Assembly (NCBI RefSeq): GCF_030704535.1
Contig: NC_081808.1
Coordinates: 21,517,501 to 21,581,500 of the forward strand
Length of the DNA stretch: 64,000 nt
Direction of reading: 5' to 3'
Origin: Vitis vinifera
Taxonomy: Eukaryota > Streptophyta > Magnoliopsida > Vitales > Vitaceae
Shown here in pieces: positions 1-64,000 of this stretch. A program made the translations under genes and the position numbers. Within the stretch, counting starts at the first letter, position 1, and each line of letters opens with the position of its first letter. The notes under the pieces were generated by a model. The model was not told the DNA's origin, did not search any database, and saw only the letters and a program-made list of their open reading frames with translations.

Positions 1-114
1 CTTTATTTATTTTGTGCATATATTATTGTGTGGAAAAAGATTTTGAAAAACCCAATTCACCCCCCTTTTGGGTATTTTCCTTAATTATTCATAGCCTTTG
101 TTTTATCAAACTCA

Positions 115-261
115 TTTCTTATTCTTTGTAACTAAGTGGAATAAAACCAATTTCTTCTTCCTCACCGGTTCTCTACTTCTTTTTCTTCTTCCTCACCTTT
201 TCTTTGCTTCTTTTCTTTCAAATCCATTTCTTATTCTCTTTAACTAAGTGGAATAAAACCA
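115..261. repeat. Short direct repeat, two copies about 110 bp apart
   Basis: A segment containing TAAGTGGAATAAAACCA occurs at about 115-149 and again at about 226-261. It is preceded in both places by pyrimidine-rich TTCTTCTTCCTCACC-like sequence. This looks like a small local tandem duplication in non-coding DNA. No function is apparent. Confidence 0.6.
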
Positions 262-2175
262 CATTTATAGCTCCAAAAAATCCAGATTCCATTTCAAAAT
301 GAAGCATCTTCCCTTTCTCCTCAAGTTCCAAGCTCCTATCGCTCCTCCCTTTCAAATCGATCCACACCACAACAACACCTCAATCATCTATGCTCATTTT
401 ATCGGCAAACCTTGATGAGATCTAGCCTCTAAACCACATTTCCACCAAAAAGACAACATCAGAGAATGAGAGATGTAGCATTTTTCACCTTGGAATTTGA
501 GTCATCTTTGATTTTTCTCTCAGACCACCAAACCATCTCCAAGTCAAACTCAGATATCGATATCCTAATAGGCTTGGTGGAGGTGGATACAACTCAACCA
601 AGTTGTACCGGTCTCGACCGATACTTTGAACCTTGGATAAGAAGTACGGAGGGTTGGGGCTGATTTGTTTATTTTAGAGATTTGAAAAGAGCACAACCAA
701 AGGACTTACAAAAATAGAGCTTTCTGATCAAAGATTCAAGGAGTTCTTCATTAAATCACTTTTAGAGTGGTACCATGATTCATTAGAAATGGAGAACCCC
801 TCTATTTTGAACTTCTCAGATGTTGTTTCTTGTGGTTAGCTTTGCCTTGTTTTTGTAGGCTAACCTTGCATTTGTTTGGTGCCTACTTTGGGCTCTTTTG
901 TGTATACTACCTGTATACATAGAATGCACCCTCTTTTTTTGGCGTTTCTTAATACATGCTTCTGTTTGTCTAGATATATATATAGTGCAGCAATTAAAAG
1001 ACCTGCAGAACTAAATTATGTGGTGATGTGACTACATAAATGTGGCAAAGGGCAAACATATAGCCTATTTAAGTGGTGTAGCAGTTTTGTTTCCATAGGA
1101 AAAGTATTAACCATTTGAATACCTGTTACAAGCAAAACAAGGGAAAATTACCGACTCAAATGGATTTAAAAATTTTTCAAATTTGAAATACATTGCAAGG
1201 TGATGAACAATAATAACAACTTCAAAAATAAGGTACAGTGTCCTCTCATATAGGATTTAAAAAGGTCTATATTCAAGGTTGTAACAGAGCTTCCAGTGAG
1301 GAAGCTGCTGCTAGAAAGAGGTAAACAAGTAGAATGCAACTGTGCCTTAAATGGTTTGAAAATGGAGGATCAAAATACCCAGAAAAAGTATCCTTATGCT
1401 AAGCAAGTTTGAGACATCATAAGTTTTGGATATCTGGCACCTGTTTCTGAAAAAGATATTAAGATGGGCTGCATAACATTAGAAGAAGTGCTAATAAAAG
1501 TATAAAAAAAAAAAAAGAATGTGGATATATAAAAAAAACTACAAATATATTGTGGCAAAAATGGTGTAGACCCTTCCTTGACCCATTTAATATTGTCAAT
1601 CCAGCAATTCAAATATTTTTAAGGATTGTTTAACGATCCATTGCTTGTATAACCAATGGAAGAAGAAAATATGGTTGAATCAGTCAAAGGAGATCTCCTA
1701 AATGGTATTCAAGGAAGTACCTAAAATGTAACCAGTTGAAGCCTCCAGATTCAGCATGGTAGGAACTCAACTTTAATTGCTATCATAAAGCTAATGGCAG
1801 TGAAGAAGTGGGTTGAATTCTTAGGAAGAAGATGGGTAGGCCTGTACCTGCCCACGCAGATTGATTCCAAACAAATGCTTTGTCCGTATGAAGGAAACCT
1901 TGGCTCTAAGATAAGTTAAACGTTAATTAGAAAATATACAAGTCAAACACTTTTCACATAGAATGGAATGCTAAATTAATTATTAAGGTTTTTTAAGGAC
2001 CAGAAACCCCCCTGGAGAATTTGCATCGCATTAAGTGACAGCAGGAATTTAGGGAGGGTGACATGCATACTAGAAATGGACATATTTTTACAGAAGGCAA
2101 CCAGGTGGTGCCATATTGCTAAAACTTAGGTCACTTCGCACCAGGAAGTGGGATGGTGGTTGGTTTTCCAAGAGA

Positions 2176-2325
2176 GTTAATTATGATTGGCTTTAAGGAC
2201 TTAATGGGTTGAACAGATTTGAGGCGGTGTAGTGTTCTCCTTTATATTTGGAAAGAGAAGAAAAGAATTAATTATGATTGGCCTAAAGGACTTATTGGGT
2301 TGAACAGGCTTAAGGTGGTGTAGTG
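2176..2325. repeat. Imperfect tandem duplication, period about 91 bp
   Basis: The phrase beginning TTAATTATGATTGGC and ending GGTGTAGTG is present at about 2176-2234 and again at about 2267-2325, with a handful of differences. The copies are in the same orientation and too short to assign to a known element. Confidence 0.7.
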
Positions 2326-4146
2326 GCTGGATCAATTATCTCACCAAAGAAGGAAGCAGTATTCTCTAGGAATTATATTCCAATATTCCCAATATATAAT
2401 CACCCTAAGGACTCTAACTAGTTCAGGGGTCCAAAAAGACCATGAAAATTTACCAAAGAACATATTTCTTTCTCTGTTCTTTTTTTTTTTTCTTTTTCTT
2501 TTTTCTTTTTTCCAATAGGTAGCTATTGAACAGACCTTAAACTATTGACTGGAAGACCCAGTGATGCCCTCACAAATCTGAACATTAAATCATAAAAATG
2601 TCAGATACTAAATTATGGTTAGGAAAAATAGCAAGTAGAGTTTGTAATGAGGTCATATCACAGACCCAAAAGGAACATCTTTGTACATAATAAAATAAAA
2701 CTAGCAAGAACAGAAGGAAAGGATGTTTTATTCAGCAATCTTGTCACTAGATCTGTGTGGTTGCTTTCACAAAAACAAAGCAGCTCATTAGTCAGCTGAA
2801 CATGGTGGTTAATGAAATGTCAACAAGGTCTCTGACAATAACATTGTGCTTTCCAATAATAATATTGTTGAATAATTGGTGCAAGCAACAATAATCAAAA
2901 GTGATTCAAAGACTGAAATTGAGATGAGAGCAATAGGATCATAAAATTTGATGCTTTTTGATTCCCCGTTTTATGTCAAAACATTTTTATATTTCATAAT
3001 GACATGATTAATGGAAAAATAAGTATCTTGAAAAACTAGGGAAAAAAAAAAGGAAGAGGGGTCAATAGCTAGAAGATGTGAAGAAATTTGCTATATTAAA
3101 ACAAAGCGGATGGTTTGTTGGAAACATCTTGAAAACTGCATGAAATCAAACCCTAACAAATGCCGATGACAAATCACATGTTAAGCGCTAAAAAAATATA
3201 TTTACAAAAACAATCAAGAGATCCCAACATCATAAATGTAAAATAATGAGATATGATCTATGATATCAAGCCTTCAAAAGAGGCAAACTCTCTAATACTA
3301 GATTAAAAAACTAGTTGAACATTAATGTAACCAAATCTAGGGAGTTAGCTGACTTGCAGGTGCACACACTCAAAGCACTTATATCACATAATCCTATCAT
3401 CTTAATCACAATGATAAACAGAATACAGTGAAAATGATACTTCTGTTTCTTTATAGGGATGACCATCACTTTAATCTACAAAATTGAGTGAAATAAATTT
3501 CATCTCACAACCAGTTTCCAAAATTTCCAAATGGTACCTGATGTGCTTTATTGAGTTTAACACAAAGCACTTCCACACCCTCAATTGAGAAATGCAGAGA
3601 CATTGTGGCTATTAGCATGGAGATAGACAAACCCATTTGGCAGTCTCAATTGTGTTCACATACTCAAAATCCAGAAATATAAGAATTGATGTTTTTTAAA
3701 GCTTATTTTAACAACCTCCATGCTCCTTTTCAAAATTCTAACCATTCATCATAGCATGGTTTCTTCAAAAACAACCAAATCATCAAACCCTTTTAATTCT
3801 CACTGAGATTATTTTTCTTAAGCTTCCATTGCTACGATACTGAAATTAGTAAAGAAATTACTGCTAATCAAAGGACTGCAAGCTAAAAATATATCACGCC
3901 ATGAATATGTAAAAGAAGAATACTGAAGAACTAGTCAATGGAAAATTCTAGAAGAAAAACAATCAGAAACCGGTGGATCATTCAGAATAGATACTCACTG
4001 AGTGACTAAATATCTTCCACTTCCAATTGAAATCTTTTTTAGTGGTTTTTTCGGTAAGAGATTGAAGATGGTGACTGAGAATGAGAGCCAAGAGACTCTG
4101 AAACTGAGAGCCGGACCCAGAAGCAGGGAAGAGAGCATCAGAGCTC

Positions 4147-4274
4147 AAAACGCAGCGTTTTGTGTCATCTCCTCCAACGGAATGGCCATTTGGGCCTTCA
4201 CATTTGCCCTGTAAAATGGCACGGTGGGCCGTGGACCGTGGCACGGTTTTATTAGCTTTAAAACGCATCGTTTT
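4147..4274. promoter_or_regulatory. Two AAAACG-N3-CGTTTT palindromes
   Basis: Near-perfect palindromes AAAACGCAGCGTTTT (4147-4161) and AAAACGCATCGTTTT (4260-4274) lie about 100 bp apart. The same kind of palindrome recurs just upstream of two genes in this window (36475 and 47438-47482), so this may mark the 5' side of a transcription unit not otherwise recognised here. No downstream gene is identified on either strand. Confidence 0.35.
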
Positions 4275-4596
4275 GACATCTTTCAGATTTGTTTATTTTA
4301 TACTTGGGAAAATGTTGGGAGCAAATTGGAATACTTTTAGGCAACATGGAGTGTGTGCTTGACAGTTCTTATATCTTCTTTCCTAGATGATTATAAATGT
4401 GGACCAGCCGATCGGAGCCTGGTCTGATTCGACTTTTGGGCCGGAGAACCTATCTGTCAGTTCTAGGTAGGCCTCTTTTTTCCCCTCTTAACTAAAAGTT
4501 TGGGTGGAGGCTCAGCCCATCACTTACCAACAGGCGGTCAGCCGGGGCCACCTAATACGACAAGGACTCGGATTCGCCTTTAGCCCCTCTTCGAGG

Positions 4597-4676
4597 CTTA
4601 TAATATCTTGAAATGGACATTTTAAAAAAAATCTCTACGATGCTTACAATATCATGAAATGGACATTTTTTAAAAA
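4597..4676. repeat. Short tandem duplication
   Basis: CTTATAATATCTTGAAATGG followed by ACATTTT and an A run, starting near 4597, is repeated about 45 bp later as CTTACAATATCATGAAATGG. Two copies only; non-coding. Confidence 0.65.
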
Positions 4677-4850
4677 TCCACAACTACGGGGGTTTGGGCC
4701 ATGGACCTTTAGAACAGGTTTGGCTATGACCACTAAACCTAAGTGAATATGATTATTTTAAAAAAATTCATATAACTAAAATAATCTAATATAAGTAAAA
4801 TAAATTATAATTAAAAGAATTTTCTTCTATTTTGGAATATTTCTTCACAT

Positions 4851-4854
<4 letters not shown>

Positions 4855-4901
<47 letters not shown>
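4855..4901. repeat. (AT)n microsatellite
   Basis: About 47 bp of uninterrupted AT dinucleotide repeat. Such tracts are length-variable between individuals and are often used as markers. Confidence 0.95.
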
Positions 4902-4908
<7 letters not shown>

Positions 4909-6440
4909 TGCATTTATATTTATTCATAATTTAAGTTTGATATTATTAAATATGAAAATTAAAGTTTAAAATTTTATAATTTATTTTTTAATATATTAAT
5001 TATTATGATAAAGCCCTTAAAAGTATGATATGATATAATAAATTTGGAATTCATTAAAACAAAAGTCACAAGTGATAAATAATAGGGAATGAAACATTAA
5101 TAGCAATAAAGTTTATTAGGAGATCTCTTGAGTCTAGTCTATTACGGCCAAGCCACATTACTTAATATTGCTTCCTCAAGAATATTGATCTTGATATAAT
5201 ATATTAGACGTTGTTATTTAACTTATTTTAGTATGGTGATGTTCATCTCCCCATTGTTAAACTTCATAGCAGCCTTTGAAGTCAATCACTATGACATTGA
5301 TCAATTCACTGTTGGGATAAAAATCTTAAAAGTAATATATGATGTAACAAAATTAAACTTAAGTTTTTTCCTATTTTATCTAATAATTGCATTAAAATTT
5401 ATTTAAGCATTTAAATTTGCATCACTTGCATTATCATGATTTGGTTGCATTAAAAGTTATATGAAAGATTTAAGTTATAGGTTTTTTGTAAGTTGATGAA
5501 TAGTTCACAATCAATTCATAAATTTAGGCAAACTTTCTGATACAATAGTGTATCACCTTCTAATTAGAGGAATAATTTATCTTGGTCATCAAGATGAGTT
5601 TCCTATAATAAATGCACCAATATGAATGGTTATATATTAGACAAGACTTATAGTAAATCATAACATTGGCTATCGAGTAATCATAATTTCATCAAACTAC
5701 TATGTTATATGAACTCTCAACATTGAGAGAATATTAAGTTATTATTAAGGTTTTTAGTGAATTTGACTTATAGATGAGACCCCAAGGTGGTCATATATGT
5801 ATTCCTTATGGTTTGAATATTTATTAATTAAAGTAATTGGTAACACGTATTTTTAATAAAGAAACAATGATGTCTTATGGATTTGAGACAATGTGATCAC
5901 AAAAATTTGTAACATCATTGTAATTTCTTTAGTGAAATTTGATATGTGTACTTAGTGAGTTAAAGTGTGTTAATTGATCACATAATAAAATAACACGAGA
6001 CTTAAGGATTGTAGAGATAATTTTGAGTCTACATGTAATGAATGGTAAGTCACAAACTGAAACTTTATATCTCAATTTAATATCATGAAATATTGAAATG
6101 TAGTTGACTTTCTATGGTAATATGTTGAGTCAACTTCAAAATTAGATTTTGAGGGAACTAATGTTTTCCTATAAGTTATAGTGGTTCCTACTTAAGCTCA
6201 CATTCCTGGGTGGCACAACATTTGAGGGATAAATAATTTATTTATTTATTAGTGTGTATAAAGACATTTTGGTAAAAACGTAAGATTTTGAATGATTTTT
6301 TTTATTGAATTAATAATTTAATTTGAGTCAAATATGATTAGTTAATTAATTAAAATCTATTAGGTTAAATTAAGTTACCTAATCCCAAGATGTATTTAGG
6401 CTTTTAGAAAATAGCCCAAGATGTACTTAAGCTTAATGTT

Positions 6441-7040
6441 AGAATTTTCAAAATCGAAACTTATTTAGAATGATTATTTTAGACAATTCCAAGTTATCTT
6501 CTCGATATATTTATGTTTTTCTAAATTTTCACATTAGGTAAGTATACCCTAAATCAAGCAAAATCTAATGTATTAGATTTGTTAACGAGGTCTAATAATT
6601 TTTAAAAAATAATTTGAACTAAAAAAATTGAATCAATTAATAGTAGAATCTTCTAAAACAATATTGGTTTAGAATGAGTAGGTTAGACAATTCCAAGTAA
6701 TTTTCTATACAACTATATTTTTCTAAATTTTTTTACTAGGTAACTAACCCGAAACTTAATGCAATAAATTCATTAATGAGCATGATAGTTTTTTTTAAAA
6801 ATAATTTGAATTAAAAAATTTGAACCAATTAATATTAGAATTTTCTAAAACAAATCTAGTTTAGAATGACTACTAATTCTTCTCTTCAAACAATTATATT
6901 TTCTCAAAATATTTCATTAGGATTTCAAATCAAGTGAAGCTTGATATGTTAGAATGCTAGTAATATTTAAAAATAATTTGAAACTTAAAATGGAGTCAAT
7001 TAATACCATAATTTACTAAACTTAAGTAGTTCAAAATACA
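6441..7040. repeat. Decayed tandem repeat, period about 190-205 bp
   Basis: The landmark TTAGAATGA recurs at 6465, 6669 and 6861, and a weaker version occurs near 7020. Each is preceded by an AATTTTCTAAAAC-like phrase and followed by a TTTCTAAATTTT-type phrase and an AATAATTTGAA phrase. Spacings are 204 and 192 bp. The copies differ at many positions, so the array is old. No coding potential is seen. Confidence 0.6.
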
Positions 7041-7232
7041 TTTTTAATTATTAGAAAGTAAATGTGAATGTGTAATGAGAATTTTGATTTGTTTACACAT
7101 TAAAAAAAATGAATTGTAGTTGTCTTTGCAATTCATTTTAAATAAAATATTATTAACCATTATTATTTTTCAAATAGTATTATTTATTTTAATAAAAAAT
7201 ACAATTTATAGTTTTATTGAAATATTATTAAT

Positions 7233-7852
7233 AGGGGTGTAAGTTTGACGGGTTGGTCTGATCCAACCTGATCTTTAAACAAGTTCAAATAATCATTTTT
7301 AATATTTGAGATGAGTTTGAGTTGGTTTTTTCAATTTAAGCTCAATTTGAGTTAGACTCAAGTAATAGTTTTGATAAACTAAAGCCTAACTCAAATCCAA
7401 TTTAATATTTTTATAATATTCATAATATATTTATATAATAATATTCATTTTTTTTTCTAGATTTTTAAGAGAAAATACTATATTATATTCTACCATATAC
7501 TTTTTCATTTTTTAGAAAAATATCTAAATTTTTACATATATATTGCTATCTTGAAATTTTGTATTATTTAGTATTTAAATTTTCATATAAATATTTAGAT
7601 TTTTTTTTATAAATATTATAGATAGATTTTGAATTATGCCACATGATCATTTCAACCAACCTAAATCTAACTCGATCAATTTGAATCAAACCCAAACACT
7701 ATCCAAACTTAAATAAATGAGGTTAGATTGGACTTGGATTGAATAACTCATGTTAAAGGTTAAATTGGGTTGAACTTGAGTTAACGATTTCTAAATTCGA
7801 GTGAGAATCGGGTTAACTATTTATCCAATCAACCAACCTAAGTTCCAACCCT
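7233..7852. mobile_element. Non-autonomous TIR element (MITE-like)
   Basis: The left end reads AGGGGTGTAAGTTTGACGGG, and the reverse complement of the right end reads as an AGGGTTGGAACTTAGGTTGG-type sequence, so the ends are imperfect inverted repeats of roughly 35 bp. The element is flanked by TTAATA-like sequence on both sides. The interior has repeated CAACC and CTCAA phrases and no open frame of note. Superfamily not assigned; family boundaries are approximate. Confidence 0.5.
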
Positions 7853-8350
7853 AATTAATATTAATATTTTATAATTTCTATTAAAATACTATTATTCCTT
7901 CTCCGAAAAATACATGATTTGTATTTTTATCATCCATTAAAATATTATTATTCCTTTAAAAAAATACTTTATTATCCACCTTATTATTATATTATTTATT
8001 TAAGAAATTATTATTTGTTAACTTTTGATTTATTTCTTATAATTTAATATTCATTTTAAATTAAATTAAAATTTATGTAAAATTTTAAAATGTTATAATT
8101 CATTATTACTTTTTAAAAATGTTATTATTCCTTTTTCATCAAATAGTAAATTTAAATATTTATTTTAACAATTTGATAATTTGAGAACTCTTTCATGAAA
8201 AGTAAAAGGGAAAAAAAAAAAAAAAAGTTGGGTCTAAGTAAGATTTTTTTTTTTTTTTGGGAATAAAAAATCAATATAGGGCTGTGTATAGAGGCAGTCC
8301 AAAACCATGGAGGGGGCCTGAGAGGTGAGAATCATACATTACACAATAGA

Positions 8351-8410
8351 CTTATCCTCACATCTGCCACTGCATTGGCCTTACAATCTCCTCCACCCAA
8401 TTTATAATCC
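8351..8410 (+). promoter_or_regulatory. Putative light-regulated promoter of the FNR gene
   Basis: CTTATCC at 8351-8357 is an I-box (GATAAG) read on the minus strand, an element known from promoters of photosynthesis genes. A weak TATA-like TTTATAAT follows at 8400-8408, about 140 bp before the start codon. Both motifs are short, and the assignment rests on position in front of a photosynthesis gene. Confidence 0.4.
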
Positions 8411-8543
8411 ATTACTCAACCAAAAAAGATCTCACCCCTTTCTTTTTCTTCTTCACCAACACCCCCCTCTTTAGTCACCCCCCTCTTTTCTCCCCAAAAC
8501 TTCTTTCTTCTCCTCATCCCATTCCTTATTCAGCCTCACAACA

Positions 8544-10820
<2,277 letters not shown>

Positions 10821-11993
10821 TGCTAGTTTACTTGTACAAATATCTTCATCTTCCTTTTGTTTTTTTTCTTTTGTTTTCCCTTTGAAGCAGCCATCCCTCA
10901 GCTGCACTCTGTAGATAGACAACCTGCTTTGGAATTCCTATTCTTATAAAAAGCAGCTGTACCTCTAAGGCATCTACAAAGAAAAAAGTTCTATTTTTGA
11001 GGCATGGATCATGGATCATGGATCATGATCATGCATCATTGATCATAAAGTAAGTATATGGAAGCAAATTTCGCCCTCATTTCTTCTAACTTTCAACATC
11101 ATTTCTTATCATTGATTTGAATTAGTGAGTACACACTTTCTTGATTCAGGATTGGTTTACATGTATAAATTTCTTTTAATCATGTAGATATATTTTGAAA
11201 GTCCCGAAAGGATATTACTTCTAAGAAGGATAATATCTATATGAAAGCGTTATGAAGACTTATTAAGCCCAAAATAGAAAGGTTATTACAAGTAGTATAA
11301 AAGTCGATTCCGATTATGCCGACCTATGTCCCTGCCCTCTCATGGTTGGGTTGGTTTGATAATAGAAATTTGAAAATGATTCATTTATACTATTTTAATA
11401 AATACCGCACATTTGAAAATTTAAGCATTATACATAATACCTCATAGAAATAAAAATATATTGTTTAAATAAGATGTATTTAAATTATGATAAAATATCT
11501 TACAAAAGAAATAAATAAATAAAGTTTAAGATGGTGTATTTATTAACCATTTAAATTTATTTCTCATAATTTTTTTTATGGATAATATACTTAAAGATAT
11601 TTTATTTACCATGTGCTTTCCTTCTATTTTTTTTTCTAATTTTTCCCAATTTTTTAATACTAAATATAATAATTTTTTAAAGTAATAAACAAAAGCAACT
11701 TATAAAGTAAAAATTTAAATGAACAAATGAATAAATAATTTATAAGAAATGAAAAGAATGTATTATTTAATTTATTTTATTATTATTTTATTATTTTTTA
11801 TATCACCTCATTGAAAGAAATATAATCATAATTTTTCAATTTTTTATGAACCCTTTAATGAAAAATTGGTTTTTATAAATAAATTAATTCTCTTATCATA
11901 CACCATAGTGATAGTGTTCTAATAATAATAACAATAATAGGGAATGAAAAAGGCGGAGTAGAACTAGGGTTTGGATCCTGGTTTCCCTCGGAG
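10821..11993. other. FNR 3' flank and intergenic DNA
   Basis: Starts with the FNR 3' UTR (pyrimidine-rich, then a TTCTTATAAAAAGC stretch) and continues as AT-rich DNA up to the cold-shock gene promoter. It contains ATGGATC repeats at 11003-11024. No further gene is visible. Confidence 0.6.
11003..11045. repeat. GATC/CATG-rich short repeats
   Basis: CATGGATC is repeated three times in tandem from 11003 and followed by GATCATGATCATGCATCATT. It is therefore strongly self-complementary and could fold in RNA if it lies in the FNR 3' UTR. It may simply be a microsatellite. Confidence 0.7.
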
Positions 11994-12004
11994 TCTATAT
12001 ATAG
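11964..12004 (+). promoter_or_regulatory. Core promoter of the cold-shock gene
   Basis: A TATA box (TCTATATATAG, 11994-12004) lies 54 bp before the start codon, so the 5' UTR should be only about 20-30 nt. CTAGGGTTT at 11964-11972 is a telo-box (AAACCCTA read on the other strand), a motif common in promoters of growth-related and translation-related plant genes. Confidence 0.55.
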
Positions 12005-12057
12005 TGGAGGTGTAGGTATTGGGGGACGGAAACGATACCTCTTCCTCTGATACAGCC

Positions 12058-12783
12058 ATGGCGCAGGAGAGGTCAACCGGGGTGGTTAGGTGGTTTAGCG
12101 ATCAGAAAGGGTTCGGCTTTATCACTCCCAACGAGGGCGGTGAAGATCTCTTTGTGCACCAATCGTCCATCAAGTCCGACGGTTTTCGCAGCCTCGGAGA
12201 AGGCGAGACCGTTGAGTTCCAGATCGTCCTCGGGGAAGATGGTAGGACCAAGGCCGTAGATGTCACCGGACCTGACGGATCTTCCGTTCAGGGAAGCAAG
12301 AGAGACAACTACGGGGGTGGTGGTGGCGGCGGTGGAAGGGGTGGCCGCTCTGGGGGCGGGTATGGAAGCGGATGGAGAACTGGTGATAGGGGCGGCAATG
12401 GTGGTGGCGGTGCCGCTTGTTATAATTGTGGCGGGACCGGGCATTTGGCTAGGGATTGCGTCCGAAGAAATAATGGCGGCGGCGGCGGCGGTAGTGGTGG
12501 AGGAGGCGGAGGCGGAGGTTGTTATACCTGTGGTCAGCCAGGACATTTGGCTAGGGACTGTTCCCGTCCAAGCGGCGGAGGCGGTGGCGGTGGCGGTTGT
12601 TATAACTGTGGTGATTATGGGCACCTGGCTAGGGATTGCACTCTGGAAAGCGGCAGCGCTGGTAGGTTCGGTGGTGGCGGAGGTGGAGGCGGTGGAAGGT
12701 TTGGTGGCGGTGGCGGTGGATGCTACAACTGTGGACAGGAAGGGCATTTTGCTAGAGAATGCCCTAACCCTAACCCATCGTGA
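12058..12783 (+). CDS. Glycine-rich cold-shock domain protein with four CCHC zinc knuckles
   Basis: Nucleic-acid chaperone of the plant CSP/GRP2 family. These proteins bind single-stranded RNA/DNA, melt secondary structure and support cold acclimation and development. It is a single exon of 241 residues. The cold-shock domain spans about 6-71, with RNP1 KGFGFI at 17-22 and RNP2 LFVHQ at 31-35. Glycine-rich linkers separate four CX2CX4HX4C knuckles at 121-134, 155-168, 181-194 and 222-235. Arabidopsis relatives carry two or seven knuckles, so four is intermediate. The start is the ATG in GCCATGGC; an open upstream extension has no ATG. GC content is sharply higher than in the flanks because of GGN codons. 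The absence of introns is typical of the family. Orthology to CSP1 (At4g36020) is suggested by the neighbouring genes rather than by sequence alone. Confidence 0.95.
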
Positions 12784-15700
12784 TGAAGGGAAAAGAGGAG
12801 TAATAGTATACATTCTCTTTTTTCCAGCATCTTCAGTTTAATTTTTTGTTTTGGGGTTTATACATAGGATCTTTTGGCAAAGAGTGATGTTTTGGTGTGT
12901 CCATTCCAAGTTATGATCCGGAGTTATGAAAGAATTTTCTTGCTTCATATGCGTATATATGGTGGTTCCATACTGAATTGGGGTTTTAATATTGCTCTAT
13001 TTATTGGGTGACTTTTGAAAATGACAAATTTTGGTCAAGAAAATTTTTTTTCCAGTATAGTTGATGATGTCTTAATGTTGCTTTACTGTATTTTATTCTA
13101 TTGGTTGGAAGAAAGTAGGGTCCTATAACTTGTTCACACTGTAAGCGTGTCCATTGCTAAGATGTACCTGTTCTTAAACCCTTTTAACTGGAAAACTTCC
13201 CTTCTTCTCTTTATGTTTAAATTTGTCCTTTTAGACACCTGTATCAGAGATGATTTTTCTCAAATTGATTTAGTTCTGCCCTTCTCTGGAGAAATTGTAA
13301 AATTATTAGTTGGGTTTCAAATTATGACCTTTTGACTATTTTCTCTTCTGAGCTGAGCCCCCCCCCCCTGCAAGGGTAATTGGTTTAAATGTGGAGTCTT
13401 TTTTTTTTTTTTGTGCTGTTGTATGCAAGCCTTAATATCCAAATCATGGTTTATTAAGCCTCCATCATGAAGATGGACTATGCTGTTTGTTTTTAGTACA
13501 TCTTATTTCTGCTATCAGTTTTTGCTGCATGAGGTGAGATGTAGTGGTGCATTACTCATCTGGGCATATCTTGTGTTGATTCTAGGTGAGTATTGGTTCA
13601 TTGAGATGGATTTTTTTGGAGTTTTGATCAGAATCTAGTAATGCATTGTAAAATTTTTCAAAATCCCAAATTGGTTTCAGAATGACGCCTAGAACAATCA
13701 ATTTTCTCTTGATCGATTGTACCATCCCTACTCTAGATATCCATGACCTATTTGGGAGGTAAAGCTTTGGGATGTCCACCATCAACCAAAAAAACACGAA
13801 TTTAATCACATGGAGTCCAGGATTGTGGCTTCTGTTGAATCAGTAGTCACATAATCTCCAATAGGGGCAGCTAGTCTGTGCTCAAAACATTCATTCTTAT
13901 TTTGATAGCAAATTTTGCCCTAATTTATAGATCTTTCTTGCCTTTTCTTTTGTTTAACAACAAATGAGTACTCATGAAAGAACCTACTGGAAGCTCTTTC
14001 TACTTTAATTTGTTTTTATAAAAACTTGACTGGTTCTGTAGAACATTTAAATATTTGCTCATGCCAACTATAATCTTGTGTCATATTCACAGAATAGTGC
14101 ACACCCTGGAGTTGCTGCCAATATGAAAAATTTTAGAATTTACTCTGCTTCTGTGAACTTTGATTAGACTGACCTCGAATTGCATTTTTATTTGATCAAA
14201 GGGGTGGTAGCTTAGTGTTATGTCACCTGTACAACAACATATATCTATTCTTTGCCATCACCTGTGCTTTGGCTGGAATGGGGTCATTCATTTCTCGTGT
14301 TACAAGGCCCCTGTCAAGGGTTTCCGGCCACAGGCAAGTGTGTTAAGAGTTAGGATCTTTTGATTGAGGAAGGATGATATGGGGGAATTATGTTGGAATT
14401 GTAAGATTAAACAAAATGGATTAAGTTAAGAGTGTGCATCAGTGCATCACTATGGTTCATAAGATTTGCATCAGTTCATATAAGTGGGTCACAATATTGG
14501 AGTTGTCCAACACTCATCTCTGGTACACTCTCTTAAACTATAGGTTGGGCTTCAGATTTCAGTGGCAGCCTGAATTTTACCAGGTTGAGCCAGACTTGAG
14601 GCATTAAACTACACAGGGGGTTATAGTCTTGGGTTAGGTGAGGGTAGGTTGGTTACCAACCTTGCTTCTTATAAAGATCTGATACACAAATGTACAAGGC
14701 ATTGCTTTTAGAAATTCAGTTCCGGGTAGAGCTTGGTGGTGAAAATCAATTCTTGGAGGATGATGGCTAGTATGGTGGTGGAGGGATCAAGGACATTGAG
14801 TTTGTCTGCAGTGGGCGATACTTTGATTGTGGGTGTGAATGTTTTGGGTTCTGTTGAGGAGTATGGTATTGTGTCGATTGTTTTTGGGTTTTGTTGGTGG
14901 GTGTTGTGTTTGGCATACTGAGGATTGTCATGGTTGAGGGTATGGACATCTTGTGGCAATGGTGCTAGTCTTGTTGGCTGTTTCACTAAGATCTAGAGAT
15001 GTTATTTTGCCTTTAGAGCTCCCCCCTCACGGACCCTTTGGAAGCCCACTTGCCTTAAAGGAGTAACCCATTTGGACATTTTGAAATCCTTTTGGCCTTT
15101 ATATTACTATTGGAGGATTGAGGGTTAAAGTAGCTCCAATGAGAAGGGTTCAAGTAGAGCTCTAACGAGAAGCCACATCCACTTGTTTTGCCTGAGTTAA
15201 GGCTGCAGCTAATGAGTTTGTGCCTCTATTCCTTCTGGGAACATTGTTGAATGTCTATCCATCTATATAAGTAAGCCCCAGAAATATCTAATTTTATCTA
15301 GCGTTCTGCAAGGAATGTAATCAGGTGTGGTTGCTATATGCTTGTGGATGTGAGAATTCGAGTTTTTGGTTTGAATTGCCTATCAAAGATGGCCCCTGGA
15401 TTTTGATTGCTATCTTCTGTGGATTACATTGTCTAACTTTGCTAATCCAGTAGTAGTGTCATGTGTGACTCGCACTGGCGTTTTGCTCAAGTGGTTGTGG
15501 TTGAGTGAAGACTTTAATTGTATTTGGAGATATCTTTCCAAAGTAGCTCGTCACATCCCCTTAAAATGACCTTGAGGAAGTTATCTTTTGTTGTAATGCT
15601 TACTTCCATCAGAATGCAGGCACGGAGTAGACAGATTGTGGTTGTCACTCCAGTTTGCCCAAGTTAGATTGTATTTATGATAGGTGAAGACCTACTTGAG

Positions 15701-16440
15701 TTGGAAACAACCATAAATACTTGTATTGAGTTTTGATCTGCTGTTTACATGGTAGTCAGTAAATTCTCCTAATCAGGTTGGTTTAGAATTGCAATGAGAT
15801 GGTGGAAGAACCTGGACCCATCCATTGGGAAGGAGAGAATTGCCAGGGCAGCTGTTTCTTGTTTAACGGTGGAAAACTTAATATTTTTTTAATGGGAGCT
15901 GCCCTATCGTCCTCGTCTCCAATGTTCAAGTGTCAGAGAGAAGGTATCATGCATACAGCTGATGCAATCATATTTTTGGGGAAAAAGCTCCTCTTATCGT
16001 AAAGAGCCTCCTCTACTCTTCCAAGGGACATAAAACTTCTTTTTTATAAACAAAATATGGGCATGGTTGAAGCTCTTGCGGAATGTCAAGATTCAAAATC
16101 CCTTGTTTTTTTGTTTTTTCTCCTGTGCTCCCTTATCCTTGATTGCATGTGCTCAACCCGATCCCAAATTGAAAGGCCATGTTGACTGTCCCATGGGAGA
16201 TTGGGCTGTTGAGGTGGAAAATGGGAAGGTTGGACTTGGACCTGAAACTGAAAACCCCTGCCCATGCCATCCCCCCTGCATCCTTCCAAAGGTCCAACGT
16301 CCAAGTACCATGAACTGTTTTGCAATTTGCATATAAATTACAAATTATGGTGTGACGGGCTACTCAGCTACCGCCAATAAAAACAAATTTAACTGGTTGC
16401 CGATTTTTACCTGAGTCGGGTGAGCGATTTTGTCCAAAAC
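12784..16440. other. Intergenic DNA, no supported gene
   Basis: Begins with the 3' UTR of the cold-shock gene (T-rich, with a C9 tract near 13361). About 3.6 kb follows with no recognisable coding sequence; frames reach at most about 90 codons and lack family features. The composition is less AT-rich than the 5-8 kb region, so an unrecognised non-coding transcript or a decayed element is possible, but nothing is demonstrable. Confidence 0.5.
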
Positions 16441-16460
16441 CGCCTCACATCCATCCGTGT

Positions 16461-16468
16461 CTATAAAT
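16461..16468 (+). promoter_or_regulatory. TATA box of thaumatin-like gene 1
   Basis: CTATAAATAA lies about 115 bp before the start codon, in the expected position for transcription to begin near 16490. The intervening leader is purine-rich (GAAGAAGAAG). Confidence 0.6.
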
Positions 16469-16576
16469 AAATTATGTACCCCATTTCTCTTCCTATCCAA
16501 GATTCGGAGGAGAAGAAGAAGACGAACATCATCTTTCGCCATTACCTTCACAAACTCTTCTTCTTCTTCCACTTCA

Positions 16577-17678
16577 ATGGCTCCACCTCAAATTCCAATC
16601 CTGCTTCTCCAGCTCCTATTTCTCTTTTCAGGTAGATGCTAAACTAACAACTATCACTCTGTTTATGGCTGTTTTTCTCCGTTCTTATCTCCCACATTTC
16701 TTTACAACTTGTCCATTGTTCAGGTGCATTTTCAGCGACATTTACGATAGTTAACAAGTGCAGCTACCCAGTGTGGCCGGGTATCTTATCAAACGCTGGA
16801 ACAGCACAGCTCCCCACCACTGGTTTTGCTCTCCAACCTGATGAGTCCAATTCCCTATCCCTCCCTACTGCCTGGTCAGGTCGGTTGTGGGGTAGAACAC
16901 TCTGTAGCGCCGACTCTGCTGGTAAGTTCACTTGTATCACCGGCGACTGCGGCTCCGGTACATTGGAATGCTCTGGTGGCGGTGCCGCCCCACCCGCCAC
17001 CTTAGCAGAGTTCACCCTGAACGGCGCCAATGGCCTCGACTTCTATGATGTCAGCCTGGTGGACGGCTATAACCTCCCCATGTTGGTGGCACCTCAGGGT
17101 GGCACCGGGGGTAACTGTACTATCACCGGTTGCGTCGCTGACCTAAACGCGGCTTGTCCGTCGGAGCTCAAAGTGAGCAGCATCGAAGGCGGTGAGGGGA
17201 GTGAGAGCGTGGCATGCAAAAGCGCGTGTGAGGCGTTTGGGGATGCGCAGTACTGCTGCAGCGGGGCGTACGCGACTCCAGACACGTGTAAGCCCAGTGC
17301 ATATTCTGAGTACTTCAAAAGCGCCTGCCCCCGTGCTTACAGCTACGCCTACGATGATGGTAGCAGCACCTTCACCTGTGCATCTGCCGATTACACCATC
17401 ACTTTCTGCCCTTCTCCTGCCACCAGGTTGATTTGTGATTCCATCCCCCGCCCACCCCTATTCGACCGCCATACATTTTTCCCTTTTTTTTTTTTTTATA
17501 AGAAATACCTAATATTAATCAGTTTATAATCGGATTATGGTGCAGTCAGAAATCGGCGGGAGGGCAGTATCCTCAGGCGATGGAAGTCTCAGCGGCTGCT
17601 GCCAATCGTTTCACGTCATTCAACTCCATCATTGCCGTCGCTGTCGCCACCGTAGCCGCAATTTGGCAATGGCGGTAG
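16577..17678 (+). CDS. Thaumatin-like protein (PR-5 family), likely GPI-anchored
   Basis: Secreted thaumatin-fold protein of the PR-5 superfamily; members bind beta-glucans and some are antifungal. Exons 16577-16631, 16724-17426 and 17546-17678 give 296 residues in phase. An N-terminal hydrophobic signal peptide (about 1-22) is split by the first intron, a classic arrangement for this gene class. The thaumatin domain contains all 16 conserved cysteines, a WPGIL opening motif, and the acidic-cleft region (LAEFTL, then DFYDVSLVDGYNLPM). The third exon adds a tail that ends in a hydrophobic stretch (IIAVAVATVAAIW), as expected for a GPI-anchor signal. Tandem in orientation with the next thaumatin-like gene 4.8 kb downstream. 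If the second intron were read through, the protein would end differently and lack the tail. The family is certain; the anchor is inferred. Confidence 0.93.
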
Positions 17679-20354
17679 CTGGATACAAACACAAACTTCT
17701 ACACCCCCTTCGTGGGTGGGGGACTGGGCTTGGTCAGCAGCCAATTCCAATTCAGATTATATCACAATGCTTTCAAATACCCAATTACAGAAAAGACAGA
17801 GGATTAGAGGACAATATTGCACCAAGTCAAACGCTTTTTTGTCATTGCCGGTGGCTTTCTACTCAGCCTGAAAGCAAGAATTGATACCTTGATGTGATGG
17901 CGGTGGTGGCAGATAACGCCGGCCATTACTTAACTTCCATTTTCCTATTATTTAGGCTAGCAATTTTCAATTTCCAATATTGAAATATTTGAGTAGCTGG
18001 AGAATGTAATATACGTAGAACCACTTGCCTATAAATGCCAGGCTTTCAATTCTTTGCTTATTTCTTATTATATCATGTCGGCTTTTGGATAGTAGTCTTT
18101 TATTAAATTGTGTTGCGCATGGGTTTTGCCGTCACAGTCTTTTTTTTTTTTTTTGGGATACAAGAGATAAGAGAACCTCCAATAATCTTAATGGTTGGCA
18201 TGAAGCATGCATCAAAGGACAAGTTGGCAAATTAAAAAAGTTTGTATAAAATGGTTCCAATAAGCAAAACACCTTCTCATTTGCTTGGGGGTGTGGTGTG
18301 TGTTAAAGCATGGAGCTTGTGACCTCAGTTTATCTTGGGATGGTGATCCCGACCAGCTTACCTCACCTCTTTTTAACTTTACTAGTGTATTATCAGATAA
18401 GAGAAATACTTCATTTATAGGATTGGTTTGTTGGTCACCTTTTCCCAGTTCAGTTCAATGGACGCAAATTAAGAGTCCAACACATCATTCAAATGGTGAT
18501 TCCCCTAGCTTTTTCCTTGTATAATCAGGACGTTAGGAGCAACTTCCATTTTGGTGAGGAGAAGGGCATTACTGTAAACATGATAAGCAATTTTCAAACT
18601 CTTGCGTACAATAGAATTATAGAAAGCAAAAAACTTGCATGTAGAAGCATGCAGTTGGGGGAGAGGGGTGATATCCAAGTCAAGTTCCCTTAAAAGAAAG
18701 AATTTTGAGTAGATAAAAAGGGCTTTTGTACAATATGTGGGGGAATATAAAAAAACAAAGTAAGAAGCACTACAACCATGCGGATAAGGCAAAGCATTAC
18801 AGATGTTCTAACACCCTCCCATGTTTAATTCCTTCACTGCCTCCTTCTAATTAGCTGCAGTAGGACCAGTTCCCATCCTCATTAATGTATTTCCTTTTTC
18901 TCTTTTCCATTTTCCCCCTTTCTTGAGATTACGAGTGTATTTGAAAGTGATTCTAGAAAGTATTTTTACAATATTAGAAATATTGAAAGGGTTTCTTAGA
19001 ATTACTATCAAACGACCTTGTGTATGTGAACTTCAAGCAAAACTCTCAGTCCCTTCCAACCCTCCAATGGACTTGCCTTGTACAATCCTTTCTATACGTG
19101 TTCCTCCCCATTACTGCAACCACAAATTAAAGCTGTGATTTTGGTCTAGTACTGGTTGGAGACCCTAAAGAAGGATACGAAGACAAGCCAACATAAGCCA
19201 TCCATCACCCTCTGCCTATTGCCTTTTTCCATGCCTCACTGCTTATACATAAATGGGCATCTTTAGACAATTATAGAACCCACTGCATGCCCTATCTTTT
19301 ACATTAGTAGCTAGATAGCTCTACGTGGGCACCACTAATTTCGTAAGCTCATCCCATGTTCGGTTCTGTTGGATGGTTATGATTAGTTACTCGTTAAAAT
19401 CATGTGAGTGGTTTGCGTCTGGATCATTGTAAGAATTGATTTCTTCGTATTAAAACCAACCCAGGAATCTCAATCTCATAATGGAACAAAAGATTGGGTT
19501 TAAACAATGCATAATCAGACAATTGTGTTGCTGCATTAACGAGCTTCCTGAAATCAAGACATGTGAAAACAAGAACCACAAAAGGCACTTTTTCAACACA
19601 CACCATGTATACCTCGATGACAAGGCAAAACCTCAGCCATGTTTGCTTCCACCTAGCTCTCCATTTTCTGTTCTTTGACCTTCCTTTCTTATTGTTTATG
19701 TTACATGCACGCACGATTTCTCCTACCTTTTTGAATTAATTTCTCTTCATTCATATAATACAGCCCTTTTCCCTCAAAAAAAGGAAAAGAAGAAAGAAAG
19801 AAAGAAACACCAAGTTAACATATATAAGGGGGAAAAAGATTTAAGGGAGAAAGGATGTCTGCAAGGACCTTTTGAGAAAGAATGTTTTTCCTATCAAAAC
19901 CAGTATAGTGGGATGACGCAAATCTTTAATAAAAGGAGGGGGAGATGTGCAGAGAGGAAAATGGAAAAGTGGGATGATGCTTATGATCAAAAGGAAAAGT
20001 TAGAAATCTTATCTACATGGGTCTTTACACGCCATGTGAGGCATCAATGAACGCATAAAGATGTTGAGGGAGTATCATATTCAAAAAGGAATGAAAACCA
20101 TGAAAAAGCATCTACTAACTAGTCTTCTTATCGATAGGTTGTCAGAAATTTTAGTGGGGAACTTTGATAGGCCTTACAAAGGGTTATCATCATTCTTACT
20201 TGGAGAACAATGGTAGTTACAGTACTCACTACTCCAGTCTTATTACAATCATGCAGACTAGCTAAGAATATACCAAATTTGAACTGGGTTTTTCAAATAT
20301 ATGTAGTATTTTGAATGAGGTTTTTAATTTTTTATTTTTCTGTCATCTGAATTT

Positions 20355-20375
20355 GCATGCATGCATGCATGCATG
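20355..20375. repeat. (GCAT)n repeat
   Basis: Five tandem GCAT units forming overlapping CATGCA (RY-type) hexamers. RY elements are bound by B3-domain factors in seed promoters, but here there is no adjacent gene, and a plain microsatellite is the simplest reading. Confidence 0.85.
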
Positions 20376-21615
20376 TAAATTAATAAATTCCATTCATTCT
20401 GAGTCATTTGACTAACATTTCGAGTCGATAGAAAAAAAGCACAAAGGTAGGGGAAGGGGCTAAATAATGGGATAATGATTTTAGTAAGATTTGGAAACCT
20501 TTATGGCATCACCAATTCCAAAATTGCTGACAGTTTTAAGGATTAAACATGAGATGGATTGTGATCCATGAAAGCAGACAGAGGTGTCCCACTCAAAAGT
20601 TGAAGATAGCCCTCAGCATATGAATCAACCCACCAACTGGGCTTTCAAAGAGATCAAATCTGCTTTGTGTAAAGCTTCCTACTTACACCCGACTCAAAAC
20701 ATCTGCATGAGCGGAAGCTAATCACCCATGTGCAGTTGTTGGCTTTAGACATCCCTCCATTTTGCTTCAAGTCTTTCTCCTCTCCCCCATGCTGTGCACG
20801 AAATAATATTGGAACAGAAAAAGCCAAAGGCACATGGCACAAAAACAAGAGAAATGGCCAAGGAGAAAGAACTCACCTTCCATTTGCTTGGTTTGTGACC
20901 AAAAAAGTGCTTCTGTATATTGCCATTTTAAGGTGTCTGGTCCAATCAATCATTTATTTTGTAGACAAAAGAAGCACCTTTACTTTTTCCTATTAGAAGA
21001 TGTACACTGTTTATGTGAACGGATATATACAAAAATTATTAAAATGTACCTCAATGCTTCAAAATTAATCTCCACTAGATGATAAGTAATTCGTACAGAT
21101 GATTCACAATAGTTGACACATCTTTGATTATCTTCCAGCTTTATAAAGAAGGCATTATGCTCATGATGTGCAAAAATCAATTCTAAATTTCTAAGCAAAA
21201 TTAGGCTAATCTGTTCTTAGTTTAGGGGTACTATCTGAACCTGCAGTAGTGGCTCACATCAAGGCCTGGCAGAAACTGAAATTTGTAGATGGGCTAGGCG
21301 TGGGGGTGGGGGGGCCCAATGTGATTGGGCCGTATTTAGGGCGGGCGAGGCTGGATCCAAGTGTGAATGCTATCATATGGATTTTTGAAAGGCTAAGGCT
21401 GAGCCCAGCCCCCAAATATACAGGCTTGGTCGATCGACCTGATTAAGCAAAAGCAAGACGAGTCTGGAATCCAATGGGGAAAGGGGCTTCAATGGTAGGG
21501 TCCACTTCCCTTTTCAAACCTTGTCCAGTTGTCCGTTCCCATTCCTTTGATCGCGTAGGACAAACCCCCACCATAACACCATGTGGGTTGCCCCCTCTTT
21601 CGACATCGTTCCTTG

Positions 21616-21629
21616 AAAACGATGTCGTT
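21616..21629. promoter_or_regulatory. AAAACG-type palindrome
   Basis: AAAACGATGTCGTT, preceded 15 bp upstream by CGACATCGTT, so the two halves are also complementary to each other. It belongs to the same palindrome class as those at 4147, 4260, 36475, 47438 and 47470. It lies 0.9 kb upstream of the second thaumatin-like gene. Confidence 0.35.
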
Positions 21630-22109
21630 CTTTGAACGGAGCGGAGGATTGCTTGTAACGGTACCTGCGCCGAAGTCGTTGGTGGAACACAGGCGCGGGC
21701 AAACGGTCGGAAGGCATATATTTTTCATTTCTTTTTTTCTTTTTAATAATAAGGAGAATCCGGTAATTATGAATAATTGGACAGGTGGAGGCTCAGAATT
21801 AAGCATGTCAGAGGCCTCTACTTCCACGAGGATCGCACTCCCCACTATTCTTTGGCCTACTCGAACAGTCCCTTCCATTATGATTTACGAAAATGCCCCT
21901 GTATGGCCCCGGTGGTCACAGCAGAGGAGAGGGAGAGGGCATCTCTCTTTGCATGAAGGACATCTGTCGACTAATGAGATTGTGCCACGTCACCAGCTAG
22001 CCAAAAGCGGATGGAAAATCACTTCTTTCTTCTGTTATTTTTTGACAACACTGATCTAAAGGGTGATTGGCGGGGTGAGGGAAGGGGAGAGGTGAAGATT
22101 GTGTGTGCT

Positions 22110-22117
22110 TTATATAA
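22110..22117 (+). promoter_or_regulatory. TATA box of thaumatin-like gene 2
   Basis: TTATATAAAG in a GA-rich context. If used, transcription starts near 22140 and leaves a leader of about 380 nt that includes a pure C tract (22411-22433). Confidence 0.55.
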
Positions 22118-22410
22118 AGGAGAGAGGGGATGCGGCAGATTCTCTCTACCACTCTCAGTGGCCTCTTTTTTAGTCAGTTTGGAGGTTTTGTGGGTGGTGA
22201 ACGCCAAGGGTCTTCTTCTCCATTCCTCCTCTCTCACTGCTGTCTGCCGCTCCCAAAAGCCTTGTCTCCATCGGTTACTCTTCTTCTTCCTTTTTCTTCT
22301 ATTCCTGGGGTTCAATGCAACACTATCTGTACATGTCCCCTCCTTTGTGACGTATAAGGCACAAAAACCCAAATCAGATAGTCCAAAACTCAGACGACAA
22401 CCCCCCACCA

Positions 22411-22433
22411 CCCCCCCCCCCCCCCCCCCCCCC
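22411..22433. repeat. 23-base poly(C) tract in the leader of thaumatin-like gene 2
   Basis: Uninterrupted C23 inside a longer C/A-rich run (22391-22436), about 90 bp before the start codon. It is likely transcribed. The opposite strand is a G-run able to form quadruplex structure. The exact length is prone to sequencing error. Confidence 0.8.
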
Positions 22434-22520
22434 ACCTCATTATCTGTTATCTCATATTATCTCAGATATTGTGTCTTCCCTACTGAACCAGGAGAAGAGG
22501 TGATAATTAAAAGAATCATT

Positions 22521-23718
22521 ATGGGTCAAGTTTCTGCCTTCTCCTCCTCCTCTCCTTCTCTCGTCATCGTCCTCAGTCTTCTTCTCATCTTATTCATTTC
22601 TGAAGGTAAGAGGCCTGCTTTTCCTTGTTTTTGGCTCTGGGTGCTTCTCGCATTTTGAGAATTTTTGTACTAAATGTTACAAAATCTGGTGTCGTGCTTT
22701 TCAGGTGTTTCGGGTTCTACATTTACGTTTCTGAACAGGTGTGACTTCACGGTATGGCCGGGAATTCTAGACAGCGCTGGTAGCCCAAAGCTGGAAACTA
22801 CAGGGTTTGTGTTACCCAAGGGTAGTTCACGTGGCTTCCAAGCTCCGACGGGCTGGTCAGGTCGCTTCTGGGGCAGAACCGGCTGTAATTTTGATGGGTC
22901 GGGCCACGGTACATGCGCCACCGGAGACTGTGGGTCCGGTCAGGTAGAGTGCAACGGCGCTGGAGCTTCCCCGCCGGCGACACTCGCTGAGTTCACTCTC
23001 GGCTCTGGTAGTCAAGACTATTACGACGTCAGTCTCGTAGATGGCTACAATCTGCCAATGATGGTCGAAGGCAGGAGCAAATCGGGTGCTTGCACGTCCA
23101 CCGGGTGCGTCACCGACCTGAATCGCCGGTGCCCGAATGAATTGAAGGTTGAGGGTGGTGAGGCGTGTAAGAGCGCCTGCGAGGCGTTCGGCAGCCCGGA
23201 GTACTGCTGCAGCGGCGCGTACAACACACCGTCGACGTGTAAGCCGTCGGTGTACTCTGAGATATTCAAGTCTGCGTGCCCCAGATCATACAGTTACGCT
23301 TATGATGATGCCACCAGCACTTTCACCTGTAACGGAGCCGATTACACCATCACATTCTGTCCTTCCTCTCCCAGGTAAAACAATTGAATCACTTAAAATC
23401 TTGTGTTAATTTCGACATAAATTTGAACTGGGTCTAAATGAATTTGAAATTTGATCATTCTGCAGCCAAAAATCTTCCAAGGATTCTCCAAGAGAAACGG
23501 GAACAACACCAGATAGTGGGTCAGGGTCAGGGTCAGGGTCAGGGCCAGAATCAGAATCGGCTTTAGCGTCGGCAGAGGGCACGATGCTAGCCAATTCTTG
23601 GTTAGCAAACTTGGCAACCGGTGCCAGTGGTACAGCCAGGAGCCACCCATGTTTAACACTACACTCTGGATTTGTTGTTGCAATCTTCTCATTAGTCCTT
23701 CCTTTTTTGGTAGGGTAG
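22521..23718 (+). CDS. Thaumatin-like protein with Ser-Gly linker and GPI-anchor signal
   Basis: Second PR-5-family gene, with the same architecture as its neighbour. Exons 22521-22605, 22705-23374 and 23466-23718 give 335 residues in phase. The hydrophobic signal peptide is at about 1-28, with intron 1 at its end. The thaumatin domain has 16 cysteines, WPGIL, LAEFTL and the YYDVSLVDGYNLPM acidic region. Exon 3 encodes a Ser/Thr/Pro-rich spacer with four tandem SG units (from a GGGTCA minisatellite at about 23518-23543) and ends in a hydrophobic tail (FVVAIFSLVLPFLVG), typical of a GPI-anchored wall or plasma-membrane protein. If intron 2 is retained, a stop follows two codons after the thaumatin domain, giving a soluble form. 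The start was chosen for the signal peptide; the frame is open upstream. Confidence 0.94.
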
Positions 23719-26499
23719 ACAGCGATGGCTAATCATGATTTCCATTTTGTAAAATCACCCACTCCCCCAATTCTACATATTTTATGTTTATACTTAATAA
23801 AAAAATAAAAATTAATGATATGACCTTTCTCTATCTTTGTCTTGAGAGATAGAATGTTTTATTGCTTTGTTGAATTTCAATGGTCCCTTGTAGAAAAAGC
23901 AAAGGATTTCAGGAAGAGGTAAATAAAGAGGTCATGGAGACTTCTGGGGGGATTCTTTCTGACGAATTTTTTAAAGAGAAAAGGGTGAGCTTTTGACGAG
24001 AATGGGTTTATTGGGGATCGGTGGGTGTGGGTATCGCTAGCTGGGTGTGGGCAGTCCTCCATGGAAGGTGGGCTTTTGCTTTCGCCCTATTTGCAAAGAC
24101 AAGGGCGTAAACATCAAGTAAAAATGATGGTTAAAATAATAGAGACTTGATGTGATGCAGTTAGAGATTAGTTAAGGCCGCATCATCCTTTTGAGAGAAT
24201 GATTTAGAGTGAGCTGACAGCATTTCATTAATAAAATTTGTATAAAAGTTAGCCATATCAGCTCAAAGATATTTTAAGAATGCAGTATGGGTTTTTTTTT
24301 ATTTCTGGGGAACACAATGATTGGAATGCTGAAATAAATAAGTTCAATGGTGTCAAAAAGAGAGAAGCCACTTCCAAATTATAATGCTGAACAATATCAA
24401 CAACATGGAATCAAATTTAATTTCAGGAGCTTGCAAAATCTAGATCTGAAAAAGCAGCTTGAAACACTGAATCTACCCTGCTAGTACATATCTTTTGGAT
24501 ATCCATGGAGGAAATCGTTGATCTTCATCCCATTTGTACATCAATGAAAGGAAACTGTCATTATGGTTCTGATGAACTCCGACAAAGATGATGTAAGTTT
24601 TTGTTTTTCTTTTCTGAGTTGCAGCATCACATAGCAAGCAAGCATTGTGGGGGAGCTACAAAAGCACCTCCACCACTCTTTCCCTATCTTGTATATCATT
24701 ATAATTCTCAATTACCTCATCCGCTTGTAATCATCTACAGTCGCAGGGCAACGGTAAGAGGATCCTAATTCCTAACACTATATGGTGGAATGTCACAATG
24801 GGTGATTGGACAAAAGTGGGGTTGCGCTATGCTGAGAAATACTTGTGGTCGAGTGATATGCTTGACCCTAATGCACAATAATTGGGTACAAAAATTACAC
24901 ACATCGTTGTTATCACACAAGAAAATAAAAGCTAAAAGAAGGCCAAAGAAATGAATGATCCAAAATTTTGCCCCAAGGGTACACAAGATGAGATTCGAAT
25001 TAGACGGACATGAGAAATGATTCTTAACCAACTTGTGTGGGGGTGAACCGCCCAAGCACTTCAAAGAAAGAAAACAAACGTACTTTTTCTTCAAGATAAG
25101 GGGGCGACTTCATTCATTTTCAAAGGTTCTTTTCATGCAAATTTTCCGCATATATGTTGATTACAAAATTTTTGCATAGTCCATCTTTAGTGGCCGGGCG
25201 GATGAAAAGAATAAAGAATTAAATTATCACCCGAGGAAACCCAATCAACAGTCTTGAACGAAATTGGATGATAAGTATTTGTGAAAGCAAGCTGTAAGAG
25301 AGCGAATTTGAACCTGGAAATGGAATATAGTCCCAATGATTTCAGGCCTAGAAAAGACCAACAAAGCACCATTTAAAGGAAATCGAGACAAATATAATAT
25401 TTGGAACAGCAGTTCACATGACAACAGATAGCAAGTATAAAAGACTAAGTTGTTTACGCTAGTGGAAGGATGAAACACCATTGGACCCTCCACAGGCAGC
25501 TTAGTAATACCAACCCAAAACCTCTTTGTAGATGTGTCAAATAACTGATGCATAAGGAATTTCTAACGTGCTGATAAGTCAGCATCCGCAAAAGCTATGG
25601 CTAACCTATTAAGATGCTGTATACAAGATCCTGGTTTTCTTTCTTAGAAAAAGAAGCAGCGAAATCTCTCCTATCCTTTTTCTTGGGTATGTGCCGATAA
25701 GGAGCAAGCAGAGTCAAATTGAGTTATGAAATTTAAATACAAATTCAATCAATGCAGAAAATTGGATGCAAGAGAACTCATAAGAATATTGTTTTGTTTC
25801 GTAATACCTAAGGATTCCAGCCAATGCAGGTCAAGAGCTGTGGCATAAAACTGAAAGCAGCAGGAAAACCTCCCACTCCCTAATTACTTTTGACAATTAA
25901 TTGATCCACAGGGTATCAAATTACTTTTGACATTCTTTTGCATCATACTCTTGGTGGAAGGTCTTTTGTTTACTCATGGACGGCTATCTCTAAAAGGTCT
26001 TAATTATGTAATTACATGCCTCAAATGAAGATAAGGAATCTTCTTTCCGTTCAAAAAGTTTCAGTGCACTCACCTACATGAAGTTAAAAAGACAATCATT
26101 AATAAATTAGATCAATTAAAACCACTAACTGTATGCTATCATTCCAATAGGCAAACAATAAAATAGATGACCCACACAATGTTCAGTTGTGAACACTGAC
26201 CTGCGGCAGAGTTCAAGGGACCCACTAAAGGACTAGACACCAGTACCGCATTTTAACTTCCCTAAATGTCTGCACATTGGAAATCCTGTGCTCCAGGAAG
26301 ACTTAGCGCACACCCATGCCAACCACTTGGCTCCATGAAGGTTCAAAAAAGGCAAAGTGAATAACAGCTCTGAACGGCTGTGTGTAATGCACTACTAATG
26401 AGGAAAAAAATGGGCACCTAACTCTCCACTTAGTTTTAGAAAACTAAGGAAAGAAAAAGGCTTGAGAAAAGGATACTTTTTTAAGCCAGGGGCTAAAGT
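23719..26499. other. Intergenic DNA between convergent genes
   Basis: Lies between the + strand thaumatin-like gene and the - strand methyltransferase, so it should hold both 3' UTRs. A few frames of 60-110 codons exist on the minus strand (around 24765-25550), but they show no family features or splice logic. Nothing further can be supported. Confidence 0.5.
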
Positions 26500-29400
26500 T
26501 TAGTGTGTTATTCTGACCAATAATGGGTAGCAATGATCCACTTCGTAGTTGGGCCAGGAGTCATCACCATTCATGAGTTCTTGATGACGCTTCCAAACTT
26601 CTGTGTCATAGTTTTCGGATATGCTGAAATGCAAGCCACTCTGTTTGATTATATCTAGAAACTTGTCCAATGAATCACCTCTTCTAGGGCTGAGAAATAT
26701 AGCTTCAGAGGGTCCATTTTTCAGTAGGAATTTGACAGTTCGAGCAAGGCCTTTGTGAGATTCCTTGAAGAAAGTGCTGCCAAAATGAAATCAAAGTCAA
26801 GAAATTTGAAAGCAAATAACTTTATCATAAAGATAAAAACATGTCATGTGTTATTGCATGTATATATATTCATGCATTATATACAAGGTATTAAGTGGCT
26901 TCAATCAGCTGGCAAGTAACCTAGGATGTCTACAGGCCTCCAGGATTTTTATTTTTTTTTATAAGCGAGAGCAGAAAATATATTGAAGAAGGCCGAAAGG
27001 CCGCACCGCATACAAGAGGTATACAAAGCAGCCACAAGGCCAAAAAAACAAAAACAGGAACACCTCACCAGCCCTTAGGGGACCGCTACCCACTCCAAGA
27101 AGCCTAGAAGAGAAGAGGACTCCTCTCCCCTATACAACTTAGCCCAACTCCACAGACTACATACAAAAGAATTCTTAAGAGTCTGAATAGCCAAAAGACC
27201 CCCTCTAAAAGCTAACCTATTTCTTTCCTTCCACACCGTCCAAAAAATACATAACGGAATGGTCTTCCATATCTTCTTCCTTTTTTTACCCACAAAAGGG
27301 TCCCGCCAACAGAACAACGCCTCTTTGACCTTCTCTGGAAACACCTACTGAACCCCAAATAAGGCAAAGGCGATTTCCCAAAGGGTCATAACCACTGTAC
27401 AGTGTAAAAGAATGTGATTTACATTTTCCTCTTCACAACCACACAAAAAACAACAATTTGGAAGCTGCCACCCACGCATTTGCAGCCTATCCAACGTGAG
27501 GATTTTTTCCCAAGTAGCCTCCCACGCAAAAAAAGCCACTTTGGTTGGGACCTTATCCACCCAAATATTTTTTTCCGGAAAAACAAGAGGATTAGGGGCT
27601 GCCAGCAGATTGTAAGCCACCTGAATCCGAAAACTGGAAGAATCCCCTCCTTTCCAAAGCACTGAGTCCTCCTCTGGGGTTACCCTGATGTCCCTTAGCA
27701 AAAAGAGCAAATCTTCTATTAACACCAGCTCCCAATCATTAGAATCTCTAACCAATCTGAGATTCCACCCTCCTTGGCCAAGCCTTGGGTCCCACACATC
27801 ATTCACCAATTCATTGCTGCACACTGCCAAGGCAAAAATCTGGGGAAACGCTTGGGACAGCGCTTCGTTGCCGCACCAATGATCAATCCAGAACATGATC
27901 TTAGTCCCCCTCCCCACCTTGAACTTCATGTTATTCCAGCACCAGCTCATCTCCTTTAAAATCTCCTTCCAAACTCCCACTCCAAAGGGCCCCCGAGCTT
28001 CCTTAGATTTCCAACCACAGCCCTCCAACCCATGCTTCACCCCGATTACCTTCTTCCACAAGACATCCTTCTCAATGGCAAATCTCCAAATCCACTTGCC
28101 CAATAAGGCCTTGTTCAATAACCCCATCCTCTTAATACCAAGACCCCCCTTCTCCTTTTGAGTACACACCACCTTCCAATTAATTAAATGGATTTTCCTA
28201 CCCGTGTTTCCCCCTCCCCAAAGAAAATCTCTTTGTAATTTCTCAAGCCTTTTAGCCACTGACTTAGGCATTCTAAAGATGGACATTTGATAAATGGGAA
28301 TGCTAGCTAAGGTACTCTTAATAAGGGTGATTCTCCTGCCCTTAGACAAGTATTGTCTTTTCCACCGGGCAAGTCTTCTCCTCATTCTTTCCTCCACCCC
28401 GTCCCACGTGGACAAGGCCTTGTGCCGGGCCCCAAGGGGCAGCCCCAAGTATTTAACCGGAAAGCTTCCAATTTTACAGCCTAATTCCACCGCCATTTCT
28501 TCAATATTATCAATCTCCCCTACTGGAATCAGCTCACTCTTGGCCAGATTGATCCTAAGCCCAGAAGCTGCCTCAAACCACGCCAAAATCCATCCAAGAT
28601 GAGTTAATTGATCCTTGCTGGCCTCGCAGAAGAGAATAGTGTCGTCTGCAAAGAGCAGATGAGACACCATAATCTCTGCATCCCTTCTACCTTTTAGCCT
28701 ACAACCAGAAATGAAGTTCCCCTGCACTGCCCGCCTAATGAGTGCACTCAGCACTTCCATGCCCAAGATAAAAAGATAAGGAGAAATTGGGTCTCCTTGA
28801 CACAGACCCTTAGAGCTGGAGAAGAAGCCTGTTGGAACCCCGTTAATAAGGATAGAAAATTTTGCCGTTGAAAAACACCACCACATCCATTCCATCCAGC
28901 GCGACCCAAAGCCCATCTTTTTCAAGACCTTCATAAGGAAGCTCCAGTTGATGCTGTTATAGGCTTTCTCAATATCCAATTTGCACACCAGCCCCTTTTC
29001 TTTCCTCTTCTGCCAGTAGTCAACCACCTCATTAGCTATGAGAGAGGCGTCTAGAATTTGTCTCCCCCTCACGAACGCATTCTGATCAGTCGAAACCACC
29101 TTATCTAACACCATTTTCAGCCTATTGGCCAACACTTTGGCCATAAGCTTGTACAGCCCCCCTAGCAGACTGATAGGCCGAAACTCCCCTAGGTCCTCAG
29201 CCCCACCTTTTTTTGGAATGATGACCAAGAAAGTAGCATTTAGACTTTTGGCAAATGACTTCTGATCATAAAATTCCTTGAACAGCTCTACTATCTCCTC
29301 CTTAGCGAAGTCCCAACAAGCTTGCCAAAAGGCCACAGTAAACCCATCCGGGCTTGGGGCCTTATCGCCATTCATATCCATCAGAGCAGAGAATATTTCT

Positions 29401-32400
29401 TCTTCAGTAAAGGGGACCTCCAAAGCTTCAGCTTCACTAAGGTCAAGACTTTTAAGATGCAGCCCCTCTAAGTCGGCTCTCCACCCTGGATCTTCCCTTA
29501 GCTGGTGCTGAAAGGCCTTGACAATCCCCTCCCTCACCTCCTGCTCCTCCACCAATTCCACCCCATTTATTTTAATTATGTCCAAAAAGTTATTTCTCCA
29601 ATGGGCACTAGCCATCTTGTGAAAGAAACCTGTATTCTTATCCCCTTCTCTAAGTCACAGCTCCCTAGACACTTGTCTCCAATGGGCTTCTTCCAAAAGA
29701 ACCCACTTCTTGAATTTCTCCTTAACTTCATTTTTCAGATCCATTTCTCTTTCTGAGAGGTCCCTACCACTTTCCACCTTGTCCCAAAACTCAATTTGTC
29801 GGAGGGTTGAGCTTTTGTTCACTTCCACTTTACCAAAAACATCTCTGTTCCACACTTTAATTTTCTCCTTCATCTCCTTCATTTTAGCAGCCATTCTAAA
29901 ACTAGCCCTTCCTACTCTTGCCCCTCCTTGCCACCATTCCCGAAGGAGCTCCTTAAACCCATCCACCTTGAGCCACATGTTTTCAAACCTGAACGGAGAG
30001 GGTCCCCGGCTCATCCCGCCCCCCTTCAACAAAATGGGGAAGTGATCAGAGGTAGGCCTAGGAAGCCTACACTGAACAGCCCCCCTGAAAATATCTAACC
30101 AACCCTGGGATACCAGGAAGCGATCCAATCTAGCCCAAGTCTGGTTGCTCCTGCCCCCACTCCGAGAGTACACACCCCCCTGCAAAGGGAGATCAATGAG
30201 GGCAAGGTCATCCACCACCTGAGCAAACCTACGCATTGCTCCATTAAGGCTACCCTGCCTGCTCCTATCCCTTTGAGATAAAGTAACATTAAAGTCCCCT
30301 CCTAAACACCAAGGCTCTTCCCAAATTCCCCTTATCGCTCCTAACTCCTCCCACAACTCCTCCCTCTCCTTCCTGTTGCACGGCCCATAAACTCCAGTAA
30401 AAATCCAAACCACTCCATCTTCAACATTCTTCAACCTACACGATATAAAGAAATTACCCACCTCCATCTCCAACAGCTCCAAAGATCTCTTATCCTAGCA
30501 AACCAAAATACCACCCGCTAAGCCTTGGGCTCCCATAACCCCCCAATCGAGAAACCTCCCAGAGCCCAGACTCCTCACCACCCCCTCTGTCATAGTCTGA
30601 ATTTTCGTCTCTGGAATACAAACTAAGTCCGCCCTTTGACTCCTGATCATGGCCTTGATCACTTTCCTTTTAGAGCTATCATTAGCTCCCCGAACATTCC
30701 AACTCACCAACCTTAACTTCATAAAACAACTGGAGACTGGCCCCCTCTTCCTTGCATAATGCCTTTCTGCTTCCTTCCCCCTTCATAATTGATGGAACAA
30801 AGGCATGCAGCAGACAGATAAGGAGAGGTGGAGTGTTGTCTACATGCAAAGTCTTAGACCCACTATGAGTAGCACCATAGAGCCATATCCTTCAACCTTT
30901 TGTATAGAAGTAGATCCTCTAGCATTAAACATGATTTTCTACTTATTTAGAAGTAATCAAGGCATATCATCAAAGGATCCACATTTGATAATTATGTTCA
31001 CTTTCTTATATAAAGTCTAGGGAGAAAAATGATCCATATCTTATGAAAATGGGATCTTCAGAAAGAATGAAAACTTACCAGTCACTTGCAACAATGATGT
31101 CGTAAGTGTCAGAGATATTTGAGATTTCTTCTTGATTCCAGTGCAAGGTCATGGACTTCACTCTGGTATCACCAAATGCTCCACAATTGGCATCAATATT
31201 ATGCTGAATATCTGGATGTTAAGAACCTCCCATCTGAACACAAAGAATTTGAGAAGGTGTTGCAAGATTGTAGACAACATTATTCAATGTTTAAGTCCTG
31301 AGAAAATTTTCAGGGCCCAAATCATACTGAGAAACTTAAGCCTACATGTAGAATAGCATGAAAAAAATGACAAAAAAAAAAAAAACTGGATCCTTCATGT
31401 TATGATAATGTGAATGGGGCAGTTCGATAAGTTGTATGTGCTATTCATTTATTTTTGTACTAATATTTATCTAGTTATTGTGCCCAAAAATCCCCTATTT
31501 ATGTTCCTTGTGTAGCTGAACTACATCATATGTAGTTCATCCTCACAATCACAGTAAGAGTCGATGCAATGAATGCAGTGAACTATTATATATTTTCCAT
31601 GAAAAGCATTAGGTCAATGATAAATAAATAAAAGAACGGAATCTTCATAGATTTTCCCTGCATATTAGCATGCTTAAATCAAGAGGATACAATCAACAAC
31701 TTGAGGATTTCCATCTGATATTACAATTTCTAATGCATCAGTGACTGCTGCAATAACTAATCCAGCTAAGCCATAGCCTGATCCAAGTTCAATAACCTTT
31801 TTAGACCTGGCAAACAAAGGATGCAGGAAACATGACATAGAAAACCAAGCAAAATCATAAGCTAACTACAGGAAAAAATAGATGAGGCTCCTACAAATGG
31901 ATGCTGTCCTTGAAAGAGCAACATAATATTACTTTACAAACCTGAACATGTCTGTGTGTGACAAGCAAAAATAAGCAAGGATATCTTCTGATGGCCAGTG
32001 ACCTATAAAACAACAACAAATTAGGAGACTGGCTAAGATAATGGCCAAGGGTATTAGCAAATCAAAATATGCAAAACCAACATTACAGAGTATCAAGCAC
32101 TGTAAATACCTAACTTGCGATATTATGTAGACCAGAAAACAATCTAAAAGATGAAGAAATTTAATCGAATTAGAATTGTCAATGAAACATCCCCTTTGGT
32201 TCCATGGGTTCCCATGGAAGATGATTTTGGACACCTTATCCAGGAAAAATAATGTCTTTTTGAATAAACCAGATACATCTATTTACTTATTACTTTCTGA
32301 GTTCAGGTTCCAAATAGAAGTATTCCCCCCCACTGAAAAAAAAAAAAAAAATCAGACAACAAAACAGAACAAACAAGCACACAAACAAATTAGGAGACTG

Positions 32401-35400
32401 GACAAGGTGCTTCGAATTAGGTCAATCTCCCTCCTTTTGAGATATATTGTATTTTCCATAACGAAATTTTTGCACACAATTATCTTTCACACTTTCCCAA
32501 ATTGAGTCTCCTTTAAATGGAGCCCTTAATGGCAATCCCAACTAAGCAGTTAGAAGCTTCCCCACCTTGCATCTCAACTCACAAGACAAAACCTCTACTT
32601 AGTTACCCTCTCTATAGGGATCAATTCACTTTTCTCCAGGTCAATTTTCGGCCTTGAAATAGCTTCAAGCCACATAAGTCACGAGCTAAAATGAACCACT
32701 CATCTTTGAGTGGCCTCATAAAAGACTAGCATGTCATCGACAAACAACAAATAGGACACTTCCACCCCTCACCTCCCCAATCTCAAACCTCTTGAGCTTT
32801 GAAAAAAAAACCCGCAATGGTCCCATTAACAAGAATGGAGAACTTTGCGAGCCGAGCTGCACTATCTGATCAACTCAATCTAATCCATTTCTGACTAAAA
32901 CCCATCTCAATAAGAATAGCTATCAAGAAGTCCCAATTAACATGATTGTATGCCTTTTCAATGTTGAGCTTACAACTTATGTCATTGGATCCATGCTTGA
33001 TCATAGAATCAATAGCCTCATTGGCTATAAGCATTGCATTAAGAGTCTATCTTCCCTTTACTAACACATTTTGGCACTAGGAGATCACCCTTCCCACCAC
33101 CCTCTTCTACCAATTGGCCAAGACTTAGCAAGAAGCTTGCACAAATTTCCCACCAAGTTGATAGGCTTAATGTTTTTTGAATTTTCAACAACCCCTTTCT
33201 TTGGAATTAACACAAAGAACGTGGTATTCAACCTTTTTTTAAAACTTCCCTTGGTCATAAAACTCCCTAAACAGCCCCAAAACTGTCTTTCACAAAATCT
33301 CAATTGAACTGCTAGAAAGCCATAGGGAAACCATCTAGGCTTGGGAACCTTGTACCCATTCAAGTCCAACAACGCCATGAATACCTCCTCACAAAAAGCC
33401 ATCTCTAATCCTTCAACTTCCTGACTTCTGACAGATCTTAAGGACATCCTATTGTTGCTAGGCCTTCAACCCCCACAATTATAATACAATGATGCATATA
33501 CCTTTGATTATTTTTAATAGTTCCTAAGAAAAATTCTTCAAAGAAAAAAAACTTAAACTTATTGTTATTGGCAAGAGAAATGTAAAAGAATCCTACATGA
33601 AAACACTACATACTAATCAAAATCAAACATGAAAGTTTCAAATTTATTTATATTTATTCTTGTGATCAATATTAGGAAGTCATTTGATAATTTGGATGTG
33701 GACATTGAATATGATGATGAATGAAAATTTTGCATAATATATTAAATCTTTTTTTTTTTTTCATTTTTTGTGGTTTATAAGCAAAAGAATAAAATAAATG
33801 CACCAAAGTACACATGATGTATACGAGAACCACAATTAAGAAAGCAAAATGAGAGAAAAGAAATAACCTTCCACTCCCTACTTAGAGTCTAACCAATCTA
33901 CAAAGTCTATCATCATCAAGGAAGATATGCTCTAACCCAATCCAAAAGGATACACATAGAGGAAGATTTGAATGCTTGATCAGACTGTTTAGTATCTTCA
34001 ATTGACCTCCTATATCTTCCCATCTACAACGTCCAAAACAAACACAAAGGAGTGGCCCTCCAAGCTTTCTTTCGTCTCATCCCCACAAAAGAACCATGCT
34101 TCCTCAGAAGATTTCTGATTACTAAAAGGTGCATCACTCAGGCCACTCCAAAAAAGGAAAAAACTAGCTACCACAGATGTCTCACTTTGGAGCAGCAAAG
34201 AAGAATAAAACACACATATACCAACAATATATACAAGTATATATGACTTGCTAAAACTTGGAAATAGAAAAATATTGCTAAAAATTCAAAGAAGCTATTT
34301 TGTGGATTTTTTGATAATCAATATAATACAATTTCAAATTTTGCTAAGTTGCTCTATACTTCTTCTTCCAATATATATGCAATTCTTACATGTATGCATA
34401 TTTCTTATATATATATATAAACAAAGAAAAAATTATGACACATAAGTATGATAATAGCAACTATACTTCACACTGTCAGGAGGAGGGGTTCCAAGTAAAA
34501 GAAACACTAGGGTGCATGCTTCACTAGAAGCTAACCATTTCCTAGTCACAAAGAGCCAAAGGTTCTTAGAACTTATCTACAAAATAAATAAATGGACAGT
34601 TGACAGGACAAGGATTTTACCATGCAATACCAAGTATGCACTAAAGAGTATCTGTGACAACATAAATCATTTTAAGCTGCCCAAATCACGAAACATAATA
34701 CTATTTAAAAGAAAAGGCTAAGGTGGACATTAATCATTCTTAAGAAGCAAAATCATGAATTATTAAAAGAACTTACAAACAAGCCCAGTGTTGTCAATAT
34801 CATATCTATTACAGATCTCAAAATCATTGAGGTTCGCACGGTCATCCACTCTTTGGCTGCATGAAATTCCATGCATAGTAACAATCATATACCAAAATAT
34901 ACACACTTTATATTAAAAACGAGACCATGATGAAGACAGAAATGAATCACCTTTATCAATTCATTATCAAAGAGCCATTATCTAACCCAAAATTTGACTA
35001 TTCCGAAATGCTACCTAGTTATAAGCATAGTTTAATTGTTCTGAAATTCTAACTATTTACTAACATCAACAAGAAAAAGAAATTTATTTTTTTCTGAAAA
35101 AATCAGGATTAATAAAAACTTATCCTAATTTGGTTCCAAAATAACCTCTACATGTTACACAACCAAAAGGTCAAACATCCAAAAGGGGTTTTTATTTAAT
35201 ATACTAAAAAAACTTGAATTTGGAAACATAGTTGTAAAAGGCATGCCACTCCCTAATTATACCACCTTGCTTGCCAACGCGTGGGTCTTGTTGGAGAGGC
35301 GCACCTTGTTAGAGAGGCACACCTAGTCTACTTTTCTTTTTCAAAACACTTCTATTCTTGAAATTTTTATTTATATATTAAAATTCATAAAATTTCATTA

Positions 35401-36458
35401 CTTTTTGTTGAATACTTATTTTAAATGTTTGAAATATTAAATTTTCATTGATTGGATTGAATTTTATACAATGATATACATTATAAGTAGCATTTCACTG
35501 CGCTTAGGTGTGCGTCTAGTGTTGTGCCTTGCGTCAGAACCATAGGAGACTTTTGCAGCTTAGGTCCACGTTGCACCTTTTAAAACTATGGAAAGCTTGT
35601 TTACTTCAGTTTTGAAGGTTTTTGCAGAAGCATCCCATCCCCACTTATATTGAAGAGAGATTTAAGGTCTTCATCCTTTTCTACTCTAAAAAGTTCTATT
35701 TGTACGGTTGTACCCAAACACAAGCTCTTTCAATAGTCTTGAGAAAGCTCTTACCCCTTTGCTGCACCAAGCAGGGTCTGAATCCATCGTATTCTATAAA
35801 ATGGTGTGCATTTCAAACAAATGCGAAGAAATTAAATTTTCGACTTTAGGCTATTTCCTTCATTCCAACTAAGCCAAGTAGCTGCATTAGACACAATGAA
35901 GGGGAAAAATCCTAAGGTTCAAAATTTTAACATTTTTCTTAGCAACCAAACAGAGGATGATAAGCGGTGGCATAAATAAAATAAAACAAAACAAATGAAA
36001 TTATAAACTCACGTAAGATAAAGTTTAGAAGCTGATTCAACAGGCAATGTATAGCAAATACGAGCATCTCTGGAACGATCCGAACCGGAAAAATGTTCAT
36101 CGTGGCCGTCCATTAGATGATGAGGAATCAAGTTAAAGCCGTGAGATGTCTTCCTAGAAATACGATTGATGCCGATTCGAGATTGATCATCTGCAAGTGA
36201 AATTGAGGAATCAAGGGCGATGCCAAGAAAAGAAAGACATGAGGAGGCAGTGAATTGAAACCCTAGGCGTCTAGGCAGTGAGTGAGAAGGCGAACAACGA
36301 TGGAGAAGAGAAGAACCAGGTTGTGGAGGTGGTCGACGAAGAACGGCGCGCCGAAGAATTTCCCATCTCAGAGTCGAGGCCCTCGGGGTCATAGTGCTCG
36401 TAGCTTCCATCGCATTCCCACTCTTTCCTCTTCTGGTTTTGGTAGCAGAATCCAACAT
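26500..36458 (-). CDS. CAMKMT: Calmodulin-lysine N-methyltransferase
   Basis: Class I SAM-dependent methyltransferase that trimethylates a calmodulin lysine (Lys115 in the known enzymes). Seven exons, written high to low: 36458-36317, 36190-36013, 34856-34777, 32002-31942, 31806-31691, 31211-31079, 26776-26500. They give 328 residues with every junction GT-AG and in phase. Family landmarks are INRISRK and GFNLIP in exon 2, WPSEDILAYFCL in exon 4, the SAM-binding motif IELGSGYGLAGL (about 159-170), ISDGNPQVV, LHWNQ and IIVASDCTFF, and a C-terminal CYPLLVRITH. The first intron is only 126 nt, a multiple of three, with no in-frame stop, so retention would insert 42 residues. The introns between exons 3/4 and 6/7 are greatly enlarged by LINE sequence. 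The start is the first ATG in frame; an internal Met at 17 is an alternative. Confidence 0.93.
26945..30800 (-). mobile_element. LINE retrotransposon (L1 type), 5'-truncated, in the last intron of CAMKMT
   Basis: One reading frame runs from 30722 to 27075. An APE-type endonuclease starts MKLRLVSWNVRGAND, with GDFNVTLS and SDHFPILL further on. A reverse transcriptase follows (FRPISLLGGLYKL, KLDIEKAY, FADDTILF at about 28650-28626). A zf-RVT zinc-binding C-terminus contains CFLCG and HILLHC. Three stop codons interrupt the frame, at 30497-30495 (TAG), 29657-29655 (TGA) and 27347-27345 (TAG); each sits where the family normally has Trp. There is no frameshift. The 3' end is an A-rich tail (T-rich on + at 26946-26960). 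ORF1 is absent, so the copy is 5' truncated near 30800. No clear target duplication was found. The LINE is in the same orientation as the host gene. It cannot be autonomous as it stands. Confidence 0.92.
32540..33450 (-). mobile_element. LINE reverse-transcriptase fragment, decayed
   Basis: Minus-strand translation gives pieces of the same reverse transcriptase as the 27-30 kb LINE. FVLIPKKG and a KPINLVGNLCKLLAKS-like stretch lie at about 33100-33300. Further on are the regions matching the FADDT and endonuclease-proximal parts, broken by several frameshifts and stops. It lies in the intron between exons 3 and 4 of CAMKMT. It is more diverged than the larger LINE and so older or from another subfamily. 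Confidence 0.75.
33755..34210 (-). mobile_element. LINE 3'-end fragment
   Basis: Read on the minus strand it resembles the terminal part of the 27-kb LINE: the C-terminal region with a FGVLDVVD-like piece, then a tail region with GTACACATGATGTATACGAG-like sequence and a T-rich run at 33751-33761 marking the poly(A). Since the RT fragment (32540-33450) lies on its wrong side for one element, these are two separate insertions or a rearranged one. Confidence 0.6.
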
Positions 36459-36474
36459 CCATTAGCTACCTTCC

Positions 36475-36486
36475 AACGACGTCGTT
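36475..36486. promoter_or_regulatory. AACGACGTCGTT palindrome at the CAMKMT start
   Basis: A perfect 12-bp palindrome centred on GACGTC lies 17 bp upstream of the CAMKMT start codon, so it is probably in the 5' UTR or core promoter. The ACGT core is the binding site class of bZIP factors. Similar palindromes precede the Sun-type methyltransferase gene. Confidence 0.45.
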
Positions 36487-37883
36487 TTCACCCCATGCCT
36501 AAAGCCATAATTTTCCTTTTACTTTTAAAAAATTGGAGAAAACAACTCTTATTTGTTTTTCAAAAATTATTTTCTATATTTTTTTTTATTTTTTGAAATC
36601 GACTACCAAACAGTGTTAGAAATTTTTTAAAAACAATATTATATTTTCAAAAATAAAAATTGTTTTTAAATCACACAAAGGAAACATGCTCTTCTATTTT
36701 TGCTGTCTTTGAAATACTATATTAATTGTAAAAATATTGAGTGGAATTGTTTTAAATTATTTAAATAAAATACACTAGTATTTTCCATTTTTAATATTTA
36801 AACTTTTGTAAATTTATAGTTCATTGTGATAAATATTTTTGTTTTAATTGTAATTTTATTTTTATTTTTATTTTATTATTGATGCCTACTAACAAAATTT
36901 TTATTCAATTTTATTAAAAAAAAGATAAGTGAATTTATATAATATTGGATGTGAAATCATTATTAATTAAGAAATTCAAAATATTGTATTTAACACTTGA
37001 GAAAAATTCTACCATCATTTGTGTCTCATATTATATAATAAAAAAATTATAATATATTCATTTTAAAGATATTTTTATCAAATTAAAATAATAATTTTTT
37101 TTTTAGAATTTTATTTAATAGTATCAAGTAAAATGGTATTTTAAGAAATAATTATTTGACTTATGAAAATATATATATATATATATTAAAATTTTTTTAA
37201 ATTAATGAATTATAAAAATTGGGATTCCTATTTTTATGTATTTTCAACTTTGTGAATTAAAATCCACTTTTCCCTATAAATTTTTTAATTTCAATGGTTG
37301 ATTGCATTTGCAACATAACATTAGATTTCAATTAAAAATAATTTTCAACTCTCATTATAAATTTATTAATTTTTCTTAAAGCTCAAAGCTTTAATTTTTG
37401 AATTATACAAACACTAACAAACAAATTTTTTTTTATACGATTTGTAATGATTCACACTCAATCATTTAATCCTCACAGTTTCAAAATACATCTATATAAG
37501 ATTAAGATGAGTCTCTACATATATAATGTTATGAATTTTCATCCTTATCCGATGTGGGATGTTACAAACATTTCCCATGGAACTGTATTGATTGTTGTAA
37601 CTTGTAATCAATAAATGTCATTTTTCTTTTTTTTTAGCATGATAATGAGAAAAATTCAAGAGTCATCCCCAAATGCTGCCCTCGATCAGTAAAAACGAAG
37701 TCATCAAACTAACGAAATTTCCAAAAATTGGATGCATAAAATCTATTCACATTACTAATCAATCTCAAATTTGGATAAAATCATTATGAACTAATTTATA
37801 TATTCACACTCAATGAAGAAGAATCATGAACCCCAAATTTCAGCCTCCTAATAATATGAACAACTCACTACTACAAGCCTCAA
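36487..37883. other. AT-rich intergenic DNA between CAMKMT and the OPT gene
   Basis: Very AT-rich with MITE-like phrases near 36530-36700. It includes one TRIM-like LTR remnant, listed separately. No gene is visible. Confidence 0.6.
37443..37566 (-). mobile_element. Solo LTR remnant of a TRIM-type element
   Basis: A segment of about 124 bp that parallels the LTRs of the TRIM array at 54943-56085: it begins TGTAATGA and ends TCCGATGTGGGATGTTACA, with GTCTCTACATATATA inside. It is an old, diverged fossil with no internal domain attached, and no target duplication is evident. Confidence 0.55.
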
Positions 37884-40800
37884 TCAGAAAACTGGGCAGC
37901 CTTTAACAAAAACACCTTGAGCTGTTGGGCAAGAAGCCAGGGGGCATCCATCCGGATCGCTTCCCCACCAGCTCAGGCTATCATGCTCCATCCCTATGCA
38001 CAAGTACAGAAGCACCCCCATGAAGGCTAACCCGGCATCAAGCGCCCCAGAGAGTACATAGTTGTGGCGACTCCACCAATTTCTGTAGTACCTGTAAGCG
38101 ATAAAGCCCGAGAAAAATCCAATGATAATCCAGCTCGTATAGTTGACAGCAGTGGCTGGAGGCATGTTAACTGTTGCACCTAAGAGCACGGGCATGGTAA
38201 TAAGTCTGATCCAGTGCTGGTTTGGGAAAGCCTTGTATGCAAGCCAAACTAGGAGAGGAGCAATAGCCCCACCTAAGAAAAACCAGTTGATGGCAGAGTA
38301 GTGGCCTAGATCTCCGAAAATTCTACGGGGCCCAATCAGACCCCAGATCACAGAGGCATCATAGAATACATGGTCTCCAGGGCAAGTCCATGGGCTGCCT
38401 GCTGGCAGCAGTGCCCTGTCGCATATGTCTGGGACGGTTTCCATAAGCCACCACGCTGTTCCCAAATGAACTAATGCTGCTATTATGGTACCGACTATCT
38501 GATATAAAATCATCATAAGGGTCAAAGGCAAAAATAATGGTACAAATAATTATCATTTTGCTAACCAGGATCTTGTTGAGCATATGGAGTAAATTGCTTT
38601 TCTTTTATTCTTTTCCAGTGGGGAAGGAACACAAGGGAACAAAGAAAACTAACCTGTGCCATGAACATTGTTCGAGGAGGAATCTTCATGTAATGTCCAA
38701 GCTTGAAATCTTGCAGGAAGGCGATCCCCTGTTTCATGCTTATGTACCCATAAACTTTAAAACATATGTTGGCGACAGGAAATCCTGGATAAATGTACCC
38801 GATGATATACTCTGTGATCACATTTAAAGCAGGTGTCTGTTCATCAACGCAGGATTGGCCAAGTTAGGAAGCAAATAACCACTACCACTTGAGTTCTCAT
38901 ATAGTCACATATTTGTATAAAATTTATAAACGACTACAAGTCTGAAATCAATTTAAGCAAGCATCAAGGATTACATATAGAAGAAGGGAAAAGTCCCATA
39001 TCCAGAACAAATTCATCTGAGCTGATACTATTGAATAATGAATGCAGGATAAGTAAATTAGCATGGACACGTACCTGATTTGTTGTTGCAGTAATGATTC
39101 CAACAGGAAGAGTGAAAAATATAGCAAGGCCACATGCTAGCAATATGCCCCACCATGGCAATTGGAGTTGATTATTGTAATACTCGCAAGTAAATATGGT
39201 TGCCCCAATGTTTACGAAAAGGATGCACATGAACCACCACTCAGGGACTTGCTTGTATTTTCTCATGAGCTTTGTGTGGACATCCATCTTGTTCTCTTGG
39301 AATGCAGACTTGCTTAGTTGCCATATTTCTCTACACACTTGAAAAGGTTGAGTCAACTCACATAACAGACTACAATGTGCATACTAGTGGATCTTGTCTA
39401 TATTTGACAGTCTTGATGCATGAAACAGAGGTAGAGAAAGAAACTTGGGTTATAAGGGGAATGTCTGGCAACTTCTTCGTGGAGAAATCCTACAGGGTTA
39501 GGAGTTTATTGCATGCTTAAAGATGATGAAAAGAGATTAATAATACAGTTAGCTTCAAGACCAACTCTGCACTACCGAACATGGTTCTTGAAGGATGCTA
39601 CAAACAAACTCTAAAGCTTTGCCACAAATTCCCTTTCAAATGCAGTTGGTAATAGGTAAAGTGGCTTCAAAATCTGTGATCTACAACTGTGTGATGATGA
39701 AGGATGAACAACTAAGTGAAGACATAAGCCCATGAAAAACCAATCCTAATAGCAAAATAAAATGGATGAACCTGAGAAGCAGTGACTTACTTTCCATGGA
39801 AGAGGAAGACATGAACGACAGTAGCAGTGAGACAAGCAAAACCAACACCATACGACATAGCAAAAAAGGTGCTGAGATAGAGAGGACCCTGACGCTCATA
39901 TGCTTGAATGTCAACATGGAATTTTGAGTCTATAATGGCTGAGATGTTGTATCTTTGACCAGTAGCTATGAACAGGTCATCAGAGAATATGGGGAAGGCC
40001 TTGGCTTTGTAGATATTGAACCAGTAAGCAACTGGGGTGATGACATACATGATAAGAGCAAATCCAAGAGCAATATTGGCAGTGGCAAACCATGGGCTAG
40101 CAAGTGGGCTACCAAGGTAAGAGGATATGCTGGACCAATCAAACCCAATAGCACCAATGCCAAGACCATGAAGTCCAGAACCTAGCTGTTGAGCTAAGAC
40201 GGAAGTAGGGAAAATCCAGCATATCCAGGAGAGGGAGGTCAACATGGGGAAGAGGTAGCCTGGAAAGATATAGTAAGCAAAGCTGCAAATGAAGGCAATG
40301 AGGAAGAACTGGTTCCGCGTTAATCCACCTTTAATTCTCTTCTCTCTTTCATGCAATGCCCTGCGAAGAAGGTAAACACGGGTGAGTGTTGATTGAATAT
40401 GCTATTCAAAAAGGGGAACCATTTAAAAACAAAAGGAGAAAAATAACATCAGTCACCAACTTTGAAATTTTTTGTTGGAACACATACAATGTAACAACCC
40501 GTTCCTAACTATGTAAATACTAACTCAATGAATTATCACAGCTTTAGAAAGCATCTACACATTGAGAGTGAATCGTTATAAAATGATATTAAAGCCGATC
40601 TCCAACCTCAATGTAGATCTTTATTTGTTTGACTCTGCAACGGATGTGAACATGGGAGAGTTCATCTTAACCATGTAAACATGTTAAAGTCATGAATGCC
40701 CATTAAACTCATAACAAATGATATCTACAAGTTTGAAAGTACGACATTACATATAATGTCATATACGTGATCTTCTGAAAAATTAAGTTGAACAACCAAT

Positions 40801-42269
40801 TTAAAAATTTTAGAAAAACTCAGAAAATAATAAATTTCCATTAGCTATAGCCTGCAGCAGATGCACCCTACTACCCATCCAGGCCCAGCCCAAGGGTCAT
40901 CACGCCCATGGCTGCTCGTGTGGACCTAGTATGACTTGAGATTTACCCTTTTCATTTGCTCTTAAGAATTAGGAAAGTATAGTCAATTCCCGACCTCAAT
41001 ATTAGCATTGTGTGTTCAGCTCTGTAAGGATGTCTACATGGGATATTATGATATCGCACATCGGATAGGTGAAAAAAATCCCAGTTTTGAGTTACTATTA
41101 ACTATGTTGATGCAGTCATGGGTATCATAGGACCTATTGGACCTGTTGGACTTGTTTCATACGATGCCATATATGTGATCTTTTGAAAAATCAGGTTGAG
41201 TAAGCAATTAAAATTTTTAGTATTATTCAGAAAATAATAAGTTTCTATTAGCTGAAGGCTGAAGGAGATGCCCCCCACACTTCTAGATATCCAGGCCCAG
41301 CCCAAGGGCCAAGCCCATGGCTTTTCATGTGGACAAGTAGAGATTCACCCTTTTCATTAGCTCCTGAGAATTAGGAAACTCTGGGGCATAAGGAATCTAA
41401 TGGAATCTCATTTACTACCCTTCATTTACTGCTACACGAGTAGGAGGAAAACGTGGCATCTTACCCCTAGATCTTATCATTCTTTGGACAGAGACGTACC
41501 TGAACAGCGAAACTTGTACCAGATTCTGCGGCCACCACATGGCTGCCGGCTCCACCAAATAACGCCGGAAAATCCCGGCCCATCCAAATCCTAACACCTG
41601 CGTCGTTATAACCACCAGTAACGACACAAAGAAGGTTAGATTCTGCTTGTAGAATATTTTAACGGCGCTAACGATGTGAATCGCGTAAACGTTGCCGGCA
41701 CCGGAGTTGGCAAAGATGGTGATCAGAACGTGCTCTTTGATGTTGAAGGGCCCTGGATTCAGAGTGAACTCCCACCTTTTGCCCTTGAAGAACACTCGAT
41801 TGGTGATCACCGTCGCCATGAGGTGGCCGAGTGGGACCACGGCAATCTGTGCGGAGATGGATGTGATGGACAGAGGTTCCCTGCGGTACCAGAAGAACTG
41901 GTTGAGGAAGGAGAGGAGTGCGCAGGCTAGGGTTCCTAGAGTCCACATGCGGAAGGTGACTACTGGGAGGGTTCGGTCGTCGGTGATCGGAACGGTTAGA
42001 GCTACTTGCTCGATGGGAGAGTTCTCGGCGCCGGAGAGTTCGTCCGAGGCATGAGATCGGTGGCTTTGATTCCGGGGAACTGCACATAGGTAATTCAGTT
42101 TGACTTTACAACAGAGAAACGGCGGAAAAGAGGTGGAAGCGGAAGATGGTAGTGTAAGATTTCATTTCCATTTTCAAATTTCAAATAGAGCATGTTAAAG
42201 TGAAAAAATTATCGAAATCAAGTACAAAGTCTTACGAAGAGGAGCTGTGATTTCATGAGCAGATTTCAT
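37884..42269 (-). CDS. OPT4: Oligopeptide transporter (OPT family)
   Basis: Proton-coupled importer of tetra- and pentapeptides or metal chelates at the plasma membrane. Six exons, high to low: 42269-42236, 42079-41500, 40360-39791, 39330-39075, 38836-38654, 38498-37884. They give 745 residues, with all junctions GT-AG and in phase. Exon 1 encodes only 11 residues and was found by phase matching, so it is the least certain part. A soluble acidic N-terminus precedes a polytopic region that starts at about residue 56. Both OPT signature motifs are present: NPG at about 119-121 and KIPPR at about 531-535. Other landmarks are a [11 protein letters not shown] stretch and a C-terminal [10 protein letters not shown]. 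The best remembered match along the whole length is Arabidopsis OPT4 (At5g64410), but OPT paralogues are similar. Intron 2 holds a 400-bp tandem duplication. Confidence 0.93.
40590..41379. repeat. Diverged tandem duplication of about 400 bp in OPT intron 2
   Basis: Copy 1 (about 40590-40980) and copy 2 (about 40985-41379) share ACATGGG-linked starts, a TGATCTTTTGAAAAA-like middle, a CCAGGCCCAGCCCAAGGG phrase and a TTCATTTGCTC/GAATTAGGAAA end. The end of copy 1 corresponds to the end of copy 2 with substitutions and small indels. A TGTAACAACCC phrase (40491) and a weak primer-binding-site-like sequence near 40580, plus CGCACATCGGATAGG in copy 2, suggest that an old TRIM-like element took part. 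That origin is tentative. Confidence 0.6.
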
Positions 42270-42868
42270 CTCTCCAAGCTCCAACTATGAACTCCCTCCG
42301 GCCACACGCGACTGTCGTCACTGTTGTAAGTCTTCGATCCATATGAATATATCGTATTGTTTTTAATTTCATGTGGTCAAACTTTTTTTCTTTTTTAATT
42401 TTTAATTCCATGCGGTCAAATTTTCATTTAGAGTGGGACCCTGTTCTCCTCCTCCCTGCTCTCACTCTCCCTCCCTGCATTCCTTCCCCCCCCCCCCCTA
42501 GTCCCCACAACGAGGCTACATACATTCATTCACACAGCTATCACAGCTGTCTAGTAATTAAAAGTCAAAAGGAATTTCCATTTCTATTGCAAAGGCGTTC
42601 ACGCATGTGAGTGGATTCCCAATGTTCCCAAAAAAATAAAACCCAATTTTGTCATATAAACTTTACATTCAATTTTGAAGACACAAGATGCAGAAGCATC
42701 AATAAGATGGACCCAAAACTCTTCAAATGAGGCATGCCTGGCTTGTTCCGCGCTTGCAGGATGTTGTCGTATCTATCATGGCATACTGAGGCAGCACCAC
42801 CTAATAACGACATGCAGTATGTGGATAATAAATTCGTGTCCAGCAACATGTGCAAGAACCAACCTTCG
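42270..42868. other. Gap between OPT start and the 3' end of the RNA methyltransferase
   Basis: Holds the OPT promoter and leader (pyrimidine-rich, with a C13 tract near 42487 and CT-rich stretches) and the 3' UTR of the methyltransferase on the same strand. No additional coding sequence is supported. Confidence 0.55.
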
Positions 42869-45294
42869 CTAACTGGCCAATTTTGTGAACTTGGCGACAA
42901 AAAGCCCACTGGTTTGAGAGGTCAAGGGATCAAACCGTAACGTCTTTGGTATCCCACCACTTTTGCAAGGCCAGTTTGTGGCAGCATCTATCTCCTGCAA
43001 CTCTGCAAGGCCACGAGGAGAAACGGTTATTTTTCTTCTTCAAAATGAAGAAATGATTATTCAGGCTATTTCAATTGGATGACAGTAAAATAGAAGAGCA
43101 TATGAAGTACAGACATAAGCGCCACATAGAAGTGATCAAAACAACATCAGAATCCTACCAACTCCATAGAGTTCATCTTCCTGCATAAATCTGGCTTTCA
43201 TTTGCAAAAACTACTTCGCCATTCATAGAGTAACCTAAGGCCATGTTTGGACATCTTAATGATAATGAGAATGGAATTAAAATGATTACAACAGAAATAA
43301 AATCTCACTTATAGGTAGGATTACAATTGATCTTCAACAAGTGCAGGAAATGATATTTTTTCTATGTACAAGATAAGAAAATACTATAAAGTGAAATGAT
43401 AAAAAAGTGCCCCAAAAAACACTTTAAGTATATAAAAGATGCCTAAATGTGTCACCAAAACACAAAGAGGGACCACAAATAAGGGCACCCCTCAATCAGA
43501 GCCCAACTGGTCTACAAAATCTATAATAAGACCTACAACTCTAAACAAATTATCAGTCCCAAAAATTACAAAGAAAAGAAAATTTAAGCCTTGCTCCTCA
43601 TTTTCAAACACCCTATAGTTTCTTTACTTCCAAACTATCCAAAAAAGACATAAGAGAGCAATTTGCCATACCTTTTTCCTCTTTTAATCTTTGAAAGAGT
43701 TGTGCAATATGTTTTTTTCTTTTAAATGATATAAAACATCTTAAAAATACTATTTTACCCTTTCATTTCTATTAAGTTTATATGACTTTTAATAAATTTA
43801 ATTTTTATTTATCCAGTAAATATTATTTTTTTAGTCTTATTATTTAACAAAAAAAAAAGTACTTTCAAAAGGTGTTCTTTTAAAATGAAAATAAAAACTT
43901 ATTTTAAATTATGTGTAAGGGTATTATTGTCATTTTTTAATTCTCATTTCCATTGTTACCAAATATTGAAATGAAAATAAATAACCATTCCAACCTTACA
44001 TTCTTAAATGCATCATTGGAATCACCAAATTCATTCCTATTAAAAAAGAAACGGGAATGAAAACAAAATATTCATTCACATTCCCTATTCCTACATACCA
44101 AATATAGCATTAAGATTTTGTGAAAAGGAACAGCACATTTGCTCATCAAAATTACATCACCAAAAGAAATTTAAGACCACAATTTTCCTATATGCTAGAG
44201 TTAGAAGCACCAAGAACCTTACCAGCAGAAGCATTTTCCCGAAGAAATTGTTCTACCACATCTTCATTCTGAGCAGCTGTCAAACTATTTCACAAAAACA
44301 TAAAAGTAAACAAAATAAATAAATAAGATAAGCCATCTAATAACCCAGAAGAAAAAGCGGTAAAAGCCAATTATTTTAAGAGCCATGCTCAATGCATAGA
44401 AAATGCACCTGCACGTGCTGTAGACAAGTGATCCCCCAACTTTTAGTAATCTAAAACCATTACTTAGAAGCCGGAACTGCAACCAAAACACAAACATGTT
44501 TTAACACAATGCAAAAGCAAACGGCATAGATATATAATCATCCCACTATGGAGCAGAATTCTCTGCATCTGGATGCAGATATGAAAATTAAGATAGCATT
44601 GGACCAAAATTTTCTTTCAGCCACTGGATGCTGATTCCAGAAAATGCAATCATAAAACATAACTAACAAAGCAAGCAAAGTGCTTGAATGAAGGATTTCA
44701 TCCTAAAATCCTCATAAAATCCCACCAATATCACCATCACACTACCACCACAAATCATGGCACCCTACCAGCCCTGCCCACATGATTATTTCCATAATCA
44801 CTACCCCAGTACTATCACCACTGCAGCCAACCACCCCACAAAAACCCTACCACTACCATTGCCACCACCACTGCCCTTATCTGCGCAGTTAATGCCATCA
44901 CCACCACCACCACCATTTCACAAATCCACGAGAAGTATAGAGACCAAAAGAACAAAGTTAAGGGCTTATTTGGGAACTTTTTCGAAAACAGTTCTCAAAA
45001 TTTTCAAAAACATTTTTCTGATGATCTCCAGAACAAGAACCTGTTTGGGCCTATTTGGAATGTTGTCAACTTGTTTTCTGTGTTTTTAAACATTCTTATA
45101 TATAACTTTTATCTGTAGTGCTTTATTTTCAATTATTTTTTATATCTGTACAACTATTTTTTAAAACAACCCCTAGTAAACAAGTGAAAACAATAAAAAT
45201 ATGTTATTAGAAAACACCCTATTTTCATAACAATTCTCAAAAGCCTATTTTCGGAACAATGACAACCAAATTTGTTTTCATATTTTTTTGTTCT

Positions 45295-45334
<40 letters not shown>

Positions 45335-47344
45335 AGCCAGTTATTAAGAACAATTCTCAAATATAGCCTAATATTCTAGAAATTTGAACTTTTAATTCCT
45401 AGGTGTAAATCCCTTCACCCTCAAATGTCTAAGTGAAAAGAAGGAATCAATTACCTGAAGAACGGTTAAGCTATCAGTCCTCTCTGCATCTAATACACGG
45501 CGCTCAAGTGTTTCCCATCCCCAATGGTCAAATTTTTGGATATGTCTAATTGACCCATCATGAGTGCATTCTGCATCAACAAGGACCTGAATTAAGTTTC
45601 AATAGGTCATTAGCCTTTAAACAAAAATGAAGAAATATAAAAACCAGCAGAACTCATATGACCTAGAAAAAAGGAACGAAATCAATTGGTAAGGTCTTTT
45701 ATTTGGTTTCAGCCAATTACACAGGAGCATAACTGCTTTTTCTTAAATATAAAACTAAAATGCAATCTACCTTGTCATAGCCACACTTCAACACCTCACT
45801 GTCACATGCAATTTTATATAGTTCAGTTCTACTAAGACCAATCACTCCAGAATGCCACCCATAAAATATGAGTTCTGGATCTTGAATCCCTGGGACTAAC
45901 TGTGAACCAATGCCTTCCCTAGCTTTCTTTGCATTTTTCCTTTCTTTCCATGGTCTTTTAGAAGTCCACTCCTTAAATACATCCACCTTTCCTTTAGATG
46001 CAAATTCACCTGTTTAGCACTAGACAGAATGATAACACATTACAGACAGGAAAACTACTACAAATAAATTTCCAAAAATGAGAACTTAGCAGTATAACTG
46101 TTGAAGTTTAAGAGTGATTGTATTACAACTTCTTCCAGACTTACCACCTGATTTTGAATCTGAATGTTCCATCACAGGAATGAGGGAAAATGTTGTTCCA
46201 TCAGCAACAAAGAGGCGACACCTATCTCCCAGTGCATATTTCTGAATCATTGTTCTACAAGCAGCTAAACGATGTCTTGCAACATCGACACCAGTTACAG
46301 AACCCGAATTACCAATAAGGTCTAACGTCATACAAAGTTTAGCACCTGAGGGTAAAAATAATGACAAATAAATTGAGTTGAGTGTGTTTGTTAGAAATAT
46401 CAAAAACACCAAAAATCCGTATCCGAAGCTCCCCAGAGACTATGTCACAGAAAATTAAAAAAACTAATAGTCTAGCCATGACCAAGCTCCCACAACGTTG
46501 CAAGAGAAGCTGACATATCCCATAAAATTCAATTTTATGTGGAGAGGACCTGGATTAAACCTGTCCCATAACAAAAAATCCCACCATAACCATGTAGTCA
46601 CATGGATAAAACTGCTGCGCTGAAAAGCAATGGTGTCCAAATAAGTACAGTCCAGCAGTCTTCCTACAATGCTCTGCATCTAAACTGTGTTTCAAGTTTC
46701 CGTGAACAGAATAGAATTTGACTCCACAATTCCACTTGGACTGACAATAAGGTTTTGATTAAATCTACAAAATCAATGTATGATAACAAGTTACCAGGAG
46801 CAGCACACAGATCAAGAACATGATCTCCCTCAGAGACATTTAAAGCTGAAACAGCCGCCCCAGAAGCTGCATCAATTCCATATATCTGAATAACCAGATC
46901 AAGGCAATAAATATGTAAGCAATTGCAATAGAAAAGCAAAAAAAAAATCAATGAAAAGGAACAATTCAACTAAGTGAGATAAACTGGTTTCCACCTTCCC
47001 TTCCTTGTAAGCCATGGAGTTTGCAATGTGAATCTGGGGTGGAAGAGAGTAGAAATTCGGTAACCAACCCACTTTCTCAAGCTTCGACTTGAATTCAGCT
47101 TCTAGCTGTTGGATTTGTGCTTCACTAATGCTACCGGGTTTCAACCTATATCCCCAATTCATATACATTACAACAGAACCGAACTCTTTATCAATGGCCC
47201 ATGCTATGAAACAATTGTCGGACTAGAGTACCTTATATATCGAGGCGTTGAATCGGCTGTTGTATATATCGAAGGATCCACACCATTCTCCTTCAGAAAA
47301 TCCAGAAACGCCTCTGGCAACCCAATTGCTGAGGCTTCTTCCAT
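42869..47344 (-). CDS. NOL1/NOP2/Sun-type RNA cytosine-C5 methyltransferase
   Basis: SAM-dependent m5C methyltransferase acting on tRNA or rRNA. Nine exons, high to low: 47344-47232, 47145-46995, 46885-46795, 46345-46145, 46009-45771, 45586-45455, 44476-44409, 44284-44223, 43002-42869. They give 396 residues, with all borders GT-AG and in phase. The SAM-binding motif is VLDLCAAPGAK (about 111-121), followed by VTGVDVARHRL and LFVADGT. The two catalytic cysteines of the family are C331 in STCS (motif VI) and C272 in DAECTHDGS (motif IV). Motif IV usually reads DAPC or DVPC; here Pro is replaced by Glu. The C-terminus ends GLFVAKFTKLAS. It has no PUA or NusB domain, unlike some relatives. Neighbouring genes suggest the orthologue of At5g66180. 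Target RNA and compartment cannot be told from the sequence. Confidence 0.92.
43239..44110. mobile_element. Tourist-like MITE with nested LINE piece
   Basis: The ends are inverted: GGCCATGTTTGG at left and, reverse-complemented, ATGCTATATTTGG at right, with TAA directly repeated on both sides (43236-43238 and 44111-44113). A 3-bp TAA target and a GGC...TTTGG terminus are the marks of PIF/Harbinger (Tourist) elements. At 872 bp it is long for the class because a LINE fragment (about 43400-43700) sits inside. It lies in the last intron of the Sun-type methyltransferase. Confidence 0.65.
43400..43710 (-). mobile_element. LINE 3'-end fragment nested in the MITE
   Basis: On the minus strand it matches the end region of the LINE at 27 kb: the part reading TTTTTTGGATAGTTTGGAAG corresponds to the piece encoding the FWTVWKERNR segment there, followed by 3' UTR-like sequence. 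It is short and diverged, with no open frame. Confidence 0.55.
44962..45368. mobile_element. Tourist-like MITE
   Basis: 407 bp with GGGCTTATTTGG at the left and, reverse-complemented, GGCTATATTTGAG at the right. TAA is duplicated at both sides (44959-44961 and 45369-45371). The interior includes a 34-base A run (45299-45332). It lies in the intron between exons 6 and 7 of the Sun-type methyltransferase. Same terminus family as the elements at 43239 and 62724. Confidence 0.65.
45299..45332. repeat. Poly(A) tract of 34 bases
   Basis: Pure A homopolymer on the + strand inside the MITE. It is unlikely to be a retroposon tail because sequence related to the MITE continues on both sides. Confidence 0.9.
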
Positions 47345-47437
47345 CCTCAACGGCACCCAAAAAAACCCTAGAAAGATGCGGTCTTATGCTTCAAATTGCA
47401 TTCGTATTTAAAATGGCAGCTTATTATATTCCCATTC

Positions 47438-47482
47438 AAAACGTACCGTTTTGATTTTGGTTTCCGTATAAAACGACGTCGT
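47438..47482. promoter_or_regulatory. Two AAAACG palindromes upstream of the RNA methyltransferase
   Basis: AAAACGTACCGTTTT at 47438-47452 and AAAACGACGTCGT at 47470-47482 lie 94-138 bp before the start codon at 47344. They probably form part of the promoter or leader. They match the class seen next to the CAMKMT start. Confidence 0.45.
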
Positions 47483-47904
47483 CTTCCAATTCCCAGTTCT
47501 TCTCACGGTCATAGCCTCCACGCTTTCCTGCCCTAGCGTCCTTATTGCATTATCTCATAGAAAATTAATTTATATAAAAATAAATAAAATGATAAATATT
47601 TTTTAAATAAATAAATAAATATGTTATATTGACTTTTTTTAACCTAACTTTTTTTTTTATCTAATTTATTTATAGTAAATAAAACTTACAAGAGTATATT
47701 CTTTATTTCCATATTATTGAATTACTAATAAAGTTATGAAATAAATAGATATATATATTTTAGATTTATTAAAATAATGTTTATTTTATTAATTAAATAT
47801 AAAGAATTTAGATTTTTTTCCTTATTTTTTTATAAATAATATTTATCATGCTCATAAAGTCAATATGTTCCCAAGAAAACAAAATTAATATTATCTAATA
47901 TCTG
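47483..47904. other. AT-rich spacer
   Basis: Short upstream region of the methyltransferase followed by very AT-rich DNA up to the foldback element. No gene is visible. Confidence 0.6.
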
Positions 47905-49623
47905 GAGTTTAAGACCAAAATAATATATTTATAAAAAAAAATGATAAGAATAGTATCCATTTGAAAATATTTGTCAAAGTAGTCTTTTTTATCCACGTAA
48001 GCATCCACATGGATTTTAAGTGTAAAGAACCACCGTTGGTGACTGTGGTTTTAGAACTTACAAAAATTTCCTTAAAACCACAGTTACAAACTGTGGTTTT
48101 ATAATTTCTCTTAGAACCACAGTTATTAACTGCGGTTTTAAAATAAGTTTCCTTAAAACCACAGTTACAAACTGTGGTTTTACAATTTCCTAACTTTATA
48201 ATTATTTTTAATTCGTTCCCATTTTAATGGTGTTATAATTTTAATATTATTTTTAAAATATTTTTTTTATCAAAACAACCATAAAACCACGGTTAGTAAC
48301 TGTGGTTTTACTAATGGTGTTGTAATTCAAATTAGTGATGTTATGTTATTCACATGTTTCCTTGATAATTTAAACAAATAAAACTCAAATGCATCCTAAA
48401 GTCTAAATGAAAGAAATTCTAACTAAATAAATTATTACAACCATTACCTATTTTTCTTTCATATAATTAAAAAATTATACATTTTAACCAAGACATAAGT
48501 TCAAATCATACTTAATAATAAATAACCTAAAATCATAATCACTGGCATTAATTTTCATATGAAAAGATAAAATTTTAAAATAATATAAACAATTTCTTTA
48601 GTTATTTAAAAATTTAAAAATAATATGAATAAATAATTTTCTTTAGTTCATATGTGAAAATATTTGTAAAACAAATAAATATTTTATTTACTATAAATAT
48701 ATAAATTTTTATGGGAATGCATGTAGACCAAATTATTTTCTCAAATTTTCAAGGAAAATATGAAAAAATAAAGATAAAATATATATATATATATATATAT
48801 ATAATTTTTTTTTTAAACAGTCGTAACAAAAAAATTTGTGAAAAGCAAAGTTCTAAAATCCCATACTTTTTTATACATGAGTCCCCTTAAAAATATTTGT
48901 GAAAATTACAACATAATTGTAATTTTGATAAAAAAATATTTTAAAAATAATATTAAAATTACAACACCATTAAAATATATGCGGATTGAAAATAACTGTA
49001 AAACCACAGTTACTAACTGTGGTTTTATGGGTATTTTGATAAAAAAATATTTTAAAAATAATATTAAAATTACAACACCATTAAAATAGATGTGGATTGA
49101 AAATAATTGTAAAACCACAGTTACTAACTGTGGTTTTATAGTTATTTTGATAAAAATTATTTTAAAAATAATATTAAAATTACAACACCATTAGTAAAAC
49201 CATAGTTACTAACTGTGGTTTTATGGTTGTTTTGATAAAAAAAATATTTTAAAAATAATATTAAAATTATAACACCATTAAAATGAGGACGGATTAAAAA
49301 TAATTGTAAAACCACAATTAGTAACTGTGGTTTTAAGGGAAATTGTAAAACCACAGTTTGTAACTGTGGTTTTAAGGAAACTTCTTTTAAAACCGCAGTT
49401 AGTAACTGTGGTTCTAAGAGAAATTATAAAACCACAGTTTGTAACTGTGGTTTTAAGGAAATTTTTGTAAATACTAAAACCACAGTCACCAACGGTGGTT
49501 CTTTACACTTAAAATCCATGTGGATGCTTACGTGGATAAAGAAGACTACTTTGACAAATATTTTCAAATGGATACTATTCTTATCATTTTTTTTTACAAA
49601 TATATTATTTTGGTCTTAAACTC
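47905..49623. mobile_element. Foldback (long-TIR) Mutator-like non-autonomous element
   Basis: 1719 bp with long inverted arms: left about 47905-48332, right about 49179-49623. The outer 285 bp of each arm are nearly identical (a few mismatches), starting GAGTTTAAGACC. Immediately outside is a perfect 9-bp direct repeat, TAATATCTG (47896-47904 and 49624-49632). A 9-bp target duplication is the hallmark of Mutator superfamily transposition. Inside the arms are about 13 copies of a 27-bp self-palindrome (AAACCACAGTTANTAACTG followed by TGGTTTT). The right half also has units of about 111 bp starting at 48923, 49034 and 49145, and a shorter one at 49230. There is no transposase frame. High arm identity and a perfect target repeat suggest a fairly recent insertion. 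Confidence 0.88.
48025..49502. repeat. About 13 dispersed copies of a 27-bp palindrome inside the foldback element
   Basis: Left copies begin near 48026, 48074, 48113, 48153 and 48283. Right copies begin near 48991, 49110, 49194, 49306, 49346, 49388, 49428 and 49474. The core is ACCACAGTT-3-AACTGTGGT with one- or two-base variants (ACCGCAGTT, ACCACGGTT, ACCGTTGGTGACTGTGGT). Every unit can form its own hairpin, in addition to the large hairpin formed by the two arms. The spacers are not unique sequences of constant length, so this is not a CRISPR array. Confidence 0.85.
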
Positions 49624-49815
49624 TAATATCTGAAATAATAATAATAATAAAATTATTAAGTTTCTAAGAAAATTAATGCTATAAATGGATGGGTAGAGGG
49701 AGGAAGAATAGTTTTCTGTGATATTGATATTTTCTTTAGAGCTGAATTTATCGGGCGAAAGCTGTGTGCTAGGGTTGTGGTGGGTTTTGGGTTTTGGGTT
49801 TTGAATCAGACATTT

Positions 49816-52106
49816 ATGTCGACCGCTGCAGCCAAAGCCCTTGCTGGAATTCTAGTGTTTGTTTCTTACTCTGTTCGCCTCACCTACGCTATTGTTCACC
49901 TCAAATCCTTGTCCGCTTCCTTCATTGACGCTCCCGCCAGATTTGGTATGGAACTTTTAGGGTTTTTTTTTTTTTTCTTGTCTGTTTGGTTCCCGAGAAA
50001 ACAGAGATTAGAGTGAAGAAAAGGAAATCTCTCTTTTCTGAAACAATGAAATGTTTGAGATTCAAATTTTCAATTTTTTTTTTCTTTTCTTGCGTTTTCT
50101 CAGCGACCGGCAGAGTTTCCTTTGCGACGTTCCTGTATCTATTGCTGCTACGTCTGTTGCCGTGGACCAATATTTCGAAATAAACTGGGACTGAGTTTGT
50201 TGTTATGTTTTTGCAGCTGTTAGTGTTAACAGCACTGGAATATGCGGAGCTTTGCATTTGGCAGATCCTCTCGAGGCATGTTCTTCTCTGCTCAACAGGT
50301 TTCGATCCCAAGAAATTGATACAATAAAATTTGCTCTGATAATTAGGGGTAAATGTGCTTTTGAGGATAAAGTCCGAAATGCTCAAGATGCTGGCTTTCA
50401 TGCTGTAATCGTGTATGATGATCGAGATAAGGGGAATTTGGTTTCCAGTGAGTCATCTTTTGCCTTGAAATATTATTTCTCTGAATCCATGGCATTAGAT
50501 GTTCATAGCTTAGTTCTTAGAGAGAGAGAGTAAAGGAACTTTCAAAATTTTGACAGATGATAAACTCAGTGAATTTTGAACTAAATTTTTTTTTTTTTCC
50601 AGCAATATTCTTTACTTCTTCAGTCTCAAACTTTGGCACATTCAATCAATCATTAATGACAAAATCACAAGGACAAAGAAAATTGAATACACAGATTCAT
50701 AAATCAAAGAGTGTTTTTTTGCCTAGTTTCTTGGGCAATGTTTGTATGCTTCGTGTGTACTGTTCTCGCCCTCCTAGGCATTTCTAATATAAGCTCTTAC
50801 TTACCTATCAAAAAAAATAAATCAAAGATTGTTTTAACTACACCACATGAGAGAATACCTCTTAGTCTGGAGCTCTGGATATGCATTCTCCTTATCCCCT
50901 CACAGGCTTTCAAGGCTGTTACAATGATATTTAATCCTCTATATGACCTTTCAATTTCAGTTTCCAGTTTAAGTTTATCTGTAATTACTTAAGACTAATG
51001 ATTTTTTAATTTCATTGCTACTGTTTGCAGCATAATGCAATCATTTTACTACTGCTGTTTAATGTGCTTCTGCATTTATTTTCCATTATTTATTCTTTTG
51101 TTCAGCTACAATAATATCTGCCATTCATTGGTTGTAGTGATAGGAAACTCCCAGGGCATATGGGTGCCTGCAGTTTTTGTTTCTAAGGCAGCTGGTGAAA
51201 CCCTGAAGATATATGCTCAAGGACAAGAAGGGGAATGCTGCATTATAAACCCTTCATTCCCAGAATCTGCCTGGACTGTGATGGTAATATCTTTCATCTC
51301 ACTTCTTGTCATAGCAACTGTCGTGTTAACGTTCTTCCTCACTCGCAACCGCCGGTTGAATCAACGAGGAACAAATCCCCACCGTCCTAGTGTGGATGCC
51401 AAGTTGGTGGAAGTTCTTCCCTGCTTTACATTCAGTCAAGCATGTGAGTGCCGCGTAGGAGATACATGTTCCATCTGTCTTGAGGACTACAAAGATGGTG
51501 AACGGCTCAGAGTTCTCCCCTGCCAACATGGTAGGACTTCACTACTCAAATTTATGCTTTCATTTCATGAAATTCTTAATGCAATCGAGCACTAATTGCG
51601 TAGCATTTTCATGATTAGTGCATTTGTTTAAAAGGTGGAACCTAATATATATATATATATCACATGGTCACTGATTTACTGAGTTCATAGTTTCTGGGAT
51701 GTTTGCTGAAGTTCCCCTTACAAGTAGAACAGAAGGAGGAACTGGAAAAAGATTCTTCCTTAATCCATGAACCAATGGTGGTGTCACTGAAACGCCATCC
51801 TTGTCCCCACACAAGAATGTAGATGGTTAGCATCATAGAATGCAATTTAATTTCTACCTAAAGATGTCTCCTAGATGAAGCCATCAAAACATGGATGTCG
51901 GTCCTTTAGCTATATTCCTGTCCTTTTACCCTAATTTATCATGTATTAATTAATTATGTTTAAATTTACCTGCAGAATTTCACGCGAGCTGTGTGGACTC
52001 ATGGCTTACAAAGTGGGGGACTTTCTGCCCGGTTTGTAAATATGATTTGAGTACTGATGCCACATGTTCTAAAGTGAATGAGAGGAGAACATTTTTATTT
52101 TTTTAG
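49816..52106 (+). CDS. RMR1: PA-domain, transmembrane RING-H2 protein (RMR family)
   Basis: Type I membrane protein of the receptor-homology-TM-RING class, implicated in sorting to protein storage vacuoles; the RING suggests E3 ubiquitin-ligase activity. Exons 49816-49945, 50217-50447, 51138-51530 and 51976-52106 give 294 residues in phase. Signal peptide at about 1-25; lumenal protease-associated domain at about 40-150 (IIRGKCAFEDKVRNAQDAGF motif region); one hydrophobic helix at about 166-189. The cytosolic RING-H2 spans about 231-275, with CSICLEDY, then C-x-H-x2-H and CPVCK. The C-terminal tail after the RING is short. An in-frame codon for Met lies 13 codons upstream (49777); the inner ATG leaves the hydrophobic signal nearer the N-terminus. 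Neighbouring genes fit the Arabidopsis RMR1 (At5g66160) locus. Confidence 0.93.
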
Positions 52107-53174
52107 TGCTTTATACTGTAAATCGGATCCATTTTGCCAAGTGTCTGTAAATTTTTAGAATACGAAGGCTTCATCTTCTTTTTAGTGTTATTTCCTCTTT
52201 CCTTTCCTGTATATCCTAGTCTATGGTAAGGATCTCCGTAATTATCTCTTGGGGTGAGAATCGTGAATGATATGCTTGCTCCTAAGTGTCTATATTGATC
52301 TTAAAAGCTACTGTACAGAGTGCAATAATTTAGAATTGAATACATATGAAAGCTATTGTTGAAGATAATAAACTGCAATGGTACCCGATTGACGCATCAA
52401 GTGGTCATATGCAGCCATGGGGCAAAGAAGACACACTTGTGCATGCTTTAATTGATATTTTGGGTTAAAAACCATCCAAAATGCACTTTGAGTTGGTTTG
52501 GGCAAGATAGCCTGGAATCTGCATTGTATTGGCAATTTGTCACGTTCCCTGGGGATATCCAGTATTAGCATTTTATTATGTCCTCTGGTCATTCTGATTC
52601 ATATTTCAATCAAATCTCATGAGCCCAGATTGTGCTCAGCTACAGGTATTCTGCCCTTGTACCCAAAATTTGAACAGGATTGAGTTGAGCCTTTGTAGTC
52701 TTATGCTTCTCGATTTTGAGAAACAGAGATGTAGGGAGAAAGCTTTTGCACAATTATTAACTGACTCGGCAGAAAAATTCTTTGGAATCCACCTCAAATG
52801 GTGCCAATGAAAGGGCCAATCATGCTGAAAATTATTATATTTCTAAGATTTCAACAATTCATCTCCATTGCTCACGAAAGGAAAAGTAAACGAAATGATT
52901 AAAAATTTTGCTTTCAATTGTTTAAGGGCCCTTCTAGGAAAGGGCAAGTAAACGAAATGATTTGAAAATTTTGTTCAATAAAATAGTCTAAAGATGCAGT
53001 GATTCAAGCCATCTTAGAGCCTTGACAAATTATCCCCACAAAAATGTCAACCTGGAAGAAGAATTCCTTTCACGTTAAACAATCTTAAAGCCTTTTTGTG
53101 AAATCATCAACCAGACAGCCACAATTTACATCTTCAGCTAGTTTTCCAAGACCGACGGCCGCAGATTATATCTC
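52107..53174. other. Spacer between RMR and first rhodanese gene
   Basis: Contains the RMR 3' UTR and the promoter of the rhodanese gene. A small imperfect direct repeat (AAGTAAACGAAATGATT) occurs near 52885 and 52947. No gene is seen. Confidence 0.55.
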
Positions 53175-54151
53175 ATGGATTCTGAGAAAAGGTGACTTTC
53201 TTTTTACACCAGATAAATCTAACTGCTGAATTCTATACGGATGTTTTGATTTCTTCCTTCTTTTGTCTTCTGCTCTTTTGCAGCCCAGCAACAGAATTTA
53301 TCAGCGCTGATGCTCATGAAGCTAAGGATCTTATTGCCTCCGGCTATAGATACCTAGATGTTAGGTTCGTGGTTGTATACTTGTACTGGTGTATTTTGAA
53401 TTGGGTCTCGTTTGGATTTTCTGGGTCTGCTCTTAATTTTGGAACCGAATTCTTATCATAGGATGGTGGAAGATTTCAACAAAGGCCATGTGGATGTTGA
53501 GAGCGTCTTTAACATCGCTTACTTCATCATGACCCCAGAGGGTAACTACTGCCTCCCTTTTTCTTTTTCCCGCTTGTGTTGCAGACATTTTAGAAAGATG
53601 ATATGGCTTTGGGTATCAGGTAGGGTGAAAAATCCTCAATTTTTGGAGCAGGTTTTGTCGGTTTGCAGCAAGGAAGATGGTCTCATTGTGGTACTCTTTT
53701 TTGGCATTTTCAACTTTGTTATACATAGTCGCATCAATTAGAAACTAATATCAAATAGAGTATGAACCGAGTGAATATATTTCATTAAGTAATGTGAATT
53801 ATTCAATGTTGGTGAAGGGCTGTGGAACCGGGGACAGGTCTCGTCTTGCAACGGTTGATCTTCTTAATGCTGTAAGTTTGTTCTTACCTTTTGCTCTGCA
53901 GATTTTAAATTGGATATAGCCTGATTTCATATTTGAGCATACTTTTTGCCACATTCTTGAAGTCATACTCCTCCATTAAAAAATAATAATAATAATAAAA
54001 TTCCTCTAAAAATTTTCAACCTTAATTAGCTAATTTAGCTCATTAAAAACATATGTTGAATAAACTTCAGGATTTCAAACACGTAAGGAACATGGGAGGA
54101 GGATATCGATCCTGGCACGAGGCTGGATTGGGCGTGAAGAAAGAGGCTTGA
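53175..54151 (+). CDS. STR18: Single-domain rhodanese (thiosulfate sulfurtransferase), copy A
   Basis: Sulfurtransferase that moves sulfane sulfur from a donor such as thiosulfate or 3-mercaptopyruvate to a thiol via a persulfide on its active cysteine. Six exons: 53175-53191, 53284-53364, 53462-53541, 53620-53690, 53818-53871, 54071-54151. They give 127 residues with GT-AG borders in phase. The active-site loop CGTGDR (C85-R90) fits the family pattern CxxGxR. The rhodanese start motif YRYLDVR and the end motif NMGGGYRSW are present. There is no transit peptide, so a cytosolic location is likely. The exon structure is the same as in copies B and C, but the sequence is clearly diverged from both. 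Class (STR16/18) is inferred from size; STR18 is favoured by the adjacent RMR gene. Confidence 0.92.
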
Positions 54152-54942
54152 TGGGTTAATTTGGTTACTCCAAGTGTCTTCAATTTGTATCTTTGTTTAT
54201 AACTAGAGTTGTTTGAGAGTGACCTTTCATTGCTAAGTATAAAATTGCTCTAGCCATTGGATAAGTGGAATGATGCTTCAATAATTGGCTTGACATAATG
54301 TGCATTTATGTGATGGGTGTGTTCCACTTCTTTAATTGAACAGCATCATACTTTTAGTTTTATATGATCCAGGACATTGACCAATGAGCCAAGAGAAGAA
54401 TCCAAGGGGATTTCAGTACTATATATTATTTCATTTTCATTTTCGTTATTATTATCACGGCACATTAGAATGAAAACAAATAATCATTCTAATTTTAAAT
54501 TTCTAGGTTTATCCAAACACTAAAAATAAAATCATCAAATTTATTTTCTATTCCCGCATACCAAACACCCTCTAAGAAAGTATATATATCCATCAAAACT
54601 TGATCCTCCAATTCTCAAAATCTTTCCTAAGAGTAACTTTAACTTTCAATAAAAGTAAAAAAACATGATCCTGAAACTTTAATAAAGAGCTTCAAAGAAT
54701 CCATTGAAAAGTATAAGGGATTGGTTTTTCTATGTTATAGCCTTGTAGTCATCCATGTGAACAATTTTAACTCACCAACCAAGCCGTCAATCTGTAGGAA
54801 AAAACATTTCTTAAGATTAAGCTCATTGCATCACCTTCCTACCCACTCATTGCATTTGAAGTTGATAAACTCTTAGACCAACTTTATCACACTCAAGATA
54901 ATGCTTTACCCAATTTTCCTTCATGTAGATTTTTAGTGTTTT
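54152..54942. other. Spacer with a MITE-like fragment
   Basis: 3' UTR of rhodanese copy A, then AT-rich DNA. The segment near 54425-54575 resembles the right part of the Tourist-like element at 43239-44110 and ends ACCAAACACCCTCTAAG. No gene. Confidence 0.5.
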
Positions 54943-56085
54943 TGTAAAAACCCGCACCCAACCATGTAGATATTGTCCGCTTTGGGTCCAAGGGGGCCCT
55001 CGCGGCTTTAAAACGCGTCTACTTGATTAAGAGGAGCCTCTACATATATAGCGTCAAGAACATTCTCTCCTATCCGATGTGGGATATCACAAACACCCCC
55101 CCCCCCCATGCAGACACAACGTCCTCGTTGTGTTCCATGGGATTGCTGAGCCAAACAAACAAACACCCCTTACGAAGCCAAACAAACCCCTACACCTGGG
55201 TCAGGGATCGACTCTGATATTATTTGTAACGACCCGCACCCAATCATGTAGATATTGTCCACTTTGGGTCCAAGGGGGCCCTCATGACTTTAAAACACGT
55301 TTACTTGGTTAAGAAGAGTCTCTACATATATAGCGTCAAGAACATTCTCTCATATGCGATGTGGGACATCACAAACACCCCCTCCCCCCATGCAGACACA
55401 ACGTCCTCGTTATGTCCCATGAGATTACGGGGTCAAACAAACAAACACCTCTTGGCCAAACAAACCCCCACACCGGGGTCGGGGATCGGCTTTGATACCA
55501 TTTATAACGACCCGCTCCCAACTGTGTAGATATTGTCCGCTTTAGGCCCAATGGAGCCCTCATGACTTTAAAACCTATCTATTTGGTTAAGAGAAGCCTC
55601 TACATATATAGCGCCAGGAACTTTCCCCCCTATCCGATGATAGGGGAGAATGTTTGTGATGTCCCACATCGGATAGGGGAGAATGTTCCTGACGCTATAT
55701 ATGTAGAGACTCCTCTTAACCAAGTAGACGCGTTTTAAAGCTATGAGGGCCCCGTTAGGCCCAAAGCGGACAATATCAACATGGTTGGGTGCGGGTCGTT
55801 ACAAATGGTATCAAAGTCGATCCATGACCCCGATGTGGGAGTTTGTTTGGTCTCATAAGGGGTGTTTGTCTGTTTGGCCCCCCAATCTCATGGGACACAA
55901 CGAGGACATTGTGTCGCATGGGGGGGAAGGGGTGTTTGTGATGTCCCACATCAGATAGGGGAGAATGTTCTTGACGCTATATATGTAGAGACTCCTCTTA
56001 ATCAAGTAGATGCGTTTTAAAGCCGTGAAAGCTCCCTTGGGCCCAAAGCGGACAATATCTACATGGTTGGGTGCAGGTCGTTATA
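54943..56085. mobile_element. Compound TRIM (LTR kin) array, partly inverted
   Basis: Fossil terminal-repeat retrotransposon in miniature; it encodes no protein. Five LTR units of about 149 bp (TGTGATGT...GTTACA type): reverse-oriented at 54943-55091, 55225-55373 and 55503-55638 (shortened), then forward-oriented at 55655-55803 and 55937-56085. Internal domains of about 130 bp lie between units 1-2, 2-3 and 4-5. The primer-binding site complementary to initiator Met-tRNA (TGGTATC...) follows the LTR at about 55806. The two orientations meet head to head near 55640. Flanking 5 bp (54938-54942 and 56086-56090) match at four of five positions, as if inserted as one unit. Moderately old; non-autonomous by design. 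Confidence 0.85.
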
Positions 56086-57011
56086 GTTTCAATAAGACTT
56101 TCGTCAATTAACCTTCTTATCATATTCTTAAGCAATTATTTGGTGATAGAAGCTCATTTTAACACATCTTTTCTCTTTCTCTAAGTCGAAAAAGTAGAGG
56201 AAAAGTGAGTTTTGATTCACTAATATGAAAATATAAAAAAAAAAAAGGATCTCAAAATTTTTAAATTAATATTATCTCCATCTATTTAAAAATAATTTTT
56301 TTGAAATATATATACTTTTTAATGAATCATTTTATTATTTCTTAAAATACTCATTTTATTTTTCATGTCGTCAATATCAATTTACAACTAAATTCCTCCA
56401 CATAAATATTTTCCTTCATTTTAATATTATTATTATTATTATTATTATGAATATTTTAAGGGAATAATTAAATGGCTCATTACAAAATACATTTATTTCA
56501 AATTATTTTTAAATAAAAAAACTAATACTGATTAAAAAAATTTGGTTCTTTTTTCCATATATTTTCATATTAATGAATAATTCTCATGTACAAAATTATC
56601 ATTTTATGACTTCAAAAATATTAATAAAATAAAAACTTATTTTTAATAAAAACAAGTTAGATTATCATTTTATCATTTTCTATTTTAAAATTTAATTGAT
56701 TTTTTATTTAGATTTTATTAAAATATCTTTCAATAGAGTTCAAGTAATATTTTATTAGTTTTAATTTTAAAATTTTTATTTCAATTTTTTTTTAGAATAT
56801 TTGAGAAAAAAATTAAAAAGAAAAACAATAAGAAAAAGGAAGAAAAGAAAATTTTGTTTGGTATAGAGTCCTTTGCGGTGCCGAAAGGTTAAAGGGTAAG
56901 CCGGCCGTGCCCTGCTGTCATCGTATTTCCTTTTTTTTTTTTTCCGCCCAGCGAAGCCCCTCAGTTTCTACCCTGTATTATTTCTAATTAAAATATAATC
57001 TTTTTTTTTTT
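56086..57011. other. AT-rich spacer
   Basis: Low-complexity AT-rich DNA including a TTA microsatellite near 56427-56447 and an A/G-rich stretch near 56800-56850. No gene is visible. Confidence 0.6.
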
Positions 57012-58118
57012 TGTAAATATTGATGAAGAAAAGGGCAATTTCGGGAGAATAAAAACTCTGTTTTTCTTCGTAAAGCCGTCCATAGAAACAGACTCAGATA
57101 TTCATTCTGCGAACCAGAAACAGCAGGACACATCGCTTCCATATTCATCCGGTTTTCCTTCTCCAGAAACCCTAAGATATAGGCCCCTACTCTCTACCTC
57201 ATGGCCTCTCCTAGGTGTGGTTCTTGTTTGAGCCATATTTTTTCTATATAGCTGCGAATTTCTATATATTCACATGGGTGTTCTTTGGGCTGTTGTCCGT
57301 CGTTGGTTTCAGTTTCTTTTCTTTGTCTTCTTTTGTGTTGCAGCTCTGCAACAGAAGTCGTCACCATTGATGTTCATGCAGCTAAGGAGCTCACCAATTC
57401 AGGCTACCGTTATCTTGATGTCAGGTGGATTAATCGCTTCTCTTTATGAATTGGTTTGTCTTTAAAATTTCTGGGTTGGGTTTTGTTTTGATTGTGGAAC
57501 TTGAATTGGATTCATAGGACGGTTGAAGAGTTCAAGAAAGGCCATGCCGATGTTGAGAACATTCTGAACATCCCTTACCTCTTCACCACCCCTGAGGGTA
57601 CGTACATAATCTCAGGTTCTGTTTGCTGGTTTGTTTGAGATATTAATATATCCTGTACTGGATCAAGAACATCAGCAAAGATGATATGGATGTGGGTATG
57701 GGTTTCAGAAAGGCTGAAAATTCCTGAATTCTTGGAGCAGGTTCAGTCTGCTTGCAGCAAGGAAGATCATCTCGTCGTGGTAATTTTTCATTTGATTTCC
57801 GGATTGAATCATAACAAATATAATCTTGATGAATTTTCTGAAATTGTTTATTTATTCTCAATGAATGGATGTCTAGGTGGGGTGAGATCCCTTGCAGCCG
57901 CCTCTGTTCTTGTCAATGCTGTAACTTCATCTTCTACTTTCTTTTCTTTTCTTTTTTGTTTTTGAATAATTTTCTTTCTAGAAAAGAGATGCATAGAAAA
58001 TTTGGGGTGGCAGGGTTTCAAGGATGTGAAGGACATGGGAGGAGGCTATGAGGCATGGGTGGAAACTGGACTTACAGTCACCAAACCAAAAGAAGAAGAG
58101 AAGTGATTGGATGCTTCA
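57012..58118 (+). repeat. Left arm of the rhodanese inverted duplication
   Basis: Pairs in reverse complement with 58690-59833. Similarity starts at the shared phrase TGTAAATATTGATGAA, runs through promoter, exons and introns of the two rhodanese copies, and fades just past the stop codons. Spacer between arms is about 570 bp. The two arms differ by scattered substitutions and a few indels, including about 30 extra bases upstream of copy C. Confidence 0.85.
57201..58106 (+). pseudogene. Rhodanese copy B, splice acceptor lost
   Basis: Same six-exon plan as copy C: 57201-57214, 57344-57424, 57518-57597, 57709-57779, 57867-57920, 58014-58106. The coding segments are open and in phase (131 codons if joined), with YRYLDVR and an active-site loop CLGGVR that still fits CxxGxR. 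However, the base pair in front of exon 5 is AT (57865-57866) where copies A and C have AG, so intron 4 has no canonical acceptor. The next AG (57873-57874) lies inside the exon, removes the catalytic Cys and leads to an early stop. No other defect is seen, so loss is recent or a non-canonical acceptor is used. Calling it a pseudogene is an inference. Confidence 0.7.
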
Positions 58119-58689
58119 CTGTAAAGCTAGACCTTTGCCTATGCATTAATTCTTGGTTGTATGTTCTCCACCAATCAAGTATCACATTTCTTCTCGTCTC
58201 CGCCAGCTTCCTCCTCATACGGTGGATAAGCTTTTTAAATTAATGAGAAATTTTGAGCCCTTAAAACCCAATGACATAGTTGGCCTATGTTTGTTTCCTG
58301 AGAAAATGTCAGAGAAATAAAACAAAAAGAAAAATTAGAAAGAAAGAAAGAAAAAATGGAGAAAAAAAAAGGGATTTGAAGGTAATAAATCATTTTTACT
58401 TATTTTTATTAAATAATTTTAAATACATTTAATCAAAATATAAAAAAAATTAATTAAATTTTAGCTCTGGTGAATTTTACCACTTCCACCAAGTATAAGA
58501 CCTTGAACAGGCCTAACAAACTATCTCGCCGTAAGTGTACTTGAACTTCCAAATTCAACACAAGGTCTTATTAACATGCCCTAACCATCTCAGTGGGGCT
58601 CAAAATGTCTTATTAACTTAACAAGGTCATCCACCATGGGTGGAGGTTGACACTAACAATATAAAAGAGGAGACAGATCAGAATGTTTG

Positions 58690-59833
58690 ATAAGCAACCA
58701 ATCACAGCTCCTCTTTTGGTTTCGTGGCTACAAGCCCATTCTGCACCCACGCCAGATACCCTCCTCCGATGTCCTTCACATCCTTGAAACCCTGCCATTT
58801 CATTCACCCACCCTCAAATTTTCCATCTCTTTTTCTATATTCTAAATTATAAAAGAAGGAAATTTATTCAAGAAAAAGTGAAAGATGAACTTACAGCACT
58901 GACAAGAACAGAGGTGGCCGCAAGGGATCTCACCCCACTTTGACAGCCCTTCATTGAGAATAATAAATAAACAATTTCAGAAAATTCATCAACTTATGAT
59001 TCAATCTGGAAATCAAATGAAAAATTACCACGATGAGATGGTCTTCCTTGCTACAAGCAAACTGAACCTGCTCCAAGAATTCAGGATTTTTCACCCTTCC
59101 TGAAATCCACACCCACACCCATATCATCTTTACTGATGTTCTTGATCCAGGACAGAATATATTAATATCTCAAACAAACCAGAAAACAGAACCTGAGATT
59201 ATGTACGTACCCTCAGGGGTGGTGAAGAGGTAAGGGATGTTCAGAATGTTCTCCACATCGGCATGGCCTTTCTTGAACTCTTCAACCGTCCTATGAATCC
59301 AATTCAAGTTCCAAAATCAAAACAAAACCCAACCCAGAAATTTTAAAGACAAACCAATTCATAAAGAGAAGCGATTAATCCACCTGACATCAAGATAACG
59401 GTAGCCTGAATTGATGAGATCCTTAGCTGCGTGAACATCAATGGTGACGACCTCTGTTGCTGAGCTACAAGACAAAAGAAGGAACAGAAGAAGAAACTGA
59501 AATCGACAACGGAACACAGCCCAAAGAACACCCATGGCCTTGTGAATATATAGAAATTCGCAGCTATATAGAAAATGTATGGCGCAAACAAGAACCAGAC
59601 CTCTGAGAGTCCATGAGGTAGAGAGTAGGGGGCTTATATCTAAGGGAGAAGCTTGTGGGCTGTGAGATCCAGTGGGTTTTTGGAGGAGGAAAACCAGATG
59701 AATATTGAAACAATGTGTCCTGCGGTTTTGGGTTTGCGGGCTGAGTCACTGGGTCTTTTTCTATGGATAACTTTATAAAGGAAAACAGAGTTTTACTCTC
59801 CCGAAATTACCCTTTCTTTCATCAATATTTACA
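58690..59833 (-). repeat. Right arm of the rhodanese inverted duplication
   Basis: Reverse-complement partner of 57012-58118. It contains rhodanese copy C with about 200 bp of upstream sequence that is also shared with copy B, so the promoter was duplicated together with the gene. Confidence 0.85.
58702..59614 (-). CDS. STR18: Single-domain rhodanese (thiosulfate sulfurtransferase), copy C
   Basis: Intact member of the pair. Exons, high to low: 59614-59601, 59464-59384, 59290-59211, 59099-59029, 58948-58895, 58791-58702. They give 129 residues, GT-AG throughout and in phase. The sequence has SGYRYLDVRTVEEF, PYLFTTPEGRV, the active-site loop CQSGVR (C84-R89, pattern CxxGxR) and GFKDVKDIGGGY. 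The sequence context around the active site is closer to the common plant form (CQSG) than copies A or B. No targeting peptide is visible. It faces copy B tail to tail, with about 600 bp between stop codons. Function is as for copy A; whether the paralogues differ in substrate or expression cannot be read here. The symbol is a class assignment. Confidence 0.92.
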
Positions 59834-62077
59834 AATGGGTTATTTTTTAGGCCGTGAATCCATTGCTAAATTTAGGCATCTTTTATAGTTGTTTTTTTAA
59901 AAAATAAAATAAAATATATGCAACAATTTAAAAACATAAAACAGTTTTTTATTTTAAAAAACATGAAACGGTTTTGTTTTTAAAAATAAAAAAATAAGAT
60001 GTTTTCAAAGGAATATCTTAATTGTTTTTAATTATTTTCATTTATTTTTTAAGTATTATTTAAAAAATAATTATATAAATATGAAGAATAATTAAAAATA
60101 AAGTATTACATATAAAATTTATTTTAAAAATATATTTAAAATATAAAAATTAGTTAAAATTTTTTATATTCTCAAATAGACATTTGTGTTTTATAAAACA
60201 TTAGAAAATAGGTTTTTTAAAATGTTTTTTAAATTTGATTTCAAAAATAGTTACCAAATAGGGTATTAGTTTGTATCATGTAAAAATAATGGATAGAAAA
60301 TGAGGGAGATCCGTTAGCTAGAAAAAAATGGAAATGCCAAAGAGAGTAGGCTTACTTTTTTACTCTTTGGGCATGAAAAGGACACATACTATTTAGATTT
60401 CATTTTTTGTTTTTTTTAACCCATAAAGTATTTGTGAAGAAAAAAATGGGCATTTGGTAAAATTTAGAAAATGTTTTTAAAAAATTGAAAAATCATTCAC
60501 AATGTTTGATGAAGAAAACACTTTTAATAAAAGTACTTAAGGAGATAAACACTATCAAACGCAACGTTAAAGTCGATTTAACAAAACTTTTAGAAAGCAC
60601 TTTTAATATAAAAAAAATTAAACATTTAATAAAATTTTAAAAACACTTTATATTGTTGGAAATTCATGTAGAAACCATTGACCGATGATTCTTCTAAGCA
60701 TTTATAAGGAAAAATATTTTGATTAAAAGCACTTCAAATAAAAAAATACTCTCAAATACACTTTTAAACTATTTAAATTTATTTGTATATTATTTTTTAT
60801 TTTTACAATAAAAATATAGAATGAAAAGATGTTTAGAGACTTAGAGGGTGTTTATTTTCTTTAACTTTTTTCTAAAAGTAATTTATTTTTAAACTTTATG
60901 TTGTTTATTTTTCTATTTTTTCATAACTTATTATAAAAATTTTGCTAAATATAAAAAATCAAAATATTTAACATTTTCTAAATGGAAAATGCAACATATT
61001 GATTTTTTTTAATACTTAATATAAATAAAATATTGTAAAAACAAACAATTTAATACTTAATATTATTAAGCATTAAAGTTATAATTAGAGTTAAGTAAAA
61101 AAAACAAACACCACATTAAATTGAAATATGGTAATTTTAAAAATTACTTACAAAAATTGAGAAAACAAAAAAAAATTACAGCCTTAGATTTTAAAATTTG
61201 TGAATGTGATTTTTAAATGCTGAAGCTAAAATATATGCTTTTTATACAAGAAATTTTACCTTTTAATGTAAATTTTATTATTATTTTCACTTTTTTTTAA
61301 GTGAAAAATATATCCACACCAATTTTAAAATTCCATATCAATTTTTTAATTAATATATATTGTATTTTGTATTTTTAAAATTAATAGTAAATTCTTTTGA
61401 GACTTACTTTAAAAGGCTAATGATTTTTAAAAGCTAATTAAAACAAATTAGTAAGTTTGATTTTAAAATCTTCAAAAGTTATTTTTAAACATATAGGACA
61501 AATTCATATTTTTTGTTACTATATTATATATAAAAGGTATTATTATTTTTAAAATACCTTCCAATTTTTAACTTTAAAAATAGAAAATAGAAAATACATT
61601 CAAACAAACACTAAGTAATTTAAAGTAGATTTTTAGAAAATCTAACCATACTTTTTTTTACTCATGATAGGATCAAATTTTAAGGTTTCTTTTCATTAAA
61701 ATATGATTTATAAGGATGGATATGGAAATGTTCCAATGGAAAATGTAGTACCTATGATACCAAAGGTAAAACCCACACAAGAAAAATATAGTACCTAAAG
61801 AATGAAAATGTAGTATCTATATATATAAATATCACTAAATCTACTAAGATGAGAATGAGATTACTAAATATAGGAATCATCAAGCCGATATGACATACCA
61901 AAGATTGCCCTTATACCATAAAAATGTAGTGCTTATACACCTTGTATAACTAAATGTCATGCTTATCTAAAATGGTCATGACACCATGAGTTTTATTAAA
62001 TGTTTTTTAAACTAGATTGATTATTGAACTATAAAAGCTATTGTTTATGGTTTGATAGTTAAACCATGATCAAACTG

Positions 62078-62145
<68 letters not shown>

Positions 62146-62248
62146 TATATGTTATTGTACAAAAATAATATAGAAATTGATACATGACATCTTGGTTGAG
62201 TTGTTGCATTTTCACTAGGAGGTCCAGGGCTTAAATCATTTCTAGTGA
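59834..62248. other. AT-rich DNA with decayed TIR-like fragments
   Basis: No gene. Several MITE-like phrases occur, for example GAGGGTGTTTATTTTC near 60847 and, as inverted partner, AAACAAACACTAAG near 61602, which may be the two ends of an old element of about 770 bp. The region ends with an (AT)n tract (62078-62143). Confidence 0.5.
62078..62143. repeat. (AT)n microsatellite
   Basis: About 65 bp of AT dinucleotide repeat with one G interruption near its right end. Confidence 0.95.
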
Positions 62249-63075
62249 CTTTGGCCTATGAGTGAAATCCTAAAGTAATCATATATTCTTTATGGATTGA
62301 ATCAATGTTGATGAAAACCGATAGTAATAGATATTATCAATACAGACACCTTGTTCCTTTAGATGATCTTAAGAATATGTGATCATAAAATATGTGGTTG
62401 CAGTAATTCTTTACAAGCTTATCTATTTTCATGAAATCTCAAATCCTTTCCGATGCAAGGACATTTTTCTTCATCTGATAAATCTCAATCCCACATTGAA
62501 AGTCACATAGACTTAAAGTGCTATTAATATTGAGCTTGTGTCAAAGTTAGTAGTAATTTTGACCCATGAGTGAAATCCTAAAGTGATCAATATATTTCTT
62601 ATGAATTGGGTCATTATTGATGGAAACCGATAACAGTAGATATTCTCAATACAGACACCATATCCTCTTTGATGATCATAAGAATATGTGATTATAAAAT
62701 ATATAGTTGCAGTAATTCCTTACGGCTATGTTTGGTTCTCGGAAAGTTTGAGGGAAAATGCAAATAAAAGAAAATAGAGAGGAAAAGTAAAAGGAAAGAA
62801 AAAATGAAGGAAAATAAAAAATAGAGTTAAAGATAATAAATTATTTTTATTTGCTACTTTAAACTCATTTTATTTATTTTAACTCATTAATATCAAGATT
62901 AAATAAATTTAAAATGCATAAGTTTCTAACTAATTTTAATTATATTTAATTTTCTTCGGAATATTTTATAGGACAATCAAACATGATAAAATAATTTTCC
63001 TTAATATTTTTTTCCTTTCCTTTGCATTTTTCGGAACCAAATATAACCTACAAGTTTCTTTATTTTCATGAAAAG
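62249..63075. repeat. Direct repeat of about 195 bp, second copy interrupted
   Basis: Copy 1 spans about 62249-62443. Copy 2 spans about 62557-62723 and continues at 63049-63075 after a MITE. Shared landmarks are GAGTGAAATCCTAAAGT, CAATACAGACACC and TTGCAGTAATTC, ending TATTTTCATGAAA. The period is 308 bp. The flanks show further weak duplication (61740-61990 versus 63110-63310), so this is an old repeated block of unknown origin. Confidence 0.75.
62724..63048. mobile_element. Tourist-like MITE inserted in a duplicated segment
   Basis: 325 bp. The left end is GGCTATGTTTGGTTC and the reverse complement of the right end is GGTTATATTTGGTTCC. TAC is directly repeated at both sides (62721-62723 and 63049-63051). 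The undisturbed target is preserved in copy 1 of the surrounding repeat (TTCTTTACAAG at 62407-62417), which has TAC only once. The interior is AT-rich and non-coding. Confidence 0.75.
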
Positions 63076-64000
63076 TGGCATATTTATCTAAACTAATCAT
63101 TAAACCATGGATTGGATCATCCATGACTTTCCTAAGATATCGATGAGACTACTAACAATAAGAATCACTAAGGTTAATATGAAATTGATGCATGTAGATG
63201 AGTTAGAATTTATGATATGAAAGGTAATACCTTCTTCATTAAAAGATAATACTTGGATTAAAAAAAAATAGAACCTATATACAATTATGTCATACTTATC
63301 TAAACTAACAACTAACTATAACAATTATGAGGTGGATATGAACTTAATACAGATATGTAAATACAAACATATAGTATCTACATAACAAATTGATAATACA
63401 TATGTAATGAAAAAATAAGAAAATAACTCATATAAGTTACAAGGCCTCCATATATGGGGAACATTCATTGACATTCCTTACATGTTGATCAATCATTCAA
63501 TTGTCTTTGTGAACTAGCTAAGCTTTGGTAAATAGTCTTTATAATAATTATGATATATTGTTAATAATAGCACCAATACCACTGTAATACACATTTATAT
63601 TCAAAACATATGTAGACAACCTAAGTTAACTTTAATATTACAATCGTCAAAACATCAATTACAAAGAATCCAACAATAAAAGTGATTGGGGAATCATATG
63701 AACAAGTTCGTAAAAAATGGTCATGTGTAACTTCATGTTGACACTTTAGTGTGTTGGATGTAGAAGATTCATCGATTCTCTTCCATCTTGGTTTATATAA
63801 CGCTCCTGTTCAGATAACCCGTTCTTTACAATTATATCATTTGTATACACCCCTCTTATAGAAGATAACATTTTTTTAGCATTCAAGTCAAAAATCATAA
63901 TCTCTGCTTGTGCCCAACAAACACAACATAATATGTTTCCATATTCAATATCTAGTGACAAAAATGTTATTGGTAAAATTTTGATAATATATTCGAAGAT
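63076..64000. other. AT-rich right edge
   Basis: No supported gene. A 71-codon frame on the minus strand (63961-63746) is the longest. It has Cys-containing and acidic stretches but no family I recognise, and it could be an exon of a gene beyond the edge or chance. Confidence 0.4.

Follow-up and report, generated by a model that had tools for sequence, protein, structure and literature searches.

The 64-kb window (the whole stretch of grapevine DNA that was analysed) contains a repeat-rich element lying between two divergent genes. On its right, an ATG at 49816 opens a gene that had been labelled RMR by a sequence-only reading. This label fits what the downstream frames contain: a PA domain above the Pfam cut-off in the frame at 50195–50533, zf-RING_11 above and zf-RING_2 below the cut-off in the frame at 51002–51595, and a further RING piece below the cut-off in the frame at 51954–52106. 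The gene on the left starts from a minus-strand ATG at 47344 and had been called a methyltransferase. The only Pfam match bearing on that name is a sub-threshold one to RsmF-N (E 0.038; 14.9 bits, cut-off 34): one frame and two further frames gave no Pfam hit, and a PDB search of one frame returned no match. The element had been placed about 190 bp from the RMR start codon and 0.56 kb from the methyltransferase, in good agreement with the 183 bp and 551 bp we find between the flanking 9-bp duplications and the respective ATGs. Outside the element but upstream of the RMR ATG, a TATAAA motif (a motif match only) is present at 49680–49685 on the plus strand, and the right-hand duplication ends 47 bp before it. 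A promoter scan of 49600–49830 gave 1 site against 0.9 in shuffled sequence, the scan being of bacterial type and uninformative for a plant. Judging from its position, an effect of the element on both flanking promoters is possible.

The element itself spans 47905–49623 (1,719 bp, 22% GC). As claimed earlier, it is bracketed by a perfect 9-bp repeat (9/9 bases), with TAATATCTG at 47896–47904 on the left and again at 49624–49632 on the right; we refer to these copies as the target-site duplication (TSD). The position of the boundary is sharply defined: when it is offset by one or two bases, the flanking match falls from 9/9 to three or one. The ends are symmetric (GAGTTT...AAACTC) and the first 26 bp are inverted-identical. 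A shared 9-mer was found in 4 of 87,120 left/right position pairs of the flanks (the true pair not among them), in 57 of 2,000,000 random pairs of the window (rate 2.85e-5) and in 4 of 39,999 other boundary pairs within about 100 bp of the boundaries. From these three counts, any one boundary pair has a chance of about 3e-5 to 1e-4 of showing a 9-bp match. With either strand counted, the window has one further copy of the 9-mer, its third, at 51112. Since the match falls at the exact boundary, is accompanied by inverted ends and is rare among other pairs, we take the observation to be real.

Both sides of the element are formed by long arms (TIRs). The left arm (47905–48332, plus strand, 428 bp) consists of a 120-bp end followed by five 29-bp palindromes, and the right arm (49173–49623, minus strand, 451 bp) is an inverted copy of it with one palindrome that is absent from the left. 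The sequence-only reading had given the arms as about 430–445 bp; long inverted arms are indeed present, but they are unequal. Its statement that the outer ~285 bp are nearly identical was accurate, as 47905–48190 and 49338–49623 form 286 nt of 98% complementarity with six substitutions. Further in, 48195–48332 and 49173–49310 are 94% complementary over 138 nt. When the whole arms are aligned, there are 12 substitutions in 423 bases (10 of the 12 are transitions), and the inner 137 aligned bases, which surround 23 bp of gaps, carry six of the substitutions. These 23 bp lie in three pieces in and beside the palindrome at 49307–49335 (compared stretch 49311–49337), which the right arm keeps and most of which the left arm lacks (at about 48191–48195). 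This is the pattern that a hairpin-prompted deletion might give. On the right side, arm-related repeats run inward beyond the arm to about 48922, and the right repeat region (48922–49623) measures 702 bp. Folded as RNA, the element reached -795 kcal/mol, while 20 shuffled versions averaged -276 kcal/mol; this is as expected from its long inverted arms.

The 29-bp palindromes are all close to TAAAACCACAGTTANTAACTGTGGTTTTA. At a threshold of ≤7 mismatches we found 13 of them, 11 of which are within two mismatches of the consensus; five are on the left (48025–48310, starting at 48025, 48073, 48112, 48154 and 48282) and eight on the right (48999–49503, starting at 48999, 49110, 49195, 49307, 49346, 49388, 49427 and 49475). 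At the same threshold, none was found outside the element in the 64-kb window. Measured from start to start, they are 39–48 bp apart in the outer parts and 85–128 bp apart in the inner parts, with a step of 717 bp over the centre. Tandem Repeats Finder reported units of 39, 42, 81, 85 and 111 bp among 20 overlapping rows. The 111-bp unit makes up an inner tandem array on the right side (48922–49172, minus strand), in which the first two copies (48922–49143) are 95% alike, and a third copy at 49230–49340 is 85% alike to the first. This tandem duplication is confined to the right; the left has a single related stretch, inverted, at 48195–48311. A foldback element is recognised by TIRs made of internal repeats that differ in number from side to side, and both features are present here, with 5 versus 8 palindromes and units of 39–42 and 111 bp. 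The element also contains 16 CAGTTA/TAACTG sites, whereas 300 shuffled sequences averaged 1.06 and never exceeded 6; the enrichment is mostly due to the palindromes. We take the CAGTTA/TAACTG core to be a MYB site.

Comparison of individual units gives some indication of how the arms came about. Palindromes 1–4 match position by position across the arms (0, 0, 1 and 0 mismatches), and palindromes at different positions show 0 to 7 differences, the zero coming from units 2 and 4, which are identical. Because of this positional match, the outer palindromes were probably already in place when the arms were last copied or homogenised. The fifth left palindrome fits the pattern less cleanly, with 2 differences from its arm partner (49195) and 1 from the inner right units (49110 and 48999). 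The right-hand 111-bp duplication and the left-hand palindrome loss probably took place after the last arm copying. A similar pattern is described for Galileo, where tandem repeats lie inside the TIRs and their number is unequal between the two sides (PMC3573991). No extra conservation of the palindromes was detected between the arms (3/145 substitutions inside versus 9/278 outside, p 0.76) or when 111-bp copies were compared in three further tests (p 0.32, 1.0 and 1.0); gapped columns were left out of all four tests. Likewise, no paired changes preserving the hairpins were noticed by eye in the palindrome units compared. As none of the four tests (p 0.32 to 1.0) revealed a difference, they lend no support to purifying selection on the palindromes. 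We think it unlikely that the palindromes are being kept as a series of sites for protein binding, whether by transposase or by host MYB-type factors; if they were, the insertion would have brought a preformed regulatory array into the interval between two divergent genes.

Outside the arms, the interior (48333–48921, 17.8% GC) includes an (AT)n tract at 48779–48803 and gave no Pfam match above the cut-off. The element had been described as non-coding, which is borne out at the Pfam level: all 16 ORFs of ≥45 aa that overlap it were without a match above the cut-off. In one Pfam batch, five of 10 ORFs had hits at E 0.018–0.42, all below the cut-off and none of them to a transposase. Autonomous members are required to carry a MURA-type transposase. 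Since no transposase family was found in any of the 16 ORFs, this is at most a non-autonomous Mutator-like member.

We consider it very probable that this is a Mutator-like element of the non-autonomous kind whose long TIRs are composite (foldback), the superfamily being assigned from TSD and TIR length only. The 9-bp duplication had been put forward earlier as the accepted sign of Mutator-superfamily insertion, and the literature agrees that such a TSD and long TIRs mark Mutator-like elements: a survey describes MULE TSDs of 8–11 bp and TIRs of 14–500 bp (PMC6446971), and grapevine MULE TSDs, when found, are reported to be always 9 nt (PMC2528002). Against the expectation for a MULE (a TSD of 8–11 bp, usually 9, and long TIRs), we observe a TSD matching at 9/9 bases and TIRs of 428 and 451 bp in all, 286 bp of them at 98%; against that for a hAT element (an 8-bp TSD and a short TIR), we observe a 9-bp TSD and arms of >400 bp. 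The insertion 183 bp 5' of an ATG is in line with the insertion of MULEs near genes (PMC4486113, PMC6446971). Long-armed, non-coding foldback forms had been called uncommon. They are a minority, as Table 4 of PMC2528002 gives TIRs of >400 bp for 2 of 18 Mutavine families (Mutavine-12 and Mutavine-7, both with 9-bp TSDs), but they are not new and their rarity was somewhat overstated. Multiple-TIR MULEs are described in tomato, rice, maize and Arabidopsis (PMC3310237) and foldback-type MULEs in Medicago (PMC4486113), nematodes (PMC3169594) and Aedes (PMC5225508); Drosophila Foldback4 is the subject of PMC2955051. Because foldback and long-TIR MULEs have already been described, the element is a fresh example of a kind known in both plants and animals.

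Within the Mutator-like reading, the element could be a deletion derivative of Mutavine-12 (MuDR-12_VV) or Mutavine-7 (MuDR-7_VV). According to PMC2528002, Mutavine-12 has TIRs of 416–441 bp, a 9-bp TSD and 62 deleted copies, and Mutavine-7 has a TIR of 710 bp and a 9-bp TSD; the arms here (428 and 451 bp) resemble the former and the right repeat region (702 bp) the latter. The full Mutavine-12 element is about 10 kb (PMC2528002) versus 1,719 bp here. As these comparisons are by lengths alone they provide a lead only, and we regard the derivation as possible but doubtful. An origin in another superfamily (hAT-, P- or Merlin-type), with the ninth matching base arising by chance, appears improbable. 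TSDs of these types are about 8 bp. Foldback TIRs did arise in several superfamilies, Galileo having a P-type transposase (PMC3169594, PMC3573991), but here the 9-bp match coincides with perfectly symmetric GAGTTT ends and an 8-bp duplication would need a fortuitous base; moreover, the high-copy hAT families of grapevine are listed with TIRs of 8–23 bp (PMC2528002). Finally, although the window does contain inverted repeats unlike MULEs (e.g. 57010–59835), a local inverted duplication with no transposon insertion is very hard to credit, as the arm ends would have to coincide exactly with a fortuitous 9-bp match, for which the chance is about 3e-5 to 1e-4.

A second copy of the element was not found by BLAST within the 64-kb window, where matches outside the locus were ≤57 bp. 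The inverted repeats at 54941–56085 and 57010–59835 were considered as sister elements and set aside, as neither had a BLAST match to the element. Exact scans with element DNA patterns gave 0 matches in IMG/VR (four patterns; viral and non-plant) and in GTDB genomes (two patterns; bacterial and archaeal, non-plant), collections that are uninformative on copy number. A literature search with five sequence strings from the element also gave no match.

Among described systems, Muta1 of Aedes aegypti (PMC5225508) is likewise a MULE, with TSDs of 8–9 bp, and its TIR has a comparable layout in which subterminal tandem repeats come after a short terminal motif. Its authors class it as a type 2 foldback, and it has more than 300 putative non-autonomous derivatives whose repeat numbers vary. 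The Muta1 TIR is 145 bp with nine 12-bp repeats (PMC5225508), whereas the present element has 29-bp palindromes spaced at 39–128 bp in arms of 428 and 451 bp. Mutavine-12, with many deleted copies known (PMC2528002), is comparable in TIR length and TSD. Tm1 of root-knot nematodes (PMC3169594) is a Mutator/foldback element with composite TIRs, side-unequal repeat numbers and TSDs of 8–10, mostly 9 bp, all of which recall the element; it differs in having 13–15-bp repeats and asymmetric 7-bp terminal motifs, where the ends here are symmetric. MuTAnT of Medicago has long modular TIRs that form a foldback and a 9-nt TSD (PMC4486113), but 90% of its members are 200–300 bp and the family targets (TA)n, unlike the element, with which it was compared by description. 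Arabidopsis FARE, as named in PMC4486113, is similar in its long modular TIRs forming a foldback.

In the mechanism that we propose for the Mutator-like element, a transposase of the MURA type, supplied from another place in the genome, would have bound the TIRs, reading either the terminal 120 bp or the palindromes. It would then have cut the element from a donor site and inserted it here. The 9-bp duplication points to an insertion with a 9-bp stagger, which would have been filled in as TAATATCTG on both sides. The arms would have grown by tandem duplication of 39–42-bp palindrome-bearing units before their last copying or homogenisation, with the 111-bp duplication on the right side only coming later. 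A proposal noted in PMC3573991 is that secondary sites for the transposase lie in the tandem repeats of TIRs; the extra subrepeats of this element may likewise act as accessory sites, although the conservation test gave this no support.

The element leaves knowledge of the Mutator superfamily unchanged. This copy is well preserved, its ends are symmetric and its 9-bp duplication is intact, so it can seed a search for its family and an autonomous partner and can be used for presence/absence typing between cultivars. The regularity of its palindrome array also makes it a neat illustration of the way in which tandem duplication may lengthen foldback TIRs.

Several other repeats and genes were observed in the window. 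In the region at 54941–56085, one sequence is repeated as clustered direct and inverted copies of about 140–430 bp, whose edges carry stretches such as TGTGATGTCCCACATC and GGGTCGTTACA; a related fragment lies at 37500–37576. The cluster looks like rearranged LTR pieces, presumably TRIM-like. The long inverted pair at 57010–59835 (974 bp at 87% and 163 bp at 82%) resembles a gene with exons (by eye, a rhodanese-like one) that has been duplicated in inverted orientation, and a stretch related to it is present at 53594–53700. On the minus strand, 27345–30494 holds a LINE-type retrotransposon with reverse transcriptase, zf-RVT and an endonuclease-type domain, the domains being spread over two adjacent ORFs with a stop between them; in IMG/VR its protein gave 9 pattern matches, 0/9 of which were confirmed as a relative. 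Finally, two thaumatin-like ORFs in the same orientation (16648–17529 and 22674–23378) are 75% alike over 210 bp and are probably duplicates, and a PDB search with a thaumatin-like ORF matched two chains at E up to 1e-60.
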